Shown here in pieces: positions 1-64,000 of a stretch of 64,000 nucleotides of DNA (its first letter is position 1; every line of letters begins with the position of its first letter). A model generated the notes under the pieces. The model saw only the letters and a program-made list of their open reading frames with translations. It was not told the origin of the DNA and made no database searches. Source of the stretch: Aotearoamyces nothofagi (lineage: Eukaryota; Ascomycota; Leotiomycetes; Leotiales; Tympanidaceae); NCBI GenBank assembly GCA_015345905.1, contig JADDTR010000007.1, forward strand, positions 372,001 through 436,000, written 5' to 3'. A program made the translations under genes and the position numbers.

Positions 1-1569
1 CAGCGAATTGAATTCAGACGCGTTCGTCATCAATGGCGTATCATTGATGTAGTGGCTCCAACCACTTCCTCACTTGCCTTGAAGCTGTCAATGACTGGCC
101 AATATGTTATACTAGATGAGAGGTATGAGCCAGGTACAGCCGTTGTAGATCAAGTGACTTTGCGGCTGGTGTCGTTCAGACTCAACAGGAAGCCTCCCAA
201 GCCTTCACGAGGGCCTCTCGGATGCTCGGAAATTGCCCATAGACTACTCGAGTCTACCGTTTCCAGATTTTTTGTCCTGTGGTTGTGGTTGTACCCGAGA
301 GACAACTTCCCACAACGCACGTGACAAGCACCTCCCACAGCCCCTCCGAGCCCTGATGAATTCCCCTTCGACATGGCCTACGAATACTCGAGCAGCACTT
401 CCGTTGCGAGATTTGAACTACCATCCAGAGGAAGTCGACGCATTCAGCATCTCATTTCCGATGCCGTTCTGGCGCCCTGAGATCAGTGTTTCTCGAGAAA
501 TCCACACGCAAGGATGAAGGGTTTCGATAATCCCAAGAATTCCGTTTCCATCCCTCGTGGGTGTCCCACACGGCGTGGTGCGAGCAGAAGTAAGGGAAGT
601 GGCCGTCGATGGCACCATTTCGACAATTCTGCAGCATCCCACCCTTGGTTGAGAAAAAGAACGGGGACGCTGATGTCGCCGCAAACGGCCATACTTCTCG
701 AAGGTCGTGGCTAGCAGCCGTGATGCGGCTCCCTTGCTTGGCGCAGTGGGGTAGGGCAGGATGGCACGGCGGTGGAATGTGTGGTGGGTAGGTGGACGGG
801 ATCGCTCTTGCCAGCCGCTCACGAGAGGAATCGGCCGAGTCTGGATGTCCCCTTGGTTGAGGCAGAGGAAAACAGGCGATGGGGGATGAAGAGAGTCGGA
901 CAGCACCGGCCAGCTGCTGGCGACGAGCGCCAATTCAGCGGCAGTTTTATGCCTGATGCCTGAGGCTGCAGGTGCCTGGCCCGTCAGGAAGACCCAGCCA
1001 GCACAGCACAGCACAGCACAGCTCAGCACACGTTCATGCTCCCCTGCGGCGCGGCTGCAGAGATTAGACAGTCGCCGTCGCCTGGCGTGTGCTGAGCCCA
1101 GACGAGGCCATTCCCAGCCTTGCCGCCGAAGCACGCGTCTATCCGAGTCCTGGATCCACGCTGGCCGGCCGGCGACACTGACACTGGCACTGGCACCGCC
1201 ACTGGCACCGACCGCGACGCTGGCGCCAACGCCGGAAACACACAGCACAGCCGCAGGCAGCGAGCGTCACGCTGGCGCACGGCGGTTCCTGCGACGCCGG
1301 GTAGCCGCCGGTACAGGCGGCAGGCCAGGGCCAGCTCTGGCGCCGGCCACGGGCACGGGCACGAGCGCCCTATGCTGGCTGGGTTTCAGGGTTTCAGCAG
1401 GCGTCGCGAGAGATCTTCCGTCGGCGCGCGTGTCTGGCTGCCAGAGGGGCTGGACGTGGGACAGAGCACGGCGCTTCAGCAGGACGGGCGCGTCAGGACG
1501 GCGCCAGCCTGGACCGGAACAATGGCTATTGTGTGGGCACGTGGTGCTGCCTGGGTTGGGGAGCCACAG

Positions 1570-1681
1570 GCGACAAGGCTGCCAGGCGACAAGGCCACAA
1601 GGCTGCCAGGCCACAAGGCGACAAGGCGACAAGGCGACAAGGCGACAAGGCTGCCAGGCCACAAGGCCACAAGGCTGCCAG
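1570..1681. repeat. 8-bp word array, 14 units
   Basis: Fourteen contiguous 8-bp units in perfect phase, built from three words: A = GCGACAAG, B = GCTGCCAG, C = GCCACAAG. The order is A B A C B C A A A A B C C B. The long open frames that cross it on both strands are products of the repeat. Confidence 0.9.
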
Positions 1682-1831
1682 AGGTGGACGGACGTAGCGG
1701 CGTAGCAGACCTGAGGATCCAGGCACTCATCGATCGACTCGATGCTACAGCGGAGCAGCCCCAGCGAAGCGTCGATTATTGCCAGCGGGGAATCCAGCTT
1801 TGCTCTACCAAGGAACCTCGCCCTGCTCCCC

Positions 1832-1934
1832 TACTTCCTATACTGCCCTACTCCTATACTCCTATACTCCCTAATCCTATACTCCGATACTCCTACACTG
1901 CCCTACTCCTACACTCCGATACTCCTACACTCCC
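1832..1934. repeat. degenerate CCTATACT-type tandem array
   Basis: A run of imperfect units such as CCTATACT, CCTACACT and CCGATACT alternating with CCCTA spacers, giving a strongly C/T-biased strand. A similar CCCTCTA-type run follows at about 2010-2060. Confidence 0.75.
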
Positions 1935-2688
1935 TAGGAACACACACTATTGAATCGCTGCCCAGACTCGACAATGGAGTCCCGCCTTCCTTCCTTGCTT
2001 GCCTAAGGCATCCTACCCTCTACCCTACCCTCTACTCTACCCTCTACTCTACCCCCTACCCTGCCCTGCCCTGCCTTGATCATCTCCCTACAAGCCATTC
2101 TCCATCCCATCCCATCCCATCCCTACCTCCCCTCCAGCCCCCGTAGCGTAGACGACACGCCCGTCCAGGTGAGCAGAGCACGAGGAGCAAAACCAAACCG
2201 CACCAAGCCGGCGAGAAAGCAGGGCCAGCCAAGCCAACCTTTGTCATCTCGGGCCATCTCGTGTGCCTCCTATTGGGGCGGCGGGCGATGGTCTGGCGAT
2301 GCGCCCTCGGCCAATTGCGCTGCCTGCACGGCGCCCCGAGTCAGGAGGGGGGGAGGGGGGGGGCTTCGGACGCGACGGGCGAATGACGGGGGCAGGGCAG
2401 GGCGAGGCTGGAATGAATGCTGGGAATGCTGCACGGCCGGGCGGAGGAGGCTGCGCGGTGTTCTCGCCGCGCCCGGTTTACGCTGCCCGGCGCTGGGCGC
2501 TGGGACTGGGACGGGGACAGTCTCTCCTGACCGGACGGCTTGAGGCATTGCTGGAGATGGATGGAGGGGCGCGTGGTGCTGGGCGGCATGTTTTCGTTTC
2601 GTCGCCGCATGATGAGCGTGGCTACTGTGCGGTGGGGCCGGGTGAGTTGGCTGGTGATGCGGTCGAAGGGGGGGCTGGCTCGGGGAAT

Positions 2689-2724
2689 GCCACTGCCACT
2701 GCCACTGCCACTGCCACTGCCACT
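2689..2724. repeat. GCCACT microsatellite, 6 copies
   Basis: Six perfect copies of the hexamer GCCACT, followed by a degenerate unit and a G tract near 2738. Confidence 0.9.
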
Positions 2725-4094
2725 GCGACGAGCAATAGGGGGGGGGGGGGGCGATCTATCCGGGCCACTTCTGGCCTCTGACTACAGTACGTACAGTACA
2801 GTATAGTATACTCGACAGATACGAAGACGCAAAGCCCGGGCGAGCCAGGACGGACCAGCATGACGTGCGTGGTCCCGCATCAAGTCCGCCTTCCTTCCTC
2901 CAGCAAGCAGTTTCCTGCATTGCAGCATCGCACTGGTTGATATTTGATATCTATACGGTACTACGGACGACCGACAGTGGACCGGACAGGACAGGACAGG
3001 ACGCTCTCCAGACGACCAGAACGACCGGTGCGGAAAAGCCTCTTTTTGCAGCCAGAGGGGGGCCCCACCATCGCCCAGTGAAAAGCTGCCTAGGCACATA
3101 AGTAGTCGACTGGTCGCATTCCTCCCTCCCTTTCTTTTCTTCTTTTTTTTTTGGCTCCCTTTCGCCAGTAAGCCCTCGCCATGCTAGGCCGGGTACATGC
3201 CCATCCCCCCTTCCGGCGCGTCGGCGTGTGTGTGTTTTCTTCCTTTTTTTTTTCTTTCCTTCTTCTTCTTCTTGCTTCAAACACGGCTCTCTCTCTGTCT
3301 CTGACAAAGACGACGACGCAGCCGCTGCTCTTTGCTGTTACTTACCACAGTAAAGCCGCCGTGGCCAGCTCCAGCTCCAGCTCCAGCACGGCCTGGCCTG
3401 GCGACTCGTGGAAGAAAGACGGGGCTCCACGAGGGCGCTGTTTGAAACCGTGTAAAACAAAACTCGTCGTCACGGCCCACCCCCCTGCGAAAATGTAGTC
3501 TATCTGTGTGCGAGGTCGCTGTTTCTCCCCACCGTTGCCATTGGCGAGGATGGCAGGGCAGGTATTGCGACGAGTCGGCTCTTTTTTATTTTATTTTTTT
3601 TCGCGAGCGAGCGAGCGAGCGAACGATTGCGACCGGATTTGATTGATTTGCTCCTTTTCAGTCTGCTGCGCGGTAGACGGGCAGGCCAGACTTGGGCGAG
3701 GCGCGCAGGGCATGCAGGGCAGGGCAGGACAGGGCAGATCTCCAGACGGAGATGGCTCAACAATGCCTTCTCTATAGACTGTATAGACTATAGACTGTAG
3801 ACTGTAGACTCTATAGGCCCTCTAGACTCTACAGACCCCAAAACGAAACAGAAACAGAGAGGCGACGGAAGCGAAGAAACGGCTATACTATGCTAAGAGA
3901 TAGATAGATGCCTGCCTGCCTGCAGACCTGCTTCTCCTAATACCATCCCATCCCATCCTAATGGCTATATACCGTAAAGAGCCAGCCAGCCAGCCAGCGC
4001 TGACGCCCCCCTTGATTCTGAAACTACCTGGCTGCCCGCTGCGCTGTACTGCGCTGCGCTGTAGTACCGTGGTTCGGTCGGTGGGTGCGCGCCC

Positions 4095-4178
4095 CCCTTT
4101 ACCCTTTACCCTTTACCCTTTACCCTTTACCCTATACCCTATGCTATGCTATGCTTTGCTATGCTATGCTATGCTATG
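4095..4178. repeat. CCCTTTA and ATGCT arrays
   Basis: Five perfect CCCTTTA heptamers (4095-4129) run through CCCTATA and CCCTATG transition units into an ATGCT pentamer array (4141-4178). The heptamer resembles but is not the usual fungal telomere unit CCCTAA. Confidence 0.85.
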
Positions 4179-5043
4179 TCCTGTCCTGTGCTGTGCTGCC
4201 CCTCCTCGCGCCGCCCACAGCTGCTCGGTCGGTCGGTCGGTCAACTACTAAACTCCCAGACTACTCGAACTACGCGCATTCCAGCGTTTCCGCAGAGCCA
4301 CGCGCCCTAGTCCATTTGCGTCGTTTCAGGGGAGTGGCTCCCCCCGTTCGACCCAGCCACCACACCACCTCCGTGCCTGCGTCCTGGCTGCCACGCGGAT
4401 GGCGATGGGCGAGGGCGATGCGATGCGATGGGCGATGGGTGATGGCTCTGCTGCCCATACTTGAAGCTGGCCACCATCGTCTGGGCCGTCCAGGGGCGGG
4501 CAGGCAGGCAGGCATGCGTGTAGCAAAGCAGCTCGCTCGCTCGCTCGTGTCAGGGCAGGGCAGGAGAGAGGCCCGGAGGCAGCAGACGGCGGGCAGGAGG
4601 CAGGAGGCAGGACGAGGGCACTCGACTCTCTCTGTAGAAGGGGGACGAAAGTAGTACAAGTACATCGCGAGGGCCTGCTGCTCTGTGGCTTCAGATCCTC
4701 CCCGCGACAAGGAAGAGCCAGAAGAGCCAGAAGAGCCAGAAGAACGAACCTCTGTCTGTCTGTCTGTCCGTCCATCCCTCGCCAGCGAGACCCCGTCTAC
4801 TCCAGTACCGCCGACCTACCTGTCCCTTCTCTGCTTGATTTACCTACCTACCTTGCCTGTCTTCGCATCCCTTCCACCAAGGAGGCTGAGATCGCAAGTG
4901 AGGTCGAGTGCGAAGTCAAGTCAAGTCAGGCCAAGCCAGGTCGAGCCAGCGTAGCACAGCACGGCCCCGACCCGGAGTGTTTCCCCTTTGGCGCGCAGCT
5001 TCACATCCGTCCGGCTTCGTCTGGCAGTGAGTGCTCTTCGTTC

Positions 5044-5078
5044 GCAGCCCGCAGCCCGCAGCCCGCAGCCCGCAGCCC
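5044..5078. repeat. GCAGCCC array, 5 copies
   Basis: Five perfect copies of the heptamer GCAGCCC in the CT-rich region upstream of the cyclin gene, ending in a variant unit. Confidence 0.85.
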
Positions 5079-5973
5079 GCAGCTCGCCGTCGCCCCGTCT
5101 CGCGCCCTCAGCCTGTCCTGTCGAGCCCCTGGCCACACGCCGCGACAAAGCGCCGCCCCCCAGCGCGATCCCGAGCCCCCAAGCGCACCCCTGGCCTCGG
5201 ATCTCCACTGTGCCTCCCAAGCCGCTCTCCCTGCGTCCAGCACCGCCAGCATCACCAGCCAGTAAGTGGCCTCCGCCGCGCTGCTGCACCCTCCTGCAGG
5301 CACCGTCGACAGCCCTTTTTATACACCTCGCAACCCCAGCTTCCACAGCCGTCTGTCTGTCCCTCTTCAACTTGTATCCTCGCGCAGCTTCCCTCTCTCT
5401 CCGCCGCGGCCTCGACGTCGACACTGACCGCATCCGCCCGCCGCTCCTTTCTTTGCGCTGCACTGCACCTGCACCGGCACCTGCTCACCGAGCCAAGGAC
5501 AGGACGACCATCCTCTGCTGGCCAGAATACCGCTCTCTGCGTCTTCCTCGCGGCCGACCCTCGTTTAACGTGCGAGCGCTGAGTGCGTGGGCCCTCGTCT
5601 ATTCACTGCCACTATCCACTATCCACTATCCATTATCGCGATAAGGCCCAGCCGACGCCCCAGGGTCAGCCTTTCGCTCAGCCTTGGATCTCCTCAGGCC
5701 CCCATCGCTAGCCCCGCCTGCAACAATAGCCACGGCCGTTTCCATTGTCGATACAATACCAATGCCACAAACATTCTTTACGCCAATTCAACAATAAGCA
5801 TCCCCGGCGGCCATTATCCTCAATCACACAATACCCGCGGCTTCGATATATTTATCTCGACTGCGATCTCTGGCTTCATCTCGTACACACTTTACAGCTC
5901 CGGTTTCCTCAGCCTCGTCTACTTCACAGCACCTCGCAACTTCAATCTACAGACTTGATCCCCCACAGCAGCC

Positions 5974-7254
5974 ATGTCTTACCCGCCGAGATACCAGAAT
6001 GAGGCTGCCCTCGAGCACTTCATCTGCTCTCCCGTCAGCTCCGAGATGATCAGCTACCTCGCACAGAAAGCTTCCGAAGTCATCCAGTGCGATCCCGTCC
6101 AGACATCCGCTCTCTTGATGCCACCAACCCCACCATCAACACCTCCCCAGGACGCAGCGTCGAGAGCAGCCACAGCTGACCCGACTCTTCCTTCACTAGA
6201 ACGCTTCATCACGTCACTGGTCACCCAGTCGAACGTCCAGGTACCAACTCTGATGACCACTCTCCTCTATCTCTCAAGACTTCGGTCCCGACTGCCACCG
6301 GTAGCCAAGGGCCTCCGCTGCACCACTCACCGCATCTTCCTCGCATGCCTGATCCTCTCGGCGAAGTTTGTCAATGACTCGTCGCCAAAGAACAAGCACT
6401 GGGCAGCCTACTCGCACACCCCCTCCACCGCGACGCATGATTTCTCGGGTTTTGGCTTCTCACGCACCGAGGTCAACCTGATGGAGAAGCAGCTCCTCTT
6501 CCTCCTCGACTGGGATCTGAACTTCGACCAGCGTGAGCTCGAGGCTCACTTCGAGCCCTTCCTCGCTCCAATCCGCGCCGAGCTGGAGGAGAAGTCCCGC
6601 CAGAAGAAGGTCGAGCGAGCCAATCGTGCCCGCATCGAGCGTGAGCGCCTGCTCCGGCAGCAGCAGATGCGTCTTGTCGGCAGCAATGTGCCTGTCACCA
6701 AGCCAAAGTCCACATACTCATATTACCCATGCACACGCGAGGAAACTCGACAGACACAATACAGCCCAGCTGCAATCTACTCCTACTCGGCACAGAAATA
6801 CCATTCTACCTCACCGTACGAGTATGCTCCCGCACCACCCTTGACATCGTCACCACCTGGCCTAGCGGACATTCCCAGCCTCTCACGCAGCGGTACGGCA
6901 GACACAATCTCCTCCTACACCACAACCTCATCGCGAGCATCGTCACGCAACCGCAGCCGAAGCAACACCCCGGCATCCTCCATCACATCCGCCATGTCCT
7001 TCCAAGAAGTCAACACCTACGCCCCTCTCGACGACTTCGGCTTCCCAAGTACGAGTCCTGTCGAGCTGCTTCACATCGGTCAGATGCAGGGCATGAAGCA
7101 CACACAGATGGAGATGTACGAGACCAAGCCACCGGCGAAGAAGCCGCGAACAAGCATCTTCTCGAGATTACTAGGCGGTGATAGATCGTCGCAACAAGCA
7201 CAACAACAGCAGCAGACACAGATGGGTGTTTCTAGAATGCAATATATCTCATAA
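5974..7254 (+). CDS. Pho85-type (PCL) cyclin
   Basis: Intronless 426-residue cyclin of the Pcl1/Pcl2/PclA type, expected to bind and activate the Pho85/PhoA cyclin-dependent kinase in G1 and morphogenesis. The cyclin box runs about residues 72-190: it opens with [12 protein letters not shown], continues through [18 protein letters not shown], and ends with [14 protein letters not shown], all typical of fungal PCL cyclins. An Arg/Lys/Glu-rich helix follows at about 205-235. The C-terminal half is Ser/Pro/Thr-rich and probably disordered, with a basic KKPR patch and a Gln run near residue 410. The ATG at 5974 is the first in frame after a CT-rich leader. Which PCL subgroup it belongs to needs a tree. 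Confidence 0.9.
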
Positions 7255-8770
7255 CGAGATGGAGCGGGGGTGATGAAAGAACAATGATGATTACGACTAC
7301 GAAGGAAGGAAGGAAGGAAGGAAGAAAAATTGACTTTCAATATAATGTCATCCAAAAATGAAACGATACACACACATACACACACACACGACGAGACGGA
7401 TAGATGACAATATGTACGGAGAGGCCTGCCTCGGGCATGCGGGTTCTGAATGACGCTTTTTTTTTTTCTTTCCTTTGTCCACATCTGCATGAAACATGGC
7501 GTTTTACCAAAGTCTGGGATATGATTTTTTTTTTTTTTTTTTTTTTCCATTTCTTCCTCTTCTAATATCCCTGATGGGAGAGACATCTCTCTCTCTCTCT
7601 CTCTTTTTTGTATCTAGTCTCTTGAGACGAGGGCGATATGACGAGAGGATTATCCCCAGGCCTGAGCTGGGCGAAGGCCGGCCTGAGACCCTGTCTCGTT
7701 CTTGTTCTTGTTCTTGCTCTCTCTCCTTCCAACGAACGGGATGCATGGTTAGATAGATCTGGATGCATGGGAGGATGGATGGGAGGGCATGAATGAATGA
7801 TTCAATGAATGAATGAATGAGAAGAAGAATCTTTTTCGTTTACTTGATTGGATTTGCCCTCTTTTGATGTGATGTGATTTTATGTGTGACTGTGACTGAT
7901 TGATTTGATTTGATCGAATCATGACTCGTGGCTCTCTTTCCTCGCCACTTCAACTTCGACTTCATATTTCGACTCCAGTCTTGACTTTGACTTCAAGCTC
8001 AACTCTCAACCCCAACTCTCAAACCTAACAGCCTCGACTCGACTCGGCCCGACCCTCGACCCTCGACCATACCATAGCATAGCATAGCACGAGGCTGCAA
8101 AAAAGCAAGAAAGCAAGAAAGCAAGAAAAAAGCAAAAAGCAAAAAAGCAAAAAAATCAAAACATCTTACGTCTCTTATCTCTATCCATCCACTCCTCTCT
8201 CTATCTCTACACCTCTCTATATCTCTACGCACAACAAGCAGTAGAAACAGCGAGCGAGCGCAGCGAGACCAGGGGGTTTGGGGGAGGATCCCCCATGGAA
8301 CGGAGTAAGATAGGACGGGGAGGGGTTGTGTTTATTTTTTATATATATTTCTATTTCTTCTCTGCCATCACACTCCACGGTCCGATGACGCTCCGCTGGC
8401 CCTCCGGGAGCCGCTGCCGCGGAGGCCGTGCCGTGGATTCTGCCCCAGAGCAGTACAGGTTCTGAATTTACGTCTCGAGAGTTGTTTCTGGCCATTCTAT
8501 TCTACGCTGTTCACCACACACACCATCACACACATGTCATATCATGTCCCACAATAAGAATTAGCGTCTTCGAAAAGTCGCGCTACGCTATGCTATGCAT
8601 GCATGGTATTCTATCTAACCTATACTATAATACTACATTGGATCTTGACAGCATTACAGTGCCTTTACCATCCTCAGACACCCTCCGTCTAAACTGCACG
8701 TCCTCAACCTCGGGTCATTTCGGGCCATTTCTCGCCATTTCTCGCCTTCCAATCAATACCATTCCCTTAT
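7255..8770. other. intergenic region between convergent genes, microsatellites
   Basis: This separates the 3' ends of the cyclin and nup98-96 genes. It holds simple repeats: GGAA near 7310, CA near 7380, a T tract of about 22 at 7525, CT near 7590, GAATGAAT near 7795 and AAGCAAGAAAGC near 8105. No coding potential is visible. Confidence 0.7.
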
Positions 8771-11700
8771 CTATCTACCTCCTGCCAATACTGAATGATA
8801 ATATCTCAAGCTTAGTTCAACGGTATGCTTCAAGTGCTTGTCTTCAGTAAGAGGAAGTCCCAGGACTTTCGGAAGACCATTGCTCTGTTTCAAATTAGCT
8901 CTCTCTTCAATAGACTTAGGATCAATCAAACTTACATTTCCATGCTTTCCCAGGTCGATCACCACCTTTGCCACCACATTACTAATCTCCTGCGCGGCAA
9001 CCGTCTCGAGGAAACTTGCATGTCTCTCTTCCTGAACCATTGCCGGTAAAGCAGCCACAATTCTTTCCACAATCGCCTCGTCAACCTTGCCCTTTTTCTG
9101 AGATTCAATAAGGCTCAGATAATCAGCATAAAGCTCTCCGCCAAGATGCCACTCAGCGATAGCACCTTCTTTGCCTTTGAAGCCATGAAGTAATACACGT
9201 AGTGTCTCCCAGTCTCGCTCGATGATTGTCTTGGGTGCGACCTCCTTGCTGAACGTACGATGTGCTTCATCATAAGACTCAGCACGAAGAAGACATTCCA
9301 CTTCGTATCTTGGATCTTTCTGCACGGAGCGCATATAGAGTGCCTTTGCCTCCCAGATCCAAGGCACTGGAATCCTGAAATCTTGAGACAAGGTGATAAA
9401 ATCCTGGCTGTCTTCACTACCAATGAGACCTGCATGATGAGCAAGATGATCTTGGATACTCTTGCCTCGAACAGAAGGAGATGACAGATGCAGGAGCACA
9501 AACGCCGCATCGACCCAGTTTCCTTCGTTTGTGAGTTGGGACGCAAATGACAAGGTAAGCTGATCAGCTTTTTCATCGGCAGCATCGCCATAGGAGACTT
9601 TACCAAACGCTGTCAGGGTACGGCTAAGCTGCCATGATAGTCTCAAATTCAAAGGCGAAAGCTGCGAGTTTTCCGGGCGTATCACAGACTCGAGATCGGC
9701 GTTGCTATCAGAATACAGTTTGAGCAGACCCCAGAGAAGATCTTCGCGGTTCTCAAGGTCCTGATCATCCCAAAGAGGAGATATGCCTTGCTCAACATAC
9801 CAAGCGTAAGGCCTAGCAGTCTCCTTGTCTTGTTCGAGATCATCCGTAAACTTTTGAACAGCAGCTGATATATTGTCCGAGGTTAAGATGGCATACCAAA
9901 GTCTCAGCCCAAATGATCGTCTCCAGTCCAACCCAAATCGTTTTGATATGACGAAAGTATCGATTCTATCCTCAATGGGCGCACCTTTTGTTCCATCACA
10001 GACACAGACATTTCCAGAGAGGATTTCGTAGATTGCCCTAATAGGCTGGCTGATCTCTGAAAGTACTCGCTGCTTCTGCCACTCGTTCAATTGTTCTCTG
10101 ATGCCTTTCCGTACTCCCTCATTGCCGCCAAGCAAAGCGACTAGAGTAGCTAGATGAAAGTTCTTGCCTGTAACAAGATGACCGCAAGCATCCGGAATCC
10201 GGTGGCCAGATAGAGATGCAATTGCCTTCTCTTCGCTCGACTTAGCCATAGCGACGTGTAGAGTAGATGCTTGCTCGACGAGTTTTTGCCAGTATGACGA
10301 AACCTCATCCTTTCTCAGCAGATCCTCAACATTAGGGATGCCTTGAAGGTCTCCAGGGATATCAATAGGATCAAATAGAACACTTGCTAGCTCCCATACG
10401 AGCTTTTCGTGTACAGCGACCGGGTCATGAGTGTTCTCCTCACCAATGAGGTCTGTGAATTTGAAAGGCCGGGATAACTTGGCATACGGAAGACCTTCGA
10501 CAATTTCAATATCAGTAATAACTTTCTGCTTCTCCAATGCATTCCCAGAGGACTGTATCTAGTTAGCATGAATCTTGATCTCGTTAGCTTCAGCAACTCA
10601 CCTCGTTCGAAAAGTCTGCAAAGCGGACGTCTCTAGCCTCAGAGATGACTACACCCTTTTGAACAACAAGAAGACCATCTCGTTCGCGAGCTGCGCGCAA
10701 GCTCTTTGACAGAGTTTTGGAGACCGCGGGTGCCGCATAAACCAGAGTACCAGTAGGGCCCCAGCTTGGCTTTAGGGAGTCGTGATACGCTCGCTCGTCG
10801 TCTTCCATCTCCGATTCTTTAAGGTCGTTGGTTTTAGGCTGCTTTACGTATGGCCACTATAACACAGATGTTCAGTTAAATGTTCTATTTATGATTACGT
10901 ACACGAAGCAGCCCATGTCATTTGTCTAGGAATAACAAATCTTAAACGGGGGGCTAAAGACGAACCTGAAATCCATTTCCTTTCTTCACATCCTTCGATT
11001 GCTTTACTGGACTCTTTGCTTCCCCGAAAAGCGAATGCATAAGATCAATGCTTGTAGCAAAACCTCGCCCATCCGAGACCACTTTACCTCTTACTGTAGG
11101 TGTGGGCTCTTGTGCAGGCGCCCCTAAAAGGTCACCATTGGCCACAGAGTCTCTCATGCGCTTCAGCTGTTCACGGTCCTGTTTACGCGGGCTGATTGTC
11201 CGCTGAAGCATCTCCGCCCAGTCATCATTATCCAATAGCAGCTTGCGCTTGAGTGGTGAACCAGAAGTCCTCATCGCACGCATTCTCGCCCTCATAACTC
11301 CTCCAGGTGTCTCAGCCTCGTTCCTCCCCTCTTCGTCATCTTCCTGCGAGTAATCATCTTCTTGCCCCGCGGTATCATCAAGCTGAGGATAAGAGCCCGC
11401 CATCTCTTGATCCTCAATCCTGACTAATCCTTTGTCTTGAAAGACATCGTCGTGATCCATAGGTTCTTCGACGCCATCTTCAGACTGCGAACCCGCGGAG
11501 CGCTCATCTAAAAAAGACAGACGATCTTGGCAATCATATTCATCTTGCATTGCGGAGTCATCCTCAAAAACTTCCTGGTTATCAAAAGCGCCTGGAAGGA
11601 CCTTTCGCTTCTTGAAGTCGAAAGTATCTTCGGGGTCTGACTCACTCCTCCCACTCATCTCGGAAGTAGATACGAATGAATCCTCTGTCTGTTGCGTTCG

Positions 11701-14700
11701 AGGAGTTCTATTCTGTGGTGTTGGGGTGTCAGGAGGAGCACTAAGAGTACTCTGGTTGAAGTCGTTCGTGACGTCCGCCTCGGTCTCATCATCGTCATAC
11801 TCAAGTCCATAAGTTGTGAAATGATCAACAGAGAATGTCCAGACTCCAGTATCCTTATCATAGGATACAAAGTGTGTATCAGGGACCTTTGCCAATCGTT
11901 CAATATGTTTATTAAATCGAGATCCGGCCTTTTCATGGGTGGGGTTTCGCTTGTCCTTCTGTCTTGGCCAAGAATTCTGTAGCCTGATTGTAGATGGTAC
12001 ATTCAAACCTTTGCCCATTGGTGGTTTCTTCGAAGGATCAGGATACACCGTCGCAGAGCGGACTTCGAGAGTAACAATTTTGCCAAAAATCCCATCAAGA
12101 TCAATGTTGGTAAGATCGACGGGTGTTTCAAATGTTACCTCACCTACACCATCCCGTCCAACGGTGAAGCCACTCACTTTCTGGCGTTGCATACGATTCA
12201 TCTCAAGAATCTCCTCTTTGGAAGGTCTCATCCAATACTCGCCGGGCTCCTGATCCTCTTGGCTGATGCGCCTTGGCAATGGTTTGGATGCAGCTGCAGA
12301 TTCCTCTTCGGGTACAATAGCAAGTTCATTGCCCTTCACTTGTTCCATTTCTGGTTGAGCTGGGGTACCATTTGATTTCGGTGTTGAGCTATTTGAGCTA
12401 GTGCGGCTGGACGATCGCAGAAAACCCAGCTCCTCGGCAGGCGGAGTTGCGCTACTACTTTGGACATTCTTCAATGGGCTCGAGAAAATGTTGGCACTGC
12501 CATTGGTGCTACCACCGACTGTGGAAGAATCGAAGCTGACGCGTTTCTTGAGCATACCCGGATCTCTAGCTGTAGTAGTCTGGCCGGGGTCCTTTGGAGG
12601 GGGTGAGAAGAGGTCTGTCCGAAGGGATCTATTGATCACCAACTTCTTCATGCTCCCGTTGTTGCTGAATCTAGAGCCAGGGCTAGAAGAAAAGGCGCCA
12701 GGTGCGAGAATACTGTCTTCCCGGTTGAATGAGCTGGTAAAATTGTTACGGAGACTGCTAGTCGACATGCTCTTGTTAAGCCTCTGTCCAAGGCCGCTTC
12801 CAAGTAAAGAATTACCGAAGTTTCCTGGAGTGCTAGAAGTACTGGAAGCACTGCCAGGCGTTCCATAGGTGCTGTATGAAAATCCAAAGCCTCGCTTTTG
12901 AGGAGTAGAGAAGCGTGAGGACGATGCTGGGTTCAACTTATACATCGGTAGAGCTCCGCTCTTCTTTTGTTTAGAGAGGCTTGATAGAGGGGTCGCGATT
13001 GGGCCAGGGTTATGAATTTCAGGAGTCGCAAGATTGGAGAACATGGAAGACGTGCCGAATGCTCCAGGGTCATTTATGCTAGCAGTAAGTGACTGCGGTT
13101 GTTGAGACTGTAGATTCTGCTGCGAATTTCCAAAAAGACTGCTTCCACCAAATGCGGACTGCTGCTGCGGTTGCTGCTGCTGCTGGTTGTTTTGGTTGTT
13201 GTTTAGACCAGAGAACAGACCGCCATTAGTAGATTGGTTATTGGTAGACCCGAAAAGACCGCCACCGCCTGTCTGTGCGGGCTGAGATCCGAACATCGAA
13301 GGCTTCTGCTGCTGCGTATTCAGACCCCCAAACAGCCCTCCATTGTTCTGTGCTTGCTGGGGCTGGTTGTTCTGGCCACCAAAGCCTCCCCCGAAGAGAC
13401 CACCGCCAGTAGTATTGGTATTCGCAGCCGGGGCGCTGCCAAATAAGCCTCCTCCAGTCGCCGGCTTTGGCGCAAAAAGGCTCGAGGTCTGAGTGGTATT
13501 TGCGCCTCCAAACGGATTAGTATTGTTTGGTTGCTGGGCGGTGTTGCCGCCGAAAAGGCCACCTGTACCGGCAGTAGTGGTGGTACTACCGAAGAGACCG
13601 CCAGCTGGCTTCGGCTGGTTCCCAGTGTTACCAAATAGTGAGGTCGCTGGCTGTTGCTGTTGGGTACCACCAAATCCACCAAAGGCATTAGTGGCTGGTT
13701 GCTGTGTGGTTGTGCTGCCAAAAGGATTCGATGCGGCTTGTTGCGTCTGGTTGTTGCCAAAAAGGCTCGTTCCTGAAGTACCGCCAAAGGCTGGCGCAGC
13801 TGTGTTCGTACCAAACCCCGTTCCAGTCGCCGCTGGGGTCTGGCCGAAGCTGAATCCAGGCTTGCTTTGGTTGTTATTGTTGCCGAAGAGCGAACTACCT
13901 GTCGTTGTAGAAGCTCCAAAACCGCCAGTGGTGTTGTTGTTGGTACTACCAAAACCGGCACTTCCACCGCCGAAGAGACCGCCAGCTGCAGGGGTTTGTG
14001 TTTGCGTATTGCCAAATATGCCACCTGTCGTTGCTGGCTTTTGGGCGCCAAATAACCCGCCAGTAGTTCCTGTATTTCCGCCAAATCCTGTATTGGTAGC
14101 ACCGGTTTGACCAAATGGAGTTGAGGTATTACCACTTCCAAACAGGCCCCCGCTCCCACTGCCAAAAGCGCTTGTCTGCGTGTTGTTACCACCAAATCCT
14201 CCAAACCCAGTGTTTGTGCCAAATGCACCTGCCTGCCCACTGGCATTGCCATTCTTGCGGCCTTGTGCGTAGTCCGCCAGTCTGAGTTCCTCGGGTGAAA
14301 ACTTCTGGTATGCTGGTTGGAAACTTATGCTCTGAAACGAATTCTGTTGATTTGTCGAGCTGTTGGGCTCCTTTTCGACTGTGGCTTGAAATGGAGTAGC
14401 CCCAGAGCCCTGACACTCTCCAGCTCCTGCCCCTAGCGCAGTGCCACTGGACCCAAATCCGCCTGTATTAGTTCCGAAGCCAGTTGCAGCCCCAGCACCG
14501 AATGGAGATGAAGCAGCTGTTGCGCCAGTTCCAAAAGCAGGCTTGCTTGCAGATCCAAATAGCCCACCTCCTCCAGTGTTAGCACCAAATGGAGAGGTAG
14601 TGTTGGTATTCGCTGGCGTCGATCCAAAGCCGCCAAATCCTGAGCCTGTCCCGGTTGTCGCTGTGTTATTACCGAAGAGGCCACCGCCAGTTGTGGTAGC

Positions 14701-15348
14701 AGCGGTTCCAAATCCTGTCGCTGGCTTTGCGCCAAAGCCCGTGTTCTGTTGAGTTGCACCAAAACCTGTGTAGAGTGAAGTTAGTAATTCGCCTGCGTGT
14801 GTTTTGTGTTGGGGATTGTCGTCAGGACTGAGAAGGGGATAGATGTGGCGCTGGCTGGTTTTCTTCTACTATGGTAGATTCGCAGAAGTAAAATGCACGT
14901 CCCGTCTCGAGCCTCTTGTAAAACGTAGACTTGGGGGAAAGGACATGTTTGTACTTGGGCGATCAACAAGTCTTGACTCCCTCGAAGCACCTGGACTAAT
15001 AGAGCAATGTCGACATACCTCCAGAGCCGCCGAAGCCACTAGTAGTACCTCCACCAAAGAGGCCAGTGCCGGTGTTGGCCGTTGACCCAAACCCGCTCGT
15101 ATTATTCGCAGTGGATCCAAAGCCTGTAGGAACCAGAGAAGATTCGCGTGAGCCTCAAATTCGTGTATGTTGTGACACGATCTGCGTGGTTCCATCCTTT
15201 GCCCTGTCCATCCCCAAAGCTGCAATGAAAATGTTTACATACCTGTATTCGTGTTTGCTGCTTGTCCGAACCCTCCAAACCCAGTGCTCTGCTGCTGCTG
15301 GTTATTGTTGTTCTGGCCGAAACCACCGAAACCCCCAAAGCCCGACAT
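8771..15348 (-). CDS. Nup98-Nup96 precursor nucleoporin (Nup145/Nup189)
   Basis: One 2,015-residue precursor in five exons: 15243-15348, 15019-15123, 10966-14765, 10602-10856 and 8771-10552. The N-terminal Nup98 part carries many FG and GLFG repeats, which form the permeability barrier. Within it (near 14250-14350) is a GLEBS-like Gle2/Rae1-binding segment containing FSPEELRLADYAQ. The autoproteolytic domain follows, opening near GEYWMRPSKEEI. It ends in HFTTYGL, so cleavage is expected between F1053 and T1054 (11818/11817). The C-terminal part is the Nup96 alpha-helical scaffold, which belongs to the Y complex. The ATG at 15348 starts with Gly-Phe-rich sequence typical of Nup98. Frame and phase agree at all junctions. 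Confidence 0.93.
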
Positions 15349-16307
15349 TGTTGATGTGCTGATGCGAGGAAATGCCGTTTTGAGACAGTGCTAGGGAGCT
15401 GCAGAAGGTGTGAAGCGGATCGCTTTGACAGTTGCGACAATGGCGGACGCGCCTAGCCAGCTTCAGAAGGGTCGCGATCAGAAATCCGAGCAGATCGCAA
15501 GCATTAGAAGAAGGACAGAGTGTCCAGAGACATTCGTCTCGAGAATTAGGATGAAGGCGAGGGACGGAGGTGGAAGAGAAGCGCTCTTAAATCGTCGTCG
15601 ACGCGCTTTGAATGTCGTGCAAGTGGCAGGGACTCGCTTAACCTTAAACTTTCTCGAGCAATAACTGTGTCACGTGTGCAGGTTCTAATCTACTGTGATT
15701 GGACGACAAACTTGCTGTGCCTATGGTGACGTCCTATCCACAACACAGGCCTGCTTTAATTCGCGGAGGGATAAATCTAGACTGCAGCCGACTGAGATGT
15801 GTTTTACACGCCTTCTCGGCCGTGGTTGCCTCCAGGATGATTGGACCTGCCTGCACAAACAGGTTTCCACGACCCTCTATGTACACTACTGCCTTGAATT
15901 TGGATGAGTCATATGAGCGATGAGGAACATACTGGTGGGACTGTACCGTACATACTGAGGTGTTCAGCGTAAGAGTTGCAACAGGGGCAAAAAATCAACT
16001 AGGTTGCGTTTTACTTGATATCGTAGAGGTATCATTGGTCGGCTTCCCCTTGTATAATAAAGTAGTAAGTAATTAAGATGTTCTATGCCAGCTATTATGC
16101 CGAATACCACAGTATATTCTAATATACAGCCTGCAGAATATCACAAAACCATAAAGCGATATAATCCACTCATAATCACTCCTTATTTCCAAGACCTTTT
16201 ATTATCTACGAGTAATATAATCTGCAAACACATGGGCCGATATAGCTAATAGCCTAATATCTATTCAGAGCACAGCACGATCAACATATCTCCCCTGCAT
16301 ATAGCTA
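15349..16307. promoter_or_regulatory. nup98-96 upstream region
   Basis: The first part is the presumed promoter of nup98-96, with a TCACGTG box at 15670-15676, 322 bp from the ATG. From about 16000 the DNA becomes AT-rich and probably holds the 3' region of the permease gene. The short open frames at 15410-15664 and 15695-15907 show no domain. Confidence 0.5.
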
Positions 16308-17955
16308 CTACTCTTCGCGTAACAGGCCATCAGAGGCCGGCGGTCCCTTGTAGTCTGCAGGAAGCAGTCAGCATTTATACACAAAGAGTGGCAGAAGGTA
16401 AAGTGAGACAAGGCAACTTACAAGTTCGGGAATGAATCCCATACCAAACGGCCGAGATAGCAAGGAAGCCAACGAGAACAACGGATGCGTAATTCATCGT
16501 GACAGCCGTTACGGGTAGCGCTGTTGGCATGCTGAACAGAACCATCTCAAAGAGAATCCAAAGGAGTGCAACCCAGTTGACAATAGGGCCGATGATACGA
16601 CCGCAGTTCCAGCGAGCCTTGAGGACTTGTTCCCGCCCATTCCACACGCTGAGGGCAATTGGGATACCGTAGCTGACTTGAAGCGCAATCACACCAACAG
16701 AAACAAATGCAGTGAAGGCGCTCGAACTTCCGAGGTTGATGAGACCGAGGAGCATTTGAACAACTGTTACAAGGATAAGTGCGTAGACGGGAACGCCAAG
16801 TTTGTGGTTGACACGTGCCCATATTTTGGCAAGAGGGATGGCATCATCTCTAGCAAATGCCCACGTGGTACGGGAGGCTGCAACCGTGATACTGATGGAG
16901 CAGAACATGGTGACACCAAGGACGAGGAATATCAATCCAAGACCGCCACCTGGCGAGCCCATCACGACGTGGAAGATATATGGTAGAGCCTGGGCATTGG
17001 GAGCCAGTAGGATATCCTCCAAGGGAGGAAGTGTGAAGCAGATTGGCAGGATGAAGAAGAGGCCGGCAAGCCCACCGACTGGGACGCAGAGACTGATGGC
17101 CTGAGGAACCTTGATTTCTGGTTCGTGGACCTCTTCTGCCATGGACGAAATCATCCCAATAGCCGAGAATGTGTATGCAGCAGGTAGAAGACCGATAAAG
17201 AATGTGAAGCCGCCCCATCCAGCGAAGCTTGTATCGTAATGTCCGAGAGCATAGCTGGCGCTATGTCTGCCCACGTCCGCCTTGGATGAAAGCGCGATCA
17301 TAATGATGAGGATGCTGATGGCGGTCCACGCTGCACAGATCGTGTCGACCATGGGCAAGAATCTGTTCCCGAAGGTGCAAATGACGAGTGTGATGAGACA
17401 GATGGCCCAGAAGATGAGGAGAAGTTGCCAGCTATTCGCCACGAAATCCGGATGGTACATGGCAACGGTTGCAGAAATCAAGGACGCGAACCCAAAGTTC
17501 ACCGAAAGGGTGATGGTCCAGTTGCCGATCAGCCAAACCCAACCATTGATGAACGAGAGGACCGTCCTGATGCTGGTGGGTGCTATTTGAAAAGTCCAGT
17601 AGTAAGGGCCGGCGGAGGTTGGGTATCGCGATGCGAGCTCGCTCAGCGCCAGAGCGACACACTCGTCCAGGACGATGATGACAAGCCAGCCGACAAATAT
17701 GGAGAGCTGCCCTCCGCCGTAGATGGCACTGATGAGAGGCCCGCCTTCGCCATAGGGAATTGCAGCAATGGCAAGAGTCTGGAAGAGGAGCGTGAACAGC
17801 GAGCGATTGCGACGCAGCTCGGGCGTGTAGCCCAGTACAGTCAGGCTGTCAATGCCTTCTTCGTGGGTGTGGCCAGCCTCATGGTCATGGACTTTGCCAT
17901 TGCCATTGCTCGGAGGAGATTCAAGACCAATCTTTTCATCTGTTTCGGTCGACAT
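16308..17955 (-). CDS. APC-family amino acid / GABA / choline permease
   Basis: A 526-residue plasma-membrane transporter in two exons (16422-17955 and 16308-16354, 67-bp intron). The hydrophilic N-terminus (about 60 residues) precedes roughly twelve hydrophobic segments. Family signs are the first helix with GEGGPLISAIYGG, the segment LASRYPTSAGPYYW after TM2, and the loop SSMAEEVHEPEIKVPQA. These place it with fungal GABA/choline/amino-acid permeases of the APC superfamily. Splicing restores the usual C-terminal YYKGPP motif; without it the frame runs into unrelated sequence. I prefer the ATG at 17955 (MSTETDEK) to the in-frame ATG 39 bp upstream. The substrate cannot be told from sequence. 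Confidence 0.88.
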
Positions 17956-19482
17956 GATGCTGGATGTATCTAACCAGAGGTCGCAGGACTGCACTGGCGG
18001 GAGACAATGAGGTCAGAAAGGGAGCAGGGCCGGGGCCGGAGGAAGGAGTATATTTGTACAGGAGCTGCCATATGCCATACCCCTGCCAACCCTTGGCACC
18101 CCCAGCTGATAGCGACCGCTAGCTGATAGCGACCGCTATCTGCCGGTAGCTAACGGCGTCCACCCGTAGCTGGGCACCCAGATAATGCATGTATAACTCA
18201 GGCATAACGCGTGCAGAACCCATGTATAACCCATGGATAACCCATGTATAATCCGTGTATAATCCGTGTATATCCCATGTATAAGGCCGTACGAGCAATG
18301 CTCCTATCATGGCGACTATACCCAAATTGCGGGGTGGCACACGTGTGTTACAGGCAACAGACAAGGCAATTGGCTGGTGTTCCAGCAGGAGATAGGAACG
18401 GGTGCCTGCAACTGGCTGGTGGAGCTTGGAACGGGCAAGCAGCCCGGCGCACTGCCTATCTAATGGCCATCTGCGGTTAGCGCGAGGTTGCAGAACCGTA
18501 CCCTCCTCCGCCCCGAATGTTCGTGTCTTCGCTGTTAGCGATCGGGGCAGGACAGACGGATGATTAGGCGTTCAGCGCGCAGGGGGGTGGGGAGCGGGGG
18601 AAGTATTACCCTAGTGTGCTTAGTTCCCGTACCTTAGCCTGTCCTTAGCACCAACCTACTATGGGCCCTGGGACTCGCATATCGACTTGGGCATCACGAG
18701 AATCGAGGACGCAGTTCGATGCTATACGCAAAGAAGAACAGAACCAGGGGGCGACCAGATGGGACCCAGCGTAGACTCTAGAGCAGATCGAGAGTATAAG
18801 AGCTGCTGGTCGCGACGTGCTTGGCTTTCTCAAAACCCGTCAATGATGCGTGCTGCGTCGGCTTTTGATGCGGTGGGCGAAGATGCCGAGCGCCATCGAT
18901 ATCTTGGGAGCATCTGTACCTGCATACGCCGTACGCCCTCCGCTCTCCGGCATGACATCGCGGGCAGAGACGGGCTGGTGGAACACACCATAAACCCTGG
19001 GTGACGCGTCGCTTTCAACAAACGGCGCCTTGACTTGCCCAGAGGCCAAGAACCAGGTCTGGCCAGACATGTATGTATATAGGCATATCGACCCCAAACC
19101 ATGGTTACCAAGAGCTACCCTTCTCTTCGTATACTCGAAGACCCACGACCTGGAAGATGTTCCACTCTGGTCAGCTACCACTGATTTGATAGGATTGGAG
19201 ATTGTTTATTATGTTAACTTGTTCAAACTATCTGGGCGTCTAGAGCTACACACGACACGTCGACATGGCGATGAGGTGCACCACGAAACACCAAAGAGTG
19301 CATCCCCCGCATCTCGAGGAGATATAACCAGAATCAACTCCTATCGCCAGAGCCACAGGAACGAAAGCATAACCGTAAGAAACCCGTCGCGCCATAGGAA
19401 AATAAGTTGGCACAAGCTTTCTTGGCAGAGCTTCGCCTCACTCAAGCAACGCCAAGGGATATCAGATAGATTCTGGCGGAAT
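17956..19482. other. permease upstream region and intergenic DNA
   Basis: The part next to 17955 is the presumed permease promoter. It includes a 20-bp direct duplication (about 18108-18140, GATAGCGACCGCT core) and an 11-bp array at 18219-18284 (listed separately). The remainder up to the regulator's stop codon contains no supported gene. Confidence 0.55.
18219..18284. repeat. 11-bp tandem array, 6 units
   Basis: Six contiguous 11-bp units of consensus CCCATGTATAA, three exact and three with one to three changes (CCCATGGATAA, TCCGTGTATAA, TCCGTGTATAT). It lies about 265 bp upstream of the permease ATG. Confidence 0.9.
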
Positions 19483-20877
19483 TCAGAACAAAAACGTCCT
19501 CCTAGATAAAATCTCAAAGCAATCCCACCAATCGACATTGTTATCCGACTTCCTCCACAAGTCCTGCAAGAAGTCATCTAATATCTTCGTTGATCCAAAA
19601 GAGAGAAACCCAGCTGTCGTTTGCAGACAATGCCGGATCGTGCTTCTCTGAGTCTCGCTGCGGCAATGAGCACCGATTATCAAAGTCGGGAAAAGTAGGC
19701 AGTGAGAGAGCTTTCCTGTCAGACGGCTATCGCAGATCATCATTTGGCCTTCCTCTGTTGCCTGCTGGACCAGAGGATGGTCAACCTCGAGATTACAGAG
19801 GGCTCGGTATATATAGATTAGAGCGGTAAGGCGGTATGCAGCGCAGAAGATTGACCACGGCGCTTGAAGCTCGCTGTTTGGATCATGGCCTGAGGATATC
19901 ACGGTCACTGGTGATGGAATTTGCAGAGTCTCCGTATTGGTGCGACACTCAGTACGCTTCAGCGCCATCTGTAGTGAGAGCAACTCTCCAATGGGGACGG
20001 CAGTGTTTGAATCGCGCATCTTATTTCCAAGATGCGATAAATGTGAGAGGATTCCCATGGTCTCCAGGAAAGGATCTCCTTCACTCAAGAAACCCCACCA
20101 CCCATCGCTTTCAGCAAAGTTTGTCCACGTATTCTGTTCAAAGTAAGTGTGCTGACCGCTCAAGAGCGCGTAGGTCAGGTCCATCGTCGCAAATACCGAC
20201 AACATGAGAGCAGGTAGGCCTTTCTTAACTCGGGAAATTTCATCCAAGCATTTCCACTGGGCTAGAATGGCTCTGCCTCCTTGAAAGTGACAGTACATTG
20301 CTGAACCGTCATCATTCGGCTCGATTATGCCATCTAAAATACACAGCAGGACGTTACTCATGAATATATCAAGTACAGGGACCTCCGGAGACCTCTCCGG
20401 TGCCAACTGCTTCCTCAATATACGAATTGCACTTGATCTGGCACGAGTCTTCTCCCACGGTGTGCCCTCGGAGCTTGTCCGAGTGTAGAGTAGGCGGTGT
20501 GCATTAGCAACCGCTGTTGTCGATTGTAGCAGAGCTGGATTCTTAGAAATTGCAGCCAGGTCGATGTGGACTGGATTGACAGCGAGATTGAATCGTGATA
20601 CCACCTCATATTCGAAATATAACATGAGCTGATCGGCCGTAATCGATGGACTCGGAGATGTGGATTGCAGCCGGGTTTCATTAGTGGGGATAGGTTGGCC
20701 AGCGAGTCGGCCACGTGAGGCAACTCCATTACACCAGCGGAGACGCTTTCCGTATCCACAAGGCTGACTCGTAGAAGTGCATCTGCCACAGCTGGGTTTT
20801 TGGAGATCACAGATGACCCGGCGATGCTTACATCTCCAGCATGAGCCCTCGACAGTTCGCAGCCGCTTAGGAGTCAT
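19483..20877 (-). CDS. Zn2Cys6 transcription factor
   Basis: Intronless 464-residue regulator. A canonical binuclear zinc cluster sits at the N-terminus with cysteines 13, 16, 23, 30, 33 and 40 (spacing 2-6-6-2-6), followed by a basic stretch. The rest is the helical fungal-specific regulatory region of the DUF3468 kind, with segments such as ILCILDGIIEP and HCLQTTAGFLSFGS. I chose the ATG at 20877, twelve residues before the first zinc cysteine, over an in-frame ATG at 20934 that would add 19 unrelated residues. The neighbouring permease is on the same strand 1.5 kb downstream, so it is a possible but untested target. Confidence 0.85.
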   Translation of the reverse strand: MTPKRLRTVEGSCWRCKHRRVICDLQKPSCGRCTSTSQPCGYGKRLRWCNGVASRGRLAGQPIPTNETRLQSTSPSPSITADQLMLYFEYEVVSRFNLAVNPVHIDLAAISKNPALLQSTTAVANAHRLLYTRTSSEGTPWEKTRARSSAIRILRKQLAPERSPEVPVLDIFMSNVLLCILDGIIEPNDDGSAMYCHFQGGRAILAQWKCLDEISRVKKGLPALMLSVFATMDLTYALLSGQHTYFEQNTWTNFAESDGWWGFLSEGDPFLETMGILSHLSHLGNKMRDSNTAVPIGELLSLQMALKRTECRTNTETLQIPSPVTVISSGHDPNSELQAPWSIFCAAYRLTALIYIYRALCNLEVDHPLVQQATEEGQMMICDSRLTGKLSHCLLFPTLIIGAHCRSETQRSTIRHCLQTTAGFLSFGSTKILDDFLQDLWRKSDNNVDWWDCFEILSRRTFLF

Positions 20878-21782
20878 CGTGTCGGATTCAGGGACTACGT
20901 GTCCTTTTATTGAACCGTGTAGGGTGCATCGCACCGGGCGTAGCTATCGCACCTGAGAGGATACGTGAATCTTTAAAGTCTGGTCTGTTGCCTATGGGAG
21001 AATAGAGGAGGAGGAGAAGAGAAGAAGAGAAGAGGAGATGAAATCGACTTTGTTTCCAGTGCTTGTAAATGCGAAGCAGAGGCTGCTGTTCAGTTAAGGT
21101 ACCACACATCTGTGGCATGGGAGCACCTTGTCACTCCCCGCGCCCCTAAAGATAAGGAAGCTGATAAGGTAGGGATTACCTAAGGTGTCTATCTGCCGAG
21201 GTGCACGGCCCAGCGAGTCGAGCACGTGCCATCTACCAACATGGCAGTCGGCAAGTTCTACTGTACTGTACTATAAAACTCAAATACCGACGGAATACGA
21301 GAATGAGGGGATTCAGAAGCGACACTTGGAAGCTTCGGTGTTCTTGCCAAAGGGATCACGCAGATGCTCAAGATATGCCAGCTGAGACCTTGAAAGTCGT
21401 GCTGGAAGTAAAAGCTTCCCAAGGGACCAAAAGGCTGTAAATAGTATCGAGAAGCAGCACAGACAAGGGAAGCATATATAATTAAGTAGGAGAACCTACC
21501 TACTTTACGAATTCACGATTCCGAAGTCCATCTTATCTTCGGAGACCAGCTTCTCTCATGGTAGGCATGAAATAGTGCAATAGCAGATCTAAACCCTATA
21601 TGTCAGGCACCAACTCCACACATAGAAGCCTCCAAGTCGCGTCCAACAACGCAACGCGTTAACTCTCCCCGAGCCTCCCCGCAACGTCAAGCAGTAACGA
21701 TTCCTAGCCCTGCGACCAAGCCACATCCCCTCCTACAGCCCGCCTACCACGACGCAATACTCTGTCTTCTGCTACAACCACC
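20878..21782. promoter_or_regulatory. divergent promoter of regulator and centrin genes
   Basis: This 0.9-kb stretch separates the start codons of two divergent genes. It holds a CACGTG box at 21223-21228 and an AG-rich tract near 21000-21040. No coding frame is supported. Confidence 0.5.
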
Positions 21783-22543
21783 ATGGCATCATCGGGCCAA
21801 CCCATCTCCAGCTTCCCCTCCCGCTACGGCACCAGCAAGCTCCCCGACCGCAGCGCACCCCTCGGCCTCGCCGCCTCCCAAACGCGCACGGCGCGCGAGA
21901 GACAGGAGCGCGAACGGGCAGCAGCGGCGGCGGCGGCGGCGGCGCAGCAGCAGCATATTGCTGGACCGTCGGGCAGCATGGCGCAATTGACGGACGAGCA
22001 GAGAGACGAGATCAACGAAGCGGTGAGTAGCGAAGCGAGACGCCGCGGATGTGGGAGACGCGATGGATGGATGTGCTGATGCGTGATGCGTAGTTCGGCC
22101 TGTTCGACCTGGACAAGGACCAGCTGATCGACTACCACGAGTTCAAAGTCGCCCTCAAAGCCCTCGGGTTCGACCTTCCCAAGCCCGAGCTCCTGACCCT
22201 CCTCACCACGCACGGCATCGCTCCGCCGTCGCTGCAAGCTGCGCCCGGCCAGGCACAGGCGGCCGTGCCGGCGTCGCGCTTGCATCTCACGCTGCCGGCC
22301 TTCCAGAGCATCGCGTCGACGCTCGTTGCGAACCGCGATCCGCGAGACGAGATCTTGCGTGCCTTTTCGCTCTTTGATGAGGGGGGGAAGGGCATTATCA
22401 CTCTGGAGGATCTGACGAGGGTGGCGAGGGAGCTGGGCGAGGGGCTGGAGGAGGATGAGCTTGTTGCGATGATAGAGGAGTTCGATCTGGAGGGCAAGGG
22501 CGGAGTGGGCGTGGAGGAATTTGTGGGTATTTGCATGAACTAA
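21783..22543 (+). CDS. centrin / Cdc31-type EF-hand protein
   Basis: A 229-residue calcium-binding protein in two exons (21783-22022 and 22094-22543, 71-bp intron). The first EF-hand loop is canonical, DLDKDQLIDYHE, followed by the centrin signature FKVALKALGFDLP. Two further loops (DEGGKGIITLED and DLEGKGGVGVEE) are Gly-rich and may bind calcium weakly. The second EF-hand is replaced by an Ala/Gln-containing insertion. The N-terminal extension of about 75 residues has a nine-alanine run coded by GCG/GCA repeats. Centrins act in spindle pole body duplication, and Cdc31 also sits in the TREX-2 mRNA export complex. At 229 residues it is longer than typical centrins (about 160-190). Confidence 0.85.
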
Positions 22544-22904
22544 TGATGGAAAAAGGAAGAGGGATGGGCCTGGGTTGGAGTTGGAGTATACTGCGCTTTT
22601 TACGTGAGGAAACATGGAATTTTGATAGCGAAAGTGCAGCAAGGCGTTCTCGATGTCATGGAGATGGGCCATTATTAACAAGCGTGTTCACAAATTCTAG
22701 TTCTGAGAGCCAGAACAACACCAAGCCTTCGATATAATAACACGGTATAAGTATCAGTTCATCCGCCGAAGAGAAACCTGATTGCTTCATGGCATCCAGT
22801 ATGCCGCGAAGCCGAAAATCTCGCTCTTGCCGTACCACAATAAAAAATGAATCTTGCCTTTATCCACAACTTGGCAGCCAAACTCAACCCGTTCCATGAA
22901 TGCT
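22544..22904. other. convergent intergenic region
   Basis: Presumed 3' regions of the centrin and epsin genes, 361 bp. Nothing else visible. Confidence 0.5.
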
Positions 22905-24772
22905 TTAAAACTGTATCAAATCTCCACCTTGGCCGTTATGCTGTTGTTGACCGGGCCGTTGACCGAATGGGTTACTAGAACCCTGGGCTCCGAATCCGTT
23001 CTGAGAACCCATGCCAAAGTTCGCTGGGCCAGTTGCAGCGGGCACTTGCTGTCCACCAAACCCGCTGGACTGTCCCCCATAACTGGTTTGAGGAAGGCCG
23101 GTAAATTGTGATTGCATGAACGGGTTATTTCCAGTCTGCTGCTCATGTACCCTGCCTAAGCCGGCACCAGCACTGTTGACAAACGTGCCCGGCGCTGTGT
23201 GCTGAGCGGGTATACGCAGATTGCCAACATTGCCAAATGTATCCTGCCCTTCGCCAGATTCAAGCAGAGAACTGAGCTTGGCTTCATACTGCGTTTGCGT
23301 TTTTTGAGGAGTGAAAGAAGTTGGTGGATTGAAGTTTGATGTATTGTTGAATTGGCTCATAGTTTTCTGCTCCTGTAAGGTGCTCAATGTGGGCTGAGAC
23401 TGAGTGCTAAATGGAGATGGACGTGACGCAGGCAGAGAGGTTGCGAATGGATTATTAGATCCGGTTTCCATGGGTCTGATTGGGGTCTGTGCCTGCTGTT
23501 GATTTGTAGCCCAAGGATTATTCGTGCTTACTGGAATGATTGGTGCAGGCTGCTGCTGTGGCTGTTGCTGTTGTTGCTGATAAGGATTGAAGCCGGTTGG
23601 TTGAGGAGCGAAGGGTTGCTGCTGCTGCCCATATGGATCAAACCCTGTAGGCTGTGGTCCAAAGCCGTTCGAAAATCCATTCTGATAACCGGTTGGTTGG
23701 CTTTGGAAGCCAGTCGGATTTGAGTAGGCGTTATTTAAAAAGCCCGTCTGCTGAGGTTGCATCATGGCATTGTGGTCAATGGGGTTTCCGGACCAATCCA
23801 CGGCTCCCTGTTGTTGGTACCCCTGATTAAATCCGGTATATTGAGGTTGGTTTGTCTGAACTGGATCATCATCAAAGAGAGATGCCGCGTTGTTATCCTC
23901 TAACTCCCTTCTCCGTAGTTCCTCTTCTTCTTTGCTGAGCTTTATAGCCTTTGCAAGATCATCGTCGTCTGGTTCACCACCTCTACTCTGTCTCTTCTTG
24001 CGGTCCTCTTCTTCCTGGTATTTGCTAGCCTCAATCGCCAGTTTGTACTCGGCATCCTCTTCATCCGCGCGTTGAGCCCGTTGCTGACGCTCTCGTGGTC
24101 TGCGCGGAGACGAGGGCTCGCCACTCGAAGCAAACTCCTCAATACCGCTGACTCTTGATTTCCACGTCTTACGGTCACTACGCTCTCCACGGAGCCTCTC
24201 TTCGTCTATAATAAGGGAAGTAAGTTCCTTTGCCGAGACTCTCACTAGCAATCTGTCAGTCCGGCGTCATATCAGCTCGATAGAGTTATAAGTTACCATT
24301 TTGTCCGACGTCCCGACCATCTTCATCGATATACTGGAACTCTCGCAGGGTCTTGATAATGTAGACGTTCTTCCGCGCCCAGGTGACAACGAGTTCTGAG
24401 CCTTCGTGGAGACTGTAGTCCAACACCTTGAGTGCTTTTAACACATGTCGCCAATTCTTGCCCTTATCATTCAAGCGCTTGTCCAGCATATCCATAATCT
24501 CGTAGAACTCAATCGACCTAGATAGATATTGTCAGATATGTGACCCCTCTTTCTTAGTAGGCACGCGTACGAGTTATATGTCATCTGTGCGATCTCCTGC
24601 ATTTCTGTCCCCGTCGGCCCCCAAGGGTCGTTACTGGTAGCTGCAGAAATATTATTAGGACTTGTACTTCTTCATCGTTGATGACGTTAGAATGCATACC
24701 ATTGCGAACCTTCACTTGGACACTTGAGTATCCTTTAGTGACGTTCTTCACGCTCCTTATAACCTTCGACAT
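22905..24772 (-). CDS. epsin (ENTH-domain endocytic adaptor, Ent1/2-like)
   Basis: A 567-residue adaptor in four exons: 24700-24772, 24571-24640, 24297-24517 and 22905-24244. The ENTH domain (about residues 1-150) is clear: it starts MSKVIRSVKNVTKGYSS and contains EIMDMLDKRLNDKGKNWRHV and VRVSAKELTSLI. This domain binds PtdIns(4,5)P2. Two ubiquitin-interacting motifs follow (around YKLAIEASKYQEEE and DLAKAIKLSKEEEE). The Gln/Asn/Gly-rich tail carries NPF motifs (NNPFATS, NNPFMQS, SNPFGQR) that bind EH-domain proteins. The last residues, DLIQF, resemble the C-terminal clathrin box of yeast epsins. It should act at endocytic sites. All exon phases agree. Confidence 0.93.
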
Positions 24773-26296
24773 GATTGCGACTGTGCTCAACCAAACTAAA
24801 TGCCAAAGCGACGGGATACCAGGTCGCTATTAAAGTGCAGAATATGGCACAAAGAATCGTGAAGGTGGTTGCACAGCAGTTCGGGCGCTCGACGACGAGG
24901 GGATGAGCAAGTTCAAAAGCCGTCGCCGGAAGCACTCGTCGCTTGGCACCTGGCAGATTGGATAGATAGTCCGATCCACAGGAAATGGTCGGTGTACAAT
25001 TGACAACGGAATAGTAATTCAATTTTGGATCGATTTATATGCGCCGATCGTCGTGAAACAACTGTTATGGAAATTAAGCATAATTTCGATGCGACAGGAG
25101 GTGCTCAGGACAGCTTGCATGGCAATAATGACGCGGCTAAGCCGAGAGGTAGCCATGCCTGCAGCTATTACATGCAGCACGTGATCCGCCACCCTTATCT
25201 TCACGTGATATATATATTTGCAGTCGATTTAAACCACTGTTCTGGCGACTTTCTAAATCAAGCTATAAAATGCAAGACTGTATTTTACTACTCTTTAAAT
25301 AAACTATAAATAGATCATTCACCTGGTTTTAATAATATAATTATGTCATGAGAATCGAGGTTCTTTCACCTTTCATGACAATAGACTTTGCGAAAGACGG
25401 AATTGGGAGCAGCTTGTTGGGCTTATAGAGAACAACATGTATCAGGAAAGACTACAAACTGCAGCAATATCTTGTCGTTTGGGGTCGTTTTCCTGTCGTT
25501 TTGCCTGTCGCAGTCGATTGAAGTGCTGTTGTCGTTTGGTCTATCGCAGTTGCAGTCGCTTGAAGTGCTGTTGTCGTTTGGTCTGTCGCGGTTGCAGTCG
25601 CTTGAAGTGTTGCTGTCGTTGTTGATTTACTTGTAGTTGCCGGGCTAAAAAAAATTGACACTTACTCATGCAGTTTTCCCGGCTCCGGTTCTTGATTATA
25701 CGAGTATCACTGTATCAACACTCCTTAATTATCAGTGGTATTGAAGTTATTCCTATTGAATGTTTACTCTATTTCAAAGCCGATTCATAGTCTCACTTCC
25801 ACAAAACCAAACTATTTTTAACCTCATAAGTTAAATATTGAGAATCAGCCAAATGCTTTTTACTAGCCTGTATTGACCCGACTCTTTTAGATTTCCCTCT
25901 GTGTCACAGATACTCGTGGCCCATCAATACCCAGTTGGGAGACGATATAATCTCCCGTAGTATCTTCCAACACAGCCACGAAAAATGGCTCGTCTGCTTC
26001 CTCTGACCAGTCTCGATATTTGTTGAATCTGGCTCAGAAGCTTGTTCCCGCAGCTGAGTTGCTATCTAGTACTGGTAGTTATCTCAAACCCTAGGAACCC
26101 ATCATATAAACGAGGTCCTGAGAGTATGATATTGCCGCATTGCTAACTAGCCATGTGATAACCGGACCAAGAATCATTCCGTTTGCATGAGAATGATGGC
26201 ACTTATGTCCTGACTGTGACTAGGACCCGAAGCTCTAGGTGATATGAATGGAATCAGAGCTACAGCTCTATTATGAAGTCTAACTCGCAGCGAGGT
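24773..26296. other. epsin upstream region and AT-rich intergenic DNA
   Basis: It contains CACGTG at 25178-25183 and TCACGTGA at 25201-25208, about 400 bp upstream of the epsin ATG, and then AT-rich sequence with a 42-bp minisatellite (listed separately). No gene is supported. Confidence 0.5.
25502..25621. repeat. 42-bp minisatellite, about 3 units
   Basis: Nearly three copies of a 42-bp unit with shared core TTGAAGTGCTGTTGTCGTTT. The open frames at 25388-25636 plus and 25452-25661 minus are artefacts of this repeat. Confidence 0.8.
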
Positions 26297-27289
26297 TCAG
26301 CCTGTAGGTCTAACCCCCTTGTCAAAGATTTCATCATGAGGAACAATCTCCACAGGGGCAGTATGCTTTTTTGGAGGCTGGTATTCCAGGCCAGCAGCCT
26401 GCAACATAGCATGCCGGACAGAGTCGATCCCAAGCTTGTTGCCATTTATTCGTTTTTCAGAACTGCAAGCAATCAGCTCGCCCAGCGCTCCACTTTCGTC
26501 TTCCTCATCCGGTTGTATGGTTCTTTGACATGTCTCCATTGTACGCCTCAGTTCGGAGAATCGTGACTCTAATGCTCCCTCACTGGGGGTCCTCGATGAT
26601 GGGAACAACAGTCGATCCACTTTTGCTAGGACGATTTGGTGAGGGATGTCCTGTTGTCGGAACAGAGCTAGCAGTTGTTCGTCCGATGTCTTAATTCCAT
26701 GCACAGCATCTACTAACAAGAAGGCTCTCTTCATCTGCTTTCTTTGTCCCAAGTATTTCAAGATCTCTTTGCCCCATTCTGCCCTACCGCCTTTCCCATA
26801 GCCAGGCATATCCAGGACGACAAGTCGGTTCTTGCCATTATCCTCTTCCCCACCTACGGCGAAAGCATTCATCATTCGAGTGCGGCCAGGTTTGGACGAG
26901 GTATGTGCCATCTTCTTCCCAAGCAGAGCATTAAGTAATGACGATTTCCCAACGTTCGAGCGGCCCAAGAAGCAAACCTCGGGAGAGTCGCCAAAACTCA
27001 TAGAATGGAACTTTGGAGCCGACCATAAGAACGTTGGTGGCTGCTTTGTGAAAAATGTCTCTGCGTATCGAATTTGAGCATCGGTAGGAGGTAGAGTGTC
27101 CCAATGTAGTGATAGTGCTGAAGTTGGAAAGTTCATATAATCCCTCGACTTTGGAAGCGTGCCTGCTGGTGGTGTTGTCTTGGAAGCGGCCGGCATTTCA
27201 TTAGAAACTGTAGAGGCCGCCCGGCAGATGGTAGCCCAATGCCTCGGCTTGAACCTCCCATATGGCCGTAGGCATGCGGGAGCGCACAT
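26297..27289 (-). CDS. mitochondrial EngB-type GTPase (Mrx8-like)
   Basis: A 330-residue TRAFAC GTPase of the EngB/YihA/YsxC family. The G1 loop is GRSNVGKS (residues 109-116), G3 is DMPGYG (160-165) and G4 is AKVD (222-225). The first ~50 residues are basic, Ser/Thr-rich and poor in acids, fitting a mitochondrial targeting sequence. Bacterial EngB assists large-subunit ribosome assembly, and yeast Mrx8 is the mitochondrial relative, so a role in mitochondrial translation is likely. I chose the ATG at 27289. An in-frame ATG at 27502 would overlap the start codon of the divergent FMC1 gene and adds residues that do not look like family sequence. Confidence 0.88.
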   Translation of the reverse strand: MCAPACLRPYGRFKPRHWATICRAASTVSNEMPAASKTTPPAGTLPKSRDYMNFPTSALSLHWDTLPPTDAQIRYAETFFTKQPPTFLWSAPKFHSMSFGDSPEVCFLGRSNVGKSSLLNALLGKKMAHTSSKPGRTRMMNAFAVGGEEDNGKNRLVVLDMPGYGKGGRAEWGKEILKYLGQRKQMKRAFLLVDAVHGIKTSDEQLLALFRQQDIPHQIVLAKVDRLLFPSSRTPSEGALESRFSELRRTMETCQRTIQPDEEDESGALGELIACSSEKRINGNKLGIDSVRHAMLQAAGLEYQPPKKHTAPVEIVPHDEIFDKGVRPTG

Positions 27290-27482
27290 CGACAAGTTTG
27301 AGATCGAAGCTCTTCTAATTGAATCGTGAATGGTGCTGCTACTCAAAAATATACGGAATACATGCCGAGACGGGCCGGTGCAGCAACCGAGGATTTCCCG
27401 AAGCCTTATGAGCTTCCGACCGTCATCTAAGCTTTCTTCAGCCAGCTTCTCAACATCAATCCTCCGCCCCCAAGTCTTCATT
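27290..27482. promoter_or_regulatory. bidirectional promoter, MRX8-like / FMC1
   Basis: Only 193 bp separate the divergent start codons of two predicted mitochondrial proteins. Transcription in both directions must start in or near this gap. Confidence 0.6.
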
Positions 27483-27794
27483 ATGGCGCCAAACCCAGCC
27501 AAGCTTCGTGCTATCTACCGATCATTCCTCCGGGAGCTCCCATCTCGAGGCCTACAAAGGCGCTCGCCACTCCAAGAACGCATCCGAGAATCTCTCGTGG
27601 CAGATACCACCACAACCGTCGATCATGCAGAGCAATTCTTGCAGTATGTCAAGGCACAGCGGATGTATGCTACATTGTTAGAGAGATATAATCCAGGGAT
27701 GACAATGGAAGAGGAGGAGAGAGTCAAGCTTACGGCGCGGAGAGTGGGTATGGATTTGCCTGTGGAGTACGAGGTGCCAGGAAAGAAATCTTGA
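27483..27794 (+). CDS. FMC1: FMC1-like ATP synthase assembly factor (LYR-type)
   Basis: A 103-residue protein with the N-terminal segment KLRAIYRSFLRELP, which contains the modified LYR motif of the Fmc1 family, and the conserved part AEQFLQYVKAQRMYATLLE followed by NPGM and RVGMDLP. Yeast Fmc1 works in the mitochondrial matrix, where it helps assemble the F1 part of ATP synthase. The length fits the family. The ATG at 27483 is favoured because LYR-type proteins start close to the motif; the in-frame ATG at 27330 adds 51 residues that belong to the overlapping promoter. Confidence 0.85.
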   Translation: MAPNPAKLRAIYRSFLRELPSRGLQRRSPLQERIRESLVADTTTTVDHAEQFLQYVKAQRMYATLLERYNPGMTMEEEERVKLTARRVGMDLPVEYEVPGKKS

Positions 27795-28648
27795 AACATC
27801 GGAACAACGGAACAACATTTGGGACGACGGATGTATAGAGGTGCTGGAGGCAATTGGGTGGGAATGTACATATAATATCCCACTGCGTAGGATATTTGGG
27901 CAAGGTTGGCTTGCTTTCGATAACCTGTTAAGCCCGGTGGTGACGGACTTTGGTGCTGGAATTGCTCGGGCCCAGGAATGCGTTACAGGCTTGTTTGCGT
28001 TAATACATGTGAATACATGTAGGTGCATTGAAGATTATGTACACAACAGAGGTGGGGGGCTCGTTAGGTTTGGATCACGGCTCACTATATCACAAACCCT
28101 GATATTACTGACTTCCACGGTGAAGCACATCCGTCGTCCATGGAAGTTAAGTCTTCTTGTATCATACTGTATACTTTGTAAAGACATACTTAAGATTCTA
28201 ATCAATAGAATCAATGGCCGGGATTTAAGTCACCACTTGTGCTATAGCAAATATTGTTTCATGTTTATTTATTTATTACATGCTTATAAGTCTCGACTAA
28301 GCTTAAGCCATCGTAGTCTATCGAGACCAATTCTACATAATAGACTTATCCAATTCAATTACCACCTCTAAAACCGGTATTTCTAATGCAATCGCACAAT
28401 GTAACTATACTTATCTTCATTCTCTAAAATAAGATCCTTAGTCCAAATCCTACTTAGTATATGCGGATAGAGTAATAGAGTAATAAACTGTAGCGTTCAA
28501 GCGAGGCTAATAGGATCTAGTGCTTGCACCGAAGAGTGTACGGGTATTGCTATAAATATAATGTGCCGCTGTTATCATATGAAGTCTGGCTCCATGATTA
28601 TAGGGTGCTCTTTTGATACTCCTCTAGTAGCATTGATCCATCCTAATC
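27795..28648. other. intergenic region, AT-rich
   Basis: 3' flanks of FMC1 and of the second regulator. A frame at 27841-28371 has no domain and poor codon texture. Nothing else visible. Confidence 0.5.
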
Positions 28649-31600
28649 TCAGCTTGGGCCAGCCCAAGGCAGCGGTACGGGTTGGATCCAATCAAAGGTA
28701 TCCATCAAATCGAAGCTACTAAGATTATCAAACAATGGAAAGTCGCAAGGCAAATCAAAGTCGTAAGAGGCCTGTGGTTCCGATAATTGTGATGGTGGCC
28801 CTTCTAGCACCTGGTCAAGGACACGACTGATGATACTGCTGACTTTGTTGCAAAGCCCGGCATTGGGGGCTGTTGGGGCTGATTGTTTGACCCAAGCGAG
28901 GAAGGCGATGCATAAACTAAGATTTTGGATAGTTTCAGATCGTGACATTTTGAGTCGAACCCCTTGACCCTCTTTCGTTTGCTTTAATAGTTCGACGCAA
29001 AGGATTCCGGCGGCTGGTGCACCGTAATACATAACCTTCGCTCCAGTTAGCATGACTCTTCTTAATATAAGGGAACCGAATTACGAATGTCGGAATACAT
29101 TAATAGCATCTCGCGCCTAGATAAATAGATCAAAAGGTTTGATAATAACCGACAAGAAAGAAATACCACAAAAAGCGTTCAAGTTACTAACTGGAACATG
29201 TATGGTGTTGTAAGGGTCGATAGCAGGTCTTGCACGAAAATAAAATGTCCTGTGGGAAGAGTACGTACCAACCATGCAAACTCGTGATGCCTGCCTACAA
29301 AGCGGTCTCTGTGGACCCAAAACAGAAGGCATAAGCTAAGCATTTCTGAAGATATATCCAAGAGCTCTTGGCAATCGCATTGGCCGTATTTGTTTAAAAG
29401 GCGCTCCAACATAAAGAGATTTTGAAGATTCTCTAATCGAGACCAAACCTTGGTCCATAAGGTTGCTGATGTTACGCTCGGATCCACAAGATCGTCTGGG
29501 TGGTAGATTAAACTGCGAGGACGCTGAGGGTCTAGTTGAGTAGCTCGCAGTTTTATTTCCCTGTTCGACTTTGTCAGCCAAAGTTCATTTATAGTAAATA
29601 GAAAGCCAGTTGCGGAATGAATCAAAAGCTCTCGTCGGATAGGGGAAAGGGGTCCCGCCTTGTTTTCATCTATTCTCTGTACGACAGCTGGAATACGGAC
29701 AGAATGGCAGTACTACTCAGATCTCCGTGGGATCTTACAACGTTCAACGTAGCATATTGCTACTTTTGCTGGAAAGTGTATTAAAATCAAACTTTCCTTT
29801 AATGGCTTCTTTAATCTGTACAAAACCTTTTGTAAAAAATGGAAAACTAATGTAAAGTATAACTCACTGTAAACGTTCCAAAACTCCCTCAGCAGCAGAG
29901 CCTAAGGCAACTTCCAGAATCTCGTCTTTTATACGAGCTAAATACATCCTCCCCTTGATCTTAGTAGTTAGATATATCTGCCCATTTGTATTCCAGCCAT
30001 TAGGATCGAGCGCTGCGATAGTATTCAATAGTTCTTGTCGATCTCCCAGTAAGGCATCATCGCTAATACAAAGTGGAGCAGGGGTTGAGCTATATCGGTG
30101 GCTCAGAGCTGGCGGTCGACCGGTAAATGCAGCTAAGGACTTGTCTATCGAATATACAGATGCATATATTCTTCTTCGTATCTGCGTGGAAATGGAAATT
30201 TTTCCGGGGCTTGAATCATTATCTCTATGCAAGCCTACTGCAGTGACTGCACTGGCAAGCTCGCCGTGCTGTTTCCATAGTATGGAACCTATCTAACTGT
30301 CAGCGTAGATATTATTTTAATGTTTAAATACACAACTAAGCGTAAATAGAGGACAGCGAATTACTGTTACACTTGTCTGCCACACTTGTCAAATATTGGG
30401 AAGTGTCTCTGACCATCTCTGGCATTTCAGCATTTTGATCGAGAGATAGAAGGAAGTATCACGATAGTCTGCCGCTGTCGAATGCTGACAAGTGGCCGTT
30501 CGGCCATTCTAACAGCTCCAACAAAGAGAGAACACATTTGAATCTAGAGACTTAAGAATGTCTTTTGATGTCGTATAGAGAATTAATATATAGAAACCAA
30601 ACTCACTTGTATCTCCACTGCAGAGGCTTTCCACCCGATTGTTTAGGGCCATGCAACACACAATAAGGGGGTTAACCATATCTGTATAGCTGCATAATAT
30701 AAGACAACTTGATGCACAATCTTTCATATCCAGCATAAACTGCTTGCGATCCTTCCGCCTATCTTCCTGAGCTGCAAATATCGGATCGAGATCTAAAGAT
30801 GCAATTGCCCCTAGGCTCCAATATAGGAACATGATACCAAGGGCTTCCCACCGGAAGTTTAAACCGGAAGGGGCATCGAGCCATTCCTGTGGATCTTCGG
30901 GCTCTTGAAGTGGTATGCTCGCGTTCTTGCAGAGCAACTGTGATACCATCTTTAAACCTTCCTCCTTTGAAGGCTTTGATAACTGGTCTCCGAAAGTGGT
31001 CCACATAGCCTGCATGCAGTATTCAATGCCAATGTTAGGCCACACATCACCGCCGCTCCTCTCAAATAAGAGATGGCACGTCTTTTGATCGGGTATTTGG
31101 TCCAGGATCTTTATACCTAGCCGGATATAGCATTTCTCTTCTCGTAATTGGCCTGCATCCTTTGTACCAGGTTGAATAACCTGTAGATTATTACCGGGTA
31201 TTCCTTGTTTTGTAGGCGCTTCTTCAAAATTTAAAGTATTAGGTTCAAGGTGACTTTGATTCTCACGAAAGACAGCAGAGAAGCTAGTGGGCCCCAAAAA
31301 TCCAGCAGAGTTTCCAAATAACGCCGATGTGGAGTTTCTGTCCGTCATGTGCGATCCAGATCCTGCTGCTGGGGATTGATGATTGGCATGTTCAGGAGAA
31401 TTAATAAAAAGAGGTGCCTGGGCTATTGTGTTGGGGATTGCCACTAATCTTGTCAGTCACTGGCAGATGAAATGACAAAGCACGCCATATCAAATAGCCT
31501 ACTGGAACTTTGTATTGCTCCTGCATCCTGAAGACCACCTTTGGTCATTGGTGCTGCTAGATATACACAGGAAGAGGATGTTTTGCGACGTTTACATCTG

Positions 31601-31707
31601 TCACACACTGGCAGCTTGTGGTCGCATGCCATTTTCCTTTTCCGGCATGGTTCACAGGCTTGTTGTCGGCCATTTCGCCGCCGTGGAACTGCAGGCTGGT
31701 GAGACAT
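28649..31707 (-). CDS. Zn2Cys6 transcription factor, six exons
   Basis: A 781-residue regulator assembled from exons 31503-31707, 30607-31443, 29868-30288, 29739-29815, 29269-29687 and 28649-29035; all phases agree. The zinc cluster has cysteines 18, 21, 28, 35, 38 and 47. The middle homology region shows the family segments RRRIYASVYSIDKSLAAFTG, DPNGWNTNGQIY, SLIYHPDDL, LENLQNLFMLERLL, FWVHRDRF and YGAPAAGILCVELL, known from many fungal-specific regulators. Introns 2 (318 bp) and 5 (233 bp) are long for this window, while introns 3 and 4 are 52 and 51 bp. Its target is unknown. It is the nearest regulator to the GAG cluster, one gene away. Confidence 0.82.
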
Positions 31708-32859
31708 GTTGAAGGATCATACCAGACGGCGCCGCCAGTTATTGACAAGGAGACTTTTGTTTTTTTTTTCGGATTGAGAGCGAGGAAGAGGATGGCGTGC
31801 CATTTGGTCCGGGACGCTGGCGGCTCTCGGAGCTCGAAGCGGCGTTCGGAGCGGAGTCACGAATCTGAAAGTCACGTGGGGATATTTACAGTACTTTCCA
31901 CCATCGGACCCTACATTTTAGCAGTTAGCACTAGGTATTTGGGTCTTCAAGACTCATGTTTATATACAACATCTTGCTATCAAAGTTTCTGCACTATTTG
32001 ATAACCAACTGTGTTCCAAACGAATAAAGGTCTCCGGTCTTCATATCATGGCTCTTTGAGCACTACCGGTGTCCTGGGGTCAGATCGATAAATATGCTAG
32101 CTACTATGAGGCCTATGGCGGAGGCTAATAGCCTAAGCCGTCGTATACATGATATGATGCAGGATATACTGTAGATGATACTTCGCAATACAGTCTTTCC
32201 GACAGGCCATGGAGACCAGTCTGCCAGAGAGCGATACCAGGTGTTCTCCCATCGACAGGGCTCTGGCTCTCTATCCTGCAGTCGCATGCCTGTCTGTTAT
32301 TTATAACTGTGATGGGCGAGTGCATGGAACGGCCAGTCCCCTAGACTTGGCGTGCATGGACGGCCCTCCGGACCACTGGCGTCGAAGATTAAGCGCTGAA
32401 GCAGGCCCCTCCGCATTAAATCACACTGCGAGCTGCAGCAGAGGAAGCCAACTGAAGCCAGCTCGGCTGCTTATTCGCCAGACACGCCATTAAGGTCTGG
32501 GAAGCTCGGAATGGCAGCATGGGTGGCCATCACCGGTGGCATATCTGCCAATTGCAGATGTCGTCGGGAGCCGGCCTTGCTATTGCGGTAGCTGTGTTGG
32601 ATGCCTGGATGCATCGCTCTTGGAGGGCTGACCTCCGTCTGTTCATGCCTCTGCTATCTTAAGCTGCTATGCCATGTAGGGGCCTTTGGCCAGCTCTTGC
32701 ATGCACGCCGAAGCCTTGGCTTCAAGAGGCCATAAGGGAGGCCAACATCCCCCGACTTCTGCTTGATTGTGTCGTGGTGCTCGTTGGACAATGTATTGAC
32801 AACCACCCTGGCCTCATAGCTAAGGTAGCTGGCCCAAACACGAGGCGACGCGCGCGACA
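31708..32859. promoter_or_regulatory. divergent upstream region, regulator / large protein
   Basis: A 1.15-kb gap between divergent starts. TCACGTG at 31872-31878 is 165 bp upstream of the regulator's ATG. A T-tract lies near 31758. No coding frame is supported. Confidence 0.5.
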
Positions 32860-35800
32860 ATGAACGGGCTTCTGGATGCCTCTCAACGACGTCGACAGGG
32901 ACTCAATCCTCTGACAACCAGCTTAAATCAAACCCCGCCGTCTCAGCAGCAGACTCCAAGCTCTGCTGCTGGCCTGAGTTCCCCATTTAGCCCCCATCCA
33001 GGACCGTACACGCCCATAAGTGCTGTCAGGCAGTACAATCCGCAGCAATGGGGAGGACCTTCAATTGCGGCGTCGGAGACTAGATATTCATCTGGCGGTT
33101 TCGAGGCTATTGACAGTGTGTTGAATTGCCCCCCCTCCACCCGAGACTTGACATGCTCTGATACTGATTACCCCGCTGCAGCACCCGCACCACCACCGTA
33201 TTCCCCACCACGAAGTCAACGTCAAGTAGAAGAACCAATATCAGCAATATCAGCTCATAATCGCATAGCCCCGGCACCAGCTCATCGACCGTCACCTGAA
33301 CCACCTACGAATCAAGTTTTCCCACCGCCGCCAGGCGCACGTCCTCGGGGATCTTCTAGGGACCGGCCACGAGACCTGTTCAATCTTGGTGGAGTGTTCG
33401 CCAGAAAGTCTTCCACATCAACTACAGCAGAGCCATCTAGACTCTCACCTGAGACAGGCAGAGATCATGCAACGCCATCTCGAAGACCTTTGCAGATTTC
33501 TGTGGAAGCGCCCCAAGTAGAAGAATATGACGTAGTGGACAACAGACCACCAGCTGCGCGGAGGGCTGCTTCTACGGGGGCGATTGATACACCTACATCC
33601 TCTCATTCCCGTGGCTCATCAGTAACAAGATGGGAACCTGGAATGCCTCTTCCACCGCCACCACCTGGTCCACCTCCCGCTCCAAGCTCAAGATCACAAA
33701 GCATGACACGCACACCGCCAGAACCAGTAGCATTCCCACCATCTCGCCGCTCTCTGGCTGTCTCATCTTTGGGACCAGTTCCTCCAACTCCGGCAGGATG
33801 GGTAGATGAAGATTTATTGCCGCGAACTGTCACGGGGCGGGGCAGATCACCGAATTCCGGGCTACATATTGATACGTCAAGCATCAGCTCGAGCACAGTT
33901 CCAGAGTCGAATTCTGGGTCGAGCTCCTCCGGCTTAACAAGGGCTGGGGCTGTGAGAGGAGAGCCTAAGAGCATTCGTGAAAGGAGGAGTGAGAGTAGGA
34001 CTGGAAGGACAGCCCCACTTGAGGAACCATCAAATAATCCATGGGCGGAGTCCATCACACCCTCTGATATCGTAGTCCCTGCGACGGTACTAGGTCGAAG
34101 ACCTACAATTACCAAGTCAACCCCTAGAAGCGGCCGCTCTTCTCATGCTGCCGATACTCCCAATTCCTCAAAGACGACTGGCCATAGCACGCCTAAACTG
34201 ACAGTGGATCTTCCTGAATCGAGAGGCTCGACCCCACGCCCCGCTAGCTCTTCTCATAAACTCGAGGCACCTACTCCGCCTTTCTCCCCGAATCAAAGTA
34301 ATCAATCTTACTCAAACAGTTCTCCTATGATACCGCCAAAATCACTGCCTACTCCACCACCACAATCTCGTCGATCAGGAAGCTCCCCCCGACCCACATC
34401 ACTTCCACGTACTCCTAACAATGATACTGATATACCTACTCCTCTTTCACAAGGACGCCCATCATCACGTCAATCTATTTTGAATCAACCGCGTGTGGAG
34501 GATTTTGCTAGTGGAGCAATTCAACGGCATGAAATCTTCGTTCGAAAGGAGGCAGCAGCAGCCACAGACGAAGAACGCGTGCGTCTGTTCGCTGATTTTA
34601 TCGTCTTGGAGTCTCGACTGAGAAGAGAACGATATGCTTCTGCTATTGATGCAATGGGTTCGGAATTGCTAGAATTGACACGAGACTTGTTTCGGCCGTA
34701 TGCTACTTCAAAGCGGAGCTCAATAAATTCCTTTTCAAGTGAACGTTCGTCAAAGCTAGCCGAATCAAAGCCGACTAGAGGCACTGTGCTGCCCGCGTTA
34801 CAGACAGGGCCTCATTCAGACTCTACACCATCCTCTGCATCCATGCTACCATCTCCGGCTCAAGCCCGACCGGACTCCACCTTCTGGTCAGGCTATATGC
34901 CCTCGTTATCTCCAATTCCAAGTATGAGCGCTAGTATCGTACCCGATGAAGACAGCTCCAGAGGCCGCCCTTCAAGTAGGTGGTGGGAGGTTGGGCAATC
35001 AGGGTCTGGAGGATCGCCGACTACAGCAACCAAGCTGGAGCGATCGAAACGAGAATCTAAGTATATGGGCATGCCGCGCGAGTTGCGGGAATCTTTACAA
35101 TATGAAAGCGAAGGCCAGCCATCTCCAATGCAAAACACTCTCTATGGTGCTTCCTCAGGGCCCAGTACCCAGGCATTATATGGTCCCAATGAATATCCTG
35201 CAGAGAAAGTTGGCTGGCACGAAGAACGCCAGATATCGCCACCATCCGGGAAGACACCAACTGGTGCGTCTATGTCGTATTCACCTGCTCCTATAACCCC
35301 TAATCCAAAACATCTCGATGTATCCCGCCTTGTCACATTACCTCCTCCATACCCTCGGCATCACCCGGCTGTGAACAACAACCATCCAGACCTAACAGCA
35401 ATCCGTACCACCGTTCGTGCGCTTAGCGATTTTGCAGAGGTACAGGATATAAAAGAGCTCTTCAAAATCACCACTTTGAAAACATGTGAACTTGCAAATG
35501 CAGCTGCCTCCAGACGCCGAAATTCCTTGCACGTAAATATCCAACAAAAACTTGAATCTAGCGAAATTACTTATGCTGATGCTGCTAAAATTGAGGCTGA
35601 ATTCAAGATATCCGAGGAGGAGACAACTAAATCAGACTCTAAGGCTTCCTTTGATCTTTTCCAGACGTCTGTCGTCGCACCAATAAATGACTTGCTTATG
35701 GAGCGCGTAAATCGTGCGACCGCCTTGTTCGAACAGCTCCGCTCGCAGTTATTTGTTGACGCGCAACAGCAGGATCCAAACATGACAGCTGAGGAAGGTG

Positions 35801-36594
35801 ATGAGCAGCCTGAGCTTCTTGAGAAGCTAACGTTACTTAAATGGATTTTTGAGGCTAGGGAACAGCTTCATAGAGAACTATATGACCTATTGAGCGATAG
35901 AAATGACCGCTACAAGGACATGGTCATCATGCCTTATAGGTTGGCTGACAAGAAGGAGAAAATAGAAAATGCAGAGCGCTTTTTCGCTGACGACTCTCGC
36001 AAACGTCAAGTTGAATTTGACGAAAGCTCCTTGCAGCGCACTATCGACTTCATGGACATAATTGAAACAAACGTTGTTCGCGGCGTCGAAGTTCAACTCT
36101 CGGCGTTTTGGGACATCGCCCCTTCGCTTCGACAGCTTACGGAGAAAATCCCAAAATCATTAACTAGAGAATTTCAAATCCAAATACCGACGGCAGAATA
36201 TGAGGATAACACAGGATATTATGATTATCCCTTGCAATACTTGTATAGCTTACTTGATCACGGGCAAAAGAGTACGTATCAGTTTATTGAGAGCCAAATA
36301 AACCTGCTGTGTCTGCTCCATGAAGTCAAATTCGCGGTCACCCGTGCCAGGTACAGAGTTTCAGAAACCGAAATGATGGTAGCTGGAATTGGGCAGGATC
36401 GATCTGTCGAGCAAGGAAGGGCAGAAAAGGAAGCGGAAGAGAAGAAGTTGACAGATGATCTAAAGGAGAAGGTTAGATGTGTAGAGGAGCTTTGGGGGAG
36501 TGCCTTAGGGGAAGAATTTGAAGGCGTGAAAGGTCGCGTGAGAACATTCTTGAAGCAGGAGGGTGGATGGGAAGGTGTTGAAGATCAGCAGTAA
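32860..36594 (+). CDS. large uncharacterised Pro/Ser-rich protein with helical C-terminus
   Basis: Intronless 1,244-residue protein that I cannot assign to a named family. Residues 1 to about 545 are Pro/Ser/Thr/Arg-rich and probably disordered, with a polyproline stretch MPLPPPPPGPPPAP that could bind SH3 or profilin-like partners. A charged helical segment follows at about 550-610 (RLFADFIVLESRLRRERYAS, then ELLELTRDLFRPY). A second disordered linker comes next. From about residue 828 the protein is helical and acidic/basic mixed, ending in a coiled-coil-like tail (KEAEEKKLTDDLKEKVR). There is no signal peptide or membrane segment. It converges on ega3, with 347 bp between stops. The start MNGLLDASQRRRQG is the first ATG of the frame. 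Confidence 0.8.
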   Translation: MNGLLDASQRRRQGLNPLTTSLNQTPPSQQQTPSSAAGLSSPFSPHPGPYTPISAVRQYNPQQWGGPSIAASETRYSSGGFEAIDSVLNCPPSTRDLTCSDTDYPAAAPAPPPYSPPRSQRQVEEPISAISAHNRIAPAPAHRPSPEPPTNQVFPPPPGARPRGSSRDRPRDLFNLGGVFARKSSTSTTAEPSRLSPETGRDHATPSRRPLQISVEAPQVEEYDVVDNRPPAARRAASTGAIDTPTSSHSRGSSVTRWEPGMPLPPPPPGPPPAPSSRSQSMTRTPPEPVAFPPSRRSLAVSSLGPVPPTPAGWVDEDLLPRTVTGRGRSPNSGLHIDTSSISSSTVPESNSGSSSSGLTRAGAVRGEPKSIRERRSESRTGRTAPLEEPSNNPWAESITPSDIVVPATVLGRRPTITKSTPRSGRSSHAADTPNSSKTTGHSTPKLTVDLPESRGSTPRPASSSHKLEAPTPPFSPNQSNQSYSNSSPMIPPKSLPTPPPQSRRSGSSPRPTSLPRTPNNDTDIPTPLSQGRPSSRQSILNQPRVEDFASGAIQRHEIFVRKEAAAATDEERVRLFADFIVLESRLRRERYASAIDAMGSELLELTRDLFRPYATSKRSSINSFSSERSSKLAESKPTRGTVLPALQTGPHSDSTPSSASMLPSPAQARPDSTFWSGYMPSLSPIPSMSASIVPDEDSSRGRPSSRWWEVGQSGSGGSPTTATKLERSKRESKYMGMPRELRESLQYESEGQPSPMQNTLYGASSGPSTQALYGPNEYPAEKVGWHEERQISPPSGKTPTGASMSYSPAPITPNPKHLDVSRLVTLPPPYPRHHPAVNNNHPDLTAIRTTVRALSDFAEVQDIKELFKITTLKTCELANAAASRRRNSLHVNIQQKLESSEITYADAAKIEAEFKISEEETTKSDSKASFDLFQTSVVAPINDLLMERVNRATALFEQLRSQLFVDAQQQDPNMTAEEGDEQPELLEKLTLLKWIFEAREQLHRELYDLLSDRNDRYKDMVIMPYRLADKKEKIENAERFFADDSRKRQVEFDESSLQRTIDFMDIIETNVVRGVEVQLSAFWDIAPSLRQLTEKIPKSLTREFQIQIPTAEYEDNTGYYDYPLQYLYSLLDHGQKSTYQFIESQINLLCLLHEVKFAVTRARYRVSETEMMVAGIGQDRSVEQGRAEKEAEEKKLTDDLKEKVRCVEELWGSALGEEFEGVKGRVRTFLKQEGGWEGVEDQQ

Positions 36595-36941
36595 CTGGAA
36601 CAATATCGGTGTAGACTCTTAACTAGAGACAGGTCTCTATTTTCCAGAAAGGGTGTTCGGGGAGGGCTATAGTTGTACGCTCCCCGGAAGTGCTGGATAC
36701 CCCATTTTTATGATCTGACCAAACAAATGAAATGTCTCTGCATCCTACCATTTGAAATCGCCTCAGTTGCTCTTTCCCACTAGTAGATTATCAACCCAGA
36801 CACGGTTTCCTTCTAAAATTGAATACAGCACAGCGTCGAGGCATTTCATGATTCAATCAGAAATTCAGAATTGATACTGTGTTAATTCATGTATCCTAGT
36901 GACTCAAACATATCCAACAGGTTTGATAACTAGATAGTGTC
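36595..36941. other. convergent intergenic region at left edge of GAG cluster
   Basis: 3' flanks of the large protein gene and of ega3. Nothing else visible. Confidence 0.5.
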
Positions 36942-38390
36942 TCAGTCGGAACCAAAATTAGGATCCCCAAATGGACACTCAGCCGACCATGCACTCAAGT
37001 CAGACCTCTTAATCAATGTTGAGAACCCATGCGTTCCATTCACTTTACAAGCCGCATCCAGCACGGCCAGACTGGAATTTGTTGCATACTCAATATGAAA
37101 TACCGCTTTTCCGGTCTCAATAAAAGGCTGAAAGGCCGCACACTCATCGTTCTCTGCACAGCTCTCATTGATCTCGAAGTCTACGGAACCGAGGGTATCA
37201 TTCACCAGGTCAGGTGAATTTTTCAACCCAATCGCCAGAGAGAGGTCGTGCGCTTCTGTGGCTAGAAACTTGATATAGTCTACGGCATCTGTCCGAGTCA
37301 AGGGGAAGCCCGTGATAGCACTCGTGGCAGCATACGAATCTACGTTATCGGGATCCACGGCATCGCAGCCCTTGGTCAGCGCGAGCTGGATCCGGGCAGA
37401 CATGATCTTCCGTACACTCTTAGTACGGGTGTCGAGATAGCGTTCGCCTTCCCCATCCGCAAGAGCGTTTCCAAGGGTGGCATTCTCGAACTGGTCGGCA
37501 TCAGAGCGCCAGTTCTCGTACGTGCCGGCCGAGAAATAGCAGATGACACGCCGATTCACGGCTTGTAGATTCGCAATGGTGGTTGCGTTGTTGTCGAACA
37601 GGTCGATGTCGTAGACGGAGGCGCGATAGGATATCGTTGTCACGGGCGTGGAGAGCTGGATCTGCCAGGTGTTGCCGACTCCAGGTCGCCAGGTCGGTGT
37701 CAGGCCGATTGAAGCTGAGTTGACCGTATCTTTCTTCCGGAGGCCAACGCCGAGACCGATGGCCAGGGCACTGATGAGGATCAAGGCGACGGAGGCGAGG
37801 ATGATTTGCCGTGTGGAAAAGCTGCGGTACCATTTTTGCTTGCGCTTTACCTTTATGTGTCTCAATATCGGCTCTTCATAGATGGACGATGGGCGTGAAA
37901 TTGCGGGTGATGGGGTATTGCTGAATCTGTCTCCTAGATAGCCGGGCAACAAGAAGGGTTCGCCATGTGAGGTCGATGCGGAGGATTGTGATCTAGAGCC
38001 TGGAGTGCTACTTCCCCGGAACATCCAGGAGAGCACGCTTAGCCTTCCTGTATCACTTTCTTGATCTAAACGCGGGGGTGTCGTAACAGGCTCTTCCAAA
38101 GATGACAGAGATGATAGCTGGTAGGAATTGGGTAAAAAGGGATTTCTCCGCAATGATGCCCTTCCTACAGATTCTTCGCGCGCATAGGCACTTCTACTGG
38201 CCAGGGTTGCTGTTCCAGGCTGTACAAACGAAGCAGTTGTGCCTACCACGGCCGGGTCTCCAATAGATGAGAAGGCAGCATCGTGTGGCGGCTGTGGTTC
38301 GGTATTCTTGGGAGATGGTGGTGAAGGATGTAAATTCCTGTGCACACGATTCTCGGCCTTCCGTAGAAGGGATTCGCCTTTTCCACTCAT
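36942..38390 (-). CDS. ega3: Ega3-like GH114 endo-alpha-1,4-galactosaminidase, membrane anchored
   Basis: A 482-residue type II membrane protein. A Ser/Pro-rich cytoplasmic part of about 195 residues ends in a basic stretch (KVKRKQKWYRSF), followed by one membrane segment (about 196-218, ILASVALILISALAIGL). The rest is a glycoside hydrolase family 114 domain, with the hallmarks WQIQLS, YDIDLFDN, VICYFSAGTYENWR, GCDAVDPDNVD and FEINESCAENDECAAF. In Aspergillus fumigatus, Ega3 cleaves de-N-acetylated galactosaminogalactan. Topology puts the catalytic domain outside the plasma membrane. It is the left gene of the cluster. An in-frame ATG at 38417 would add nine residues; the sequence does not decide between them. 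Confidence 0.88.
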   Translation of the reverse strand: MSGKGESLLRKAENRVHRNLHPSPPSPKNTEPQPPHDAAFSSIGDPAVVGTTASFVQPGTATLASRSAYAREESVGRASLRRNPFLPNSYQLSSLSSLEEPVTTPPRLDQESDTGRLSVLSWMFRGSSTPGSRSQSSASTSHGEPFLLPGYLGDRFSNTPSPAISRPSSIYEEPILRHIKVKRKQKWYRSFSTRQIILASVALILISALAIGLGVGLRKKDTVNSASIGLTPTWRPGVGNTWQIQLSTPVTTISYRASVYDIDLFDNNATTIANLQAVNRRVICYFSAGTYENWRSDADQFENATLGNALADGEGERYLDTRTKSVRKIMSARIQLALTKGCDAVDPDNVDSYAATSAITGFPLTRTDAVDYIKFLATEAHDLSLAIGLKNSPDLVNDTLGSVDFEINESCAENDECAAFQPFIETGKAVFHIEYATNSSLAVLDAACKVNGTHGFSTLIKRSDLSAWSAECPFGDPNFGSD

Positions 38391-39069
38391 GTAGCTTGCT
38401 CTCTCATTTTCCCTCAAAATTCTCTATTAATACAGCTGGATCCATTCTAGAACTCAACGGTCGACATCAAGCAATTGAACTTGGTCGTCGGTCGTCCCAG
38501 GAGGTTCACGGGAAGTCGCGGATGGCTTAAAAAAGCCGTTATTGTGGCTTATATCTACCATCATCTCGACCGCCATATTAGTCCGATTTTCGCATTCCCG
38601 CTAGATCTAGAGGATGACATATTATAGCCAGCTTCATCAGTGAAATAAATCCATTTCTCGGCTATAATTCCGGCAGGACATTTGCATCGCCGCAAATGGC
38701 ATTCTCAGTGTCACTAGAGTGCATTCCTGTCGATGTCGTAAGCTCTAGTGACATCCCGCCGCTGCTACGAGCTAACGCGAGTGGGACCAAGTTCCCCTAG
38801 CACGGCTGTGGCTGCCAAGACGTTGAGTGCCATAATTGGAAATCGTACAACACTTCTGCTATTTGGGAGCAGTTGGCAGAGTGGATGCCGGCATACCAAG
38901 GCTCGTTCTCTTTTGTCAGCGTACAGCAAAGCATGGGCTGGATGTATATTTGGCATAAATTTCTAAAGAATAATAATCAAGAAACTGATTTTAAATACTA
39001 TCAGCCTTTTTAGACATTAGAACGTGTGGATTCAAATAGATAGATAGTGCATAATTTAGCAGAAGTCCT
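38391..39069. promoter_or_regulatory. ega3 upstream region
   Basis: Contains a minus-strand match to the StuA/APSES consensus (TCGCGTTA, 38773-38780). No coding frame is supported. The far end is the 3' flank of agd3. Confidence 0.5.
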
Positions 39070-41528
39070 TCAACTCCCGTTCAATGATATCGGTGTTGTA
39101 AGATTAAATGTGATCGGCGAGCCATCCATCGGCACCCATAATGTCATTGGATCTGTTCCAACTTGCTCAACTCTCACGCCCTGAGTATCCGCCACTGCTG
39201 ATGGAATAGTGACCGGTAATGGAACTTCGCAGCTATTATTATTGCTTGACATTACTGTGAAGCCGGTAATTGAGCCGTTGCTTGTGATATATTGAATCAC
39301 TGGATGGCAACCGTCTCGTAACATGCGCTGGTTGAAACTCATCGCAACCTGCACAAGCATTAGCTGGGAAACTTCCACGGGCCAAAAGGTAGTAGTGGAA
39401 GGCTTACATGGTCGTGCTTCAGCGTAATGATAGGCCAATCAACAAATTTCATTATCTCATTGGTAATATTTTCAACCCACATCTGAATTAATGATAACTG
39501 CTGCAGTTTGCCATTTGTCATTCGCGATTCGACATCTGTTTGGCGAAGATTTGGCTGATGGAACATATATGGCTCTATATAATCTTTAGTTTGATGCTTG
39601 AAATGATCGAATCAACTCACCATGGAAAAGTGACAATATTTGGTTGCCTACTGTGGCACGCTCGAGCTGGAGAAGCGTGTCAAATGTTCCTCCTTGTGTA
39701 CCGCCCTCGGTGTCAATCCATTGAGTGACATCGCAGTCCACCTCAGCACTAAATATGGTTAGCTGTTCCTGCAGCTGTCTTGTAAATGTACTTACCAGTT
39801 ATAATAGATACGCGTAGCAAACCGGGGAGTAATCTGATAACCGGCATAGCCATTTAGCTCTGTCGTCGTTAATTTTGGCCAGTGAAGGTGATCCTGCCAT
39901 TCAATTAGCATCCAGTGCAACCTGATGTCGTCAATCCAATATTCATACAAGATTTCGGAGTTCGGATCGAGTGTTGTCCCCAATAGCGTTCCACAATCCA
40001 TTATCAGACCATGCTCTAATTGCGTCCCCATTGTGTACCCCTACGTTCTAGGTGTAAGTGGAGAGAAAATCTAGGGGAAGAAGCAGTATCTTTTTTATAC
40101 CTGTGATGCCTGGTGGAATGAGACCACTGCCGCTGAACCGGGCAGCGTTGGTAAAATTCATCATTTCCGCATACATGAGATTGAACTGAATCTCTAGCAG
40201 TGCATCGTGGTAGGTTGCATTGTTGAGTTCAAGATGTGTAAAAGTATGAGAAACAAGACCAAAAGAGTCTCGGTTAGTTATATTCTCAAAAAAGACGACC
40301 AGTGGGTCAAGAAACATGCAATCGGAAGTCCATGAATATGTGGGATGCTTTGGCCATAGATTTATACCTGTGCCGAGCGGTTTGATATATTCTAGCTCCG
40401 TCGCTTCATCCCAAGTTGTAAAGATGGGCGACTCGCATGTGAACTGGGTGATGTTTGCTGCCGCTGTCTGGACGTAAATAAGGTTGCCATTCGAGTTGAA
40501 TCCAAACTCTATGAAATAAGTGCTCCCATTGTTAAGTCTCGTGTTGATATCATATGTCCAATCTACGTGGGATTCAAGGTCTGCTGCCCGCAGTCGAAAG
40601 ATCTCTCCTGTGGAGTATATGGAAGTCTGTAAGAGCAGATCGTCAACTGGAAAACAGTCAGTAACAAGTCATATAGGTAGAGACGATCGGATTATGTTTC
40701 TTACCTTGTGTTTCAAGGTGGATTCTTCTAAATCCTGGATAGAGGCCACGATAGCCCCATTGCAACCAGGCATGATTAATGTAAGTGCCAGTAGTACTCC
40801 AATTTCCTGTGCCGATAAAAGTAGCAATCTGTTCTCGGCCATTCGCGAACTGGTTAATAACACCCGCCACAGTTATATCGGAAAACTGATCATTGGGTTG
40901 AAAGTTGACGAATGCCGTAGTCGTGGAGGCATTTGCTTCAACAATAGAAGCTGGATAATGAAACAAGCCGAGCGTTGAGAGATTCCCCTGTCTAAATAAC
41001 ACAAGTGTTAGTAGGTGTCAAGATAAGTTCCGTGAAAAGATGCAAGCCTCACCTCAAACCAGCAGTAGAGAAGTATTCCGTTTGAACACTATCAATAAGA
41101 GTGAGGTTTTGCTCCTGAGTAGAATTGCAGCAACTGCCATTACTTTGAACACCAAATTCTATAGCATCAGGAACAACATTAGGCTGTACCATCCGTACTC
41201 CATACTTCACCTGGTAAGCATATAACGTATTCCATTGGTCTGTCGTAAGACGTGATACGCCGTTAGATGATGCCCTGTTGTTAACGATGAATAGACCGTA
41301 ATTTCCTCCATTAGACTTCTCGAGAGCAGGGAGATCTGTCCCTCCATCTAGGACTTCCAATGTTTCAAAATTAATACCGTATCCATCAAGCAGATACCAC
41401 ACTTCGTTCAGCTTATCGTTGTCGGCAGCAATCACCAATGCGGTTGAGTTGAAGTATAGACAGTCCGAGAGAGCAACAAGGTAGCAAAGCAGTAACAGCC
41501 AGACCGCCGCAAAACTTTGAGCTAGCAT
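39070..41528 (-). CDS. agd3: Agd3-like galactosaminogalactan deacetylase, secreted
   Basis: A 690-residue protein in eight exons: 41053-41528, 40705-40991, 40101-40646, 40040-40101 side continuing 39949-40040, 39796-39893, 39621-39748, 39408-39574 and 39070-39348 (the fourth exon is 39949-40040). The N-terminus is a signal peptide (hydrophobic AAVWLLLLCYLVALS). Family landmarks in order: GVRMVQPNV, LGLFHYPAS, the catalytic-core VDDLLLQ, EYIKPLGTGINLWPKHP, the metal-binding HTFTHLELNNATY, PGITGVHNGDAIRAW, YQITPRFATRIYYNC, PYMFHQPNL and DWPIITLKHDH. These match Agd3 of A. fumigatus, which removes acetyl groups from GalNAc residues at the cell surface so the polymer becomes cationic and adhesive. 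All exon phases agree. Confidence 0.9.
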
Positions 41529-42282
41529 ACTAAAGTAGACGCCTGGTCTAGAAGATGCAAAATGTTATGCCTAGGTATGACACCTATACTTCTATAGACC
41601 CCTCGGGTGGCCAACGATATCGACCCGAAGTTGGACATAATATGGCAACATTGAAGAAGTCGGAAGAGTACAAAGAATGTAGCCAGAAGACCAGTGAGTA
41701 ATGGTGTTAAAGCCATCGTCATATTTATCGCCTGTAAACTACTCATCGCCGTTTCTGATCAGCGTACAATGCTAGCTCGATCTATCATAATATTAGCCGC
41801 ACAAAACCGAATTTGGGATCGGGAAGAATATGCGCTACCGGGGTGCACTATTTACAGCATAGATACCATTCGGAGGTGTTGCTTCTTATTCTTTCTATTG
41901 AGCAGCATCTGTTTGTAAAATTCCTTTACTGGAGAAAGAGGTTTTGGGTACAATTATGATCACGTGATGCAATGACTTAGTAGTGCTAGTAGGCATGCTA
42001 TTAAATGGCATTTTATTTAAAATTCTAGAGTTCTAAAATTATCATTAATAGTATTAAGGTATTTTTATATAATAACTAGTATTCTGTAATTTAACTGTAA
42101 TGTAATTCAGGGCTAGAATCGTGAGAAGGTATTTGGTAGTCAGCGATATGTCGTATGCGATTCTTTAAGTATTAGGTAGGATATGTATTGTTGCTAAATA
42201 CACTGATTTTCGAATCAATGAATGCCATTGAAAAATGGCGTATAATTCTGGAACGCCAGTAACAGAATGGTAGAACAACCCA
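41529..42282. promoter_or_regulatory. agd3 upstream region, AT-rich
   Basis: Between the agd3 start and the uge3 stop. It holds a palindromic TCACGTGA at 41960-41967, 432 bp upstream of agd3. It is strongly AT-rich from 41990 to 42110. No coding frame is supported. Confidence 0.5.
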
Positions 42283-44010
42283 TTAGAAGGATCCCACAGG
42301 CCGAACAGGAAAGTTATGATCCTTCCACTTCTTATCAAAGAGATCCCATTGGGGTGTTTTAATAGATAGTTCAGGACTATTATTAGGTGAGAAGGCTGAT
42401 GCCTCATCAGATAGGTCGTCTTTGATGCTCTCGCTTATCGTCTCGCTCATTGTGCTCAATCGGCGAAGCATATCACTAAAGCTTGCTGGCTCCATAGACA
42501 GGTTGGTAAAGCCTTCCATAATATCACCCAAAGTTGACCCTTTTCGTCCTTGCACAGGATTTTGAAGCAATCCTGCCGCGACGCTAGCTCGCCTTACAGC
42601 TCCAGGGTCGCGTGCTGCCAAAATCGACAACTTTCTCAGACGCTCATAACCAGCAGGGTTTTCGGTTGCGAAGGTATATACATCTCTGCACATGTCCTGT
42701 ATGCCAAATTCCGCCTGCCAACCAAGTTCTGTGGTAGCCTTTGTTGTACTAGCTGTAACAGTTCCAAGATCACCAGGCCGAGCATCAGATATCGCAAAAG
42801 GTATCTCAGTGCCTGCCGCAGCGGCGAATGCTTTGATGATATCCAGCACAGAATACCCTTGCCCAGTGCCAAGATTATACACTCTGTAATTTGCAGTTGA
42901 TGCTGGTTCTGGAGGTCCAACAGCCAAGGGTTGCAATGATTGTCTACGGCTCTTCGCCTCTTGCTTCGCTATTGGTGGTGACATCATCGACCGCAGTGCA
43001 GCAAGATGGCCGCGAGCAAGATCTTCAACGTGAATATAGTCGCGAACGCCTGTGCCGTCGGAGGTCTCGTAGTCTGATCCATACACATAGACCTTACTCC
43101 TTCGCCGCTGGTAAGCCTGAAGAATGACGGGTACAATGTTGTTTGGGATGCCTTTGGGATCCTCGCCAATCAGGCCGCTTGGATGCGACCCTGTTGGATT
43201 GAAATAACGGAGAGAAACGACCTCAAACTCGGGATCGGCGATACAGCAATCGTTTAGAATCTCTTCGGCCATCCATTTTGATCGACCATAAGGATTTGTC
43301 ACGAGTCCACCACCTGTGCCCTTTCCTCCAACCTGCACAGCATCTTCTGAAATATTGGCTTCTTTCCCAGTTCCATAGACAACTGCACTGCTCGAAAAGA
43401 CCAAGCGACTGACTTTGTGGGCAGCCATTGCATCGAGTAGATTAAGGAGACCTGAAATATTGTTTTGGTAATACTGCAGAGGCTGTGCAACCGACTCTCC
43501 AACCGCCTTGAGTGCGGCAAAGTGGATGACTGCAACGACTGACCCGGGCTTAATGTCAGCGGATTCGATGGCGAGTGATGCTGGCTGAGCAGAGATATCC
43601 AACTTGTATTCTCGCATTTTATATGAAGTTTTCGCAGCCAGATCACTGATATTTATCACGTCCAGTTCCTTTCCGAGTACCGGTATCGGTGGGCTTACTG
43701 ACTGCCATAATTGAAAGACATTGAGGACAGCTTGTCGATCACGAAGATCAGTAGTGTGGAAGAGAAGAGGAGGTACACTGTTAGTCATCCCAAGACGTTT
43801 ATATTCGGCCTTTGCAATATGGTACACTCTGATAAGTGATTCCATATGACTATTGACAAGGTTATCGATGACGATGACGGCACATCCTGACTTGAGAATC
43901 TCCAGTACTGTATGGGAACCGATGTAGCCGGATCCGCCTGTCACAAGAACAATAGGGAAAGACTTGACAAGGTCGCGCATGCCAACGAGAGAAGACGTAG
44001 TGGAAGGCAT
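42283..44010 (-). CDS. uge3: Uge3-like UDP-glucose/UDP-GlcNAc 4-epimerase
   Basis: Intronless 575-residue SDR-fold epimerase. The NAD-binding motif TGGSGYIG is at residues 24-31, and the catalytic serine region SSSAVVYG and NPYGRSK (YxxxK) follow. VIHFAALKAVGESV, LRYFNPTGSHPSGLIGEDPKG, DGTGVRDYIHVEDLA and YNLGTGQGYSVLDI are classical GalE signatures. In A. fumigatus, Uge3 makes both UDP-Gal and UDP-GalNAc for galactosaminogalactan. Two features differ from plain GalE: an insertion of roughly 60 residues before VIHFAALK, and a C-terminal extension of about 100 residues rich in Ser/Asp. It shares a promoter region with gtb3, transcribed the other way. Confidence 0.9.
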   Translation of the reverse strand: MPSTTSSLVGMRDLVKSFPIVLVTGGSGYIGSHTVLEILKSGCAVIVIDNLVNSHMESLIRVYHIAKAEYKRLGMTNSVPPLLFHTTDLRDRQAVLNVFQLWQSVSPPIPVLGKELDVINISDLAAKTSYKMREYKLDISAQPASLAIESADIKPGSVVAVIHFAALKAVGESVAQPLQYYQNNISGLLNLLDAMAAHKVSRLVFSSSAVVYGTGKEANISEDAVQVGGKGTGGGLVTNPYGRSKWMAEEILNDCCIADPEFEVVSLRYFNPTGSHPSGLIGEDPKGIPNNIVPVILQAYQRRRSKVYVYGSDYETSDGTGVRDYIHVEDLARGHLAALRSMMSPPIAKQEAKSRRQSLQPLAVGPPEPASTANYRVYNLGTGQGYSVLDIIKAFAAAAGTEIPFAISDARPGDLGTVTASTTKATTELGWQAEFGIQDMCRDVYTFATENPAGYERLRKLSILAARDPGAVRRASVAAGLLQNPVQGRKGSTLGDIMEGFTNLSMEPASFSDMLRRLSTMSETISESIKDDLSDEASAFSPNNSPELSIKTPQWDLFDKKWKDHNFPVRPVGSF

Positions 44011-44110
44011 GTTGAATTGAGGTTATAGGATGTTGTTGGCGGGAAAAAGGCGTAACTCTGACCCAAGGGATCAAAACCATGGAAAGGAATGCTTTCTGTC
44101 TCATGCCTAC

Positions 44111-44137
44111 TTATACGTCTTATACGTCTTATACGTC
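44111..44137. repeat. TTATACGTC x3 in uge3 promoter
   Basis: Three perfect contiguous copies of the 9-mer TTATACGTC, about 100-125 bp upstream of the uge3 ATG. Each contains TACGTC, and the last continues to TACGTCAT, a half-site-like element for bZIP proteins. Function is inferred only. Confidence 0.85.
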
Positions 44138-44915
44138 ATGAGACGAATATCCGTGTACCAGACCTAATCCGCTAGTAACGACCACTGGATCGATATAATA
44201 CCTACGCTGGCACAGCATTTGGCCTGCATTGGGAAGTATATGGGGAAGCACATGGGGAAGCACAATACCATACCTATCGCAGTATTGTTGCATTAGGAAG
44301 AAAATATCTGTTTAGTGGTTGAGAAGGACGGCGAGTCATGGCTATGAGCCTGCATACTGACGAAGGTGGAGGAGCTTCCGCTGAAGACTCATGCTATGGG
44401 AGGACCTCATGCTATGGGAAGACAGGTGATTGGGACTGCATTCAACTTAGCTCCCAGACTGAGGCACCGGAGAGCGAAGACAGAAAAGAACGGGCCACTA
44501 AAAGAACTGAAGAACATACGTGAGATGACAATAAAAATGGCATCGACATGGATGGATGTGTTCGGTACTGGCTTGTATACAGAGAGCTACACGCTCCAAG
44601 GCCTGCTCTCTCGGCGCATTACGTGATAGCGACCAGCTGCTTGAGTGTGTAACGTGTAGTATGAGATAGAGGGAGACTTGGGCGGCGTAAAAGATGCTCC
44701 TTACGGCGGGTGTTCCTTCTTGCGCTTTGCGACAATCGATGGATGCGGCGGCAATCCGCAGCAGGATGTAGTTAACCTTTAGCTTCAGCCCTTTGGAATG
44801 TGGTCTAAGTATTTAAGGCACGGCCTAACCGCATGCGTCCACAGTTACCCTCAACTATCAAGCCATCGACATTCCACTGAAATCACGGGAATTATCTGCC
44901 TGAATCTACGCCGCG

Positions 44916-44931
44916 TCGCGTTATCGCGTCA
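44916..44931 (+). promoter_or_regulatory. tandem StuA/APSES-type binding sites
   Basis: TCGCGTTA (44916-44923) is followed directly by TCGCGTCA (44924-44931). Both match the StuA response element (A/T)CGCG(T/A)N(A/C). They lie about 205-220 bp upstream of the gtb3 ATG and about 910 bp upstream of uge3. StuA is a known regulator of galactosaminogalactan synthesis in A. fumigatus. Confidence 0.55.
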
Positions 44932-45134
44932 GAGAGCAATAATGCAGAAGATGCTGTCTGGGAGCAACAGGCCTCTGAAACTGACCACATCCTTCGAGGA
45001 CGACCACCACCACAAGCTTGTGTGTGTCTTCCTTGACATCCTGAAGATGAGCTCTAGAGGGTTATGCTTCCAGTGTGGCTTCTTTAAATAACATCGATGA
45101 TAAACAACATATCTTTTTGATTTCTTCTTGCGAG

Positions 45135-48100
45135 ATGGCTTCTTTTTTTCAACCTGCTGTCTACGATCCCGAAGCTGTCACACTTACAGGCAACACTACA
45201 GCCAGGTTCCAAGTTTACACAAACAATATTCTAGACCATAATACACTTCTGAATACCTGGTATCAAATTGTCACTCTGAGCATCGGTGCGGCATTTTTCA
45301 CTATCCCTCTATTGAAATGGCTCATTGCGTGGATTATATCATCCCTACATTCAAGAAAGGCAAAGAAACGACAGAGCCAGGCTGGTCTGCTAGGATCCTA
45401 CAAACCTACAGCCGCGGTTCTTACAGAACCCTCTGGAAGATCTACAGAAGGTCAATCGCGTGCGCCGGTCACCAGTTTTGCTCTGTTTCTTGGCGGCGAC
45501 GTTGAGGAATTTATAAATCTCAACTATGACCTCCATATAATAGACTTGGATGTTTTCAATACTTCAAGTGGGAGTTCAGACCCTCAAAACCCAGAAAATT
45601 TCTCAGATGCCGATGGAGGACTTAAGTCAGAAAAGCCATCTAAAGCCACTTATTTCGAAAATAGCAAAAAGAATGTATGGGGCTTGGTTGGAGAATCTGA
45701 ATGTGGTGTCGAATCTTTTGCTCAATCGCCAGTCCTTGAGATTGTTGATAGACTAAAGGCTGTTGCTGGGTCACGGCACTTATCTGGTCTAGTCATCCCA
45801 TCAAATATTGGAGTAGAGTCAAAACTCAATCACGTCTTTGAGAATCTTGCTCATATAGGGGTGTGCATCATTCTTTTGGATGATGCTGATGAGCCGTCCA
45901 AGACAATATATCCAGATAATTTATGTGGTGTAATTTACAAAAATGCTTGCATTTTACCGAATGGATTCCGTCGAGATTTCTTCCAGGCATCGAAACTACG
46001 AACAAGCCTATCTAATTACGGCAGAGTGCGTCAAAGAGATCCAAACTTTTTCGTTGGGTTCCTCGATCTCTGGACTACTAAGCCACTTCCTTCTGTTATC
46101 CGCCGTAGCTTCAAAATAGCCAAGTTCCAGGATGCGGTACTACAACACGAGGCTGCAGGGTCTGGAAGACATCTTGGAAATGAGAGGTCCCGAGGGAACT
46201 GCATGAGCGCGTTTGACTGGCTCAAGCGCCAAGATATGATAGAGGTCTATACTCTACTAGTCCTGTAAAATTATCCTTAATGACTGACAGATTTGTAGGC
46301 ACAAAAGACGCCTTTGGGTGCTGCTTCTTCAGCAGGGCTAGCATCGCTAGTATCGACCCTCCATGATGAGAAATGTCAACCAGCTAGAGCTGAGTTTGAT
46401 TTCACTACTCTGGAACTTCTACTACCAGGTATTACTACAGCTTTTCTACCAGTCCAAGTGGCAGAGGAGATCTCTGAAACTCACCACGAGCTGGGGGAAC
46501 CACCGTCATACATTAGCCAAGCCCCTCCCAGGAATGACATTTGGACGATGTCTAGTCAAGGCCAGCGGCTCTGTGAAAGCGGTTGCTATGACCTACGAGA
46601 GGAGCTTTTTGATGAACAATATCTAGCAATCCTTGAGACACAAGAACATCTAAAAGTTCTTGGGATGCTCGAGCCCGCAACTACGGTTTATGTAGACCGT
46701 ATCTGTGATGCAATCAATAAATTACAACAATCCATGCATCATACGAACAATCTACTTGTCGATCTTTTAGATGGCATTTCTTTAGGGAGTATAAAAATCT
46801 TCCGGGGTCTTGATAGCGGATTCTGTCTTCCTGATAGTAGGGGTCATTTCTGGGCTGTATCACGAGAAGATGCCACGGGAGAATTATCTATTTTCACCTC
46901 TTTAAAGACGCCAGATTTTGTCACTACTGTTGTTCACGCGTACCTGGCTCATCGCGGCGTCGGAAGGAGGAATCGCATTGAAATTGAAATGACCTTGTTG
47001 CAGAATTCTAATCAACAAGCCATTTTACACCCTCGAATCACTCACGAACTTCGATCCGCAACCTATTCGGAACTACTTCATATCATTGAACAGATAACGG
47101 TGTCCGCGTCAGACGATCGGTTACTCCGCATGATGGAAGCTGAATGTGAGAGGTTACTGATACAAGAAGCTACCGATCGTTCATGGAACAAAGTACATTC
47201 ACACGACTTCTTATCTAAGAAGGTGACCATAGAAAGTGTCTTGAAGGCTAGACTTGCCTACTTTGCTAGGCGTGGCTCTCTGCATTTGCCAAGCCTGGTT
47301 CAACTGAGTCAGCTCTATAGCCAGATCGATGATGCTATTGTGGCTGCTTTATATGAGAATGACGAGAAACATCTCTTGCTTCTGTCTTCCCCACTAGTCT
47401 TGGACACTACGATCCAGAAGTATGAATATACTGAGAATGAAGATTTATACAGGCTGCTATTTTTCTGCTCATTACGAAGACGAGCCTTCGAAGAGGTTTT
47501 CATGGAGACTACCGATAGATGTCCCCTTTTCTTGCAACAACAGGATCAGGCGGCTGTCTTTGCGGAACTATGGGTTCTTGGATCACAATGTGAGATATAT
47601 TTTGGAATAAAGCCTCGTGCCCTGGGCGCAATTATCTACGATGAGTACAGAATATATTTAAAAACCCACGAACCAACAACGGAAGCTTGGAATGGCACAG
47701 ACTTATTCACTGCATATCATAAGGTAAAGGGCGACGATGACAAGCAGATATCTATTGGCACCGACACAAAAGAGAATCCGACAGCACCTTTGTCTTTCTC
47801 TGTAAGACTAGGCAAAGCCGCCTTTTTGACGATCTTTTGTGTCCCCGCCATCGTTGACGTTGGTCTCCTAACGTTTCTTGGGCGAGGCTTGTATCTAACT
47901 GCCTTCATGACACTTGAGGAAAGAGTCATGGCAAATTATGCAATTCTTACCTCACTTCTTCTAACTGCTGGCGTTACTGGGTGGTCAGGAGGCACGGGAG
48001 GGTTCTACCTTCACCAGTCTGCATTTCATAATATGAATCACTTTATGGTCCAGCGTTTTGCTGGTGGCTTCGTCCTCTCGGCAATTACTAGCTTCTGTGG

Positions 48101-51100
48101 GTTTTTCGCCTTTGGACGACAATATGGTTGGTATGCTGGTGTTCTATTCGCGGCTTATTTAATGGCCATTTCGACCTTTCTCAATCTTTTAGGGATTTTG
48201 GCGACAATGCACCTAGAGGGCTCGCCCTTCAGATCCGGGCGAACTGTGTTGACAAAATGCATGTTGATTACGCTTCTCTCTCCGATCATATCATCATTCG
48301 TTAACGGCCACGATGTTCCCATATACCTCCCTATCATATACCTCTTTCTGACAGTACTGGTCATTAGTTATGCACGCTTGTGCTATGAATGGTCGTATTG
48401 GACAAAGAAGGTTCACATAGTCAAAGAAGATGATATCATATTATGGTATAGCAAAAAGATTAGCGAAAACGCAGGCGACTCTCCCGAGAGACCGACTATG
48501 GAGGTACTACCTATAAAATTAAATCTAGAGTTGGCGAGGGCCTGCCTCATGGAAGCTATAGAGCAACACAACCGGCAAGAATCATCGTGGTTCAGGAGAC
48601 TGTCGAAATCTGATCCGGTCGACCCTTTTGTGCAGAAGCTTGCAGATGGACACAAGTATGTCATCTGGTTACTTGTAAAAGAAAGCAATGGACAGTCTCT
48701 TCCGTCTCCATATAGCTCCACGTGGTTAGTACAGACAAAGCTGGCCTTGGCCAACCAATTACAGTTAAACAAGGGACTCAAGGAACATAGCCCGTTCCTG
48801 CTCTATCGCAACTCAAAATACGGGATAGCCCAAAACGTTGGACTGTTTCTGGTAGTACTTATGGATCGCTGGGTTGCGATATCTATGAGCGCAAACGGGC
48901 ATATCATCAACCTGTATTATACCACTCGTGCCCGATACGGTCTTGCTTTTGGATTATTTTACTTTTTAGCATGTGCTATCAGTCTCGACATCGTTCTTAG
49001 CCGATATTGGGGAAAGACTGGACGCAGATCAAAAAAGAAACTGGCAAATATCCTTGATTTCGAAACTACGGAAGAAGCTGAGAGCGGCATGGAGAAGAAG
49101 CGCTGGTTGGGTGCTATTTCAGAGCTTATCTGCCTGATGTGCTGCTTCTTCGGACTACTAACTCTTCTGCTGTGGCTTTTCGTCAGCGAGGGTGATCAAC
49201 TCATCCTCTTCTTTGCGTATGTTATTGGTTACTCTGGGGTTATCATTTTTCAGGTATGCGTTCAGTCATTCCCTAATAGCATTGCGATTGTTCTAACCTA
49301 TAGACAAGTTCAACCGAGTCTTTACCACAGATCTCAAGCTTCACGTGCAAATCGTCTTAATAGCAGCGTTTGGAGGCTATGTGTTAGGAGTAATACTACG
49401 TGAGCCATCTCAATTCGCTGGTTGTCACTACCTAACAGTTATTACAGATGAGATCCCCGCAACGCAAGATTTTTTCTTCATTGATGTTATCGCGCTATGT
49501 AGCGCGTCTCTGTCTGCATCAATTGGCACCTGGCTTGTCACCGACTTTTGTGACGACCCTGCGCAGGATATTCATATTGAAAATGAAGATCTTGTTAACT
49601 GGAAAGTGTATTCACAAAAGCTAATTGGTATAGCTAGTCGTCACTGCACATTAAAACCAGAACAACTGGATGGTGCAAAAGGCATAGAGTGCCACTTCAA
49701 TGACCAGTCGATTGTAAGTGAGGGTATAAAAGCGGTCTTTAAGGACGCCATCGACAATGACTCGTCTCCAATTCGTGCTGCTTTTCCAAAGGGAGAAGAG
49801 CTACTCGCATGCACTCTTAGAGTTTGGGAACATCAGCAACTACGATTGATCATTCTAGATAGGTTGGCTTTAGTGGCCTGTGGTGGTGCCGATGTCTTTG
49901 CTACAAGTACACGGATCGATGGCGACCTCGTCGTTTACGTTGGGATGCCGGCGTTTGACTGTTGGAAAAATCTTTCGGAAGAGGGCTATGAAAGTCTGTT
50001 GATACAGATTGCCTCTGAATCATTATTACACGAATGCTGCGAAGGAATGCTACATTTGCGTCATTCAGATGCTACTCTTGCGGAACTCCTTCTGAATAAG
50101 GATTCCCATGTTTCAACACGCATGGCCATGCAACTGGCATGGTCCGATCAGGAAGAGCTCAATTCAATTATTGAAAAAACCAACAATGAGCTGCTCAATC
50201 ATCTAGCACTTGGCATAAATCTCAGTGTGGATTGGGAGAGTACTCCAGAAGATGTCCGCATGGCCGTGGTCTCGCGTGTAGTAGGTAGGACATATAACAA
50301 AAGTCGGGCACTAGAAGTATGGCTAGCTTCTCGATCATGTACCGTATTGCTTCATGACTGGTATATCAAGCAATGCCTTGCAATCCGCGAAGTTGCCCTC
50401 TCACGGGTGTTCATGGATGAACGTAGTGAGATCACCCTTCCTCCTTTCGGTCCTAGGGAGCACATCTGGAGCTCGAAAGAAGTCAGTCGTCATAAATTTA
50501 TACTTTCGCGGATAGCTGCTACAATCTACCAATTTACTTGTCTATTAATCGAATTTATTGCGATTGTTAGTACGGCTGGTACCGACTGTGGGAGGGAGCT
50601 GTGGTACGTACTTCGCAATAGTATTCTTCAGAAACCAGTTGTATGGGTTGTCCTCAAAATATGGAAAGTATGCTGGTGGATTAAACTTTTCTGGACCCGT
50701 CTTCTTCTCCTATCAATGGATAAGGACTACAAAAAATTTCACGAATGGATATTTCAAGGTTCACCACGAACGCTAAGCAATGGAATCCTGACGGTAAGAG
50801 ATCCTCGGTATCTCCGGACAGGATTTCTAAAAGAAAGTCCCAACGCCATTGAGCTCCTGTTGTTCGATGGCGTGCAGCCAACCCTCCCAGCCAAACGACA
50901 AGCACATCAAGTCCTAAGTTACGATGGATCAATGAGATTAACGCGACTGATAGACATCAAAGTAGCTCCCCTTGAAAGCGAGGAATATTATGACTACAAT
51001 TTCAACCCCAAAGGCAACCAGAAGTATCCAGAATCTAGAACTACAGAATGCGGTCTCCAAACAATTTCCGTATACTATGATGACAAGGGCCGAATTACAC

Positions 51101-53896
51101 ATGGCGAATGCATCAAGAATAACGTCCCACTCCAGTTTGTATATGTCTATAAAGAGCATTCGACTATAAACACACAAATCATAAAGGCGACCTATACTAC
51201 TATGGAAGGCGAAAATCCTTCCATATATTCTGTTTACTGGTGCCGAAAAACGGAATATGGTGATCGCGATGCACCGACCTGGCTCCCAACATCTAGGGTC
51301 CAGCGACTCATCCACGCCTCGGGCGACTCGGTCCAAGAAGTTACCTGGACATATGAACATAAAAGAGATCCTGTTATTACCACCATCACATTCTCTCGAG
51401 ATCATCGAAGTACGATAGAGGCAGAAACTTTGGATAAGTTCGATGATGTGCTTGGGATTTTAACAAAGCCGGAGTTGACGTCCTTCATAGACGAGGATAT
51501 GCTTTTCTATCACTCCAAATCCTTGATTAAACGGGAAGTAAACTCATATCCTTACGGAAAAGAAATAGATCCCGATACTAAACCGCAGCATTTATTATTT
51601 GCCAGACGTATTTTTGCGTGGTCTAGATTATCGAGAAAGAAAAAGTATGTTGCACGTCACATGCTATCCACTTCAGTCCTTCGAACCGCTTTATGGCAAG
51701 AGTGGACAACTCAAACAAATCTCAACGCTATTACAAGCTGCCTCTTGGATGAACTTATTTTGAGAAAGGAACCCACCCTTCGCAGATATTGGAGACTACG
51801 TGATGCTGGATACTTTGCCAAGGCAAAGTCTATTCTACTGGACAACATCGGGGGGGTTGCTGACTCGATAGAGATCACTGATGAGGTGTCTCAACGTGCC
51901 TATCTCGCAATCAAGCCTAGTGATCTTTTAGTTATGGGTCTCGGTAAAGATTCAAACTTTGTCACATCCAAACAAGAGGACTCTTATATTGATACCGATA
52001 ACCGGCTTGCAGTCATTTTCACAGATACAGGGTGCTGGCCTGATGCACCAGGAGGAGTCTCTAATTGTAGACGAGACTTGGTTGACAGACATACTACTAT
52101 TCGAAACTACGCAATCACAGAGGTTGCAAATGACTATGGTATTCCACGTTTCCAGATAGAAAGCCACTTACAACTTGTCAAATCCTTGCCTTTGTGGGGC
52201 TTAGATGGGAAAAGTCCGACCCATGGTTTATTCGACAATCTACTACAATTGCAGGTGGAGAATCGTATCCGAAGAACCAGAAAACGCCAAGATATCAAGC
52301 AAACCTTCATCCCGCTTCTAACCAGTATTGTTCGCGGAGCTCGGACAAAAAGGTTGTATGAGAAAGACCTTTCAATTGCGACAGATGACTTCTTAAACCT
52401 CAACAAATACTTTGAAGAGAATGACTACCTTACAACATGGCGTTCAAATTCTGTACGGAAAGCTTGGCGAGAAGCTTGGCTTTGCGAATACGATGATCCC
52501 AACATATCGGATCCAAATCATAATTTCCAAATTGAACGGCCAACTGCGGGTGACTTCGATGAAGCTTTAGAACTTTACATCAGTTACTTCTTCATATTCT
52601 CCGTTCGCGTGCCAGAGGATGTTCCGAGAGTATTCCAAAGCACTCATCATGGTATTTCCAGCCTATGGGGTATGATACTCAAGATCCGTAGGGGTACTAC
52701 CTGGGGTATATGGGATCATGCAATTATGTGGAGAGAAAGTTGTCTAAATATCAGTCCAGCGCAGTGCATATTACCAATTGCGGTACAGTCTATGTTGCTA
52801 GGTGCGATGAAATTGGCGTCGCATCTTGCTTATACCCACGCGGACATTATCCTTCCTTGTACCGCAATATATAATCCGTAAGTATTCATTACCTTTCAAT
52901 CTTAGCACATTACTGATTCTCTCTAGCACTTGGGAGACCGAAATAGGAAGTGATGAGGGACGAAGATGCTCTCAACAGCTGTTTCAAAGAAAGATCGATC
53001 CCATTACCAACGGAATTAGTAACATGGACGCTTTCAAAATAGTTGAGACGACACGAACGACAGAGCCTACCGTTATTATGTTATCGAATGTGCAGTTCAT
53101 CAAGGATATTAAGAATGCAATTCAGGCAGCGGGAGTCATTATAAACGATTTTGGGTTCAAGAAATATAATTTGGTGGTGTATGGGGCGCAAGATCGCCAG
53201 CCGTCCTATGCTATTGAGACAGAGGAAATGATTGCAAACCTAGGTATAGGGAAAACAGTAAAATTGGGAGGTTTTGGTTCTCCAAAGGAAGTTTTAAAGG
53301 ATGCTTGGCTCTTTATGAATTCCTCCCTTTCAGAAGGACTACCTTTAGCTATCGGCGAGGCAGCATTGTCGGGTATTCCCATTGTTGCCACAGAAGTCGG
53401 AGCTACTGCACAAGTTCTAATGGATATCGATGATCCAACTATATTATACGGCGAAGTTGTCCCCCCGAACGACCCAGTGGCACTCGCAAGAGCTCAGATC
53501 AGTCTCTTGGCTATGGTTGGCCCTTGGGCGCGATATACAACAGACGAAACACCACCGCCGCCCCTGCCTAATACCTTTACTCCGGAAGATGTTGAATGGC
53601 TTACTGAACGAATGTATTCCAAGGCACAGGATCGTAGAGGTTTAGGTATCAAGCTACGCGAGGTCATCTTGGCCAAATTCAGCGGCCACAGATATCTACG
53701 AGAGCACGAGCAGATGTACTGGGTTCAACGACATATGGCTGAACAGCGAGCTAGCGATAAACTTTCGCATCTGTCCTCGTCCCATCCAATTTTCGGACAG
53801 CCAACCTCACCCAAATTAGTCGAACGAGAGAAAGGCGAATCTATGTGGTCAGAACGGCGCTGGCAGGATTTCTCTGCAAAGCAACCAAAGAAATAA
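45135..53896 (+). CDS. gtb3: Gtb3-like giant membrane glycosyltransferase (GAG synthase)
   Basis: A 2,867-residue protein in four exons: 45135-46244, 46299-49253, 49309-52877 and 52927-53896. A first hydrophobic segment (about residues 41-71) is followed by a large soluble part. A multi-span membrane region comes at about 870-1420 (for example VPAIVDVGLLTFLGRGLYL and FNRVFTTDLKLHV after the second intron). The C-terminal part is a GT4-type glycosyltransferase: its N-lobe starts near residue 2259 with TDTGCWPDAPGGVSN, and the C-lobe carries the EX7E motif EGLPLAIGE (E2681, E2689). It should polymerise UDP-Gal and UDP-GalNAc and move the chain across the plasma membrane. The ATG at 45135 was preferred to one at 45075. 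Phases agree at all junctions. Confidence 0.88.
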
Positions 53897-54759
53897 TCGA
53901 ACCACGCAGAACATTTAGCCAGATAGAAATAATTCATTCATGATTCCAGCTTAGTGTATCTATGTCGTGACTGTTAGAGAAGTATCACCCGTCATGACAT
54001 ATGATACGAGTTAATTGGGGTATTTGGTGCCGACGCGGGACAAAAGGAAGTGGATACTTGGTTAAGCAGTAGTCTGCAATAGATTGATAAAAATCTCATG
54101 TCCGTACATTGGCTTAGTTATTGGTGAGGAGATTTTCGATTGAATCCGGCTCATTCCAAATGGATTATTAAGACTAAAAGATCGCCAAATCTTAGATCTT
54201 GCTTGTAGGGTTATCTACACCAGGGTTATCTGCAGGAAGATTATCTATAGTAGTCATACATTAAACGGGATTTCTGTTAACATTCACCACGTGACTCCCG
54301 GGTAGTTAGCGGGGAGCATCCAGGACACTTCACATTTTCGTGATTTTACATAGACTAGACATAATAATACATTCAATTCTTCAACAATTCCAACAATCTC
54401 AACAATTCAATCTTTAGACTCTGCCGGCGATTGAAGTTGAGGCTGAAGTGTCTCGGCTGCCATTTCTAGGAAGTAGCGGGTATTGATGCGCTAAACCCAC
54501 GCTAGGCCTAACTCGGGGTAGGAAGCTCGTCGGTGGCTCAGAATATAACGTCATTGGCCGTTTGCAGCCAGAATCTAGATTTGGGCTTATGGCAGAATCT
54601 CAAACTTCGGTAATGACGCGTTAAATACCGTACAATTCATTGATAGCAGGCAATTAGGGATCATCTTTGAAGGCTCTATCATCATCGTTATTTATCGAGC
54701 ATACGCGTCCGAAGTGATGCCATGGTACAGCTAGGTATAAGTACCTTTGAGGAATAATC
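53897..54759. promoter_or_regulatory. sph3 upstream region
   Basis: It holds CACGTGA at 54288-54294 and two APSES-type matches, ACGCGTTA (54616-54623) and ACGCGTCC (54703-54710), 50-145 bp upstream of the sph3 ATG. No coding frame is supported. Confidence 0.55.
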
Positions 54760-55638
54760 ATGGCTCACCTTAAAAGAAATCAAATTATATCACCAAAACC
54801 AACAATAGCATCATCGTCGTTGCTCAAGAAACCCTCCAAGCTTTCGAAATTCTTCTCTAAACTACCAAAATCTAAACTATCAACACCCAAGAAAGAGAAA
54901 ATGGTCAATTCTTCTTTTATCCTCGTGCCTCTGTACATATATCCAACCTTGCAGGCTTGGGACACTCTATTTGATAGCATCAGCAATAACCCCAATCTCA
55001 ACTTCGACATTATCATCAACCCTGACAGCGGACCAGGGAGCGATACATATCCCGACTCTGACTATGTCACCGGAATCGCCCAGCTAAACTCCTACTCCAA
55101 CACCCAACTGCAAGGTTACGTCCCTGTCTCGTGGGCAGCTCGCGCCCAAGCAGATGTTGAAGCAGACATATCGAAATACGCAGGCTGGGCAGAGTATGCA
55201 GACGCAGATATTCACCTGAGCGGCATCTTCTTTGATGAGGCGCCAAATGACTACTCCACTGCGAACTATGCGTATATGAGCACAGTTGCAACGGCAGTCA
55301 AAAGCGCATTCACATCCGTAACGCCTAAGATTATCACCAACCCCGGCACAGTCGTCGATGCTCGTTATTATGAAATTGCCGATACAATCAACGCGTTTGA
55401 GGACTACTATACCTCGTATTCTGCAAGCACATTGTCGTCGATCCCTGAAGCGCTGAGATCCAATTCGAGTATCATAATCCACAGCTTCACGGGCTCTGAG
55501 ACGGACCAGCAAAGTATTGTCGAAGCATTGGTTGCTGGAGGCATTGATGCTTTATATATTACGGATCAGAGCGATTACGATTCTTTTCCCACGCTTTTTA
55601 CCTCGTTGTGTTTGGAGATTAGCGCGGCTGAGCTCTGA
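54760..55638 (+). CDS. sph3: Sph3-like GH135 hydrolase (spherulin-4 family)
   Basis: Intronless 292-residue protein of the spherulin-4/GH135 family. The barrel starts at about residue 50 with SFILVPLYIYP and continues with FDIIINPDSGPG, the YVPVSWAAR strand, the acidic-site strand GIFFDEAPNDY, KIITNPGT, FEDYY and IIIHSFTG, ending ALYITDQSDYDS. In Aspergillus, Sph3 hydrolyses galactosaminogalactan and is needed for its production. The first 47 residues are Lys/Ser/Pro-rich with no hydrophobic stretch, so I see no signal peptide or anchor. An internal ATG at 54901 (MVNSSF) would give just the domain. A missed upstream exon with a signal sequence is possible. Confidence 0.85.
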   Translation: MAHLKRNQIISPKPTIASSSLLKKPSKLSKFFSKLPKSKLSTPKKEKMVNSSFILVPLYIYPTLQAWDTLFDSISNNPNLNFDIIINPDSGPGSDTYPDSDYVTGIAQLNSYSNTQLQGYVPVSWAARAQADVEADISKYAGWAEYADADIHLSGIFFDEAPNDYSTANYAYMSTVATAVKSAFTSVTPKIITNPGTVVDARYYEIADTINAFEDYYTSYSASTLSSIPEALRSNSSIIIHSFTGSETDQQSIVEALVAGGIDALYITDQSDYDSFPTLFTSLCLEISAAEL

Positions 55639-56788
55639 AAGACTAAAAGTCTAGCAAGGCATGATGATATAACGACGAAGATGAGAGTATAAAATATTTT
55701 TTATACATATTACATGATACAAATGCATTCTTAATATTACAAAAGCCTATATAAACAAATATTAGGATTTTAAATCATACTTGAGGACTCTAGCCTATCA
55801 TGTGATTGCAACTGTTGGAACGATTGATGTCGGTTATTGGCAACCACACAATCGATTCGAGTATAGTTATACAGACAATAAGTATAAATTTAGACTTAGA
55901 AGGAGAGGAGGAATCAAACCTCATGCAAGTTGCTTCACCAATTAGTCGCAAGGTGTTTAACACTCAAAGCACGCCATTATTGAACAACTGGAATGTGATG
56001 TCTAGCTTTAATTTCAGTGAGACGGGGTCACGTGTTCCATCGAAGCATTGCAGCCTCAGGCATATTATGTCTCATGTTTATCCCAACGCAACTGTCTCAT
56101 AAACTGTGCAGAGTAAGAGTTGCGAGCGTCGCGAGCGGCGATTCAAACGTAATATGCCGTTTTCTCTTTAATATCTGAAGTAATGTGCTTTCTGCCAAGG
56201 ATAGAGAGTATTAGGAACGCCGAGGAATCTGCCGATGCCGCGGCGCCGCCAAAACAATGTGGCTGGTACATTCCACAAAGCGACAGACAAACGCCCTAAC
56301 CTTAATATTATGGATAAAAGAGGAGTACAGTTATGAGCGACTGATATTAAGCGCTGTGGTCTCGAGGTGAGATGCTTTGAAGCTGTCGAATGCGGAAAAT
56401 ATCGTCCAATCTGGCAAAATGCGGTCCCCCGCGGCAACGTACGGTTTTCTGCATGCGTGCAGCGTATTGCTGCGGAGGTCGCTCTCGACCTATCAGAATT
56501 AGACGCTTTTATGGATAGCTGTGTACTTGAGCAGAGACGCAGTCCTGATAATGCCAATGTGTATGCATTCAGTGCTGCGCGTTACGTGAAGATAGTATCA
56601 TAAACGGTCGTTAGCTTTGTAATGGACTTAATCAGATCATTCATCTCATATTAGCGCCGACTGAACTCGGTCGAGATCCTGATTCCTTTATCTACATCTG
56701 CCATTGTTCTCCCTTTAAAGGTAATCCAGTCGAGCTCAACGGGGGTCTTATATTCCTCGTCACATAGAACTGTAACAAATCTGTCACA
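55639..56788. promoter_or_regulatory. GFA-family gene upstream region
   Basis: 1.15 kb between sph3 and the GFA-family gene. It is AT-rich on the left, with TCACGTG at 56028-56034 and an APSES-type match TCGCGAGC at 56129-56136. The short frames (56168-56557 minus, 56367-56603 plus) are not recognisable. Confidence 0.5.
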
Positions 56789-59155
<2,367 letters not shown>

Positions 59156-59925
59156 ATATGTTCACTCATTTATATATATATTATGCTAGATGAAAAGTTA
59201 GATGTGGGTTCTGGAGTATTCATGGTGGGGCTGCATTCACAGTTGTTACTTGGCTCTCTGTCAAAGACAGTAAGTAGTAAAGTAGCTGGGCAGATTTAAT
59301 CTAATATGGAAATTTACGGCGAATAAAAGAAATATAAAAATAGCTCAGGCAGATAAGAGAGATTATCTATAAAACGCCGAAGCTGTGCACAGCCAGGGTT
59401 CTTAAAAAATTCAATAAATCAAAGTTTTTTGATAATAATCATTGATTACATTGATTCGAGTTTGATTTGATTTTTGATCAGTTACACACTTTGTCATGTG
59501 ATCCAACATTCATACATATTAGGTCACATGACCCTAAAAAGGAAACGCATCTAACAGGTAGTTGAAAAGTAATTAATATTAAAAGAATATAAATAAATTA
59601 TTTTGGATTAGTAAATCATGTAATTTGTAAAACGATAAACTAACGTTTAAATATTTAATGTTCGTCATATTATTACTATATTATATAAATCATGTATTAT
59701 GATTTGTGAGTCATCATCTTAAAACAATGATGTAGAGTCTATGACTCTATAGGTATCATGAAGTAAATGCTCAAACTCCATCTCAGGCTCATAACCAAAA
59801 CGCCAATTTCCATTCCCAGGCTCAATTCTTTTACAAACGCCGAAACTTGAATGCTCCGTCCCTTTCTCCTTTATTAATATATCCTCGTACAACTTGGCAT
59901 CAGACTACAAAGTCCGTGTATATAA
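59156..59925. other. AT-rich convergent intergenic region
   Basis: 3' flanks of the GFA-family and receptor genes. Strongly AT-rich at 59280-59740, with repeated TCATGTGA/TCACATGA-like words near 59490-59530. No gene is supported. Confidence 0.5.
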
Positions 59926-61438
59926 TTATCCGTCCTCAATATTGCGTGCAATATCCGCATACGTTAAAAACGATGGCTCGACGTACTCGTTCATATGATC
60001 GCTAGTGTTATTCTTGTAGCTTTCACTACCTCGCCTGTCGGAAGGAGAATAATATGCCAGAGGGACAAGAGATGGTCTCCTTTCTACACCTGGAGAGCCA
60101 GGAGAGGCTAAAGAGAATGAGCCGAATTCGTGTGAAAGAGTTTTGCTTTCTCCTTCCAACGAAGCGCTATTTTGGCGTGAGAAGACCTTCTGATATGGAC
60201 GCCGTACATACACATCGAAGAAGACTTTGGCGGCGGGGATAGAAGCAGTGATTATGGCGAGGTTTGTTTCTACACATGAGGAAATGGTGGTAGGGTAGGC
60301 ATTCCAGGTAGGGTCGTTGTTGGTGTAAAATTTGTAGATTGCACTGATGCGGACAGCGGATGCAACGCACGTCCTAATACTATTAGTAAATGGCCATATA
60401 TATAGGCAAAATATTGGGGGCGTACATTAATCCTAAGGAAAATAGGAAGATGACTCCAATTCTTTGTCCGCGTTCTAATGTCAAACCTATAACGTTTATA
60501 TTAGTTAAGTGGTAAAGAGGCAGATAATTCGCTGCTGGCGGGAAATAAGAGCACAGGACTTACCCCATAGGAACTTGATTGGCATTAAGAAGACAATCAC
60601 ATCAGTTACAAGGTTCAAACTGCAGGCCGTATATTGCAATGTAGCCTTGTTGATACAATGGCCCATTGAACCTAATGACCAGCCGTAAGAGACTGGGGAA
60701 CAGCCGAGAGACTGCGCGATAGATATCGAGACAATTAGACAAATAGCGACTCCGATCATAACACAGCACACACGTCGGAATGCTTGATGAGGGAAGAGCC
60801 GCAGATAGAATACCAGGATTGAGATCTTCGTAAGCCCAAGACTAACGGGATACATGACAGTGATGGAATAACCAAGCTGCGAGTACGTTAGAGAGAGAAA
60901 CCAGGGCTACCTCGATATAAAAATTAGAAAGAGTAAATACCTTCAAGCCTATCATTAGGTCGGCCTCGGAAACATCTACTACATGTCTCCCTAAGCCGTG
61001 GAAACACCCTATTCAGAGCATGAGCAGCTATCCATGAAGTTCGAATATCATGTTTATTAACATACAAGCCGCTCTCATGCCAAGATCACCCATTGAAAAA
61101 ATCTGTAATAAAACCATCAGCATTATGTACATTCTCGCGAATAGTTTTAGATCTCTCTGATGAGACCCCGAAGACTTACCATCGCGACTAGAATCAACCA
61201 GTCATCTGCCCCACGAAACTTAATGATCCGCGACCTCGCGTACATCCTGATCATGACGATGAGAAAAGCACTGCACCCGAACCCAAGGCAGATTCCAAGG
61301 GTCAGTTCTGAGTGGCCTTTCCCACCCTAAATTGTATCTCCAATTAGAAAGGGTAGTTTTTGATTGTAGATGTGCCTTCGCTACATACACTGTGAATTGA
61401 GGAGGTATCCCCGGTGGTCTGCCCAGGAAACGATACAT
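59926..61438 (-). CDS. rhodopsin-domain (Pth11-type) seven-helix membrane protein
   Basis: A 373-residue protein in seven exons: 61391-61438, 61180-61326, 61066-61102, 60941-61008, 60564-60876, 60426-60486 and 59926-60373. All phases agree. It begins MYRFLGRPPGIPPQFT, then the first helix LGICLGFGCSAFLIVMIRMY and the loop RADDW-like GADDWLILVAM. The family motifs KISILVFYLRLFP, ATLQYTACSLNLVTDVIVFL, LERGQRIGVIFLFSLG and DPTWNAYPTTISSCVETNLA are all present. The tail of about 90 residues is Ser-rich and cytoplasmic. There is no CFEM domain. Such Pth11-like proteins are candidate surface receptors in fungi; the ligand is unknown. It ends 770 bp from the GFA-family gene, convergently. Confidence 0.85.
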
Positions 61439-62731
61439 TACCTCGATTAAGAAGATGCATCGCGTCTACTCGCACGTTACTTTGGTATATGCTTCAATAT
61501 GGTTTCCACACAGGCCATTAATTACTGGGGACAATCATCTTTATTTAACACTAGCAAAGGCAACGCCCATAAAGCGATGTGTAGCCATAACAAAGCCTCG
61601 CCCAGCCACAATAATTTGGAATGCCATAAGGCGCTGTAACTTCGCCATGTGGTTAAGCCTAAGGTCTGCATGCAATGTGCAAATATCTAGAGGGGCAACT
61701 GAAGCGTTGGCCTTGGCCTGATAGCGACGGCGATATCTGGCGGAATTTCTGGCAAGCGGACCCAATCTGTTTGCAGTCATCATGGTGGCAACTCATCGTG
61801 AGCACGGAAACCACATTTGGCCTTTTCTCCGAGGACTTGGCGTTAGTGGTGAGATGGTGCATTCCAGTCGGCATGTTTAAAGTATAGGTAGTTTGGTGGG
61901 TAGATTTACTCGCCGCTTGTAGACAGAGCTCCGGTCAAACTTATCCGCCATTTCGCCGGTTGCAGCGTAGCCGACAACACCCTGAATCGAAAGGCTCGCC
62001 CATCCACCCCCGTCCACCCTGTCCTCCCCCCGTAAACAGGACACTGAAAAGCTTCGAAGAACATTCTATTTCGCCTAACCGCCCCATGCCCTTAGCCAAG
62101 TCGCGATAGTAGGCACCTAATAACATTACTATGGCCGGGAGGGGCGTGTCCGTACCAAAATACTGTAATTTCTCTCAAGCTGCTTCCTCACATTCGGAGA
62201 ACGTCGATGAGAAAATGAAATGAAATAGACGATGAAAAGAAATACCAAGAATGCAGGCAGCGGGTGGCTGACTTATTAATAATGGCTTTGTATTGGTATG
62301 GGCATTATTCGTAACTTCTATTTATGACTAGCCAGCACTTGGCCATGGAACCCACATGTTGCTTCAATCGCAAGAAAACTTCCCCTATGCTCTATGAACT
62401 TGAGACAATTATGACCACTGTTGTTGTGGGCTACTCTCCGAGTCAACTTGGCCCAGCTGGTCTTTGCCCTTTCCCCGCTAGATCTTGATTCTTATTGACA
62501 GATGCTGCTTTGTCCGGCATAGGAACCTTGCCGCCGAAACCATTATAATATCTCACGTTGCGATAAACACGAGCCGGACCCCACGGCCTTTGTGATGGTT
62601 GATAGAAAGGTGCCGGATTATCCTGTGAGACTCTACTCTCACTTGCACATCCGTTACTGCTGACTTGACTGTCCCATGTTAGTGCTCGACGACTTAGGAA
62701 GAGAACCGACGGTTCGTCAGACGGCGACTAA
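61439..62731. other. receptor upstream and RGS downstream region
   Basis: 1.3 kb upstream of the receptor gene. Short frames on both strands (61455-61721 plus, 61541-61783 minus, 62676-62876 plus) lack domains. Nothing else visible. Confidence 0.5.
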
Positions 62732-63490
62732 CTATAGAGCCTTTTCGGCTGTCTCTGCAAGCACACATGACCTAACTGTCTCGACGAACTGCACAAATAT
62801 ACCACTCATGAGTTCTAGCATCAAATCGTATGCAGGTTGCAGCGTCGTTGGTAGGGGAGGGCTGGATGGGGCTTGAAATGCTAGAAGTCCATCTCGAACT
62901 GTTCCAGGAATATTGATTTCCCGTGGCGCGCTGGGTTTGATGTACAACTCCAGTATCCGACTCCATAGCGCGCAAGCAGTCTCGACATCTTGGGGCCTCG
63001 AGGGTAACTCTCCATTAGCAGTCAGTGCCTCGAAGCAGTGGCCGTAGGCGGTTACATCAGTGGTGAATTCTAGGACCTCAGAGCAATAGTTCTGTGCGAG
63101 AAATTGGCTGAAGTCCTTTAGACTGTATGGCGAACTGGCTCTATTTGCCAGAACCTTGGACATATCAGGGCTGGCGGCATATAATGGGTCGACGTCGAGC
63201 CGATCATATGAATGCCTCAGCCGTATGATTCCAGATGGCATAGTATCTGGATACCTAAGAAGTAAAAGTGTCAGTACAGCATAGGACGCGAAACAAATCT
63301 GGACACAAATGCACTTACAGTATGGGCGCAATATCATTGCCACCTTAGAGTAGCAAACCATGCAATGAGTCGCCGGCGATGTTAAGCAGGATAATTTTGA
63401 GGGTGGAAGGTAGCAGATAGAGGAGAGGGCCTTATCAACTATATACTCCGCCAATAGACGAGAACTAACTTTACCAGATCCGCCAAGCAT
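62732..63490 (-). CDS. small RGS-domain protein
   Basis: A 187-residue protein in three exons: 63475-63490, 63319-63343 and 62732-63254, all phases agreeing. The first two exons are tiny (16 and 25 nt) and their borders are less certain than the third. The RGS fold covers about residues 55-180: SLKDFSQFLAQNYCSEVLEF at the start, then CALWSRILELYI, a Pro-rich loop and YDLMLELMSGIFVQFVETVR at the end. RGS proteins speed GTP hydrolysis by G-alpha subunits and so damp receptor signalling. The putative receptor gene lies 1.3 kb downstream on the same strand. A single open frame also runs through both introns but reads them in the wrong phase for the N-terminal exons. Confidence 0.75.
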   Translation of the reverse strand: MLGGSGKVSSRLLAEYIVDKALSSICYLPPSKLSCLTSPATHCMVCYSKVAMILRPYCKCICVQICFASYAVLTLLLLRYPDTMPSGIIRLRHSYDRLDVDPLYAASPDMSKVLANRASSPYSLKDFSQFLAQNYCSEVLEFTTDVTAYGHCFEALTANGELPSRPQDVETACALWSRILELYIKPSAPREINIPGTVRDGLLAFQAPSSPPLPTTLQPAYDLMLELMSGIFVQFVETVRSCVLAETAEKAL

Positions 63491-64000
63491 TGCACGGCAA
63501 GTGAAGGCGAGTGTAGGAGTTAGATATCCTCACAATTGGCGAATTAAAGGGCACGCCTGGCGGGTTGACGACGTAGAGGAGGGCGTTGAGGCATCGAGCG
63601 GCTGCTTTCAGACTGATTGCTAGGAGGGGTTTTTACGACCCCCAGCCGCTGCGCAATAGTGGCATAGCACAGTCCTATCATCGTCGTGCGGGGCTAATCT
63701 CCGCTGCCTTTCTCGTTGCAAGCAGCCGCAAGCAGCCTTGAAGGCTTGAATACTGCAAGGCGATCCGAAGAGGCTAAGGTAGATAGCCTCGGTGAGGCCG
63801 CTTAGCGGAAGCCTAGCCCCTTCCTATCTTAAGCTTCGTCGGCGTCATTCTTGGCGTCTTTCAGATGTCTTCTAGATGTCTTCTAGATGTCTTCTAGATG
63901 TCTTCTAGATGTCTGCTAGATGTGCCAGTTCATGCCAACTTGTTGCGCTGGTTTTTAGCACGACTCAGTAGCAAAGGTCCTGGCGCTGATTATTCATGGA
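63491..64000. promoter_or_regulatory. RGS gene upstream region
   Basis: Presumed promoter of the RGS gene. It holds the 11-bp array at 63864-63918. No coding frame is supported. Confidence 0.5.
63864..63918. repeat. 11-bp tandem array, 5 units
   Basis: Four perfect copies of GATGTCTTCTA plus one variant (GATGTCTGCTA). Confidence 0.9.

Follow-up and report, generated by a model that had tools for sequence, protein, structure and literature searches.

An intact galactosaminogalactan gene cluster of a filamentous ascomycete, with an adjoining GFAT gene as its probable sixth member

The 64,000-nucleotide stretch of Aotearoamyces nothofagi DNA analysed here (the window) carries an intact galactosaminogalactan (GAG) cluster of a filamentous ascomycete. 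A gene for glutamine:fructose-6-phosphate amidotransferase (GFAT) is its probable sixth member. A probability of about 0.8 is assigned to this reading. What is observed directly is that the genes are there, intact and adjacent, and to which families they belong. Three genes run leftward from the divergent uge3/gtb3 intergenic region (44011-45134): uge3 (42283-44010, minus strand, 575 aa in one exon), agd3 (39070-41528, minus, 690 aa in eight exons) and ega3 (36942-38390, minus, 482 aa in one exon). Two run rightward: gtb3 (45135-53896, plus strand, 2867 aa), with four exons at 45135-46244, 46299-49253, 49309-52877 and 52927-53896, and sph3 (54760-55638, plus, 292 aa in one exon). The gene models thereby confirm the three-plus-two layout of the initial annotation. 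None of the five models contains an internal stop, and the successive gaps from ega3 to sph3 measure 679, 754, 1124 and 863 bp. No stop-to-stop open reading frame of at least 120 aa lies wholly inside these four gaps, where smaller genes would be possible. The locus had been described as a complete five-gene cluster. All five genes are indeed intact and contiguous, but the set may extend past position 55638, and the description may understate the cluster because the GFAT gene adjoins it.

Judged from its sequence, the locus is one more instance of the known GAG cluster, with a gene order other than that of A. fumigatus. The same five gene families are contiguous in that species, where agd3 and gtb3 are described as lying in opposite orientations around a common SomA-bound region (PMC7667024). 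Here, uge3 and gtb3 take these positions in the order ega3-agd3-uge3-gtb3-sph3, so that the difference stated in the initial annotation holds. The adjoining GFAT gene and an Sph3 model without an anchor also set this locus apart from the A. fumigatus cluster. Five orthologous genes, as here, are found in Metarhizium robertsii (MrAgd, MrEga, MrSph, MrUge and MrGtb), whose cluster is reported to differ from A. fumigatus in order and orientation and is called “mesosyntenic”; no GFAT is named there in the available part of the source (PMC8224951).

Pfam matches were obtained for all five domains that had been proposed at this place, namely GH114, Agd3-type, epimerase, GT4 and GH135. The reading as a GAG cluster is sustained by Ega3, Agd3 and Sph3, whose best PDB matches are solved Aspergillus enzymes of the GAG pathway and whose catalytic motifs are kept. 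Ega3 matches Glyco_hydro_114 (PF03537, E 7.9e-80), and its best PDB match is 6oj1 (E 5.8e-65), with 111 of 240 residues identical (46%). The DPDNVD and NE(S/Q)C motifs align with 6oj1, and the Asp/Glu pair, given as Asp189/Glu247 (PMC12054363), was placed on both by count. A single hydrophobic span was detected by hydropathy at residues 196-214, and the protein is classed as a GH114 endo-alpha-1,4-galactosaminidase and predicted to be a type II membrane protein. The agd3 exons match CBM87_Agd3 (E 1.2e-34), Agd3_CE (3.9e-62) and Agd3_C (6.9e-27) in Pfam. The best PDB match of the product is the Agd3 structure 6nwz (E 4e-180; 311/648 identical, 48%), with the SHTFTH motif retained, and its N-terminus resembles a signal peptide. 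It is classified as an Agd3-type deacetylase with a CBM87 module. Among viral contigs, Agd3 had no match. Sph3 is likewise assigned to the GH135 (spherulin-4) hydrolases, based on its match to Spherulin4 (PF12138, E 4.2e-72) and on 5d6t as best PDB match (E 2.3e-41; 85 of 220 residues identical, 39%), to which the FFDE and FE motifs align.

Uge3 matches the Pfam Epimerase family (E 1.8e-41) and the TIGR01179 galE model, with 339 bits against a cut-off of 262. Three blocks of the protein match solved GalE in the PDB; relative to these structures it carries an insertion and is extended at the C-terminus. It is accordingly classed as a GalE-type UDP-hexose 4-epimerase, an assignment made at the level of GalE. 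The putative orthology of both Uge3 and Gtb3 to the GAG proteins is based on domain content and neighbourhood.

The spliced Gtb3 model, that of a giant membrane glycosyltransferase, contains 15 hydrophobic stretches by hydropathy, two of them overlapping, and a Glycos_transf_1 (GT4) domain (Pfam, E 2.1e-16); its second intron has two in-frame alternatives. The C-terminal part (51700-53893, plus strand) has the DUF3492 + GT4 architecture of PelF. The segment 51700-52875 reaches 26.4 bits with PF11997 against a cut-off of 23.3, and 22 bits when the whole exon-3 ORF is the query. PelF (NF038011) is the top NCBIfam model for the C-terminal part, at 86.8 bits (E 1.7e-24), below its curated cut-off of 100; no NCBIfam model matches exon 3 by itself. 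The C-terminus is thus classified as PelF-like, though under the curated PelF cut-off. This part matches 78 of 80 pelF loci at E <=1e-8 (the best 80 of 584 confirmed loci). When 51700-52875 was compared with plasmids by tblastn, the two matches were weak (E 2) and neither was to PelF; the hhalign match had a probability of 50%. The other parts of Gtb3 had no match in the plasmid collection at E <=1. Bacterial Pel differs in having separate PelD, PelE, PelF and PelG proteins, and no likeness of the other Gtb3 parts to these was detected in five hhalign comparisons: probabilities stayed below 1% for exon 2 against PelG, PelD and PelE, exon 1 against PelD and exon 3 against PelG, with profiles of 8 (PelG), 4 (PelD) and 4 (PelE) sequences. 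Two AlphaFold models of Gtb3 made without an alignment were unusable (mean pLDDT 41 and 32).

A complete GFAT gene (56789-59155, plus strand, 694 aa, six exons) is the next gene, 1150 bp beyond sph3 and on the same strand. It scores 584 bits with TIGR01135 (glmS; cut-off 418), matches human GFAT1 (6r4e) over its full length (E 1.3e-247) and has 261 of 366 residues (71%) identical to the isomerase domain of C. albicans Gfa. Once spliced, the protein starts with MCGIFG, a Met-Cys start; the last of the introns is GC-AG. Its codon usage does not stand out from the rest of the window, a point against its membership of the cluster. The gene is identified by these matches as an intact, full-length GFAT. 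Of the UDP-GlcNAc contacts given for human GFAT-1 (PMC7000685), Arg343, Gly355, Thr458, Gly461 and His463 are retained here, together with the neighbouring Gly451. Thr447 is replaced by Val both here and, as judged by eye, in C. albicans. In the linker, His and Glu stand in place of Gln307 and Gln310, in a comparison made by eye and without a fungal baseline. A feedback-resistant GFAT was considered and rejected.

GFAT opens the path to UDP-GlcNAc, and UDP-GlcNAc is the substrate of Uge3. From this we infer, with odds somewhat on its side, that GFAT serves the GAG cluster, to which it may belong as a sixth gene so far overlooked. Under the rough assumption of about 10,000 genes and one or two GFAT genes, chance would place GFAT beside a given cluster in an estimated few in 10,000 cases, and the figure rises to ~0.2% if any of about ten genes of the hexosamine path would count.

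The alternative that survives best, a serious contender short of even odds, is that this GFAT is the ordinary housekeeping Gfa1, lying by chance next to a standard five-gene GAG cluster. Its high conservation, with the 71% identity to the C. albicans isomerase domain, is in agreement with such a role, as is the position of the A. fumigatus GFAT, Afu6g06340, away from the GAG genes with their Afu3g tags (PMC10647056). Loss of Afu6g06340 is reported to make A. fumigatus dependent on glucosamine (PMC11907850), and both facts together indicate that A. fumigatus lacks this arrangement and also any second copy able to suffice. Moreover, the terms “fructose-6-phosphate”, “amidotransferase” and “gfa” are absent from the main text of one cluster paper each (PMC4817252, PMC8224951 and PMC7667024, respectively). 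No report placing a GFAT in a GAG cluster was found among the literature matches listed; Figure S5 of Lee 2016, on cluster neighbours in many fungi, lay outside this search. Against a chance neighbour stand the rough estimate for the adjacency of a direct supply gene, on the order of 0.1%, the strand shared with sph3, and the second GFAT of A. niger, gfaB (PMC7761569), whose existence means that ascomycetes can carry a spare copy.

Regulatory sequences were also compared. The five cluster genes of A. fumigatus are reported to be co-regulated (PMC4817252). Here, no 12-mer is shared among the five intergenic regions, the one before GFAT sharing none with the other four, and the exact SomA motif is absent from the window. 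Two adjacent TCGCGT sites (44916 and 44924) are located in the uge3/gtb3 gap. With a StuA-like consensus, three sites were found before uge3/gtb3, three before sph3, one before ega3, none before agd3 and one before GFAT, the latter at about background density; the window background is 0.94 per kb, and some sites overlap on both strands. A common promoter motif was rejected as too weak, and the absence of one shared by GFAT and the cluster favours the housekeeping role. Rfam (at gathering thresholds) and ARAGORN gave no matches, and the repeats around the cluster show nothing striking.

Bacterial Pel loci offer a second comparison, with evidence on both sides. The genome set comprises the 80 best of at least 584 confirmed loci, and the plasmid set 8 of 20 listed from 99 matching records; 49 of these 88 span at least 21 kb, and the plasmid loci were taken with 8-kb flanks. 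In two Paraburkholderia loci (L004 and L064), galE and glmS come after pelG and after one or two genes for PF03537 hydrolases, so that a PelF-like polymerase domain, a galactosaminidase-type hydrolase, GalE and GlmS/GFAT stand in one block, as here. This pairing speaks against a chance neighbour, but it is rare: glmS lies near pel in 1 of the best 80 genome loci and 1 of the 8 plasmid loci, a frequency that suits the housekeeping explanation and led to rejection of glmS beside pel as a bacterial rule. Among eight genomes of Paraburkholderia and kin, two full-length GlmS copies occur in P. domus (G001) and in G002. The second copy of P. domus lies away from its glmS-bearing Pel locus; the Pel locus of G002 (L060) has no glmS in 21.5 kb, its second GlmS being located elsewhere. 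The first of these cases is in favour of GFAT as a cluster gene, the second against it. In the four loci with both positions listed (L010, L013, L015 and L016), matches of the additional hydrolase lie ~9-10 kb before pelF, where pelA would be expected. The protein is therefore named a PF03537 hydrolase, “GH114” being too narrow a label. Ega3 of the window matched none of the best 80 of 584 loci at E <=1e-8 and 1 of 88 at 1e-5, and Agd3 none of the same 80 at E <=1e-8. An Sph3-like match occurs in the flanks of 7 of the 88 loci; both such ORFs of L010 are Spherulin4, one at E 2.5e-50.

In its broadest form, the proposal is held tentatively, at less than even odds: some ascomycetes would possess a six-gene GAG cluster with a dedicated second GFAT that spares chitin's UDP-GlcNAc, and some Paraburkholderia would have converged on the same solution through galE and a second glmS in the Pel operon.

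A further, unlikely explanation is that the cluster makes a Pel-like polymer (alpha-1,4 GalN/GalNAc, containing galactose in small amounts or not at all) and not GAG proper. The PelF-like polymerase domain of Gtb3 would fit such a product, a hexosamine supply of its own would shift the chain towards GalNAc, and the GalNAc share is reported to differ among Aspergillus species (PMC7329490). However, none of the five GAG gene families is missing, and the PDB entries closest to Ega3, Agd3 and Sph3 are solved GAG enzymes.

The 292-aa Sph3 model contains no hydrophobic stretch and hence no membrane anchor, although an unseen exon is possible; A. fumigatus Sph3 is described as membrane-bound (PMC12054363), and this difference counts against the main reading. 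An altered pathway, in which Sph3 has lost its anchor and is cytosolic or inactive in a partly defunct cluster, is nevertheless improbable: that model is in its favour, as is the 863-base gap before sph3, in whose three-frame translation no plausible exon for an anchor was seen by eye, but the GH135 domain with its FFDE and FE motifs is intact, the remaining cluster genes are open, and an exon not seen or an unusual start could explain the model.

For the intact GAG cluster with GFAT as probable sixth member, reactions and product are inferred from work on Aspergillus and Metarhizium. The GFAT product would be converted to UDP-GlcNAc by housekeeping enzymes, and Uge3 would then provide UDP-GalNAc and UDP-galactose for polymerisation on the cytosolic side by the PelF-like GT4 domain of the Gtb3 C-terminus. 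The membrane spans of Gtb3 would export the chain. Sph3 would cut acetylated stretches and Ega3 deacetylated ones. Secreted Agd3 would remove acetyl groups from the polymer, which would therefore be cationic and sticky. In agreement, GAG of A. fumigatus is reported to be deacetylated by Agd3 (PMC4817252), and loss of MrSph, MrUge or MrGtb to abolish GAG staining in Metarhizium (PMC8224951).

A single UDP-GlcNAc pool feeds both GAG and chitin. If the proposal is true, the two flows could be kept apart simply by placing a GFAT in the cluster, with direct predictions for both expression and flux. A. fumigatus without uge3 is reported to have more GlcNAc in its wall (PMC7667024). Lee 2016 raised the question of a bacterial or fungal origin of the fungal GAG cluster (PMC4817252), and the parts in common with some Pel loci (the PelF-like domain, galactosaminidase-type hydrolases, spherulin-4, GalE and GlmS) bear on this question.

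The DNA of the window has the character of a filamentous ascomycete. Six-frame open reading frames compared with Pfam place, from left to right between 36942 and 55638, a GH114 protein, the pieces of an Agd3-type deacetylase, a GalE-type epimerase, a giant GT4 protein split into four pieces, and finally a spherulin-4 (GH135). Splicing by hand yielded open models for ega3 (482 aa), agd3 (690 aa, eight exons), uge3 (575 aa), gtb3 (2867 aa, four exons) and sph3 (292 aa); for gtb3 intron 2, the one of two in-frame options with the better donor was adopted. The five-gene galactosaminogalactan (GAG) cluster noticed in the initial annotation is confirmed by the Pfam domains and the open spliced genes. 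Its coordinates, strands and arrangement of three genes running left and two running right are correct according to the six-frame ORFs, Pfam and hand splicing.

The top solved relative of Ega3 is 6oj1 (E 5.8e-65, 111 of 240 aligned residues identical), equalled in score by its sister entry 6ojb; the next sequence is 9ep6 (E 2e-32). The sole PDB match of Agd3 is 6nwz, a carbohydrate deacetylase Agd3 (E 4e-180, identity 311/648), and Sph3 matches only two spherulin-4 chains, 5d6t (identity 85/220) and 5c5g. We take 6oj1, 6nwz and 5d6t to be A. fumigatus proteins; 5c5g is Sph3 of A. clavatus (PMC12054363). Uge3 is assigned at the GalE level by TIGR01179 (339 bits, cut-off 262), and compared with the best-matching solved GalE proteins it has an insertion and a C-terminal tail more than 100 residues longer (42283-42640). 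The probability that this locus is a GAG biosynthetic cluster is put at about 0.9, and it is a further member of the known five-gene type. Among more than 250 fungal genomes, 28 were described as having this cluster, with the majority syntenic (PMC4817252), and the account of Metarhizium reports an altered gene order and orientation (PMC8224951).

PelF is the top NCBIfam model for the last exon of Gtb3 (E 6.4e-24; runner-up 6.7e-14), and the joined C-terminal 636 residues score 86.8 bits, short of the curated threshold (100). DUF3492, the Pfam family for the N-terminal portion of PelF, scores 26.4 against a cut-off of 23.3 when the exon-3 end (51700-52875) is the query, and 22, under that cut-off, with the whole ORF. 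Comparison of exon 3 with eight PelF proteins by hhalign gave E 1.7e-4 at 50% probability. With the last exon as query, the plasmid collection yields 99 matching records (E <=1e-3), pelF being annotated in 13 of 20 plasmid records among the matches listed. Gtb3 is also matched by 78 of 80 bacterial-genome pelF loci (E <=1e-8; the best 80 of at least 584 confirmed), and pelF-locus matches (E <=1e-3) are all confined to residues 2253-2792. Gtb3 thus terminates in a PelF-like polymerase. Outside this part it has 15 hydrophobic stretches; five single-exon hhalign comparisons found no likeness to PelD, PelE or PelG there, and the rest of Gtb3 had no match in the plasmid collection.

The GAG interpretation of the initial annotation is supported, with one likely addition. 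A complete gene for glutamine:fructose-6-phosphate amidotransferase (GFAT; 56789-59155, +) begins 1150 bp past sph3, on the same strand. Its six exons encode 694 aa, with a split Met-Cys start and a GC-AG last intron. The product exceeds the cut-off for GlmS, the bacterial counterpart (584 vs 418 bits), aligns to human GFAT1 across its full length, and shares 261/366 isomerase-domain residues with C. albicans and 237/371 with human. GFAT is the opening step of the path to UDP-GlcNAc, which Uge3 would convert to UDP-GalNAc.

Left of ega3 lies an ORF of 1256 aa stop-to-stop (32824-36594) with no Pfam family. Farther left are a NUP98-NUP96 nucleoporin gene with an autopeptidase domain (8771-14865, -; two long ORFs) and a cyclin-domain ORF (5959-7254); GC is 0.545-0.644 in the first 7 kb (1-7000) and 0.362-0.566 elsewhere in the window. 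Right of GFAT (59926-63529) are pieces of a fungal rhodopsin-like membrane protein and an RGS-domain ORF. An AT-rich kilobase (59001-60000, GC 0.362) starts at the extreme end of GFAT and may be the edge of a conserved block.

In Gram-positive bacteria, pel operons adjoined by galE and PelA-hydrolase-like genes are already known (PMC7112168). A Paraburkholderia graminis plasmid locus (L004) carries pelD-E-F-G (pelE assigned by position), then a PF03537 hydrolase, galE and glmS, and a P. domus locus (L064, 5577-10628) has consecutive pelG, two PF03537 hydrolases, galE and glmS. Such glmS genes are rare, occurring in 1/80 genome loci and 1/8 plasmid loci; the genome sample, as the best 80 of at least 584 confirmed pelF loci, is biased to relatives of the query. 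GalE matches (E <=1e-5, query L004 GalE) occur in 7/88 loci, L004 counted and some being locus-end fragments; full-length galE is found in two of the 80 genome loci, L064 and L088. Sph3-like matches likewise occur in 7/88 loci (E <=1e-5). One, an Acidovorax locus (L010, 13308-15516), bears after pelG a tandem pair of Sph3-like ORFs, both Spherulin4 (PF12138; E 4.7e-46 and 2.5e-50). Two matches each were also seen at loci L013 and L015.

A. niger carries an additional GFAT, gfaB (PMC7761569), so moulds can have spare copies. P. domus bears a further full-length GlmS, located on a different contig. Such an extra GlmS means little by itself, since one genome of Paraburkholderia and kin (G002) has two full-length copies and no glmS in the examined stretch of its Pel locus. 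The A. fumigatus GFAT (Afu6g06340) lies apart from the GAG genes (PMC10647056), and its loss is described as causing glucosamine auxotrophy (PMC11907850). These A. fumigatus facts and the second GlmS of G002 slightly lowered our estimates for GFAT both as a working part of the cluster and as a dedicated second copy, and a dedicated second copy is a tentative reading, somewhat against the odds.

Figure S5 of PMC4817252 excluded, no mention of a GAG cluster with GFAT was found among the literature matches listed. The lack of a membrane anchor in the Sph3 model would be the second difference of this locus. The novelty of the locus seems to be GFAT as a cluster neighbour, and GFAT is probably a working part of the GAG cluster.
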